Shown here piece after piece: positions 1 to 36,611 of a stretch of DNA of 36,611 bases. The notes beneath the pieces were generated by a model. It saw only the letters and a list, made by a program, of their open reading frames with translations. It was not told the DNA's origin and made no database searches. A program made the position numbers and the translations under genes. Location: assembly GCA_026709535.1 (NCBI GenBank), contig JAPOST010000059.1, positions 1 through 36,611 on the forward strand. Reading direction: 5' to 3'. Numbering within the stretch: position 1 is the first letter of the stretch; each line of letters opens with the position of its first letter. Source of the stretch: Rhodospirillaceae bacterium. GTDB lineage: Bacteria > Pseudomonadota > Alphaproteobacteria > Bin65.

Positions 1-70
1 GCGTGCGGCCACGGCGCCAGGAGGAACACCAGGGGCTTCCTGGCCAGCTGGCGCGTGCGGCCTCGTCAGG

Positions 71-238
71 CCGGAGAGCGTCCGGGACCGGATCCGTTCC
101 GGGGGCGAGCGGACCAACGCCCGTCTCAAGGACGCGTGCGGCGGCCACCCTGTGCGTGTCCGCGGGCACGCCAAGGTGTTCGGCCAGCTGATGTTCGCCT
201 TGCTCGCACTCACGGTCGACCAGATCATCCGCCGCGCC
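71..238 (+). pseudogene. DDE transposase C-terminal fragment (IS4/IS5-like)
   Basis: Reading frame 2 encodes a stretch containing ERTNARLKDACGG, then VRVRGHAKVFGQLMF and ALTVDQIIRRA. This matches the usual C-terminal end of IS4/IS5/IS1182-type DDE transposases (pattern ERVNGRLKDEFGG...VRGHAKVMCHLMFG...ADQ). Only the last 55 or so residues are recognisable. The upstream part is outside the window or degraded. Homology stops near base 238, where an IS630-type sequence on the opposite strand begins, so the fragment has been cut by another element or by a rearrangement. It cannot be functional. The exact IS family is uncertain. Confidence 0.6.
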
Positions 239-244
239 GTCCTT

Positions 245-778
245 GGTGACGGCGCCGGCGATGACGAAGGGGGCGATCATGCCGCGCTGTGTGAGCCCGG
301 CGACGAAGGTGGTTGTGTTCCAGTGGCCGTGAGGGACGGCCATGCGCAGGCGTTTGCCGCACGGGGCCCATCCATGGGTGCGGGGCGCAGAAGCACGTCT
401 GGCGCTGGCAGGAAGGCTTTGCCGAAGAGGGCGTGGCCGGTCTTTTTTTACGCGTGACACGAGGAAGCGCTGTATCGACCCTTAGCTGAAGATATGGCCC
501 CTCTCCCCGAGAGCCGCGCGCAACGCCGCAATAGTCATCTCCCGCTTCTCCTCAAGAAGACCCGGGATCATATCGCGCTGCGCCTCGATACGCTCCGAGC
601 GGCGGTCCCCGCCAAGCGCCTTCGGGCGTGCGTCTTGCTGTTCGCGCGCCAGCGCACGCCAGCGGCTTACACTCGCCGCGCTGACACCAAAACGCGCACC
701 GGCCGCTCTATGGCTCAGGCCCGCAGAAACCGCCGACAGAACACGATTGCGAAGATCAAGGAAAAGGGCTTTCGACAT
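245..778 (-). pseudogene. IS630-family transposase pseudogene
   Basis: From the start at 778 the minus strand encodes MSKALFLDLRNRVLSAVSAG and a helix-turn-helix with SHRAAGARFGVSAASVSRW, then RPKALGGDRRSERIEAQ and LRAALGERGHIFS, the typical N-terminal third of IS630 transposases. A TAA at 484-482 interrupts the protein where the family usually continues with a Tyr (YG..RFL), which suggests a Tyr-to-stop change. Beyond it, in the same frame, come GSIQRFL and later THGWAPCGKRLRMAVPHGHW and TTTFVAGLTQRGMIAPFV, part of the DDE domain. The segment with the first catalytic Asp (FIDETW in relatives) is missing and the 3' end is truncated. It is therefore dead: a nonsense codon, an internal deletion and a truncation. 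Confidence 0.75.
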
Positions 779-873
779 CTCAGCCGGCCTCCTCAACCCG
801 GCCAAAATCTTGAATCACAAATCACAAACCCCGTGAATCACCAAGCAATTCAATCAGGTCAGATCACGCTCTA
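245..873 (-). mobile_element. Decayed IS630-type insertion sequence remnant
   Basis: The segment carries a broken IS630-type transposase on the minus strand. On the livF side it ends in a sequence that reads tagagcgtgatctgacctga from base 873 downward on the minus strand, similar to termini of alphaproteobacterial IS630 elements as I remember them. IS630 elements insert at TA, and a TA at 872-873 is part of the livF stop codon. The other end is lost at about base 245 against a different transposase fragment, so no second inverted repeat can be shown. The outer boundary is inferred. Confidence 0.5.
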
Positions 874-1590
874 GAGGCCCAGATAAGCTCGCTGGACTTC
901 TGGTTTGGCGGCCAGTTTCCACCCTTCTCCATCAAGGCTTATTCGGCCGTTCTCAATTACATAAGCTTGAGAAGCCATTTTGAGCGCGCGCCCAATATTC
1001 TGTTCGGAGAGCAATATCGTCATACCGTTACTTGTCAGACCTGAGATCGTCTCAAAAATCTGGTCGACCATCATGGGCGCCAACCCAAGCGATGGTTCAT
1101 CCAACAGCAGGATTTTTGGCCGAGACATCAGCCCCCTTCCGAGAGCCAGCATTTGTTGCTCACCTCCGGAAAGCGTCCCGGCAATTTGCCGCCTTCTTTC
1201 CCGCAAGCGCGGAAACTGGGAATAGACTTGCTCAAGGCGATTCGCCGTATGTGGGCGCGCTGACGGCGAAATTGCCCCAAGACGCAGGTTCTGTTCCACG
1301 GAAAGATCGGGAAATACCAACCGTCCTTCTGGAACCAGCGCAATACCAGTCGCAACGCGCTTGGCAGCGTCCCAAGTCGTTATGTCTTTTCCTTGATACA
1401 TCACCGTACCAGATTTCGGGAGAAGCAGTCCGGCGAGCATACGCATCGTTGTAGTTTTGCCAGCACCATTTCCGCCGACAAGCGCGGTGATGGAAGACGG
1501 CTGCACCGTGAGGTCAACGCCGTGAAGCACCTGCATCGGACCGTAACCGCCGCCCAGTAGTCGAACATCAAGAAGCGGACCGCTGTTCAC
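871..1590 (-). CDS. livF: ABC transporter ATP-binding protein, LivF type
   Basis: This is the second ATPase of a branched-chain amino acid-type (HAAT) ABC importer, a cytoplasmic subunit that drives uptake through the LivH/LivM pore. The 239-residue product shows a Walker A GGNGAGKTT, signature LSGGEQQML and Walker B ILLLDEPSLGL, and ends RAYLGL as LivF proteins do. The start is GTG at 1590. GTG overlaps the livG stop as GTGA, which indicates translational coupling. It is the last gene of the leftward operon. Its TAG stop contains the TA at 872-873 that appears to be the target of the adjoining IS630 remnant, so the coding region seems undamaged. The symbol marks the family. The transported compound is probably the ring compound handled by the upstream enzymes rather than leucine, but that is inferred from context. 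Confidence 0.92.
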   Translation of the reverse strand: MNSGPLLDVRLLGGGYGPMQVLHGVDLTVQPSSITALVGGNGAGKTTTMRMLAGLLLPKSGTVMYQGKDITTWDAAKRVATGIALVPEGRLVFPDLSVEQNLRLGAISPSARPHTANRLEQVYSQFPRLRERRRQIAGTLSGGEQQMLALGRGLMSRPKILLLDEPSLGLAPMMVDQIFETISGLTSNGMTILLSEQNIGRALKMASQAYVIENGRISLDGEGWKLAAKPEVQRAYLGL

Positions 1591-2300
1591 GCCACACCCA
1601 GATACGCAGACTGAACATCGGGGTTTTGAGCAATCGATGACGGCGTGCCTTCAGCGATTTTCTGGCCGTGATCAAGTACCATGATTTGATCCGACAAAGT
1701 CATCAGAGCACCCATGACATGCTCAATGATCATCACGGTGATACCCAGTTCAGCCCGCATCTTTCGGATCATTTCGATCAAGTCCTGAACCTCTGTGGCG
1801 GTGAGGCCCGCCATGACTTCATCCAGGAGCAGCATCTGCGGTGCGGTCGCCAGAGCCCGTGCCATTTCCAACCGCTTTTGCTGGGATAACGTAAGGTCAC
1901 CGGCAAGGTAATTTGCAAAACGCTCCATACCCATGAAGCTCAAGAGATCGGTTTCCGAGAGTTGATTGGCTTCAGAACGATTCCCGGAACCGAAGCTGAA
2001 TGCGATTCTGATGTTCTCCTGAACGGTCAGGCCCCGGAAAGGACGGACAATCTGGAAAGTCCGAGCGACGCCTGCGCTGGCGACATGATGGGGCGCCAGA
2101 CCAGTCAATCGCCGCTCATTCAGCCATACCTCACCAGACGTCGGAAGCTGGTTGCCAGCAATGACGGCAAACAGTGTTGTCTTGCCGGCCCCGTTCGCAC
2201 CCATGATACCAAAGATGGCCCTCTCCGGCACCTTGAAGGAAATATTGCTCAGGGCTCTTATCCCACCAAAGGACTTGCTGATCCGATTGACCTTCAGCAT
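1587..2300 (-). CDS. livG: ABC transporter ATP-binding protein, LivG type
   Basis: First ATPase of the HAAT-type importer, 237 residues from ATG at 2300. This ATG shares its A with the livM stop (TGATG). The open frame continues upstream, but that part overlaps livM and does not look like LivG. The family N-terminus MLKVNRISKSFGGIRAL starts at 2300. Motifs are Walker A GANGAGKTT, Walker B MLLLDEVMAGL and the LivG C-terminus AYLG. The signature reads LTLSQQKRLEMARA instead of LSGGQ; LivG relatives commonly vary here. It overlaps livF by four bases. It should form a heterodimer with LivF beneath LivHM. Confidence 0.92.
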   Translation of the reverse strand: MLKVNRISKSFGGIRALSNISFKVPERAIFGIMGANGAGKTTLFAVIAGNQLPTSGEVWLNERRLTGLAPHHVASAGVARTFQIVRPFRGLTVQENIRIAFSFGSGNRSEANQLSETDLLSFMGMERFANYLAGDLTLSQQKRLEMARALATAPQMLLLDEVMAGLTATEVQDLIEMIRKMRAELGITVMIIEHVMGALMTLSDQIMVLDHGQKIAEGTPSSIAQNPDVQSAYLGVA

Positions 2301-3238
2301 CACACCAGCCCGACGCCGGGACGCTGCAGGGAACGCGACGCTAGACGATCCAACAGACCGGAAACGCCGTTTGGCGCAAACAGCACAAATCCGATCAGGA
2401 GCACGCCAAGAATCACCATGTAGACTTGTGGAAAATTCGACCACAACAGTTCGGATAACAAGACCAGGAAGATTGCTCCCAAGACCGGCCCTCGGGCGTC
2501 TTCGCTACCACCAATGATCGCCATCGTGACGATGGTGAACGAGATAATCGGATCAAAGGCCTGCAACGGCTCAAAGTATCCGGTGCGCAGTACGAACATG
2601 GCACCAACCAATCCCGGCAGGAGCGCAGACAGGGCGAATGCGATCAGCTTGAAACGCATCGTCGGCACCCCCAGCGTCCCGGCAGCGGTTTCATCCTCAC
2701 GGATCGCAATCAGACCAGCGCCAAGACGCAGGCGTCGGACAACGACCACCGAAAAAGTGCCGACAAGCGCGAGCGCCGCCATCACCCAATAGAGGTCCTG
2801 CAGCGCCGGGCCGCCAAGCAGCAAACGGCTGAACTTGCCCAGCACGCTTTCGATATTGATCACGACATACTTGGCAAATTCAGCCAGGCCGAACGTCAGG
2901 ATGACGAAATAAGGTCCGCGCACCCGCATGACCGGCAAACCGACAAGGAGTGCGAAGAGCCCTGCTCCGACCGCCCCAACTATCGCGCCCAACCAGATCG
3001 GTACGGCGCCCCACGTCAATACGAGGAGATAACCGCCTATGCCGGCAAAGACCACGTGACCCAAGGAAATGTATCCGGCGAGACCGGAAACGAGAGTCCA
3101 GCTCTGGGCGAGTGCGACCCAACCGAAGAGGGTGAAACCGACGCCCAGGTAATAATCGTTTCCCAATAACGGCAGACAAAGAGCGCCAACAGCAACCAGC
3201 AACAACGGTAGGGCATCGCGTGAGAAGTTGAGGCTCAT
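2300..3238 (-). CDS. livM: ABC transporter permease, LivM type
   Basis: Inner-membrane permease of the HAAT-type importer, 312 residues, nearly all hydrophobic helices. The LivM core is clear: SWTLVSGLAGYISLGHVVFAG near residue 50, the pair VMRVRGPYFVILTFGLAEF near 105-125, and the coupling-helix region IREDETAAGTLGVP, which contacts the ATPases. The ATG at 3238 overlaps the livH stop as ATGA. The stop overlaps the livG start. It pairs with LivH to make the transmembrane channel. No truncation is visible and the length is normal for the family. Confidence 0.92.
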   Translation of the reverse strand: MSLNFSRDALPLLLVAVGALCLPLLGNDYYLGVGFTLFGWVALAQSWTLVSGLAGYISLGHVVFAGIGGYLLVLTWGAVPIWLGAIVGAVGAGLFALLVGLPVMRVRGPYFVILTFGLAEFAKYVVINIESVLGKFSRLLLGGPALQDLYWVMAALALVGTFSVVVVRRLRLGAGLIAIREDETAAGTLGVPTMRFKLIAFALSALLPGLVGAMFVLRTGYFEPLQAFDPIISFTIVTMAIIGGSEDARGPVLGAIFLVLLSELLWSNFPQVYMVILGVLLIGFVLFAPNGVSGLLDRLASRSLQRPGVGLV

Positions 3239-4122
3239 GTCATCCGCCGCTTTTGGAGCAGGCCTTCGGGGCGGAGCACCAAGACCAAGATAAAGACGCC
3301 GTAGATCAGGATTGACCGAAGATTGGCCGATGTTAGCGCAACACCATAAGTTTCGATGATCCCGAGCAACATGCCCGCGAGAAGCCCACCTGCAAGGTTG
3401 CCGAGGCCACCCAGGATGATTACTACGAATGCGACAATGGTGAACGGAAAGCCCATGAATGGAGAGATTTGTTCCGTCACCCCGATTAGCGCCCCGGCGA
3501 GCCCGGCCAATGCGAAACCCGTCACAAACGCGAAGAGCTGCACCCTGTTGACATCAATCCCGACGATTTGGCTGGCGGTGCGGTTTTGAATCAGCGCACG
3601 TATGGACAAGCCCAGCGGGCTAAGGCGCAGAAAAAAAACAATGAAAATGGAAAGGCCCAAGCACACCAGCAGTGCGGCCATCCGGCTTTGCGTGATGCTG
3701 ATCTCTCCGATTTGGACAAGCGAATCCAAGGCATTATAGGTCCGGGGAGTGGCCGAGAACGCCAATGCCGTTACATTCTGGATGATGATTGAGATGCCGA
3801 AGAAAATCAGCAGCGAATTGGCTTCAATCCGCTCGATCGACTGGCGACCCGACAATTGGCGCCGGAAAAGCCCAAAGTAAAGCGCCGCCCCCAGCAGTCC
3901 TGTCAAGACACCGGCGACAAGCATGGCGATGATCGGTGAAATTGCCGCCAGAGTGAATAACCAATACCCAACATAGCCGCCAATCATGACGAGATCGCCA
4001 TAGGCGATGTTCAGCAAACGCATGGTGCCATAGATCAGGTTCAGACCAAGGGCGACCAACCCGTAGATTGACCCGATTATCAGCGCCGCGATCAGCAACT
4101 GTCCGGAAAGGAGGATGTCCAA
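3235..4122 (-). CDS. livH: ABC transporter permease, LivH type
   Basis: Second inner-membrane permease of the HAAT-type importer, about 295 residues. Typical LivH segments are GSIYGLVALGLNLIYGTMRL and LNIAYGD near the N-terminus, SPLGLSIRALIQNRTASQIV for the ATPase-coupling loop, and FVVIILGGLGNLAGGLLAG later. No ATG lies at the right place. TTG at 4122 has an AGGG nine bases upstream, so I prefer it. The TTG at 4131 is in frame but touches that AGGG directly. The gene follows a hairpin with a T-rich tail (4148-4173), so it is probably transcribed at a lower level than the binding protein upstream. Confidence 0.9.
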   Translation of the reverse strand: MDILLSGQLLIAALIIGSIYGLVALGLNLIYGTMRLLNIAYGDLVMIGGYVGYWLFTLAAISPIIAMLVAGVLTGLLGAALYFGLFRRQLSGRQSIERIEANSLLIFFGISIIIQNVTALAFSATPRTYNALDSLVQIGEISITQSRMAALLVCLGLSIFIVFFLRLSPLGLSIRALIQNRTASQIVGIDVNRVQLFAFVTGFALAGLAGALIGVTEQISPFMGFPFTIVAFVVIILGGLGNLAGGLLAGMLLGIIETYGVALTSANLRSILIYGVFILVLVLRPEGLLQKRRMT

Positions 4123-4147
4123 CGGTGGCAACCCTGCAGAAAGAAAA

Positions 4148-4173
4148 GCGGAGCGGCCTCAAGACCGCTCCGC
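4148..4173 (-). terminator. Intercistronic hairpin with T tract between binding protein and livH
   Basis: A perfect 9-base stem (GCGGAGCGG pairing with CCGCTCCGC) with an 8-base loop. On the minus strand, the direction of the genes, it is followed by TTTTCTTTCT. It lies in the 70-odd bases between the binding-protein stop and livH. This fits a partial Rho-independent terminator or 3'-end stabiliser that lets the binding protein be made in excess over the membrane subunits. Downstream livHMGF has no other obvious promoter, so read-through is expected. Confidence 0.75.
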
Positions 4174-4195
4174 ACATTCAGATCGGAATCGCCAA

Positions 4196-5371
4196 CTATT
4201 TCCAGCCGGGCTTTGCCTGCCACTTGGCCGTGGCTCGCGACTTCGGCCACACAATGTGGATATTGCCATCCTGGATTTGCAGGAAGCCGGTCGGTGTAAC
4301 GGCATTCTGCACGCCATCGAACTGGACTCTGCCTATAATCGTGTCGAAGTTGCTGGTCGAGATAACCTTGCGGAGCTTGTCTTTGTCGAGGCCAGCCTTG
4401 GCGACGGCCTGCTCCAGGATTTCAGTCGACACCCACGCTTCGACGGAGTCGAGATAATCCGGCTCCTCTTTGAACTTCTCCAAGTAGGCTGCATAGAAGG
4501 CCTGGGCTCTAGCATTCTCTCCGTGCGGCGACCAGTGTCCCAACGTAACGATCCCGCTTGCTGCATTCTTGAACATGCCACGCCAGAAGCCAATAGCTGG
4601 ACCGACCATGACATATTGAAACTTGGCCTTAAGACCGAGTTCGCGCGCCTTGTTCATGTAAAGGATCGAGTCGCCGGGATAGGCCAGCGCCAGAATAGCA
4701 TCGGGCCTGGCCGCTTTCACCTTAGCCAGGATCGCCGTCATGTCCTTGATATTTGGCGGATAGTCGCTGTCGACAACAACCTTGATATCAGCCGCTTTCA
4801 GAGCCGGCATCAGGAATTTTTTGTTCTCCTGGCCGAATGGCAACTGGTTGGTCAGAATCGCCACCGTCTTGACGCCGGCATTCTTGAGTAGCCCGACCAT
4901 CGCAGCCGCCAGCTTGTCTGGAATGGCGGCTGTCGTGAACCAGATATTGCCCGGCTTCATGCTGCGCAGTTGAACCGATGACGCCGTGCTGCCAATCATC
5001 GGGAATTTGTGCCGCTCCACAACCGAAGCTATGGCAAAATGATGCGGCGTACCCCAGGGTGACAGCAGCAGATCAACCTTGTCCTGGGTAATCAGCTTTT
5101 CATAGATGCGGACAGCGTTTCCGGGGCTGGACTGATCGTCATACTGAACCAGCTTGATCTTTCGTTTTTCCTTCCCGCCAATGTTCAGGCCGCCTCGCGC
5201 ATTCACCTGCTCTGCCCAAAGGTTATAGGCATTGATCTGTGATGGCGCTGCAGGTGCGAACAGGCCGGTTTTCGCGATCGAGTACCCGATCTTCACATCG
5301 GCCGCTCCGGATGGCGACGCCCAGGCAACCGCAAGCGCGGCCGCAGCAAGGATCATCAGGGATTTCATCAT
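4196..5371 (-). CDS. Periplasmic substrate-binding protein of HAAT-type ABC importer
   Basis: A 391-residue extracytoplasmic binding protein of the Peripla_BP_6/LivK type. From ATG at 5371 it has a signal peptide (MMKSLMILAAAALAVAWASP, cleavage probably after SGA near residue 23), then the mature start ADVKIGYSIAKTGLFAP. Conserved features are QYDDQSSPGNAVRIYEKLI, FPMIGSTASS and VKTVAILTNQLPFGQENKKF at the domain crossover. The frame extends five codons upstream, but GGGAG eight bases before 5371 and an ATGA overlap with a small ORF favour this start. It delivers the ligand to LivHMGF. The ligand is not evident from sequence. Operon membership with a ring hydroxylase and a NicX-like dioxygenase suggests an aromatic or N-heterocyclic acid. 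Confidence 0.9.
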   Translation of the reverse strand: MMKSLMILAAAALAVAWASPSGAADVKIGYSIAKTGLFAPAAPSQINAYNLWAEQVNARGGLNIGGKEKRKIKLVQYDDQSSPGNAVRIYEKLITQDKVDLLLSPWGTPHHFAIASVVERHKFPMIGSTASSVQLRSMKPGNIWFTTAAIPDKLAAAMVGLLKNAGVKTVAILTNQLPFGQENKKFLMPALKAADIKVVVDSDYPPNIKDMTAILAKVKAARPDAILALAYPGDSILYMNKARELGLKAKFQYVMVGPAIGFWRGMFKNAASGIVTLGHWSPHGENARAQAFYAAYLEKFKEEPDYLDSVEAWVSTEILEQAVAKAGLDKDKLRKVISTSNFDTIIGRVQFDGVQNAVTPTGFLQIQDGNIHIVWPKSRATAKWQAKPGWK

Positions 5372-5628
5372 CTGTTCTTCTCCCATTTCGATTGCGCTGG
5401 CGCCCAGCGCACCAATACGCGGTCTTCCAAGGCTGCCGCCATCTTCGGATTAACAACGACGCTGTGATGAACAATCCTCTCGTCATCGAGCCAAAGTGAG
5501 CGGCCCGCCATCGGCACGTTGCAGTGCCCTGCAGTCAGCCGGATTGAGCGGCTGAGCATGCATGGCCGGAATTTTTCTACCTGTAACATCTTGGCGACAA
5601 GTTCACAGCATTCATCAAAGATGGTCAA
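5368..5628 (-). CDS. Small ORF of unknown function coupled to the binding-protein gene
   Basis: An open frame fills the gap between the hydrolase stop (5687) and the binding-protein start. It ends in TGA overlapping that start as ATGA, the same coupling seen throughout this operon. From TTG at 5628 it would encode 86 residues including FDECCELVAKMLQVEKF, LTAGHCNVPMAGRSLWLDD and VNPKMAAALEDRVLVRW. A shorter version could begin at ATG 5589. No strong ribosome site is visible and I recognise no family. It may be a real small protein or the degraded remnant of a larger gene. The four-base overlap is its main support. Confidence 0.35.
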   Translation of the reverse strand: MTIFDECCELVAKMLQVEKFRPCMLSRSIRLTAGHCNVPMAGRSLWLDDERIVHHSVVVNPKMAAALEDRVLVRWAPAQSKWEKNR

Positions 5629-5686
5629 TAGAGAACGGCGTTCTTTTTTGGTTTTTGACCATTCAGGCGCCAGCTGCCCTGGAGTG

Positions 5687-6514
5687 TCAGACTTGGCTTT
5701 GCATCCACCTGGCCGCATGCGGCGCCCAATCGCCGTCTGGATCACCCGCTTCCAGGCTGGCGCCGAGATGGTCGCAACCCTCAAGTTCAATTGTCTCGAC
5801 TGATGCCCCGGCTTTACGCAGCGCCAAGGCCATATCGGCACCCTGTTGCTTCAGATGGGGGAAATCGTCACTGCCCCATGCCATGAAGAAGGGCGGCGCA
5901 TGTCTGATGTTGACGACAGGGCTGGCCTGCTGATCGGTTTCGGAGTCTTCCGGTCCAAGAAATCGCGGTCGCGCCGACATGCCGTTGCCTTCGCGACAAT
6001 CGTACACCCCGGAGATCGGCAGGCATCCTTTCACAATATCCGATGCCATATTGCGGGGACGCTGCCAATCCGTCGATACTGCCATCAGGGAAGAATAGTG
6101 ACCGCCGGCAGAATGGCCGCCAACGAACACGCGATCCGGCCGGCCGCCGAACTCCCCGATCCTGTCGACCAGCCCTGCAAAACCGTCCAGAACATCTTGA
6201 TATCCATCTGGAAAAAAGACTCTGGGCGCCAGACGATATCCGATGGAAGCAAATGTAATGCCCCATTGCGACAACGCCGGGCCCATGAAGGCCATCCATT
6301 CCTTGTAACCACTGATCCAGCCGCCGCCGTGGACAAAGGCTAGTACATGGCCGGTCGGGTTATTGGCCCGGCAGACCAGAACGCTCTGATAGGCGTCTTC
6401 TCCGTACAGAAATTCCTCGTAATCAAGCATTTCCGCGCGACTGATACAGGCGTCGTGATAGGGTTTCGCAAAATCCGATAGCGGTTCCTGCGGTGGATAG
6501 TCCTCAATTTTCAA
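5687..6514 (-). CDS. Alpha/beta hydrolase, formamidase/HSL-like
   Basis: A 275-residue cytoplasmic alpha/beta hydrolase. The oxyanion-hole motif HGGGW is at residues 62-66, the nucleophile elbow GGHSAGGH puts the catalytic Ser at 135, and the probable acid and base are Asp216 or Asp217 (AWGSDDFPH) and His249 (GCDHLGAS). The fold resembles kynurenine-formamidase/HSL-type enzymes, which cleave N-formyl amides or short esters. It overlaps the large hydroxylase subunit by 11 bases, so it belongs to the operon. NicX-type ring cleavage yields N-formylmaleamate, which in known nicotinate pathways is deformylated by the alpha/beta hydrolase NicD. I infer an equivalent deformylase role here. It could instead hydrolyse an ester or lactone of another intermediate. 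Confidence 0.85.
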   Translation of the reverse strand: MKIEDYPPQEPLSDFAKPYHDACISRAEMLDYEEFLYGEDAYQSVLVCRANNPTGHVLAFVHGGGWISGYKEWMAFMGPALSQWGITFASIGYRLAPRVFFPDGYQDVLDGFAGLVDRIGEFGGRPDRVFVGGHSAGGHYSSLMAVSTDWQRPRNMASDIVKGCLPISGVYDCREGNGMSARPRFLGPEDSETDQQASPVVNIRHAPPFFMAWGSDDFPHLKQQGADMALALRKAGASVETIELEGCDHLGASLEAGDPDGDWAPHAARWMQSQV

Positions 6515-8834
6515 CGGACTGCTCCAGCATGCCGTTCAGAACCCGTTCCGGTATGATCGGCAGACGGCGCTGTCGACAACGGGTCGCCGCTGCAACTGCA
6601 TTTGCAATGGCGGCCGGGACCGGGACCAAGCCGACCTCGCCGACGCCCTTGGCGCCGAACGGGCCGTCCGGTTCGGCCGCTTCCACAATGATCGATTCGA
6701 TTTCAAGTGGCGAATCAAGAGTTGTCGGCACCTTGTAGTCCAGCATGGACGGATTGACGAGGCGCGGACCGTCAAACACCATCTCTTCGGTCAGGGCAAA
6801 TCCCATTCCCTGAACGAAACCACCTTCGATCTGCCCCTCGACAGAGCCCGGATTGATGGCCTTGCCAACATCCATTGCCGACCAGACATCGGTTACCTCC
6901 GTCTTGCCGGTCGTCTCGTCAATTTCGACGGCGACCACGAGGCAGCCGAAGCTGTAGACACCGATCTGAGGAAACGGCAGGCCCGTCGCCACGGCGCGTT
7001 TCGGATCGACGCTGGGCTGGTCGAAGACCCATGTGTCCGAGCCGACGATCGGCCCGCCTGCTGCCCAATGGGCTCGAGCCGAAATCTCGAAGTAGGTGAG
7101 TTCCCTGTCCGGCACCCCAACGATCCCGACCCGCCCGCCGTCGCGAAGCTCAAGGTCTTCGACAGCACATTCGAAGATTTCCGACGCCTGCTGCTTGATC
7201 TGTCCGGCAACGACCTCGGAAGCGGCGACAACCGACCGACCGGTCGTATAGGTGACGCGGCTGGCGGTAGTCCCCCAATTGTAGGGCGAGCCGTCTGTGT
7301 CGGGACTTGCAATGGCAACACGGTCCGCAGGCACTTTGAGCGTTGATGCACACATCTGTGTCAGCACCGTATCGGAGCCTTGGCCAATGTCGACCGCGCC
7401 CGTATTGAGAACCACCGAGCCGTCTTCCAGAAGCCGGACGATGGCGCCGGTACCCAAGAGCCCGCTGATATGGGCGCAAGCCGCCACGCCAAGGGCGCGG
7501 CGCGTGCCCGACGTTGTCGGGGCTCGGGTTCCGGCGGCGCGCCAATCTGATGCTGCCTTGGCCTTCCCCAGACATTCAGCCAATCCGTTGGAAGCAACTT
7601 CGCCGCCACCGAACCAGCGATCTCCCGGCTGCATGATGTTCTTTTCGCGAAGATCAAAGGAATCAATACCGAGCAGTTCGGCGATCTCGTCAAGCTGCTG
7701 CTCTGTGGCGAAGGTGACCTGAGGATTGCCGAAACCCCGAAAGGCGCCAAAGCGCATCCGATTCGTGTAGACCAGCTTGCCGTGGCAGCGACAATTCGGG
7801 ATCCGATAAGGACCCCGGCTCATCAGCAGGCTGTAGCCCAGCACACCCGGGCTGTCGTCACCGTAGGCGCCACAGTCCAGGATTGCCTCCAGCTCCCGCG
7901 CGACGAGGGTTCCATCCTTCCTTGCGCCGGTCTTGCAACGAATCTTGAACGGGTGCCTGGCGCGTACAATCTCGAAATCTTCGACCCGGTTCAGGATTAG
8001 CTTGACCGGACGGCCGGTCTTCAGAGCCAATTGCACAACCAGCGGCTGGACGTGCGGCTCCATCTTGTTGCCGAACCCAGCGCCAACCTTCGGCGTCAGA
8101 GATCGCAACTTTGACATCGGCAGTTGCAGGCTCTCGCAAACGTTGGCCTGAACGCGAAACACGGACTGATTTGCTGACCACAGCGTAACCCGTCCCTCCG
8201 CGTCGATTTCGGCGAGGGCGCCAACAGGCTCTATCGAAAGATGGGCCTGAGCGGGGGTTTCAAACTCGCCTTCAACGATGATGTCACAATCATCCCAAGC
8301 CGATTCGACGTCGCCTTCTTCAATCGACGTTTCGGAAGCGATGTTACCGCCGCAAATCACCGGAAAAACCTTGAAATAGTCGGTCAGACCCTCGTGAACG
8401 ACCGCTGCCCCGTCAGCCATCGCTTCTTCCGGCGTCGCGACGACCGGCAGATCTTCATATTCCATGCGAACCAGGGCTGCAGCGCGCCGAGCTGTACTCT
8501 CGTCTTCGGCCGCCACGACAGCCACGGGTTCGCCGAGATATCGCACCTTGTCCTTGGCGATAGCGTGTTCGTCCTTGATGAACGCGCCCATTCGGCCGTC
8601 TGGAAAATCCTTGCCGGTCAATACACATGCGACACCCGGCACGGCCAGCGCCTCGTTGCAGTCGTATCCCTTGATTCTGGCGTGAGCGACGGTGCTGCCG
8701 TGAATTGCTGCGTACAACATGCCGGGCCGCACCATGTCGGCGATGTATTGCGCACGTCCGGTGACCTTGTCGCGAGCATCTGCGCGCGGCAGACTGGTGC
8801 CAACGCCGGTTTCTGTGGTATCAAGCGAACTCAA
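6504..8834 (-). CDS. Molybdenum hydroxylase large (Mo-pterin) subunit, xanthine dehydrogenase family
   Basis: The catalytic subunit of a three-part molybdenum hydroxylase, 776 residues, expected to hydroxylate an N-heteroaromatic ring with water as oxygen source. The frame is open much further upstream, but that part overlaps the iron-sulfur subunit. A TTG at 8834 overlapping its stop as TTGA, with GGAG eight bases upstream, gives the usual N-terminus (SLPRADARDKVTGRAQYIAD). Cofactor motifs include KVGAGFGNKMEPH, FGAFRGFGNPQVTFATEQ, VDIGQGSDTVLTQM and AKGVGEVGLVPVPAAIANAV; the last holds the conserved catalytic Glu near residue 733. AFRGFGNPQ resembles xanthine dehydrogenase and aromatic hydroxylases, and the AYRCSFR active-site loop of CO dehydrogenase is absent. 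The substrate is not readable from sequence. Nicotinate-, hydroxypyridine- or quinoline-type hydroxylation is plausible given the NicX neighbour. Confidence 0.92.
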   Translation of the reverse strand: MSSLDTTETGVGTSLPRADARDKVTGRAQYIADMVRPGMLYAAIHGSTVAHARIKGYDCNEALAVPGVACVLTGKDFPDGRMGAFIKDEHAIAKDKVRYLGEPVAVVAAEDESTARRAAALVRMEYEDLPVVATPEEAMADGAAVVHEGLTDYFKVFPVICGGNIASETSIEEGDVESAWDDCDIIVEGEFETPAQAHLSIEPVGALAEIDAEGRVTLWSANQSVFRVQANVCESLQLPMSKLRSLTPKVGAGFGNKMEPHVQPLVVQLALKTGRPVKLILNRVEDFEIVRARHPFKIRCKTGARKDGTLVARELEAILDCGAYGDDSPGVLGYSLLMSRGPYRIPNCRCHGKLVYTNRMRFGAFRGFGNPQVTFATEQQLDEIAELLGIDSFDLREKNIMQPGDRWFGGGEVASNGLAECLGKAKAASDWRAAGTRAPTTSGTRRALGVAACAHISGLLGTGAIVRLLEDGSVVLNTGAVDIGQGSDTVLTQMCASTLKVPADRVAIASPDTDGSPYNWGTTASRVTYTTGRSVVAASEVVAGQIKQQASEIFECAVEDLELRDGGRVGIVGVPDRELTYFEISARAHWAAGGPIVGSDTWVFDQPSVDPKRAVATGLPFPQIGVYSFGCLVVAVEIDETTGKTEVTDVWSAMDVGKAINPGSVEGQIEGGFVQGMGFALTEEMVFDGPRLVNPSMLDYKVPTTLDSPLEIESIIVEAAEPDGPFGAKGVGEVGLVPVPAAIANAVAAATRCRQRRLPIIPERVLNGMLEQSVEN

Positions 8835-9304
8835 GGCCGAGTCTCCGAAGCCTTGACAATCGCCTCGACGATTTTCTTGTAACCGGAACACCGGCACAGA
8901 TTGCCTGACAACCCGGCCCGGACTTCCTCTGCGGTCAACGCACGGTTTCCTCGCAACAAGGCGTGGGCACTGATCATAATTCCGGGAGAGCAGAATCCGC
9001 ATTGTACGGCATTGCCGGAGACAAATTCTTGCTGCACTGACGAAAGGGCACCATCCAGCGCAAGACCCTCTACCGTCGTGATATCCTGATCTGTGCAATT
9101 CGCTGCCAGAGAAAGACAGCTACGCATTGGCGCGCCGTCGACCATCACGGTACAAGCTCCGCAAACTCCCTGATTGCAGCCGCGCTTGGCTCCTGTCAGC
9201 GCCAGTTTCTCCCTCAAAACGGTCAAGAGGGTTGTCCCGGCAGTGACGCCCGCTACGCTGTGCCCAACTCCGTTGATCATCAGTTTGATCGCGTCTGTGC
9301 TCAT
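8831..9304 (-). CDS. Molybdenum hydroxylase small subunit, 2x[2Fe-2S]
   Basis: Electron-transfer subunit of the hydroxylase, 157 residues. The N-terminal plant-type ferredoxin domain carries Cys43, Cys48 and Cys51 (GCNQGVCGACTVMVDG) and Cys63. The C-terminal four-helix domain carries Cys102, Cys105 (QCGFCSPGIM), Cys137 and Cys139 (GNLCRCSGY). All eight cluster ligands are therefore present. The ATG at 9304 overlaps the FAD-subunit stop as ATGA and the stop overlaps the large-subunit TTG, so the three subunits are coupled for 1:1:1 synthesis. It passes electrons from the molybdenum site toward FAD. CoxS, NdhS and NicA-type proteins are the relatives. Confidence 0.95.
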   Translation of the reverse strand: MSTDAIKLMINGVGHSVAGVTAGTTLLTVLREKLALTGAKRGCNQGVCGACTVMVDGAPMRSCLSLAANCTDQDITTVEGLALDGALSSVQQEFVSGNAVQCGFCSPGIMISAHALLRGNRALTAEEVRAGLSGNLCRCSGYKKIVEAIVKASETRP

Positions 9305-10155
9305 CGGACCTCCGACAGCACTTTCTGGGCTTTGCGAATCGCCTGACGGACCATGCGCGGCGCGACCCGGCGGCGATATTCGGCGCTGGCACGCACGTCA
9401 TCAACCGGGTCAAGCAAGGCATCCAGGGCATCGGTCAATCGCGCGATGGCAGAATTATCAAGACGACCTCCCATGATGTCTGCTTCTCCCTCGCGGCTGC
9501 GTGCCGGCTTTGGCCCGCATGCGCCCACGGCAACGGCAAGGTAGGAACACACCTCTTCCTCCATCGCCATGACTAGCGCCACGGAAGCGATCGCGAAATC
9601 GCCGGAGACGCGCGCAAGTTTTGTATAATTTCCAATCGACCCTGAATGCGCTGGCGGAATTACAACAAACTCGATCAGTTCGCCGTCCTTGAGAGCCGTT
9701 TCGTACCAATCGACAAAGAAGTCGTCAGCAGACACCGTGCGATGGCCCTCTGAACTTCTCAGAAGAAACCTCGCATCGGCAGCGACCAGAGCCGGGGGGT
9801 AGTCTGCTGCCGGGTCGAAGAAGGCGCAAGAGCCACCCATCGTACCCATATTGCGCACCGGCGGGTTGGCAATCTGCCGTGCCGCTTCGCTGATCACCGA
9901 CTGGCCGTCGCGAAAATTTGTTTCCTGCGCTGTTTCCCGGTGATGCCTCATGGCTCCGATGACGACGCTTCCATCCGCCTGATATCGGACATGGCGAAGA
10001 GCAGGAATATTGCGCAAGGACACCAACCGATCCGGCGCCACGAGATCGGAATTCATCATGGCGACCAGGGTCGCGCCGCCGGACAGGCAAGCGGCGCCGT
10101 CTTCCTGGAGCGCATCGACAGCCGCGTCGAGACTGTCCGGTTTGACAAGTTCCAT
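9301..10155 (-). CDS. Molybdenum hydroxylase medium (FAD) subunit
   Basis: FAD-binding subunit of the hydroxylase, 284 residues, CoxM type. The FAD pyrophosphate loops are visible: LSGGATLVAMMN around residues 24-35 and RNMGTMGGSCAFFDPAADYP at 101-120, followed by the CO dehydrogenase flavoprotein C-terminal domain (SGDFAIASVALVM and on). It should take electrons from the iron-sulfur subunit and reduce NAD+, a quinone or another acceptor. The gene lies seven bases after the CoxG-like gene and overlaps the small-subunit start. The presence of an FAD subunit distinguishes the enzyme from two-subunit, cytochrome-linked nicotinate hydroxylases of the NicAB type. Confidence 0.93.
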   Translation of the reverse strand: MELVKPDSLDAAVDALQEDGAACLSGGATLVAMMNSDLVAPDRLVSLRNIPALRHVRYQADGSVVIGAMRHHRETAQETNFRDGQSVISEAARQIANPPVRNMGTMGGSCAFFDPAADYPPALVAADARFLLRSSEGHRTVSADDFFVDWYETALKDGELIEFVVIPPAHSGSIGNYTKLARVSGDFAIASVALVMAMEEEVCSYLAVAVGACGPKPARSREGEADIMGGRLDNSAIARLTDALDALLDPVDDVRASAEYRRRVAPRMVRQAIRKAQKVLSEVR

Positions 10156-10161
10156 GATGGA

Positions 10162-10620
10162 CTACCCGTTCACAACAGCATTCAACCGATCTTCAAGACT
10201 GGACGCAAATTCCTCGGCAAGGGACTGTGCTTTCTTCTTCATCATCCCGAAACCGAATTTCGCCAGGCGCCCGGTAACCAATACCTCGGATTCATAGAGA
10301 ACTTTGGTGGCGCCGCCATCAAGCGGTTCAAGGGTCAGCGTATTCTCCGCTTGCACCTTGCTGGCCCGATCACCCTCTTTGCCGCGAGAGATGAAAACGA
10401 TCCGGGTTGGCGGTTGTTCTTCCAGCACTTCTACCTTGAGGGCAAAAATTGCCGAAATCGGGCCAATCTTGATCCTGACCTTCGCGCGATAGAACGTATC
10501 GGAAACTGTTTCAATTTCCTCGCAACCAGGCATGCAGGTACCGACAATTGCAGGGTCGGTAATTGCTGTCCAGGTTCTGTCAATCGGTGCTTGCACGACG
10601 AAACTGTCCGCAATCCTCAT
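10162..10620 (-). CDS. CoxG-like SRPBCC family protein
   Basis: A 152-residue member of the SRPBCC/CoxG (carbon monoxide dehydrogenase subunit G) family. I start it at ATG 10620 (MRIADSFVVQAPIDRTW), where family members begin. The longer frame would overlap the dioxygenase gene. The family pattern TDPAIVGTCMPGCEEIE is at residues 21-37 and the C-terminal helix contains KKKAQSLAEEFASSLEDRL. CoxG-type proteins occur in many molybdenum hydroxylase operons and are thought to help maturation or membrane attachment of the enzyme. They are not catalytic subunits. Its position directly before the FAD subunit fits such a role here. The C-terminal membrane anchor seen in some CoxG proteins is not present. 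Confidence 0.88.
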   Translation of the reverse strand: MRIADSFVVQAPIDRTWTAITDPAIVGTCMPGCEEIETVSDTFYRAKVRIKIGPISAIFALKVEVLEEQPPTRIVFISRGKEGDRASKVQAENTLTLEPLDGGATKVLYESEVLVTGRLAKFGFGMMKKKAQSLAEEFASSLEDRLNAVVNG

Positions 10621-10648
10621 GGGCTGGAGCCTTGATACATCTGTGATT

Positions 10649-11728
10649 CTAGCGCGGCTCGCGGGCGACAATCATGTTCTCGTCGACGATTTTACCTCTA
10701 TCAATGATGACCTTGTTGTCCAGCGTTATCGTACAATCACGCATTGGCACGTCATAGTGACCGCGGGTGTTACGTTTGCCGCCGCCTTGGGTATTGGGAC
10801 CGGTTGAGAACAGAAAGTTGCCAGGAAAGGTCCGTGCCGCTGCACGACTCCGCTCCGGCTCGTCGCCGTTCAAGGCAATGCCATACCACAACGCCTGCGG
10901 ATTGAGGCCCCAGCCGAGATGGGATACGGCATAGGGGTCCATGTCGTTCTCGTTTTCCTGATTGTCGTCCAGCCAATCCCGCATCAGCTTGGCGTCCAAG
11001 CCACCCTTTATCTCACGGATGTAGCCGTTCTCAATCGTGAGGTGGACAGGATCCTGGATGTATCTGCAATAGGGCAGGATGACGATATCGCCGGGAGCCA
11101 ACACCACCGCACCTCTGGCCGATCCTTCGTTGGGAAAGGTATGGATATGCCCGCCACCCCAATGGTCGAACCGACCAGGCGCATCGGCATAACCCCATTG
11201 GGTCATCACCGGATACTCACCGCACTCCCAAGTCAGGTCTGTCCCAGCGACACTGGTAACGCGTGCTACCTTTGTTTTCCTGTAAAGTGCTTCGCCATAA
11301 AGGCAGGCCTCCTTGAGGCCGCTAGGGGCTTGTAGCTGCTCCAGGTCATCAGGGGCATCAATGATCATTTGAACCCTGGCCCCTGCGTCCATCACCTCCT
11401 TGAGCCACTTGGTAAAGAGCGGAACATGAAATATGATAATCATGTCGGCGGCTTTCACCGCTTCCAATGTCCCCTTGCATTGTCCGATCGTCGGAACACC
11501 GACTTTGGTCCACGAAGGAATGTTGTTCACGCACATCTCGTAAATATCGGCGCCCAACTCGTCGGCCGCTGCAAAAGCTGCTTCAATGAATTCTCGCCTG
11601 GTGGACAGGTCGGAAACGCACGCAATCGTCTCTCCTTGCCGCACGTTGCACAGTTGGAACTGCCTTTTGTAAAGCGTTGCCAATTTGGCCGGATTGACCT
11701 CTTGCGTGCGCTGATTGAGATGCACCAT
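10649..11728 (-). CDS. nicX: NicX-like 2,5-dihydroxypyridine 5,6-dioxygenase
   Basis: A 359-residue protein of the M29-peptidase-like family that includes NicX, the non-heme iron dioxygenase that opens 2,5-dihydroxypyridine to N-formylmaleamate in aerobic nicotinate degradation. Shared blocks, judged from memory of Pseudomonas NicX, are GYADAPGRFDHWGGG (179-193), FPNEGSARGAVVL (198-210), SHLGWGLNPQALW (269-281), GNFLFSTGPNTQGGGKR (303-319) and GHYDVPMRDCTITLDNK (323-339). His270, His324 and Asp326 align with the iron ligands reported for NicX. The ATG at 11728 follows GGGAG by six bases. It is the first gene of the leftward operon, just inside the palindromic operator. The family also contains uncharacterised members, so the true substrate could be a substituted dihydroxypyridine or another N-heterocycle. 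The symbol is by similarity. Confidence 0.8.
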   Translation of the reverse strand: MVHLNQRTQEVNPAKLATLYKRQFQLCNVRQGETIACVSDLSTRREFIEAAFAAADELGADIYEMCVNNIPSWTKVGVPTIGQCKGTLEAVKAADMIIIFHVPLFTKWLKEVMDAGARVQMIIDAPDDLEQLQAPSGLKEACLYGEALYRKTKVARVTSVAGTDLTWECGEYPVMTQWGYADAPGRFDHWGGGHIHTFPNEGSARGAVVLAPGDIVILPYCRYIQDPVHLTIENGYIREIKGGLDAKLMRDWLDDNQENENDMDPYAVSHLGWGLNPQALWYGIALNGDEPERSRAAARTFPGNFLFSTGPNTQGGGKRNTRGHYDVPMRDCTITLDNKVIIDRGKIVDENMIVAREPR

Positions 11729-11759
11729 CTTCGTTCTCCCAGAATCGCAGCCAGTGACG

Positions 11760-11790
11760 CCCCATAAACGAACGTTGTTCGTTTATGGGG
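11760..11790. promoter_or_regulatory. 31-base perfect palindrome, probable TetR-family operator
   Basis: Two 14-base arms, CCCCATAAACGAAC and its exact reverse complement, separated by GTT. It lies between the divergent nicX and TetR genes, 31 bases before the nicX start codon and 46 before the regulator. It sits where the transcript of the leftward operon would begin, just downstream of the inferred -10. Size and symmetry fit a TetR dimer or pair of dimers. The natural reading is that the neighbouring TetR protein represses the catabolic operon, and perhaps itself, until a pathway ligand binds. Confidence 0.85.
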
Positions 11791-11793
11791 CGA

Positions 11794-11823
11794 AGATTAC
11801 GGTTGAGGCATCAGAACAGTCAA
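11794..11823 (-). promoter_or_regulatory. Sigma-70-like promoter of the nicX operon
   Basis: On the minus strand a TTGACT (11823-11818) and a TAATCT (11799-11794) are separated by 18 bases. Both are close to the -35 and -10 consensus. Transcription would start at about 11787, inside the palindromic operator, so repressor binding would block initiation directly. The same 108-base gap must also hold the regulator's own promoter, for which I see only weak matches. Confidence 0.6.
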
Positions 11824-11836
11824 GGTCGATTCGACA

Positions 11837-12421
11837 ATGGCGCAAACCAAGAAGGACGATGTCCGCACCAAGATCGTGGAGAGCGCCCGAAATGAATTCC
11901 AGGACCATGGCTATGCTGCATCGACGATTCGGGGCATTGCCAAGCGCGCGGGCATATCGACGTCGAACGTGTATGTCTATTTTGAATCCAAACTGGAGTT
12001 GCTGTTCGCGATCTACGATCCATGGCTCCGCGCCCAGATTCTGCAACTTGAGGCGCAGGCAGCGGAAATCGCTGATCCCAAGGAAAGATTAAGAGCGATC
12101 ATTGCGACTCTTTGGGAGACATTTCCAGCGGCTGATGGGGGCTTCGGTACTATCTTCATCGAGGGCCTCGCCGTATCGGGGCGCGAAGGGCAGTATTCGC
12201 GAGACCTTCTCCATTGGGCCGAAGAGCGTCTGTCGACGCTAGTCGCGTCCTGCGTGCCTCAAGAACGCGCAGATCAATTTTCGGATACAGCTTTTGCCCA
12301 CATTCTCTTCATGGCGTTCGATGGCTTCGCGTTGAACTACGGCTTGATTGGCCCCTCACGCCGCCTTGATCGCTGCCTCGACCTGATTGTCGACTTGATT
12401 GTCTCGGATTTTGAAACATAA
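11837..12421 (+). CDS. TetR/AcrR-family transcriptional regulator
   Basis: A 194-residue one-component regulator. The N-terminal HTH is typical: VESARNEFQDHGYAASTIRG, then IAKRAGISTSNVYVYFESK, residues about 14-53. The remainder is an all-helical ligand and dimer domain of no recognised specificity. The ATG at 11837 has AAGG eleven bases upstream. It is divergent from nicX and shares with it the gap holding the 31-base palindrome. It is therefore the likely local repressor, with the aromatic substrate or an intermediate (or a CoA thioester) as inducer. That it also controls the downstream TRAP/CoA genes on its own strand is possible but not shown. Confidence 0.9.
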   Translation: MAQTKKDDVRTKIVESARNEFQDHGYAASTIRGIAKRAGISTSNVYVYFESKLELLFAIYDPWLRAQILQLEAQAAEIADPKERLRAIIATLWETFPAADGGFGTIFIEGLAVSGREGQYSRDLLHWAEERLSTLVASCVPQERADQFSDTAFAHILFMAFDGFALNYGLIGPSRRLDRCLDLIVDLIVSDFET

Positions 12422-12641
12422 GCCCTTGATTTTATTATTTTTTGTGAATAAATGACTTGCGCGCCGCGCGAAACTTCGCGTGGAAGGAGTTCTGAGCCGC
12501 TGAAAACGGCGGACGACGGTATGGGGCATCAAGCGCTACTGGCAGCGCGAGGCAAGAGTGGACCGGATCGGATCGAACGCTTGAAGAAAACCAAAGCCTG
12601 GGGCCAATCGATACTTCACCAACAAGTTCTCACAAGGTGAT
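12422..12641. other. Intergenic region upstream of the TRAP leader ORF
   Basis: No coding region is supported here. Just after the TetR stop is an A/T-rich stretch (TTTTATTATTTTTTGTG, about 12430-12446) without a stable stem, and an imperfect palindrome CGCGAAACTTCGCG at about 12468-12481. I see no second copy of the 31-base operator, so control of the TRAP genes by the same regulator is not supported by this gap. The remaining sequence looks featureless. Confidence 0.4.
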
Positions 12642-12776
12642 ATGCAAGTTTCGCTCGAAGTTTCCGCCGCTCCTTTCGGTCTCCGTTTCAATGGCGTGAT
12701 CTTGAAGGGAAAGCACAGGGTGTTTTTCAGTCAAGGACTGATGAGGAAATACAGCCAGAGTCAATCTTTGAAATGA
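12642..12776 (+). CDS. 44-residue leader ORF coupled to dctQ
   Basis: An ATG at 12642 preceded by AAGGTG opens a frame of 44 codons, beginning MQVSLEVSAAPFGLRFNG and ending MRKYSQSQSLK. Its TGA overlaps the dctQ ATG as ATGA. dctQ has no ribosome site of its own (the bases before it are caatctttgaa), so translation of dctQ would depend on ribosomes finishing this ORF. A hairpin TCAGTC-AAG-GACTGA (12727-12741) lies inside it. It could be a regulatory leader or a true small protein. No homology is recognised. Confidence 0.4.
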   Translation: MQVSLEVSAAPFGLRFNGVILKGKHRVFFSQGLMRKYSQSQSLK

Positions 12777-13252
12777 TCACGTTGTTTTACAGACTTTGCG
12801 ACAGGGTTGAAACTGTCCTCAAGATTGTCGGAACGATCCTCTTCTGCATCATGATTTTCGCGGTGTCGTACGAGATCGTGATGCGCTACGTTTTCAACGC
12901 TCCGACGTTCTGGTCAGAGGCGTTGGCGCGCTACTCGATGATCTGGATTGTGACTCTCGGCCTGGCCGTTGGAATCCGTCAGTGTCAGAATATCCATGTC
13001 GATTTCGTCGCCCGCCAGGTTCCCCCAGCGCTAAAGACGATATTCGCCTGGATGCGCTTTCTGGCCGTCTTGGGTTTTGCCGGCGTCCTGCTTGTCTATG
13101 GCACCCAGCATTCCATTGCCAATCTTGGGCAGACCGTCACCGGTCTCGAGGTCTCAGCCTTCTATGTCTACCTCTGCGTGCCGATATCCGGCGCGGCAAT
13201 GATCCTTTTCATCCTTGAACTCATCGTCAAAGGTGAAAGAGGGCTCTTCTGA
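12773..13252 (+). CDS. dctQ: TRAP transporter small permease, DctQ type
   Basis: The small membrane subunit of a tripartite ATP-independent periplasmic transporter, 159 residues with four hydrophobic helices. DctQ hallmarks are EIVMRYVFNAPTFWSEALAR, WIVTLGLAVGIRQCQNIHVD and YLCVPISGAAMILF. It anchors the binding protein to the large subunit DctM. Its stop overlaps the dctM start (TGATG) and its own start overlaps a 44-codon leader ORF. TRAP systems usually import organic acid anions with a sodium or proton gradient. Here it may import a related acid or recapture an intermediate. Confidence 0.9.
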   Translation: MITLFYRLCDRVETVLKIVGTILFCIMIFAVSYEIVMRYVFNAPTFWSEALARYSMIWIVTLGLAVGIRQCQNIHVDFVARQVPPALKTIFAWMRFLAVLGFAGVLLVYGTQHSIANLGQTVTGLEVSAFYVYLCVPISGAAMILFILELIVKGERGLF

Positions 13253-14529
13253 TGGCGCTCACCCTTTTGATCGGTGTCTTGATCGTGACGCTGATCATTG
13301 GATTGCCTCTGCCGTTCTGCATGGGGTCTGCAGCTCTTGTTGCACTCCTGTTTCTGGACTTTCCCATTCCGCTGACAATCGTTCCACAGCGGTTCATTTC
13401 CGGCATCGACTCGTTTTCGTTCATGGCCATCCCGTTCTTCCTTCTGGTTGGCGATCTCATGAACAATGCAGGCGTTACCAAGCGTATCATCCGCCTGTCG
13501 AACGCATTGGTCGGTCACCTGGCTGGTGGGCTGGCGCAAGTCAACGTTGTGAGCTCGATGTTTTTCGGAGGCATTTCCGGTTCGTCGACAGCAGATACGG
13601 CCTCCATTGGCTCAATCCTGATTCCATCCATGGTGAAAGAAAAATACGACCCGGCATTCGCCGTTGCCTTGACGGCGACATCATCGTGCTGCGGACCGAT
13701 TATTCCGCCGAGCATAGGGCTGATTCTCTATGGCGTTATCGCAAATGTCTCGATCACCAAGCTCTTTCTTGCAGGCTACATACCCGGCCTCATGCTCGGC
13801 GGGTCGCTCCTCTTGACCAGCTATTTCATTTCCAAGAAGCGAGGCTACCCAACTCATCCGAGGGCCGGCATCAGGGAAGTCCTGGTGGCTCTGCGCGAGA
13901 GCTTCTTTGCAGCCGCACTGCCTTTCCTGATCATCGGCGGTTTGCTGACCGGCGTCTTCTCCGTTACCGAAGCAGCCGGCGTGGCTGTCGTCTATACGCT
14001 GCTTGTTGGTCTGGTGATCTATCGCGAACTTACAATTTTCGATGTATTCCGAACCATGCGCGATGCCGTGGTCAAGGTTGGCACCATGATGTCGATCGCG
14101 GCATCAGCCCTGATCTTCGCCTGGGTCCTGACCATTCAGGAAGTTCCCCAGAACCTGGCGACCACGATACTCGCGATCTCAGACGACAAATACGTCATCT
14201 TGCTCATGCTGAACCTGCTTTTCCTCTTTATCGGCATGTTCATGGAGCCCAAGGCAACGCTGTTGATCCTTATGCCCGTACTTCTGCCGGTCTTGCCGCC
14301 CCTGGGCATTGACCTTGTCCACTTCGGCATCGTGATCATCTTCAACAGCCTGATCGGACTCATAACACCGCCCATCGGAATCGTGCTCAGTCTTGCATCA
14401 AAAATAGGCAACGTCCCCATAGACAAGGCCGCGGTCGCATCCCTGCCATTTCTTGGCGCAATGGTAATCGTCCTGATCATCATCACGTACGTACCGGCGA
14501 TCGTGCTGTTCCTCCCTAACCTGTTCTGA
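13252..14529 (+). CDS. dctM: TRAP transporter large permease, DctM type
   Basis: The transport subunit of the TRAP system, 425 residues with about a dozen membrane helices. Recognisable DctM segments are FSFMAIPFFLLVGDLMNNAG, MFFGGISGSSTADTASIGSI, CCGPIIPPSIGLILYGVI and LNLLFLFIGMFMEPKATLLI. Near the C-terminus comes GLITPPIGIVLSLASKIGN. The length is normal. ATG at 13252 is coupled to dctQ. A short gap with a good ribosome site then leads to dctP, so the gene order is Q-M-P. Confidence 0.93.
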   Translation: MALTLLIGVLIVTLIIGLPLPFCMGSAALVALLFLDFPIPLTIVPQRFISGIDSFSFMAIPFFLLVGDLMNNAGVTKRIIRLSNALVGHLAGGLAQVNVVSSMFFGGISGSSTADTASIGSILIPSMVKEKYDPAFAVALTATSSCCGPIIPPSIGLILYGVIANVSITKLFLAGYIPGLMLGGSLLLTSYFISKKRGYPTHPRAGIREVLVALRESFFAAALPFLIIGGLLTGVFSVTEAAGVAVVYTLLVGLVIYRELTIFDVFRTMRDAVVKVGTMMSIAASALIFAWVLTIQEVPQNLATTILAISDDKYVILLMLNLLFLFIGMFMEPKATLLILMPVLLPVLPPLGIDLVHFGIVIIFNSLIGLITPPIGIVLSLASKIGNVPIDKAAVASLPFLGAMVIVLIIITYVPAIVLFLPNLF

Positions 14530-14584
14530 TGAACAGGTTGGAAACTCAACCCGCGCCAACAAACAGACCGAGGAGAAAGTCATC

Positions 14585-15553
14585 ATGAAAACGAAACTGA
14601 AGGTCCTCACCGGCATCGGGATGTCCGCCCTGCTGTTGGGCAGTTGGCCTGCTCTGGCAGAAACCAAGATATCGCTGGCGCACGTTGCCAACACAGAAGA
14701 CGCCGTTCACGCTGCTGCCTTGACATTCGCGCGTGTGGCGAAAGCGGAGTCCGGCGGCGAACTGAATATTCGAATCTTTCCGAGCAGTCAGTTGGGCAAA
14801 GGCAAGGAAGTCCTCGAGGGCATCCAGCAGGGCACGATCGGAATGGCCGTTGATACTCTCGGCAGGGTATCGAAATTCCACAAACTCGCCGGCATCGAAA
14901 GCATGCCCTATCTCTTCAAGGACGCCGACCACTACTTCAAGATCTGGAATGGCCCGGTCGGCAAAGAGATCAAGGACAAGATCGCCAAGGAAGCCAACTT
15001 CAGGTTCATCGGCCACATGTTTCGCGGCACACGTGAATTGACATCCAACCGCAAGATCACCTCCATCAAGGACCTCGCCGGTCTCAAGATTCGGGTAACG
15101 CCGATCAAGGAGCGTCTCGCAACTTGGAAGGCCTTTGGCGCAAGCCCGACCCCGATGGCCTGGTCGGAAGTGTTCACGTCGCTTCAGCAGGGTGTGATTG
15201 AAGCCCAGGAAAATCCGGCCCCGGTGATCATCTCCCAGAAACTGCATGAGGTTCAGAAATACATGATCCTCACTTCACACATGGCAAACGGCTGGACCTT
15301 CGTCTTCAACGCCAAGAAATTCGAGGCGATGCCAGAAAAATTGAGAACCGCTCTGCACAAGGCGGCAGATGCCGCCTCCAGGCAGTTCAACGACAACTAC
15401 AAGACCAATCGCACAAAAGTACTGGCGAAGATCAAAGGACTGGGTGTCGAGATCATCACAATTGATCAGGCGCCGTTCCGTGCAAAGGCCAAGGAGGTGG
15501 TGGCACAGTTCCCGCATTTGAAGCCATGGTACGACAGGATGGTCGCCCAGTAG
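14585..15553 (+). CDS. dctP: TRAP transporter substrate-binding protein, DctP type
   Basis: Periplasmic solute-binding protein of the TRAP transporter, 322 residues. A signal peptide occupies residues 1-25 with cleavage likely after PALA, before ETKISLAHV. The DctP motifs follow: SQLGKGKEVLEGIQQGTIGM, then the conserved Arg170 in GLKIRV, which in this family salt-bridges the carboxylate of the ligand. The W-E-V-F-(T/S)-S-L-Q-Q-G segment and NPAPVI are also present. The ATG at 14585 follows GGAG. The retained arginine supports a carboxylic acid substrate. The identity of the acid is not determinable from sequence. Confidence 0.92.
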   Translation: MKTKLKVLTGIGMSALLLGSWPALAETKISLAHVANTEDAVHAAALTFARVAKAESGGELNIRIFPSSQLGKGKEVLEGIQQGTIGMAVDTLGRVSKFHKLAGIESMPYLFKDADHYFKIWNGPVGKEIKDKIAKEANFRFIGHMFRGTRELTSNRKITSIKDLAGLKIRVTPIKERLATWKAFGASPTPMAWSEVFTSLQQGVIEAQENPAPVIISQKLHEVQKYMILTSHMANGWTFVFNAKKFEAMPEKLRTALHKAADAASRQFNDNYKTNRTKVLAKIKGLGVEIITIDQAPFRAKAKEVVAQFPHLKPWYDRMVAQ

Positions 15554-15605
15554 GCATCCGGCTGCTTCCCGTCATCCAATTCGCTTCCTTGATCGGAGAC
15601 TACAG

Positions 15606-16811
15606 GTGCAGAACGGCGAATACTGGCCTGATGCAGCGGGGCCCCTGAAAGGGACGCGTGTCATCGACATGACGCGACTGGCGGCGGGAAACATGCTGAC
15701 TCATTTGCTTGCCGACTTCGGGGCGGAAGTCATCAAGATTGAACGCCCCGGTGTCGGCGACGACCTCAGACGCTTCGGTGATGAAGGCGTCTGGTGGAAG
15801 GAATATGCGCGCTCCAAGAAAAGCTTCACGCTCGACTTCAAGAGCAAAGAAGGCAGAAAACTGCTTTTTGAGCTCGTTGCCAGATCGGACGTACTGGTCG
15901 AGAATTTCGTGCCCGGAACCCTCGAGAAATGGGGAATGGGACCGGCAGAGTTCCTCCGAGACAACCCCGATCTGATTGTCATTCGGGTTTCGGGATGGGG
16001 CCAGACCGGACCCTATGCGCACAAACCCGGCTTTGGCACCCTGATCGAGGCCATGACCGGCTTTGCCGCGATGACCGGCTTTGAAGACCGCCCCCCGTTG
16101 CTGCCGCCGATGGCGCTAGCCGACATGGTTGCCGGCACTGCCGGCTTCGGGGCCGCTGCCGTTGCTCTCTTGGCGCGTGAAAAAGGCAAGGCCCGGGGAC
16201 AGGTCATCGACCTGTCGCTTTTCGAACCTCTTTTCAGTGTGATTGGTCCATGGGTCGCCCATTTCAAGACCACCGGCAAAATTCCGGTCCGCGAAGGCAA
16301 TCGGACAAAGGTTGCCGCGCCGCGCAATGTCTATAAATGTTCCGACGGGAAGTATCTCGCGCTCTCAGCCTCGATGCAGTCGATGTGGGAGAAAGTCGCC
16401 CACGCAATCGGGCGGCCAGAGCTGATTGAGGATGAGCGCTACGGAACCGGAAGCGATCGGGTGCGAAATATTGTAACCCTCGATGAAATTGTCGGCGGAT
16501 TCATCGGTGCAAGAACACTTGCCGACAATCTCTCCCACTTTGAAGCGGCTGGCGTCACGGTCGGCCCAATTTGCGACCCGACCGACCTGATTGATCACGA
16601 GTACATTCGCGGCCGCGGCGTCGTTGAGGATTTTCCCGATACAGACCATGGAACGGTCCCGCTCCACGGCGTGTTCCCGAGATTGAGCGAGACGCCAGGA
16701 ACCATCAGGTCGCCGGCCCCGCTGTTGGGGGAACACACGGAAGAAATCCTTGATCTACTCGGCGTGGCCCCAGAGCAACGCGATGAATTGCTCAGCGCCG
16801 GCATAGTCTGA
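15606..16811 (+). CDS. CaiB/BaiF (family III) CoA-transferase
   Basis: A 401-residue cytoplasmic family III CoA-transferase. The start is GTG at 15606 with GGAG about eight bases upstream. Family signs are LKGTRVIDMTRLAAGNMLTH, LADFGAEVIKIERPGVGDD, the catalytic Asp173 in MALADMVAGTAGF, and RGQVIDLSLFE. It moves CoA from a donor such as succinyl-CoA to an organic acid. The stop overlaps the start of the CitE-like gene, so transferase and lyase are coupled. That pairing is known for (citra)malate activation and cleavage, which leads me to propose a C4 or C5 hydroxy-diacid from ring cleavage as acceptor. Activation of the aromatic acid itself cannot be excluded. Confidence 0.88.
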   Translation: MQNGEYWPDAAGPLKGTRVIDMTRLAAGNMLTHLLADFGAEVIKIERPGVGDDLRRFGDEGVWWKEYARSKKSFTLDFKSKEGRKLLFELVARSDVLVENFVPGTLEKWGMGPAEFLRDNPDLIVIRVSGWGQTGPYAHKPGFGTLIEAMTGFAAMTGFEDRPPLLPPMALADMVAGTAGFGAAAVALLAREKGKARGQVIDLSLFEPLFSVIGPWVAHFKTTGKIPVREGNRTKVAAPRNVYKCSDGKYLALSASMQSMWEKVAHAIGRPELIEDERYGTGSDRVRNIVTLDEIVGGFIGARTLADNLSHFEAAGVTVGPICDPTDLIDHEYIRGRGVVEDFPDTDHGTVPLHGVFPRLSETPGTIRSPAPLLGEHTEEILDLLGVAPEQRDELLSAGIV

Positions 16812-17683
16812 TGTGGCGCTCGACCCTGTTTGTGCCGGTTCTGGAAGAACGGTTCTTGGCCAAGGCGTCAACGCGCCAAGCCGACGCCATCGTATTGGAC
16901 CTCGAAGCCGGCATCGCGGCTGGCCGAAAGGCCGAGGCGCGCGCGGCCTTGCCGTCAGCAATCGAACGGCTTTGCGCACAGAATCAGGATGTCATGGTGC
17001 GGATCAACATGCTGTGGCGTCCCGCACTCCACGATATCGAATACGCCGTACAGGCTGGTGTCAAAGCAATTGTCATCCCGGGTTGCGAGTCGCGGAGCCA
17101 GATTGAGGCCGTGGATGCTGTCGTCGGTGAGTTGGAGGTCGAGAAGGGGCTTCCCAATAGTCAGATATGTCTGATCCCGATTATTGAATCTTCCCGCGGT
17201 GTGCGCGATGCCGACACCGTGCTGCGGGCTTCAGACCGTATAGCTTGCGCCGCTTTCGGCATCGAAGATTATCTGTCTGACATGTCCGCCTGTCCCTCGA
17301 TCGAACTGCTGACCATGACGTCTCTGTCACTCGCGGAGGCTGCCCGAGCAGCCAGCGTCATACCGCTTGTCATCCCCGAATCGCTGGCAAATCTCTCGGA
17401 TCTTGATGCGTTCGAGGCGGCTGCCCGGCGGGGTCGACAGATGGGATCGGAAGGCGGCTTTGCCGTTCATCCGGGACAGGTCGAGCGGCTCAATCGGGTC
17501 TTTACTCCGGCGCCGGAGGAACTTGAAATCGCTAAGCGAATCATTGCCACCGCCCGGGAGGCGGAGGCAGCGGGCAAAGGTGCGGCGCGGCTTGACGGCC
17601 GGATGATCGACCTGCCGATCATCATTCGTGCGAAACGATTGCTGGATCGCGGCAAACGCCTTGGCCTGCTATCAACCGAATGA
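16811..17683 (+). CDS. CitE/HpcH-family acyl-CoA lyase
   Basis: A 290-residue TIM-barrel protein of the HpcH/HpaI-CitE superfamily (citrate lyase beta, malyl-CoA and citramalyl-CoA lyases). Visible active-site segments are IVLDLEAGI (28-36), VRINMLWR with Arg64, IPIIESSRG with the metal ligand Glu126, and FGIEDYLSDMSA with Asp153 as second metal ligand. GFAVHPGQVERLNRVF marks the C-terminal lid region. ATG at 16811 overlaps the CoA-transferase stop (TGATG). The likely reaction is magnesium-dependent C-C cleavage of a CoA thioester such as malyl- or citramalyl-CoA into acetyl-CoA plus glyoxylate or pyruvate. DLEAG replaces the more usual DLEDA, so the specificity may differ. Confidence 0.85.
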   Translation: MWRSTLFVPVLEERFLAKASTRQADAIVLDLEAGIAAGRKAEARAALPSAIERLCAQNQDVMVRINMLWRPALHDIEYAVQAGVKAIVIPGCESRSQIEAVDAVVGELEVEKGLPNSQICLIPIIESSRGVRDADTVLRASDRIACAAFGIEDYLSDMSACPSIELLTMTSLSLAEAARAASVIPLVIPESLANLSDLDAFEAAARRGRQMGSEGGFAVHPGQVERLNRVFTPAPEELEIAKRIIATAREAEAAGKGAARLDGRMIDLPIIIRAKRLLDRGKRLGLLSTE

Positions 17684-18394
17684 CGCAAGACGTGCACTTG
17701 ACGCGAGTGAGCACCAGCTGCTGCGAACTAATGCAGCCACCCTGTTCGTTACGGAGTACTTGATCCAGCCGGGATATCCGAATTTGAGCGATGATGCTGC
17801 AGACATCACTTTGGAGATTGGCTTGGGAATTAACTGGCTGGGCGACATCCGAGGAACGAGCCGTTATCGCACCTGCAACCCGCGGAAGCAGAATTGAAGA
17901 GCTGCCAACCAGGGCTGATCGATCTGATCCATGATCTCCTGGCAAGGTCGACATTGTCGGCGCGTCAGCAGCAAGGTTTTTTCGACAAGGACCTGACCGG
18001 CCATCGCTTTTGAAATATCGATAGCAACCGTCTTGCTGACATCAGATCCGAAAAGAAACGGCGGCGCGTTGCCGGGCGGCGACTTGGCGACAGTCATGTC
18101 GATGACCGACATGTCGCTTGTGATGACCAGAATAGCCAGATGGGCCGGCTGCCGTCGTCGTCGGCGCCAGACCGGCGGCAGCAGCGACTCCTCGGCTCGC
18201 CCTTTCGTCACTCAGATCAGGAAGAACCCGGGCAGGAAAATTGTCGTTACCAATCGAGGAGTCGCCGAAGGCGAACTTGCGGATCGGAGGCGTTGCCAAA
18301 CTGGAGAAGGTCCAGCGCCCTGATATAGAAGAGTCTTCCTGCCATTCGCACGATGCCGGGAAGATTCGGTAAGGGCGTCTTCAACTGTCCCGGA
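17684..18394. other. Gene-poor interval before the pst operon
   Basis: Several frames are open for 60-115 codons on the minus strand, but none has a convincing start, ribosome site or recognisable family. The reading that looks most protein-like, MAGRLFYIRALDLLQFGNAS, is only about 27 codons and stops quickly. I treat the interval as a possible gene ruin. The kinase gene phoR, which often precedes pst genes in alphaproteobacteria, is not here. Confidence 0.4.
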
Positions 18395-18428
18395 TGTCAT
18401 GAAATTGTAAAATTTCTGTAGCAATAAT
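18395..18428 (+). promoter_or_regulatory. Pho-box-like 11-base direct repeats and -10 upstream of pstS
   Basis: TGTCAT (18395), TGTAAA (18406) and TGTAGC (18417) follow one another at exactly 11-base spacing with A/T-rich spacers (gaaat, atttc). This is the layout of a Pho box, in which PhoB dimers bind 11-base units replacing the -35 region. AATAAT at 18423-18428 could serve as the -10. It lies about 200 bases before the pstS start on the same strand, and phoB is encoded in this operon. The sequence match to the CTGTCAT consensus is best in the first unit and weaker in the others. Confidence 0.6.
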
Positions 18429-18628
18429 GACGTCTGACTCCGATAGCGTCGGGCGTGTCGACAGTGCAGAAAGCGCTGCGGTATTTGACAGGGAGAGCAA
18501 GGCGCCCAGCGTCATGACCGAGGGTTCGGTCTATACTGTCGTGGCCGGGCAGCTTTCCTGATGTGATCTAACCTTCTTTGCGACGCGGCGGCTGGTCGTC
18601 TGCGCTGCAATCAATCTGGAGAGACTTC

Positions 18629-19672
18629 ATGAAAAAAACCTTGACGTTCGCCACCCTTGGCGCGCTCGCCGTCGCCGGTGGGGCTGGCCAGGCGGTGGCG
18701 CGCGACCAAGTCCGCATCGTCGGCTCATCCACCGTGTATCCCTTCGCCACCGTGGTTGCAGAGCGCTTTGGCAAGGACTCCAAGTTCAAGACACCGGTAA
18801 TCGAGTCCACCGGTTCCGGCGGCGGTCTCAAGCTGTTCTGCGCCGGGTTGGGCGTCAAGACGCCGGACATCACGAATGCGTCGCGTCGCATCAAGAAGAG
18901 CGAATACACCAAGTGCACCAAGAACGGCATCAAGATCGCCGAGTTCAAGGTCGGCTATGACGGCATCGTCATGGCAAACTCGAAGAAGTCAGGGCGCATC
19001 AGCCTGAGTCGCAAGGACATCTTCCTGGCGCTGGCCAAACTGGTTCCCGAAGGCAACAAGGCTGGCGGCAAGCTGGTCGCGAACCCGAACAGGACCTGGA
19101 AGGACGTCAACCCCAACCTGCCGGCCGTGGCCATCAAGGTTCTGGGTCCGCCGCCGACCTCTGGCACCCGCGACGCCTTTAACGAACTTGCCATGGAAGG
19201 AGGCTGCAAGAAATTCCCGGAACTGAAGGCGATCAAGAAGCAGAACAAGAAGAAATACAGGGCGATCTGCCGTGGCGTCCGTGAAGACGGTGCCTGGGTG
19301 GAAGCGGGCGAGAACGACAACCTGATCGTCCAGAAACTTGAAGCCGATCCAAACGCCTTGGGCGTCTTCGGCTTCTCGTTCCTCGACCAGAACCGCGACA
19401 AGGTTCAGGGGTCGGTCGTCGACGGCGTTGAGCCGACATTCGCCAACATTTCCTCGCAAAAGTATCCGGTCAGCCGCTCGCTTTTCTTCTACGTCAAGAA
19501 GAACCATGTCGGTCAGATCCCGGGCATACAGGAATATGTCCAGGCCTTCATGAATCGAAGGGCGATCGGAAAGCGTGGCTATCTGATCGACAAGGGTCTG
19601 ATCCCGCTGCCAACGGCCGAGATGAAGAAATATATTGACGCCGGCAAGTCTCTGCCGGACTTGAAGATGTAA
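18629..19672 (+). CDS. pstS: Phosphate ABC transporter substrate-binding protein PstS
   Basis: Periplasmic phosphate-binding protein, 347 residues. ATG at 18629 follows GGAGAG by five bases. The longer frame upstream lacks signal character. A signal peptide occupies about residues 1-24 (MKKTLTFATLGALAVAGGAG, cleavage after AVA). Phosphate-contact motifs are IVGSSTVYPFA (30-40), ESTGSGGGLK and PPTSGTRDAF. The sequence is of the longer alphaproteobacterial type, with FMNRRAIGKRGYLIDKGLIP near the end. It is the first gene of the pst operon, behind a Pho-box-like promoter and followed by a hairpin, so it should be strongly induced by phosphate limitation and made in excess. Confidence 0.95.
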   Translation: MKKTLTFATLGALAVAGGAGQAVARDQVRIVGSSTVYPFATVVAERFGKDSKFKTPVIESTGSGGGLKLFCAGLGVKTPDITNASRRIKKSEYTKCTKNGIKIAEFKVGYDGIVMANSKKSGRISLSRKDIFLALAKLVPEGNKAGGKLVANPNRTWKDVNPNLPAVAIKVLGPPPTSGTRDAFNELAMEGGCKKFPELKAIKKQNKKKYRAICRGVREDGAWVEAGENDNLIVQKLEADPNALGVFGFSFLDQNRDKVQGSVVDGVEPTFANISSQKYPVSRSLFFYVKKNHVGQIPGIQEYVQAFMNRRAIGKRGYLIDKGLIPLPTAEMKKYIDAGKSLPDLKM

Positions 19673-19680
19673 ATGGGTTC

Positions 19681-19712
19681 AGGATCGGTGCATCGCAAGA
19701 CGCACCGATCCT
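19681..19712 (+). terminator. Hairpin between pstS and pstC
   Basis: A perfect 11-base stem (AGGATCGGTGC pairing with GCACCGATCCT) with a 10-base loop, eight bases after the pstS stop. It is followed by TCTCCTGTG rather than a clean T run, so it is more likely an attenuator or RNA-stabilising element than a full terminator. It lies in a 164-base gap while the other pst genes are closely packed. This fits higher expression of the binding protein than of pstCAB. Confidence 0.65.
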
Positions 19713-19836
19713 TCTCCTGTGCTTTGGCCGGTCGCCTTGCGGCCGACCACTTGTCTGGCATTTGACTGAATAACCAGCCGGCATCGCCCCGACCGGCGGG
19801 CGATCACGGCGAACGGAAATCGCCGAGCGGGGAAGC

Positions 19837-21246
19837 ATGAGTTACGGTCTCATACTGGCAGTGCTGCTGGTATTGACGGTCATCGGCTTCTATATGGGGC
19901 GAAGCCGAGCCAGAGCCGTCAACGCCAGCGGGCTGACCCGCCTGCATTCGTTGCCCAGCTACTACGGCGCCCATGTCGCGATCTGGATCGCGCTTCCGGC
20001 CTTTGTGTTGTTCCTGTTCTGGATCTCATTCCAGAACGTGATCATTGATGGCATCGTCTGGAATGGCCTGCCCGACAGGGTGGTGGTGCTAGGCGAGGAA
20101 AGGACCAAGTCTTCGGTATCCGCCGAGCAAAAACAGCTCCTGATCAACAACATCACGAATTATGCTACCGGCGATATCACAATCGGCGCGATCAGCGACT
20201 TTGTCAGGCGCGGGGCCGCCCATTATCAGCGCCTCCAGGAGTTGTCGACCTTGATCATGGTGGCCGTCATGGCGATGCTGATCGCCATCGGCCTGCTGCT
20301 CACCTACCGGTCGATTTCGCCGTCGATGAGGGCGCGGAACCAGGTGGAGCGAGTTGTCCTGCTGTTGCTGATGGTCGCCTCGACCATTGCCTTGCTCACA
20401 ACCGTGGGCATTGTGCTGTCGCTGCTGTTCGAAGCGTTTCAGTTCTTTGCGAAGATATCGCCGATAGACTTCCTGTTCGGTCTGAAATGGAGCCCGCAGA
20501 CCGCGATCCGCTCTGATCAGGTCGGTGCCTCCGGCGCCTTCGGGGCCATCCCGGTCTTTACCGGTACGATGCTGATTACGATCATCGCGATGATCGTTGC
20601 TGTCCCGGTGGGGTTGTTCGCCGCCATCTATCTGTCCGAATACGCCTCGCGCCGGGTGCGCGCGGCCATCAAGCCGGTTCTCGAAGTTCTGGCCGGCATC
20701 CCGACGGTGGTCTACGGATTCTTCGCCGCCCTGACCATCGCCCCGGTGATCCGTGACGCCGGAAACGCCATAGGCTTGACCGTGGCTTCGGAAAGCGCGC
20801 TGGCCGCCGGCCTGATCATGGGAATCATGATCATTCCCTTTGTCAGTTCCCTTTCGGATGACGTGATCAACGCCGTACCGCAATCGCTGCGCGACGGTTC
20901 CTTGGGTCTGGGCGCAACCCGGTCCGAAACGATTCGCCAGGTCATTCTGCCGGCGGCCCTGCCGGGTATCGTCGGGGCCGTGCTGCTGGCGGTCTCCCGG
21001 GCCATCGGGGAAACCATGATCGTGGTGATGGCCGCCGGACTGTCGGCGAAGCTGACGGTCAATCCGCTTGATGCGGTGACGACGGTGACGGTGCAGATTG
21101 TCACGAATCTGACCGGTGATCCCGAGTTCGACAGCCCCAAGACCCTGTCGGCCTTTGCACTGGGCCTGATGCTGTTTCTCGTCACCCTGTGCCTCAATGT
21201 GATCGCCCTGCGGGTGGTGCAGAAATACCGTGAAAAATATGACTGA
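19837..21246 (+). CDS. pstC: Phosphate ABC transporter permease PstC
   Basis: Inner-membrane permease of the high-affinity phosphate importer, 469 residues. That is longer than the 300-320 residues of enterobacterial PstC because of an N-terminal region (three early helices and an RARAVNASGLTRLHSLPSYY stretch) typical of alphaproteobacteria. The core permease signature is present: FGAIPVFTGTMLITIIAMIV, VLEVLAGIPTVVYGFFAAL and DGSLGLGATRSETIRQVILP, the last being the coupling loop to PstB. Near the end is VSRAIGETMIVVMAAGLSA. ATG at 19837 has GGGGAAGC before it. The 3' end overlaps pstA by eight bases. Confidence 0.95.
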   Translation: MSYGLILAVLLVLTVIGFYMGRSRARAVNASGLTRLHSLPSYYGAHVAIWIALPAFVLFLFWISFQNVIIDGIVWNGLPDRVVVLGEERTKSSVSAEQKQLLINNITNYATGDITIGAISDFVRRGAAHYQRLQELSTLIMVAVMAMLIAIGLLLTYRSISPSMRARNQVERVVLLLLMVASTIALLTTVGIVLSLLFEAFQFFAKISPIDFLFGLKWSPQTAIRSDQVGASGAFGAIPVFTGTMLITIIAMIVAVPVGLFAAIYLSEYASRRVRAAIKPVLEVLAGIPTVVYGFFAALTIAPVIRDAGNAIGLTVASESALAAGLIMGIMIIPFVSSLSDDVINAVPQSLRDGSLGLGATRSETIRQVILPAALPGIVGAVLLAVSRAIGETMIVVMAAGLSAKLTVNPLDAVTTVTVQIVTNLTGDPEFDSPKTLSAFALGLMLFLVTLCLNVIALRVVQKYREKYD

Positions 21247-22543
21247 TGCATCCGACAGTGTGATGATTGCGAACCAGAAGGAAAAGGTTCGGGAAAGCCT
21301 GCGGAAACGGCTTCGTTCCGAAAGGCGCTTCCGTGCCTACGGCGTCGTCGCCATCAGCTTCGCCGTCCTGATGCTGGTCTTCCTGATCGGCACGATCATC
21401 TCCAATGGCTATTCGGCCTTCAGCCAGACCTGGTTGAAAGTGGACGTGACGCTGGAGAAAGACCTGATTGCGCCGGATGGCAGAACCGACCCTAAAACGC
21501 TACGGGAAAATGGCGATTTCCGCGCCTCGCTCATCGAGTCGCTGGTGGCGAAATTCAAGTCGCGCGGGCGTGAGGAGGAACGGCTTCTGATGGCGATGTT
21601 CAGCACCAGTGCCGAACAGACCCTGCAGGAGCATGTGATCAGGAACCCGAACGAGATTGGCGGGACCGTCTCGATCTGGGTACGGGCTTCTTCCGATATC
21701 GACCAGTTGTACAAGGGTCGGATCAACCGGGATTTGCCGCAGACGTCACGCACTGTGAAGGATATTCAACTGCGCTGGTACGACCTGATGGCCGCCGAAA
21801 GACGGATCGATTCCCGCTTCAACAAGGGTTTCTTCTACAGTGGCGATTCGCGGGAACCGGAGCAGGCGGGTTTCTGGGGTGCGATCGTGGGATCGTTTTT
21901 CACGATGCTGGTCACCCTGATTCTGGCGTTTCCCGTCGGCGTCGCGACGGCAGTCTATCTGGAGGAGTTCGCGCCAAAGAACCGCTTCACGGATCTGATC
22001 GAGGTCAACATCAACAACCTTGCAGCCGTTCCGTCGATCGTTTTCGGTCTGCTGGGCCTCGCCGTGTTCCTGAACTTCTTCGAACTGCCAAGATCGGCGC
22101 CGCTGGTCGGAGGCATGGTGCTGGCACTGATGACGCTGCCGACGATCATCATCTCGGGCCGGGCCGCGCTGAAGGCCGTGCCGCCATCGGTGCGGGAAGC
22201 GGCCCTGGGCCTCGGTGCCAGTCGTGTTCAGGTCGTGACACACCATGTCCTGCCGCTGGCCATGCCGGGCATCCTGACCGGCACGATCATCGGCATGGCC
22301 CAGGCCTTGGGTGAAACGGCTCCGCTGCTGATGATTGGCATGGTAGCATTCATCGTGGACATTCCTGGGGGGCCTACCGACGCCTCGACGGTGATTCCGG
22401 TCCAGATCTACCTTTGGGCGGACAGCCCGGAACGTGGTTTCGTGGAAAAGACATCCGGCGGCATCATGGTGTTGCTGATTTTCCTGGTCACCATGAATGC
22501 ATCCGCCGTGTATCTTCGCAAGAAATTCGAACGCCGCTGGTAG
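21239..22543 (+). CDS. pstA: Phosphate ABC transporter permease PstA
   Basis: Second permease of the phosphate importer, about 434 residues. I use ATG at 21239 ([16 protein letters not shown]); a GTG nine bases upstream is in frame. A first helix ([20 protein letters not shown]) is followed by an insertion of roughly 150 residues that is probably periplasmic and common in alphaproteobacterial PstA. Then comes the standard domain: [40 protein letters not shown], the coupling loop [20 protein letters not shown] and [17 protein letters not shown]. It pairs with PstC. No defects are seen. Confidence 0.95.
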
Positions 22544-22553
22544 CGGGGCTGAC

Positions 22554-23396
22554 GTGAGCGAAACAATCATGGAAGAAGTCGAAAAATCCCAGACCGTGGC
22601 GGGGGAAGCATCAAAACCTGTCCCGCCCGCTATCGATCATCCGGTCAAGATGCGGACAAGAAACGTCAATGTTCACTATGGCGAGAAACACGCCATCCGG
22701 AACGTGTCCCTGGACATCGGCGAGCGCGAAGTGACGTCCTTGATCGGCCCGTCGGGCTGCGGGAAATCCACCTACCTACGTTGCTTGAACCGGATGAATG
22801 ACACCATCGACATCTGCAGGGTGACCGGAGATCTCGAACTGGATGGCGAAAATATCTATTCCGACAATGTGGATGTGGTGCAGTTGCGCGCCCGCATCGG
22901 GATGGTGTTCCAGAAACCCAATCCGTTCCCGAAATCGATCTTCGAAAATGTGGCCTACGGCCCGAGGCTCCATGGTCTGGTATCGAACAGAACCGATCTG
23001 GACGAAGTCGTGAAGCAAAGCCTGCGCCGGGCCGGCCTTTTCGACGAAGTGAAAGACCGGATGGAAGACCCAGGCACCAGCCTGTCAGGCGGTCAGCAAC
23101 AACGCCTGTGCATTGCCCGCGCCATCGCCGTTGGCCCGGAGATCATCTTGATGGACGAGCCGTGCTCCGCTCTCGATCCCATCGCCACAGCAAGAATTGA
23201 GGAATTGATCGACGAACTGCGCCAGAACTACACGATTGTCATCGTGACCCACTCGATGCAACAGGCCGCGCGCGTGTCGCAGAAGACAGCGTTCTTCCAC
23301 TTGGGCGATCTGATCGAACATGGAGACACGCCGCAGGTCTTTACCAACCCGCGGGACGAAAAGACCCAAGGATACATTACCGGTCGCTTCGGCTGA
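22554..23396 (+). CDS. pstB: Phosphate ABC transporter ATP-binding protein PstB
   Basis: ATPase of the phosphate importer, about 280 residues. Walker A is GPSGCGKST, the Q-loop follows in [20 protein letters not shown], the signature is [10 protein letters not shown], Walker B is [13 protein letters not shown] and the switch His lies in [10 protein letters not shown]. The start is uncertain. GTG at 22554 ([12 protein letters not shown]) lies ten bases after the pstA stop, and ATG at 22569 is an alternative. The open frame upstream of both overlaps pstA and is not PstB-like. The N-terminus contains a linker ([20 protein letters not shown]) before the ATPase core begins near [12 protein letters not shown]. 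Confidence 0.93.
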
Positions 23397-23451
23397 GTTG
23401 GCCGGGAAAGTCTCCGCGCAGCCCCACCTGTTACCCTGAAGGACAACCACT

Positions 23452-24174
23452 ATGGCTTCGGACCACATCGTTACTTCGTATGACGAGGAACTGACCGAAC
23501 TGAAATCCAAGGTGTCGGAAATGGGCGGGCTTGCCGAAGCGCAATTGGAGAACGCGCTGGAAGCCATGCAGCGGCGCGACACCGAAATCGCAAGCCGTAC
23601 GATCGAAGCGGACTTCCGGGTCGACAATCTGGAACAGGAGATTGACCAGTTCGTTGTCCAGTTGCTGGCCCTTCGCCAGCCGATGGCAAGCGACCTTCGC
23701 GAGATCATCGTTGCCCTGAAGATTTCCAGCGATCTGGAGCGCATCGCCGACTATGCCACCAACGTGGCCAAACGGACCATGACGCTGGCCCATTCACCGC
23801 AGGTGCGTCCGGCGCACGCCATCCCGCGCATGGCGCGGCTGGCGCTGACCATGATCAACGACGTTCTTGACAGCTATGCCGATCGCGACACCCAGAAGGC
23901 CATCGCCGTCTGGCATCGCGATGAAGAACTGGATGAAATGTATACCAGCCTGTTCCGGGAACTGCTGACCTACATGATGGAAGATGCGCGAAGCATTTCG
24001 TCCTGTACTCACCTGTTATTCATCGCGAAGAACATCGAACGAGTAGGCGACCATGCAACGAATATCGCAGAATACGTCTATTACCTCGTGGAAGGGAAGC
24101 CGCTGCTCCAGTCGCGGCCCAAGGGGGGTGAGAACGAATACGAGCGACTTGATCTGCCGAAGAGCCAAGCATGA
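23452..24174 (+). CDS. phoU: Phosphate signalling protein PhoU
   Basis: Cytoplasmic regulator that links the Pst importer to the PhoR/PhoB pathway and shuts down the response when phosphate is ample. The product has 240 residues and the two helical PhoU repeats: [20 protein letters not shown] with [20 protein letters not shown] and [12 protein letters not shown] in the first, and [20 protein letters not shown] with [20 protein letters not shown] in the second. The (E/D)R(I/V)(G/A)D(Y/H)ATN metal-site motifs are intact in both halves. ATG at 23452. The stop overlaps the phoB start as ATGA. Confidence 0.95.
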
Positions 24175-24914
24175 AGCCCTATATTCTGGTCGTCGAGGAC
24201 GAAATGCCTCTGATTACCCTGCTTCGCTACAATCTGGAGGAGGCGGGATTCGAGGTCGAGGAAGCGACGGATGGTGAGGAAGCCCTGATTTCCATCATGG
24301 AACGCAAACCGGATCTCGTCATCCTGGACTGGATGCTGCCAATGATCTCCGGGATAGAAGTCTGTCGCCAGTTGCGGCGGCGGCGGGAGACGCGAGAACT
24401 CCCTGTCATTATGCTGACCGCGCGAACCGAGGAAGGCGACCGCATCAGAGGCCTCGACAGCGGCGCCGATGACTACGTCACCAAACCGTTCTCGCCAAAG
24501 GAACTGATTGCCAGAATCCGGGCCGTCATGCGCCGTACCCGCCCATCAATCTCGGCAGAGAAGATGACCTTTGCCGACATTGAAATGGATATGATCGCCC
24601 ACCGCGTTACCCGAAGTGGCGAGGTGGCCCATCTGGGACCGACTGAATTCCGTCTGTTGCGCCATTTCATGGAGCATCCGGGCCGTGTTTTCAGCCGCGA
24701 GCAGTTGCTGGATTCGGTATGGGGCCACAACGTCTACGTTGAACCGCGCACGGTGGACGTCCATATTCGCCGTCTTCGCAAGGCGCTGAATGTCGGGAAA
24801 TCGCCCGACGTGATCCGTACGGTCCGGTCCGCTGGCTATGCCATGGAACTGCAACGTTCGTCTCACAAAACTGGACGCGGCCTCGCGGCACAAAGCCGCG
24901 AGATCACTCAATAA
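24171..24914 (+). CDS. phoB: Phosphate regulon response regulator PhoB
   Basis: OmpR/PhoB-type response regulator, 247 residues. The receiver domain has the acidic pocket VVEDE, the phospho-acceptor Asp53 in LVILDWMLP, the switch Thr in MLTARTEE and the Lys in YVTKPFSPKEL. The C-terminal winged helix has HLGPTEFRLLRHFMEHPGRV, REQLLDSVWGHNVYVEPRTV and DVHIRRLRKAL. It should bind the Pho-box repeats before pstS. The protein runs about 20 residues past the usual end (AGYAMEL), and those last codons form a hairpin in the mRNA, so the tail may be recently acquired. The cognate PhoR is not in the window. Confidence 0.95.
   Translation: MKPYILVVEDEMPLITLLRYNLEEAGFEVEEATDGEEALISIMERKPDLVILDWMLPMISGIEVCRQLRRRRETRELPVIMLTARTEEGDRIRGLDSGADDYVTKPFSPKELIARIRAVMRRTRPSISAEKMTFADIEMDMIAHRVTRSGEVAHLGPTEFRLLRHFMEHPGRVFSREQLLDSVWGHNVYVEPRTVDVHIRRLRKALNVGKSPDVIRTVRSAGYAMELQRSSHKTGRGLAAQSREITQ
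24882..24902 (+). terminator. Hairpin overlapping the end of phoB
   Basis: CTCGCGGC and GCCGCGAG form a perfect 8-base stem around ACAAA. The hairpin lies inside the last codons of phoB and is followed by ATCACTCAATAATAC, which is not a T run. It could end the pst-phoB transcript weakly or be coincidental to GC-rich codons. It is the only stem at this operon end that I can see. Confidence 0.4.
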
Positions 24915-25294
24915 TACTGACGGGCAATTGTCCTTCGCGGAGCGACATGCGAGACCCTCTTCGACGTGAAGGCCGCCCCTTGTACCGAAACGCGGCAGCT
25001 TGACGGCGGTTCGTCCGCCGACACGCCGGTGAAACCAGTGAAATCGCCAGAGATTCCGAGCGGGAATCGGAAAGCAGGAACAACATCGAGCCCGGAAGTG
25101 ACGCGATGTTGACGAGCAGCGGATGGTTGCGGAGGCCTCTCGCCTAGGTGGAAACGAAATTCGGAAGACCTGTGGGCCGGCATTGCATGATCTCAGCCGT
25201 GCGCCACGGATCGCGCGATCGGGCCAGTACCTGTTGGCATGTGAAATTCGGTTTTGGACTGTGTTCTGATTGCCAAAAGCGGAGAGATCGAACG
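24915..25294. other. Non-coding interval after phoB
   Basis: No gene is supported. Short inverted repeats occur, for example GGCGG-TTCGT-CCGCC near 25001-25015 and GATTCC-GAGCG-GGAATC near 25055-25071, but none has terminator form. This marks the change from ordered housekeeping genes to relic sequences. The far end of the decayed GNAT frame continues into it from the right as non-homologous sequence. Confidence 0.35.
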
Positions 25295-25829
25295 GTGGTT
25301 CCCGAAAATCTGACGGATCTGCTTCGTGGTCATGAACATCCGGGCTTCATTGCTGGCAAGGCTCTGAAATCCGAAGTCTTCGTAATGGCCCTTACGCCTG
25401 GCAAGAGCATCCGCGTCATCACGTCAAGCAAGGTCGCATGACATCTGGCCTCGTCAGCGATGACGCGAGCTTTCTCGAAGACATGGTGCGTAAGCAGGTT
25501 TCCGACCCCAAGGCCCTGCGCCTTCAGATCGACAGCCACCTGTTCGAGGAATAGAACCGCGGGATTTCACCATGGCGGGGAGTGCCTCTCGGCGGACTGG
25601 CTAGTTTGGCGACATTCATGGTGCCGACATTGATGGCGTGATAGCCGAGGATCATTGTCTTGCCCGGCTCGATCGCGACATGGACCCCTGTCATGTCATC
25701 CTTCTGCTGCCTTTTCGCCGCCAGATTCAGGACGTTGTTCAGTCGCGCGACACCACAGTCAAACCCTGCACGATCATGTCACCCCGGGTTCCAGCTTTCG
25801 ATGTTGATGGCAATATCTTCAGTCGACAT
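25295..25829 (-). pseudogene. Decayed GNAT toxin (TacT-like acetyltransferase)
   Basis: Pieces of a GNAT acetyltransferase of the type that pairs with DUF1778 antitoxins can be followed leftward through several frames. They are MSTEDIAINIESWNPG, an in-frame stop, HDRAGFDCGVARLNNVLNLA, VAIEPGKTMILGYHAINVGT with PPRGTPRHGEIPR, a shift to VAVDLKAQGLGVGNLLTHHV, and a further shift to RKGHYEDFGFQSLASNEARM with TTKQIRQIFG. The acetyl-CoA loop (here QGLGVG) and the C-terminal YEDFGF are diagnostic. With one nonsense codon and two frameshifts it is not functional. In life such toxins acetylate aminoacyl-tRNAs. A remnant of the antitoxin lies just upstream on the same strand. Confidence 0.75.
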
Positions 25830-25839
25830 TTTTCCACGC
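25737..25839. repeat. Direct repeat, copy A (toxin-antitoxin junction)
   Basis: About 100 bases closely matching 29136-29235 in the same orientation. Both begin GTTCAGTCGCG, share CCCCGGGTTCCAGCTTTCGA and TCTTCAGTCG, and end in CACGC, with scattered substitutions and one or two single-base indels. In both copies the sequence is the junction of a DUF1778 antitoxin end and a GNAT toxin start on the minus strand. The copies have diverged, so the duplication is old or they are two paralogous relics. Confidence 0.85.
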
Positions 25840-25955
25840 AGCGTCGGCGCAGGTGGTGTGTCGAGGGCAGTTGAAAACAGTCTGGCGTCCTGTGCTATCA
25901 GCACATGGCGCGCACTGTCCTCCATGACCCGTTGCGCTTCCTTGGCAATCGCGTT
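25833..25955 (-). pseudogene. DUF1778 antitoxin C-terminal fragment
   Basis: The minus strand encodes AIAKEAQRVMEDSARHVLIA then QDARLFSTALDTPPAPTLRG, which resembles the C-terminal half of DUF1778 (TacA-like) antitoxins (pattern EDSRAFVEALLNPPAPNEALR). The ribbon-helix-helix DNA-binding half is missing. It was replaced by an IS110-type fragment directly upstream in the same frame. It ends against the GNAT relic as antitoxin genes usually do. Non-functional; identification rests on a short match. Confidence 0.5.
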
Positions 25956-26285
25956 GCCCGCGACCAGTTCCCAGACCCGGGCTTCCCAGCGGCTCTTTGA
26001 GAGCCCGGCCGCGCTGCAGGCCGAAGGTACACAAGATACCGCGTAGCGACAGTTCCAGATTGATGAGCTCATCCTTCACCGACTTGCGCGAGGTCAGCAG
26101 CGTCCGCATCTCCTGCGACGACACCGTCTTGCAGGGCACACTAGCCAGAAACAGTCCATCCGCAGCAACGGCGCGATGCCTTCCGAGTCCGTCTTCACCT
26201 GACGCGTCTCTATCAGCACGGCATCGAAACCGGCGTCAGTCAGTCCCTTGTGCAACCAATTGGAAAACGAGCCCGCTTCTAGATC
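25955..26285 (-). pseudogene. IS110-family transposase fragment
   Basis: Minus-strand pieces DLEAGSFSNWLHKGLTDAGF, AVLIETRQVKTDSEGIAPLL, MRTLLTSRKSVKDELINLEL with SLRGILCTFGLQRG, and SRWEARVWELVAGN lie in order but in different frames. They correspond to the N-terminal DEDD domain and following region of IS110-type transposases (ETRHVK...D.K.A.GIA.LL, LENQIRGLL.FGLK). Frameshifts, and a gap in the region that normally reads KTDRNDARGIA, show decay. It begins abruptly at about 26285 against a different transposase on the other strand and ends at the antitoxin fragment. Confidence 0.65.
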
Positions 26286-26511
26286 GGTCCTAGCGGCGCT
26301 GGGCATCCGCCACGACGGCAAGAAGGAGATGATCGACGTCCATGCTGCCATGAACGCCCTCGAACGACGGTTCCGGGAAGTCCGCAGACGAACCCGGCCC
26401 ATGAGAACCTTCCAGGACCGGACCTCCGCGGATCGCATCCTCTGCGCGGTCTTCATCCACGAGCAACCTCAGAGAGTCAGTATCCCAGTCTCACTGATAC
26501 ATGATTCTTGA
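26284..26511 (+). pseudogene. IS256/Mutator-like transposase fragment with internal deletion
   Basis: The plus strand reads SVLAALGIRHDGKKEMID, which resembles the segment after the first catalytic Asp in Mutator-type transposases. It then continues directly as NALERRFREVRRRTRPMRTF with QDRTSADRILCAVFIHE, the conserved C-terminal end of the same family, and a stop. The central part of the transposase is missing, so the two ends were joined in frame by a deletion near 26338. Family assignment is from pattern memory and is moderate. Confidence 0.6.
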
Positions 26512-26950
26512 CGTCTCAGCCTTCTGCTGGCTGTTGACGTTCACAATCCGATCAGACGTACTTCATAACGTTGGCGAGACGATGTCTACACGCATAGGCT
26601 CTAGAGAACCTCCGATCGTTGGGCATATGGGATGACATCGCTAGTCTCATGAACTGTGGCAATGGCATCGGTTACGCGGTTGACGAGAAGGCGCCGAATG
26701 GATAAACCTCGGCGTGAGGTGGTTGAGCGAGTTGCGTCTACGGGGTGAATGTGTGGAAGAGCTTGCTTGGCGATGAATTTCTTCCCATATTTTGCACGTA
26801 GAACACTACGGTGCCTCTGCACCTAAGATTGAACAAATGCAAGGCGATCCGTTCTGTTCGGTAATCGTAATGGGCTGCGTCAAATTCAGCCCCCCGATAC
26901 GCTCTCTTGAGAAGGGGCACTCCTAAGACTGAAGGTTGTAGCTGAGAGAA
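26512..26950. other. Non-coding interval before the TIGR04255 operon
   Basis: No gene or mobile-element fragment is recognised. Base composition becomes visibly more A/T-rich toward the right. A short minus-strand frame (26601-26822) has no family resemblance. The promoter of the following operon should lie in the last 100 bases, but I cannot name a clear -35/-10 pair. Confidence 0.35.
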
Positions 26951-27781
26951 ATGGCTGAATATCTTCCATATGCAGGAACGAATGCCATCCAGGAGGCAGT
27001 GATAGGTGTACACTTCCAGAGCAACTTTCCTTCGTCAGACGTAGACCAAGCTCGCTCCGTCGCGGAGGCCGATTTTAAGGCCATCTTTCCGCGGTCAGAG
27101 GACATACATGAAGCGCAGCTGAAGATAGACAACACGAACCAGGAAACTGTGCGTATTGGGGGAGACAGGGCATTCCGCCGTTCGGGTTTTCAGATGATCA
27201 AAACTGGCTCAGATGGGAAGCCATCGCGTGTTCTTCGAATGGTCACAAATTTGCTTACTGTGCACTTTATGGAATATGACCGCTGGGCTCCGACCCTAGA
27301 AGCCAGTCTTCGATATATCTTGACTATCTTGCCTCGCCTTGACTTGGTGGGAAATGCTCTTCAAGCGTTCAGTTTGAGATATATTGACCGGTTTACGTTT
27401 GATGGATATCCTGATGATGCGAAAGCTTCTTTCCTGATAAAGGATGAGAGTTCTTTCGTTACAAAACAATGCTTTAGTGCTGGTCCGTTCTGGCACTGTC
27501 ATTCAGGGTGGTTTGGGACATTAGGAGATAATTCCCGTATTCTTAATCAACTAAACATAGGTAGTTCCATGATCGACAATGCTCCAACTGTTACTATTGA
27601 CCATAATATGATTTGTAAAATGGAGAGATTACACAATACGGTGGAATCTTTTCAAGATTCGTCCGGAGGAAAAAATGTTGATTTCAAAGCCTCGCTAAAT
27701 TGTTTGCATAAGATGAATCGCGATACTTTGTCTGATGTCCTTGTAGAAGACATGTCGCGGCAAATAGGACTTGTAACATGA
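26951..27781 (+). CDS. TIGR04255-family protein
   Basis: A 276-residue protein whose layout matches the sporadically distributed TIGR04255 family. An N-terminal NAIQEAVIGVHFQ corresponds to the APIVEAVIEIRF pattern, a central block reads RVLRMVTNLLTVHFMEYDRW, and LQAFSLRYIDRFTF follows around residues 133-146. The molecular function of the family is unknown. It has no signal peptide or membrane segment. The ATG at 26951 follows GAGAGAA. The stop overlaps the next start as ATGA. Base composition is richer in A/T than the flanking genes, and the operon sits between two toxin-antitoxin relics, both signs of horizontal arrival. A phage-defence or addiction role is only a guess. Confidence 0.65.
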   Translation: MAEYLPYAGTNAIQEAVIGVHFQSNFPSSDVDQARSVAEADFKAIFPRSEDIHEAQLKIDNTNQETVRIGGDRAFRRSGFQMIKTGSDGKPSRVLRMVTNLLTVHFMEYDRWAPTLEASLRYILTILPRLDLVGNALQAFSLRYIDRFTFDGYPDDAKASFLIKDESSFVTKQCFSAGPFWHCHSGWFGTLGDNSRILNQLNIGSSMIDNAPTVTIDHNMICKMERLHNTVESFQDSSGGKNVDFKASLNCLHKMNRDTLSDVLVEDMSRQIGLVT

Positions 27782-28398
27782 TTGCGCACGATACCATCGC
27801 GAGTTACCCCACACCTGCAATTTTCCATCCAAAAATTACGATTGGAGGCGATTTTAATGCGAATCAAACCGAACGCGAAATGCTGCAGGAGCCCGGGAGT
27901 CTCGGGCGGTTTAATGCGTTTCGAGGGGAATATCTGGATGTCGCCAACACGGCGATGCATTGCGCCACACTCTTCGTAGTGGATTCTTCGATTCTCGAGA
28001 ATACATACGATCAGCCTTCTAGATGGACGCTAGCATCTCAATCTAGGATGTCTCCAACATTTCGGCTTATTGCTCGGCTTGTCGATCTGTTCGAGACACC
28101 AGAAAATATTCGATGGCCGAGCATGACGTGGCCTGTTAAGAGCGCATTTGAGGACGCACGAGTGTTTATCACCAAGTTGCCGTTAGCGCATATTCCAGAG
28201 CCGGAAATCCAGTTCGCTGATGATGGTGAAATAAATTTTTTGTGGATTGGCAGGAATGTTCATATTGATCTAGGGTTTTACGGTACGGGTGCCTATTCAT
28301 ATTTTGGCTGTAACGGTGATGGCCAAGAAATCCAAGATGAGAATGTCTTGGTCTCTGAGGGCTTGGCTCAGTCAATCAAGAATTTTCTGACGGCTTAA
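27778..28398 (+). CDS. Hypothetical protein, partner of TIGR04255 gene
   Basis: A 206-residue soluble protein of no recognised family, starting at ATG 27778, which overlaps the TIGR04255 stop as ATGA. The N-terminal half is helical and mixed. The C-terminal part (PEIQFADDGEINFLWIG, then DLGFYGTGAYSYFG and SIKNFLTA) looks like a small beta-rich domain that recurs, from memory, in short proteins next to TIGR04255 genes. No catalytic motif, signal peptide or membrane helix is evident. Tight coupling implies that the two products act together, possibly as a complex. Confidence 0.6.
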   Translation: MIAHDTIASYPTPAIFHPKITIGGDFNANQTEREMLQEPGSLGRFNAFRGEYLDVANTAMHCATLFVVDSSILENTYDQPSRWTLASQSRMSPTFRLIARLVDLFETPENIRWPSMTWPVKSAFEDARVFITKLPLAHIPEPEIQFADDGEINFLWIGRNVHIDLGFYGTGAYSYFGCNGDGQEIQDENVLVSEGLAQSIKNFLTA

Positions 28399-28405
28399 TT
28401 GTCAC

Positions 28406-28894
28406 TTGACGTCGTTTCCCGAGCATCTGGACGAGAGTGTCAGCGCCTCCCCTGAGCATTCGCCCGGCGTAGTTCTGGATTCAGAGATATTGTTGCGTGA
28501 GATGTTCAATCCGCAACACGTCGTTGACGGTGAAGTAGTGGTTACAGCGATATCTCTCACCGAACTGCGTTCGGCAGGGTTTTCCGTGCATCGAAAAGAA
28601 TTTGTTTCTTTGGATGTTATACAGAAATCTATTGAAGAACGCCTCCGCAGGCCGAGAAAAGGGCAGCCGTGGAAAGACGAAGGCGTGGCAGAAATATTAA
28701 CCGGAGATGTTCGAAACATTAGGGAAAACGGAGAATGTCTTTTTGCAGTGATAGACACAGCTCTAGCCGAAAATCGGGGCCATGCCAGCATTTATGCGGC
28801 GAAACCCGAATTGGGTGATGCACATGCACGGAAGCTGAGATCATTCCTTGCTCCACTACTGGAGAATAGAAAACTATTAGAGCGAGCATTTTGA
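28406..28894 (+). CDS. Hypothetical protein, third gene of the TIGR04255 operon
   Basis: A frame of 162 codons starting eight bases after the previous stop. The first start is TTG at 28406, without a clear ribosome site. Later in-frame starts (ATG 28502) would shorten it. Readable segments are GVVLDSEILLREMFNPQHVV, AISLTELRSAGFSVHRKEFV, ENGECLFAVIDTALAENRGH and DAHARKLRSFLAPLLENRKL. The spaced Asp, His, Glu and His residues do not form a motif I can name. The short intergenic distance and shared A/T-rich composition make it part of the same operon. Confidence 0.5.
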   Translation: MTSFPEHLDESVSASPEHSPGVVLDSEILLREMFNPQHVVDGEVVVTAISLTELRSAGFSVHRKEFVSLDVIQKSIEERLRRPRKGQPWKDEGVAEILTGDVRNIRENGECLFAVIDTALAENRGHASIYAAKPELGDAHARKLRSFLAPLLENRKLLERAF

Positions 28895-29134
28895 GAGTTT
28901 GTTCCTGAAGTCGCGGGCGACATCGACTGTTTACTCTGTCGGGATATTGACGTCGATCATGGAGGTTACTGTGGCTTGGGCTGTCTGCTGTCCGCCTAGC
29001 CCTGCCCACGCAATTCGGGTTCCGTCCGTACAGAGGAACCGCGCCGAAAATGCCATGAAACGACTTCTTGATCACTTTTGCGGAACGAATCGATGAAGGC
29101 CGCGCAGAAGCCCGACCATGTCAGCTTGACAAGG

Positions 29135-29226
29135 GGTTCAGTCGCGATATCACAGTCAAATCCAGCGCGATCATGTCGCCCCGGGTTCCAGCTTTCGATG
29201 TTGATGGTAATATCTTCAGTCGGCAT
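29135..29226 (-). pseudogene. GNAT toxin N-terminal fragment (second copy)
   Basis: From ATG 29226 the minus strand encodes MPTEDITINIESWNPGRHDR then AGFDCDIA, the N-terminus of a TacT-like GNAT toxin. It is closely similar to the copy at 25.8 kb but without its stop codon. After about 30 residues homology ends and the frame runs on with unrelated sequence (TEPLVKLTWSGF). The interval 28895-29134 contains nothing I recognise. Confidence 0.65.
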
Positions 29227-29235
29227 TTACCACGC
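29136..29235. repeat. Direct repeat, copy B (toxin-antitoxin junction)
   Basis: Second copy of the 100-base repeat found at 25737-25839, in the same orientation and starting and ending with the same bases. Together the copies bracket 3.3 kb that holds the IS110/IS256 debris and the TIGR04255 operon. They could result from duplication during insertion, from two related toxin-antitoxin loci, or from homologous exchange between such loci. Confidence 0.85.
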
Positions 29236-29310
29236 GGCGGCGGTAAAAGGCAGCCGCCTTGAGGGCGCGCAACGTCGGCGCAGATGGCGTGGCGGAGAAG
29301 CTGTTGCTGG
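29216..29310 (-). pseudogene. DUF1778 antitoxin C-terminal fragment (second copy)
   Basis: The minus strand reads SFSATPSAPTLRALKAAAFY then RRRVVNAD and a TGA at 29218-29216 that overlaps the GNAT start by eleven bases, the usual arrangement of DUF1778-GNAT pairs. NPPAPNEALRRAAERYR is the corresponding family end. The N-terminal DNA-binding part is absent. It is a short match, made credible by the adjoining toxin start. Confidence 0.45.
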
Positions 29311-29389
29311 CAGTGGAGAATATCGAACCACCTTTGTCCAGATGGATCGAAACTGCATTGTTGCAAGCTTCAGTCATAGCGGTACCGCG

Positions 29390-31469
29390 CTACTGAACAG
29401 GAAGATCCATGCCTTTCTCGGCGAGCACCTTGAACAAATGTCTGAGAGCGTTTGTTTCAGGCTTTGTCAGAGGCAGTTTCAGACGCTCCACCTTGTCCAG
29501 TGCCGATGATGCCCGTGGCGAAAGCACTCTCCTAGATCTAGCGAATTCGCGTATCTCGGCAATTCTCGGGCGCATGCCGACAAGATCGGTTTCGAAGTCG
29601 ATCTGCCTGTCAATGCGTCCCGTCGTAACTTGATCCTTGTCCCGTCGTCTCACCTCCTCAAGGTCAATGGTGACGGCGTCAAGGCGTGTTCCGAACAAGA
29701 TGTCCAGCTTCGAGATTCTCGCCCAGCATTGCTGTTGCTTTGCATATTCACTGACATTCCTTGCGTTCTCCGGTGTGTCCTTGATTGTCACTGCAACCTG
29801 CTCGGCGATGTCCAGCAGCACCTCCTTCAGTTCTTCCGGCAGTTCCTGGCGGCTCCAGATAGCCTGAAAATCGATCGCCCGACGTCGGTCCTCCTTCAGA
29901 TGGTTCACGAGCCAAGAAATAGCGTAGGTGACGATGTTGGCCTTGTATCCGCGATCCGTCCGGTACCACTCTGATCGACCGACAAGACGGTCTGTTTCGC
30001 GAAATACGATCGCCTTGGCCATCGCAATGCGAAAATAACCTTCGTTGAATCGATTCGGGTTCTTTTCCCAGTTCTTGCTGACATCTTCTGCAAACTCGAG
30101 AAAGCACTTCTGTGCGCCCCTGCTTACCAGATGTGGAACGCACTCGAACGTCGACGAATATTTCGCCAGATCCGTCTTGTTGACAACCTAACTGCGCGGA
30201 TACTCGGCACCGAATCGCCGCCTTTCACCAGCAGTGCCATAGGCGCCTGCGTCCTTGTACTGACCGCGCGCCCTCTCGTAAAACCACTTTGTGGGGGCAA
30301 GAGCCCCTGGTCTTGGAGGCGCTGATAACCTTCGGGAAATCTTTTCCATCTCGACGTGAAATGGATGACTGGAAAAGAAGTCCGCCTCGCTGATGCGGTT
30401 TTGCGTATTCGCGAATCTCGATATCTTCGGGACAATTTCCTCGACCTTTTCGGGTTCTATGACAGACAGTTTCATCTGGACGAAAACATCAGACAGATCC
30501 GCTCTTGTCTGATCCTTTGCGTATAGAATAGAAGCAGTTGTCTGACCGCCGTTGACAATCTGGAGATCGGTAAAAGAGCGTATACCCAAGGTGCCGTCCG
30601 GCATCCGCTCCATGTCGATGTTTGACGCTGTTGCTGTCAGCCCGTTATTATAGGCGAAAAACATGTCCGGCGATTCCCGGACAGTATCGATAATACCTCT
30701 GTTCACTTTCGTCCGCGCCTGCAGGAACACCCTGACGTTCTGTTCCAGCAATCGAGCTCCGTAAAAACCGTATATATCGGCAAGGAATGTTCCAGGCAGA
30801 ACCACTAAATAGGATTTGTAGTTGGTTCCGTGGACATGGGCCCGCAAACAAGGCAATGGCGTTCCATTGATCAATGGTTGCATCAATCTCGATCGGTTCC
30901 ACATTTCCCCGAGATTTCAGAATGTCGATGTAACGGGCAAAGTCGAGAACATTGTAGGCGACTGGAAGTCCGACCGTCTTGCCGACGTCCACCATCTTCC
31001 TGCGAACCGCCAGAACGGCGTTGGTGAGCAGAATAACCCGAATTCGTCTTATCTTCCGTCGATTCTCGAAGATCGGATATGCCGCCTGGAACGCTGGGCT
31101 GGTTTCTTCGATCTCGCGCACGAACTCGGGATCGACAGCTTTCTCGCAGAAAGAGTCAACACGCCGGAACAGTGCTTCCATCGCGACGGCATTCAGCGAC
31201 CGAAGTGTTGAGTCGTTGTTGAAAGCGCATACCGCAAGGAACAGTTCACCGCGATCCAGATCGATCGCGTATCCGTCGATCTGATATCCTCCCCGTCCCT
31301 CCCGGAGAACGGGTGTATACTCCATATCTGCCGTATCACCGTTGTCAGATGCGACTTCGGAAAACAGCTTAAAGAAACACATATGCTGCGTATCGCCGGA
31401 GAACTCCGCTTCGAGCAGAAGTTCGTCTCCGAACTGACGATACGCCTCGTCGAGTTCGCCGTCAGCCAT
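29390..31469 (-). pseudogene. AIPR (abortive infection phage resistance) protein, frameshifted and interrupted
   Basis: Three consecutive frames form one AIPR-family (PF10592) protein of about 690 codons. Part one starts at ATG 31469 and is sound to about EPIEIDATIDQ near 30870. There the frame shifts by one base to NGTPLPCLRAHVHGTNYKSY, then LADIYGFYGARLLEQNVRVF and the family core PDMFFAYNNGLTATA. A TAG at 30190-30188 sits in that same frame within EYPRS-stop-VVNKTDLAKY, where relatives have a residue such as Gln. The protein then continues with CVPHLVSRGAQKCFLEFAED and AKAIVFRETDRLV to 29390. The span is 3n+1 bases, as expected for a one-base insertion. Such proteins are nuclease-like partners in restriction-like systems with Z1 and DUF4420. 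Two lesions make loss of function likely. Confidence 0.85.
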
Positions 31470-32457
31470 TCAGCGCCCGCCTCATTGCTGCTTCCTCTCC
31501 TATCTCGAACTCCGTGCAGGCCTGAACGGCAATCCTGTAACGTACCCTATCGATCCCGCCGCTGATCATGCCGGGAGTTATGCGGGGAAATCCATCGCCG
31601 ACTTCGTAGAACGAGCGGCCATTCAGTAGCCAACAGGGCCGGTCGTATTCGTCACGCCACCGATAGCCGGCCTCCAGCAACGCGGTCTGAAAAAGATCTG
31701 CCGCTGCATGATCGTTGTCCGCCATCGGGCCTGATAGCGAAGAGACCAGACCGTTGAGGGATACAGCTCCGCCCGCCTCATCTGCCGGGACATCCAGGGT
31801 CTGATAGCAAATCAGGACCGGGCCAGCCTCCGTGTCCAGCTGCTCCTCCGAACTGACGGGCAGATATCTGTCGGAGGTGCTGAGTTGTGTCTTCACTTCT
31901 ATGATTCTGCCAGCCAAAAGGAAGTCCTGCTCGTCTCCATATGCTCCCCGCCAAGACTGGACGGCGTCAAAAATGTTCATCCGCGGCAGAAGAATATCGC
32001 GAAGAACCAGGAGTTCGCCGACCAGACCGATAATCCGCGATGTCGTCAACAGGTCATCGCGGGCCTTCTGCAGAAGGCTCTGCCAGTGACCCAATCGGTT
32101 GAGCGTGATCGATAGCGCGGCACTACTGTCATTCCCGGAGAGTTCTGCTGTCGATCTCATCAGATCGAAACAAAGAGCCCGAAAGATATCGAACTGCTTG
32201 GATTCGAGTAATGTCAGGACAAGCCGGCAACTTCGTTCGCCGAGAGTGAGCGTGTTGACCTCGATGCCTGCAGGCTTCGGAACCAAGGTCGCCGCTGGCG
32301 CACCGGCATCCGAATCGAAACACAGAATGTACCGGCCCCGAATATCCCGCCCAAACCAGTAGTCAAGCGAATGCTCTACATCGGCACGACGGACGTTTAG
32401 CGAATTTTCTTCCCGCGGGACCTTGATATCGCGCCAAGGATCATCCGTGCCTGTCAT
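31462..32457 (-). CDS. PD-(D/E)XK motif protein (DUF4420)
   Basis: A 331-residue protein of the DUF4420/PF14390 family. I start at ATG 32457 (MTGTDDPWRDIKVP); the open frame upstream overlaps the Z1 gene without family character. The nuclease-like core is visible: IIGLVGELLVLRDILLPRM supplies the helix with the conserved Glu, and GDEQDFLLAGRIIEVKTQ gives the D...(E)xK arrangement. CWLLNGRSFYEVGDGFPRIT is a conserved C-terminal stretch. It overlaps the Z1 end and the AIPR start by 17 and 8 bases, so the three form one transcript. In relatives this protein is taken as the probable DNA-cleaving part of a methylation-linked defence system. It appears intact although its neighbours are damaged. 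Confidence 0.8.
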   Translation of the reverse strand: MTGTDDPWRDIKVPREENSLNVRRADVEHSLDYWFGRDIRGRYILCFDSDAGAPAATLVPKPAGIEVNTLTLGERSCRLVLTLLESKQFDIFRALCFDLMRSTAELSGNDSSAALSITLNRLGHWQSLLQKARDDLLTTSRIIGLVGELLVLRDILLPRMNIFDAVQSWRGAYGDEQDFLLAGRIIEVKTQLSTSDRYLPVSSEEQLDTEAGPVLICYQTLDVPADEAGGAVSLNGLVSSLSGPMADNDHAAADLFQTALLEAGYRWRDEYDRPCWLLNGRSFYEVGDGFPRITPGMISGGIDRVRYRIAVQACTEFEIGEEAAMRRALNG

Positions 32458-34654
32458 CTGCCTGCATCTTCTCTTCGTCGTCGTCCGATTCGAGGGCCAA
32501 CTCCAGCTGTTTACGGTATACGGCATTGACTTGGTAAGAGCGGGCTTCGGGCCTTATTCCGCTAGTCGGCAGACAAAAGCTGAGTGAAACCACAGGTCCA
32601 GTGAATTTTCGATTTTTATCACGGCCGGTTTTGCCAATCATATGTATGAGCAACAATGGTCTTGCTCTCTTTCGGCAAAATACTCTGTCTCCTTTGCCAC
32701 CGGGTTCCTTTTTGGCTTCTTCAATCTCTTGCTTGGTCAGGAGAAAACTCGCATCAGACGGATTGGCGATGCGGTTAGCCTCTCCGGTAGCCCGCCACAC
32801 CTCCACGTCAAAGCCCCCTTTCTCGCGCGATCGCAAGGAGATGCTCAGGCCGAAGACTTCTTGGGCGTTGGTATCGTCCTTACGATGCGGCACGATTACA
32901 TCCCACTTCTTGAGCTCCGAATGTACGCGATCTCCCACGTGGTCGCGAAATAGCGATCGGCCCCTAGTTATCTGACCAAGGTCTTGATGGTGTGGTGGAA
33001 ACTGGAATTCCTCCAGCAGGCCCAGAACTTCCGTTCCGTCAACCCCCGGCCAATGTTTCCCGACTCCGACTTCCACCTCCCTAGGGGCACCCAACGGCTG
33101 AAGAAATTTCGCAACCTTGCGAATGTTGTTGCTGTTGATCCCATCATCGTTGAAGAGCACATGCCCTTCTATGTGTCTGCCGGAATAGTTCTGCGCCAGC
33201 GTGATACTGGTAGCTGCACGCATCTTGTTTGGTGCAGTAATTCGAAGAGCCGTCGGACTCTGTCGTACCTTCAGCCCGAAATCCTCCGGTGTCTGGTTCA
33301 GAGTTTCCATCCGCTTTACCTCATCCCGGAGTTCCTCGATCACGTCCTCGACGTATTCGTAATGAGAGAGGGAATTATCCGGTAGATACAAACGACAGAT
33401 GTCTTCGTAATCCGTCCGATACCCAAACCACCGAGCCATCTGCATCAGAGTATCTGAAACCGCAGTATTGCGCAGAATATAGGACACAGTCAGGCCTTCC
33501 AGAGTAAGGCCCCGCGACAGTGCCAGACCTCCGATGGCAATAACATGGAGGCCGTCTTGCTTGTGCCGTGAATAGTCGAGGGTACCGCCACGCATGTTCA
33601 CTGTCTTAACCGAAACCGAGCTCACGGCCTCACCGAGCACCTTCAGGATCCGGTCAAAACCATGGCCGGTCTCACGGAATTCCCGATGGAAGCTCTCGGA
33701 CAGGCCTTCAATATTCTTGTCACCGACCCGAGACAAGGGTAGGCCAGCATTGACTGTCAGCGAATTCCGTAACTCGACCAGATAGGAATATACGAGACCA
33801 TGTATCTTTTCCTGGACGTCATTGAAGCGACTGACATTAATCATCATTGAACAATGCTTGTCGCCGTGGCTGCGCAGAATTCGGATGGCCCTTGTCAGGA
33901 GAAAGACCCGAATTGCATCTTTCATTGATGGCGGCAGCAAATTCAGATCGTGTTCGCGTTTGTGCTTGAGCGGCAGGATGTCCTGATAGTCTTCTACAAC
34001 CCTTACCATTGTTGTTCTGAGATCGCCTTCGGCCTCGAACACCCGCGATGCACCAACGTAGTTCGACGGAGGATCAAGCGCCTTGATGAAGTGACGCGGA
34101 AAAAGGTCATCTTGCAACATCTCGTCTTCGGTATCCGGGTCAATGAAGATGTTCGCAAATGGCGTTGCGGTGTACCCGACGTACGACGAGCGCTGAAAAA
34201 GCTGCAGGATTTCGCGAATAGCCCTGTTTATTGCTGTCACCCTGCCGGGGTTCGCCGAAGTATTGATCGATGCGTTATCCGCCTCGTCGTCAATCAACAG
34301 AAGCGGTTCGGTGATGAGCGCGCCGCGATTTTGATCCTTCAGCCAATCCCTCAGGCGCTCTAGCGTCGACTTGTTTTTCTTCGTAACGAATATTATCGGC
34401 TCTCGCAGTGCGGAGAGTGTCACTCCATAGGTAGATGCAGCTGTCTTCGAAAAATCATTATCCCTCGATGTTCCGTATGCAGGGAATTTGTCAGTACCAA
34501 ACTTGGTGATCGGCAGTTCTGCCTGTACTGTCGGATTGAAGACCGAAACCTTTCCGATAAAGGTCTCGTCGAGTCTTTCCTGTGTCTGAGCCCGCAGAGA
34601 ATTTGTTATTCCCGCAAGCAGGATGATTACCTTGTAACCGGCATCGGCTGCCTT
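32441..34654 (-). pseudogene. Z1-domain ATPase/helicase lacking its N-terminus
   Basis: A long frame encodes about 737 residues of a Z1 protein (PF10593), beginning VKAADAGYKVIILLAG at about 34657. Visible segments are LITEPLLLIDDEADNASINT, a DEAD-like box; YVGYTATPFANIFIDPDTED; IGGLALSRGLTLEGLTVSYI; and MARWFGYRTDYEDICRLY. In intact relatives VKAADAGYK comes right after a Walker A motif (G-N-V-Q-S-G-K-T type) and is preceded by two hundred or more residues. All of that is missing. The frame instead runs backward out of frame into the dcm gene. The first in-frame start codon is GTG at 34423, inside the domain. Without the P-loop it should not hydrolyse ATP. Confidence 0.8.
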
Positions 34655-35205
34655 AACATACCCTTCACGTTCTCCATCACGAACGCGGCAGGTCGCAGAT
34701 TGTCGAGGACACGAATATACTCGCGAAAGAGATAGTGCCGTTTGTCATCCTCAGGAACGTAACCCTGCCTGCCTCTTGACCGGGCTCTACCCGCCAAAGA
34801 GTAGGCTTGGCATGGCGGGCCCCCGATCAGAATAGTGTCCTCGAACCGTTGCCCTACTTTCTCAATCGCTTGATCCAGTTCGGTCTCGGCCTCACGGCTG
34901 CCGAGTTCAAGGTGCCGTGCCTCGTCGGTCGCCACGCGCCACGAAATGGCATCCACCTCTGCCCATTCCGGCTCGGCGGTTCTGCCGGCGTGAAACTTGA
35001 TGAACTCGTCCGGCAGCCTCCCTTGACGCCGTCGCACTTCACGAAGAAACGCCCTCAGAGTGAGCGTACGATGGGCCGATAATTCATTTTCAACAGAGAT
35101 GCCGATTTGGTAAGGCGCATGACCTTCCTCGTCGAGAGATGCAAATCCCTCACCGAGGCCTCCCGGTCCCGCGAAGAGATCGACTACACCGAAAGACGAA
35201 GGCAA
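34627..35205 (-). pseudogene. dcm: DNA cytosine-5 methyltransferase (Dcm type), C-terminally truncated
   Basis: From TTG 35205, with GGGAG six bases upstream, 192 codons encode the N-terminal half of a C5 methylase. Motif I is VVDLFAGPGGLGEGF, motif IV IGGPPCQAYSLAGRAR holds the catalytic Cys, and motif VI is FVMENVKGM. Immediately afterwards the sequence changes to RQPMPVTR and stops. This tail is the out-of-frame start of Z1 coding sequence. Motifs VIII-X and the target-recognition domain are gone, so the protein should neither bind a target nor methylate. It is divergent from vsr by 67 bases, the classical dcm-vsr pairing. Confidence 0.88.
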
Positions 35206-35272
35206 ATCGAACTCCCGCTAGATTTCCACACTCACGTGTATAGCAGGCGATACGAAGGAGGCCAAAAGGATC

Positions 35273-35728
35273 GTGGCGGATATCGTGAATCAGGAAACCC
35301 GCTCGCGAATGATGGCAGGGATCCGGGGCAAAGATACCAAACCGGAAATGGTATTGAGGAAAGCCCTGCATGCTCGTGGCCTCCGGTACCGCCTCCACGC
35401 TCGCCACTTGCCCGGTCGCCCCGACTTGGTGCTCGCAAGGTACCGCGCTGTTATCTTCGTTCATGGCTGTTTCTGGCACCGCCACGAGGGCTGCCGTTAC
35501 GCCACGACGCCAGCTACCCGCCCCGACTTCTGGAGAAGGAAGTTCGCCGCAAACGTCAAGCGCGATCGAGACATGCGGCAGGTTCTGGTGTCAGGCGGCT
35601 GGAGGGTAGCCACCGTTTGGGAATGCGCGCTTCGCAAGCCCGATCTCGTCCCTGTGGCGATTGAGTCCATTATCAGCTGGTTGAGCTCGGAGGAAACCCT
35701 TTTCGAATTAGGCGCAACTCATGATTAA
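35273..35728 (+). CDS. vsr: Very short patch repair endonuclease Vsr
   Basis: A 151-residue Vsr endonuclease, which nicks 5' of T in T:G mismatches that arise from deamination of 5-methylcytosine. The start is GTG at 35273 with GGAGG ten bases before it. Conserved segments are SRMMAGIRGKDTKPEMVLRK, HLPGRPDLVLARYRAVIFVH with the catalytic Asp, GCFWHRHEGC with the zinc and active-site His/Cys residues, and PATRPDFWRRKFAANVKRDR. Length and motifs look intact. It is transcribed away from the truncated dcm, so it now lacks an obvious local methylase partner. Confidence 0.93.
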   Translation: MADIVNQETRSRMMAGIRGKDTKPEMVLRKALHARGLRYRLHARHLPGRPDLVLARYRAVIFVHGCFWHRHEGCRYATTPATRPDFWRRKFAANVKRDRDMRQVLVSGGWRVATVWECALRKPDLVPVAIESIISWLSSEETLFELGATHD

Positions 35729-35760
35729 CGAACGAGTGCGAACGAACGCATGATGGGACC

Positions 35761-35786
35761 AGCCCACAATCCCCACTGAGTGGGCT
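35761..35786. terminator. Hairpin after vsr
   Basis: AGCCCAC and GTGGGCT can pair around a 12-base loop, and a tighter form CCCAC-TGA-GTGGG lies within it. There is no T run. It lies between convergent vsr and a leftward TRAP permease and could end either transcript weakly. The rest of the 240-base gap shows no gene. Confidence 0.4.
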
Positions 35787-35968
35787 AACATGCCGTTCAA
35801 GAGAACCCGCCGGACTACCGCTCAGAAAAGAAGGATACGGGCTCCAACTATCACTGATCCATGAACGCCTCGCGCATCCTTCTACTTTTGCGGTGAGGTG
35901 CGATGTGCTGCTGACACTCGGTTCAAGTCCTCGCCATGTCGTTCATGGCAGATATCCTGTCCCGGTCC

Positions 35969-36611
35969 CTAGAACATCGAACCCAGAAAATCGACGAAGA
36001 ACCACGAAATCACCGGCACCGCATGATCCTGGAAAAGATTCAGCGTGAGCGGGGGATACAGAATGGTCAGAGCGATCATCAGGAACATGGTGATGACGAA
36101 AGGCAGCGAGCCGGAGATCGTCTCCGTGATGGAACCTCGGCCCCGCACGCCTTGCACGACATACAGATTGACCCCGACTGGCGGCGTAATCAGAGCGGTT
36201 TCTAGCAGAAGGATCATGATGATGCCGAACCACACCTTGTTGGCGTCGGCGTTCGCCAGCCCGAAATCCTGCTGAGCGACGATCGGCACCAGCAAAGGCG
36301 CCGTCAGAATCAACATGGAATAGGTCTCCATGAAGCATCCGAGGACGACCAGGAAGACGACGATCGCAAGCAGCAATTCGTAGGGCGACAGGCCGAGCGC
36401 CGTGATCCCGGCAGTCATCGCCTGGATCACGCCAGCGATCCCCAGGACAAAGTTCAGGAACACCGCGGCCAGAATGATCAGCATGACCATCGCCGTCGTC
36501 GTCATCGCACCTTCGACCGCCTGCGCAACCATGCGCAGCGACAACCGCCCGTGACAGGCCGCCAGGATGAGCGCAAAAACGACCCCGAGCGACGCCGCCT
36601 CCGTCGCGGTG
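35969..36611 (-). CDS. TRAP transporter large permease DctM, C-terminal part (runs off the window)
   Basis: The minus strand is open from the right edge of the window to the stop at 35969, 213 codons of a DctM-type TRAP permease without its N-terminal half. Characteristic pieces are TEAASLGVVFALIL at the edge, RMVAQAVEGAMTTTAMVMLI, FMETYSMLILTAPLLVPIVA and ALITPPVGVNLYVVQGV, ending with a helix and QDHAVPVISWFFVDFLGSMF. No break is seen. It is a different paralogue from the DctM at 13.3 kb and marks the return from the island to ordinary genes. Confidence 0.9.
   Translation of the reverse strand, partial: TATEAASLGVVFALILAACHGRLSLRMVAQAVEGAMTTTAMVMLIILAAVFLNFVLGIAGVIQAMTAGITALGLSPYELLLAIVVFLVVLGCFMETYSMLILTAPLLVPIVAQQDFGLANADANKVWFGIIMILLLETALITPPVGVNLYVVQGVRGRGSITETISGSLPFVITMFLMIALTILYPPLTLNLFQDHAVPVISWFFVDFLGSMF

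Follow-up and report, generated by a model that had tools for sequence, protein, structure and literature searches.

A conserved operon with a NicX-like dioxygenase as a candidate locus for N-heteroaromatic degradation

The question raised by this locus is which compound is degraded by an operon that is headed by a homologue of the nicotinate-pathway dioxygenase NicX and that has no NicC, NicD, NicE or NicF. We analysed the window, i.e., the whole 36,611-nucleotide stretch of contig JAPOST010000059.1 from a Rhodospirillaceae bacterium, and compared it with related loci. Judging from the sequence comparisons, the genes probably form a catabolic operon under TetR control whose substrate is an N-heteroaromatic compound taken up from outside, most likely of the pyridine type and other than nicotinate.

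Gene content and limits of the operon

Eleven genes are arranged in the order NicX-CoxG-FAD-FeS-Mo-hydrolase-SBP-LivHMGF with the TetR gene divergent (Table 1), and the spacing from NicX through the hydrolase (28, 6, -4, -4 and -11 nt) is operon-like. A NicX-type dioxygenase is thus found at the operon head, as was proposed in a preliminary description of this DNA; the start of the locus, which had been placed at 4196, had to be revised because the unit reaches further left to 871 and takes in LivHMGF.

Table 1. Features of the operon and its surroundings in the window
Position	Strand	Feature	Basis
871..1590	-	LivF-type ATPase	Pfam ABC_tran
1587..2303	-	LivG-type ATPase	Pfam ABC_tran + BCA_ABC_TP_C; start near 2303
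2300..3238	-	LivM-type permease	Pfam BPD_transp_2
3235..4131	-	LivH-type permease	Pfam BPD_transp_2
4196..5386	-	Periplasmic substrate-binding protein (SBP), Liv/HAAT type	Pfam Peripla_BP_6, E 5.9e-63
5687..6514	-	Alpha/beta hydrolase (Abhydrolase_3, HSL/esterase type), proposed N-formyl/amide hydrolase	Pfam E 1.3e-22; HGGGW + GHSAG motifs
6504..8834	-	Molybdopterin large subunit	Pfam Ald_Xan_dh_C, MoCoBD_1, MoCoBD_2
8831..9304	-	[2Fe-2S] subunit, Mo hydroxylase	Pfam Fer2 + Fer2_2; 9 Cys
9301..10155	-	FAD subunit, Mo hydroxylase	Pfam FAD_binding_5 + CO_deh_flav_C; 4 Cys in 284 aa
10162..10620	-	CoxG-like protein (Mo hydroxylase accessory)	Pfam COXG, E 1.4e-18; start set at ATG 10620
10649..11728 (protein 10652-11728)	-	NicX-family ring-cleaving Fe(II) dioxygenase homologue, Gln177 subfamily	phmmer, AF2, residues
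11764..11786	.	Palindromic operator-like site ATAAACGAAC-GTT-GTTCGTTTAT	Between TetR and NicX
11837..12421	+	Divergent TetR-family regulator	Pfam TetR_N
12773..17683	+	DctQ, DctM, DctP, class III CoA-transferase, CitE-like lyase: neighbour module, judged outside the operon	Pfam

The three-subunit molybdenum hydroxylase with its FAD subunit and CoxG was borne out by Pfam domains in all of the proteins. The large subunit, whose start is likely at 8834 rather than 9098, carries the AFRGFG motif and the GVGE glutamate. The L/M/S three-subunit layout, the MoCo domains, AFRGFG and the catalytic Glu region are shared with the xanthine dehydrogenase/4-hydroxybenzoyl-CoA reductase (4-HBCR) family, whereas the scores lie below every NCBIfam equivalog cut-off (4-HBCR alpha: 558 of 995 bits). 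An aerobic CO dehydrogenase (CoxMSL) was ruled out, as the motif check found no AYxCSFR in the large subunit. A 4-hydroxybenzoyl-CoA reductase was likewise rejected, the subunits scoring 557.8/994.6, 151.7/257.8 and 95.6/404.6 bits against the equivalog cut-offs, and TIGR03195 (the 4-HBCR beta model) matched the FAD subunit in part only. The hydrolase had been called formamidase-like; the hydrolase assignment stood, while the formamidase part fits poorly with an Abhydrolase_3 protein to which kynurenine formamidase is only a distant match (E 9e-6) and which gave no alignment with canonical NicD.

The Liv-type importer, both the SBP and the transporter, was confirmed by Pfam, but it does not set the operon apart from nic clusters, because at least one canonical nic cluster is likewise accompanied by a Liv operon. 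This cluster, on an Azospirillum ramasamyi plasmid, resembles the operon in having a Liv-type importer, NicX, an alpha/beta hydrolase and a TetR gene nearby. It differs in having a flavin monooxygenase, an Asp/Glu racemase (NicE-like), a NicD-type hydrolase and NicF, and no Mo hydroxylase within the stretch examined.

The NicX-like protein and its relation to the nicotinate pathway

The NicX of P. putida (7cn3), the only solved structure found among close relatives, matched the protein over its full length at E 3.5e-64 (phmmer), and the AF2 model (pLDDT 86.9) aligned with it at TM 0.87/0.90. In the structure-based comparison, the protein thus grouped with NicX and not with peptidases, as the M29 peptidases reached TM <=0.64 in the fold search, against 0.87 for NicX. 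An M29 aminopeptidase identity was ruled out by this result and by a Pfam search of the protein that returned no match. Relatives of the protein are frequently annotated as leucyl aminopeptidases.

The Fe ligands and residue roles of NicX were taken from PMC7910607. Compared with the P. putida KT2440 enzyme (2,5-dihydroxypyridine 5,6-dioxygenase; 7cn3/7cnt/7cup), the fold, the full-length homology and residues H265, S302, H318, D320, R293, H189 and L104 are retained, whereas identity is 35-36%, the protein falls in its own clade with E177Q, V175M, C76V and mostly E308Q, and its operon encodes a Mo hydroxylase but none of NicC/D/E/F. F105 is also found among canonical NicX proteins, and the H105F variant of NicX is active (PMC7910607). 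The clade, which comprises 73 sequences, is separated from canonical NicX with an SH-aLRT support of 100 from the quick version of the tree. Within it, the Fe ligands His265, Ser302, His318 and Asp320 together with Arg293 are present in 73/73 proteins, and position 177 is Gln in 73/73 as against Glu in 9/9 canonical NicX. In NicX, Glu177 binds the substrate at N1 and O1, and E177A retains 2.7% activity (PMC7910607); the Gln therefore makes a 2,5-dihydroxypyridine dioxygenase less probable, though not that the enzyme works like NicX. A related sequence in another gene context (L097) also has Gln177 yet groups with canonical NicX, and on this comparison the exchange could be neutral.

When Azospirillum NicC, NicD, NicE and NicF were compared with the window using tblastn, no match was obtained; NicX alone matched. 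The earlier statement that NicC, NicE and NicF are missing therefore holds within the locus, but does not support a different lower pathway, because homologues for the lower steps sit elsewhere in the genome. One other contig of this genome (C4) encodes a NicF homologue, a two-cysteine NicE-like protein and an HspB-like monooxygenase, and the genome has one copy of NicX. A NicF homologue (E<=1e-30) was found in 11 of 20 clade-bearing genomes and was absent from nine; in seven of the 11 it is part of a canonical nic cluster distinct from the operon, and NicF as a universal partner was rejected. Few loci have NicF near the operon; in an Aestuariivita relative, genes of the C4 type lie near the NicX operon. 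Moreover, a canonical nicD-X-F cluster, whose NicX is 69-74% identical to Azospirillum NicX, occurs elsewhere in 7/50 genomes, which makes a different substrate likely; Variovorax genomes are among those with both. The proposal of another substrate thus gains from both the separate clade with its invariant Gln177 and these seven genomes.

Conservation of the operon and the operator-like site

The operon was found again in alpha-, beta- and gammaproteobacteria, and its gene order recurs in dozens of unrelated bacteria. Neighbourhoods were counted at 50 loci with at least 6 kb downstream, which came from one query and include close relatives. The Mo-hydroxylase large subunit lay <=6.5 kb from NicX at 39 of them (34 of the same family, the rest of other families), the hydrolase at 37, TetR at 32 and CoxG and LivH at 29 each. 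This aligns well with the expectation that NicX, the Mo hydroxylase and the hydrolase are conserved as a set, while some loci of the NicX clade have neither a Mo hydroxylase nor a hydrolase. NicX distances follow those of the Mo large subunit, hydrolase and SBP (Mantel 0.74, 0.69 and 0.70; 0/999 permutations), correlations that show common descent but would arise equally from shared function or from vertical inheritance of the genes together. At certain relatives' loci, gentisate-1,2-dioxygenase-like cupins, Rieske oxygenases (gene clusters c27/c28 are their subunits) and flavin monooxygenases are neighbours.

The operator-like site is the sole one in the genome at <=3 mismatches. A related site was present upstream of NicX in 39/42 TetR-bearing loci (background 0.013 per 280 bp), and in a search of 16 other genomes most yielded the site at NicX together with further ones at approximately the control rate. 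TetR would presumably act as a repressor. At one relative's locus (L042), a TetR-type site precedes both NicX and the Rieske/cupin genes. In Neopusillimonas, two operator-like sites are found in tandem ahead of a flavin monooxygenase gene.

Predicted pathway and alternative explanations

Based on these features, a polar ring compound would be taken up by the Liv-type ABC importer and hydroxylated next to the ring nitrogen by the CoxG-assisted Mo hydroxylase. The resulting dihydroxy ring would be opened by the NicX-like Fe(II) enzyme, after which the alpha/beta hydrolase may split an N-formyl amide or its equivalent. As a flavin monooxygenase gene is missing from the operon, the substrate would already carry the ring hydroxyl para to the new one, as in 3-hydroxypyridine-type compounds, or a monooxygenase encoded elsewhere would supply it. 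A 3-hydroxypyridine-type compound fits the operon; other rings are possible given some relatives' neighbours, the gentisate-dioxygenase-like and Rieske genes being a poor fit to a simple pyridine route. Agrobacterium sp. DW-1 converts 3-hydroxypyridine to 2,5-dihydroxypyridine and this to N-formylmaleamate (PMC6525221). The predicted logic of alpha-hydroxylation, Fe(II) cleavage of a 2,5-dihydroxypyridine and deformylation is similar, whereas the maleamate step is missing from the operon, and the likeness drawn here is one of route. The literature searches yielded no sequence of a characterised 3-hydroxypyridine dehydrogenase and, with most subscription papers outside their reach, no description of the operon's function.

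We tentatively suggest, at somewhat less than even chances, that the Gln177 subfamily cleaves a heteroaromatic ring for which opening of this kind is not part of any known pathway and that the TetR/NicX/Mo-hydroxylase/hydrolase/Liv operon represents a widespread undescribed catabolic pathway of soil, freshwater, marine and sponge-associated bacteria. This second NicX subfamily is widespread, its active-site exchange is invariant, and both its operon and the operator-like site are well delimited; it may thus lead, by direct experiment, to a new N-heteroaromatic pathway, and isolates of Variovorax, Bradyrhizobium and Ruegeria are available.

With perhaps one chance in a few, the operon is instead another entry to 2,5-dihydroxypyridine, in which the Mo hydroxylase would act on 3-hydroxypyridine, the dioxygenase would function as NicX does, and the maleamate amidase and maleate isomerase would be encoded elsewhere, here on C4. 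The retained Fe ligands, R293, H189 and L104 agree with this, as do the F105 of canonical NicX with the active H105F variant, the single NicX in a genome that has NicF and a NicE-like protein on C4, the Aestuariivita arrangement and a route that is already known (PMC6525221). Against it stand the substrate-contacting residue 177, which is Gln throughout when even E177A leaves so little activity (PMC7910607), and NicF, which nine of the 20 clade genomes lack and which is rarely near the operon. A shift of the subfamily to a ring other than a monocyclic pyridine, either fused/indole-type or gentisate-like, with a kynurenine-formamidase-like hydrolase, is unlikely. The pairing of NicX with a gentisate-1,2-dioxygenase-like cupin and with a Rieske oxygenase at some loci, and the paired sites of L042, would suit such a shift. 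The best PDB match of the Rieske oxygenase is 7yls/8h2t, which we take to be the indole-acetate oxygenase IadDE. However, cupin and Rieske genes are absent from the window operon, and the accessible parts of the iad-locus papers name no NicX-like enzyme.

Compared with the preferred reading of an operon for an N-heteroaromatic compound, a single 13-kb locus, with the CoA-transferase and the CitE-like lyase as the lower pathway and the TRAP system as a second importer, is very improbable. The modules are adjacent, and the TRAP genes follow TetR on the same strand; however, CitE was near NicX in 0/50 loci, the genome has no second operator site, four sister genomes have the orthologous CoA-transferase-CitE pair on other contigs, and two further ones have no CitE match >37%. 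On the locus counts and sister genomes, these genes were rejected as the lower pathway; the CoA-transferase, lyase and TRAP importer included in the preliminary description are real genes that lie outside the conserved unit. A CoA-transferase and CitE pair suits a hydroxy-dicarboxylate on its own.

The NicX-like dioxygenase

The NicX-like protein matched no Pfam or NCBIfam model; in the sequence search, P. putida NicX matched it with an E value of 3.5e-64. An AlphaFold model that was built with 40 relatives (pLDDT 86.9) had the NicX fold (TM 0.87/0.90 to 7cn3), which bears out the NicX-type assignment of the preliminary description, whereas the next-best fold matches, the M29 aminopeptidases, reached just 0.57-0.64, and the peptidase reading was rejected. 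In NicX numbering, His265, Ser302, His318, Asp320, Arg293 and Leu104 were kept in all 73 members of the clade, and His189 in 71. Position 177 was Gln in every clade member versus Glu in all nine canonical sequences, i.e., those of the nicotinate (nic) type; in NicX, Glu177 contacts the substrate at N1 and O1 (PMC7910607). The position of NicX His105 was occupied by Phe, as it was in eight of the nine canonical enzymes, and the H105F mutant of NicX is active (PMC7910607). A quick maximum-likelihood tree parted the 73 members from the nine canonical sequences by a branch with an SH-aLRT of 100, its finer placement being unsafe because of long branches outside the two groups.

Conservation of the operon

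The window lies on contig C96 of a 3.67-Mb draft genome whose nearest named relatives, judged by the NicX gene, were Rhodospirillaceae MAGs, including Spongia_Bin9. Spacing between the first six genes of the operon, from the NicX-like gene to the hydrolase, was 28, 6, -4, -4 and -11 nt, and a 300-nt gap separated the hydrolase from the SBP gene. A contig scan for relatives gave 71 loci, mainly from alpha-, beta- and gammaproteobacteria, and the same order, TetR included, recurred with identities of about 35-86% in taxa such as Variovorax, Ruegeria, Aestuariivita and Rubrivivax-type MAGs. Fifty loci had 6 kb or more of downstream sequence; in these, the NicX-clade gene was accompanied by a Mo large subunit in 39 (within 6.5 kb), the hydrolase in 37, TetR in 32, and CoxG and LivH in 29 each. 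The NicX and partner distance matrices correlated at 0.69-0.74 (0 of 999 permutations as high), which by itself shows common descent. In gammaproteobacterial MAGs (L020-L026), L010-L022, L070 and L075 the partner was a Mo hydroxylase of another family (large subunit 27-36% identity), and these gene neighbourhoods favour a functional link over common ancestry alone.

Features of the window and of related loci (L-numbers)
Sequence	Position	Strand	Feature
Window	11728-871	-	NicX-like, CoxG, FAD subunit, 2Fe-2S subunit, MoCo subunit, alpha/beta hydrolase, SBP, LivH, LivM, LivG, LivF
Window			TetR gene, divergent from NicX-like gene
Window	11764-11786		Palindrome ATAAACGAAC-GTT-GTTCGTTTAT between TetR and NicX-like genes
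Window	12773-17683	+	After TetR: DctQ, DctM, DctP, class III CoA-transferase, CitE-like lyase
Window	18578-24914		Past CitE, ordinary phosphate uptake/signalling set: PstS-like, two permeases, PstB-like ATPase, PhoU-like, PhoB-like
Window	29390-35728		MZA-type anti-phage locus, probably broken: MzaE-like AIPR protein divided among three ORFs, DUF4420/MzaD-like, Z1/MzaC-like, truncated C5 cytosine methyltransferase, Vsr endonuclease
L109 (contig C4, same genome)	7932-15317		Single stretch with NicF homologue, both Amdase-family proteins, monooxygenase, MBL protein and TPP enzyme; may be a second catabolic locus of pyridine type
L042; L061	1549-7253; 1459-5325		NicX-clade gene and hydrolase adjoining Rieske oxygenase related to PDB 7yls/8h2t
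L046	11108		Gentisate-1,2-dioxygenase-like cupin; also near NicX-clade gene in L052, L040, L070, L075, L010, L015, L017, L022, L064, often at loci without alpha/beta hydrolase
L035	1159-3358		Tandem NicX-clade genes, 56-57% identity to window protein
L057	3013-5286		Tandem NicX-clade genes, 70-72% identity to window protein
L050	9986-11059		Ruegeria NicX-clade gene interrupted by in-frame TAA; remaining operon looks intact

Substrate and lower pathway

Judging from family chemistry, the Liv importer would take up the substrate, the Mo enzyme would hydroxylate it at the alpha position, passing electrons via two 2Fe-2S clusters to FAD, the NicX-like enzyme would cleave the ring with Fe(II) and O2, and amide hydrolysis would follow. 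Since the operon has no monooxygenase to supply a second hydroxyl, our leading guess is a 3-hydroxypyridine-type compound. The flavin monooxygenases (L010, L015, L017, L020, L023, L024) and Rieske oxygenases (L042, L061) near NicX elsewhere are compatible with this logic but also with other rings. Canonical NicX (69-74% to Azospirillum NicX) was found beside NicD and NicF, separate from the operon, in seven of 50 genomes searched. Two paralogous systems in one cell suggest two substrates, that of the operon probably being other than nicotinate. Nine of 20 genomes searched yielded no homologue of NicF at E<=1e-30; both counts include drafts and MAGs, which makes absence soft, and the Ruegeria copy (genome of L050) carries an in-frame stop.

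The preliminary description also argued from the missing NicC, NicE and NicF, which fails, as contig C4 encodes a homologue of NicF (56% to that of Azospirillum; E 2.7e-64 with 3ot4/3uao) and two Amdase-family proteins, one with both cysteine motifs and the other without. Two cysteines are the mark of maleate isomerase; identity to Azospirillum NicE was only 24-26%. Also on this contig are genes for a lactonase-like MBL protein, a TPP enzyme and a flavin monooxygenase that, among solved structures, is nearest to PnpA and HspB. The NicX operon of Aestuariivita (L054) shares its stretch, past the TetR gene, with homologues of four C4 genes (monooxygenase 46%, SDR 45%, Amdase 53%, NicF 39%). Based on both gene sets, a maleamate-type lower route is possible in this genome.

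The TRAP module and the operator-like site

The CoA-transferase, CitE and TRAP genes had been counted as part of the NicX locus, but CitE was near NicX at none of 50 loci, and in four sister genomes its ortholog (66-70%) and the CoA-transferase (75-77%) sit on other contigs; two further sisters had no CitE match above 37%. A CoA-transferase and a CitE-type lyase with a TRAP importer would suit a hydroxy-dicarboxylate, and the module is probably a self-sufficient set for one.

The palindrome between the divergent genes, to which TetR presumably binds, had no second copy in the genome at up to three mismatches. With the same tolerance, the related motif TAnCGAAYnnnRTTCGnTA was present at -220 to +60 relative to NicX in 39 of 42 TetR-bearing loci, the background rate being 0.013 per 280 bp; the motif was derived from part of these loci, which makes the ratio somewhat self-favouring, the excess still being very large. 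Betaproteobacterial L042 has a second operator-like site, between an SsuA-type SBP and the Rieske oxygenase and gentisate-dioxygenase-like genes, so that a TetR-type operator precedes both this group and the NicX group.
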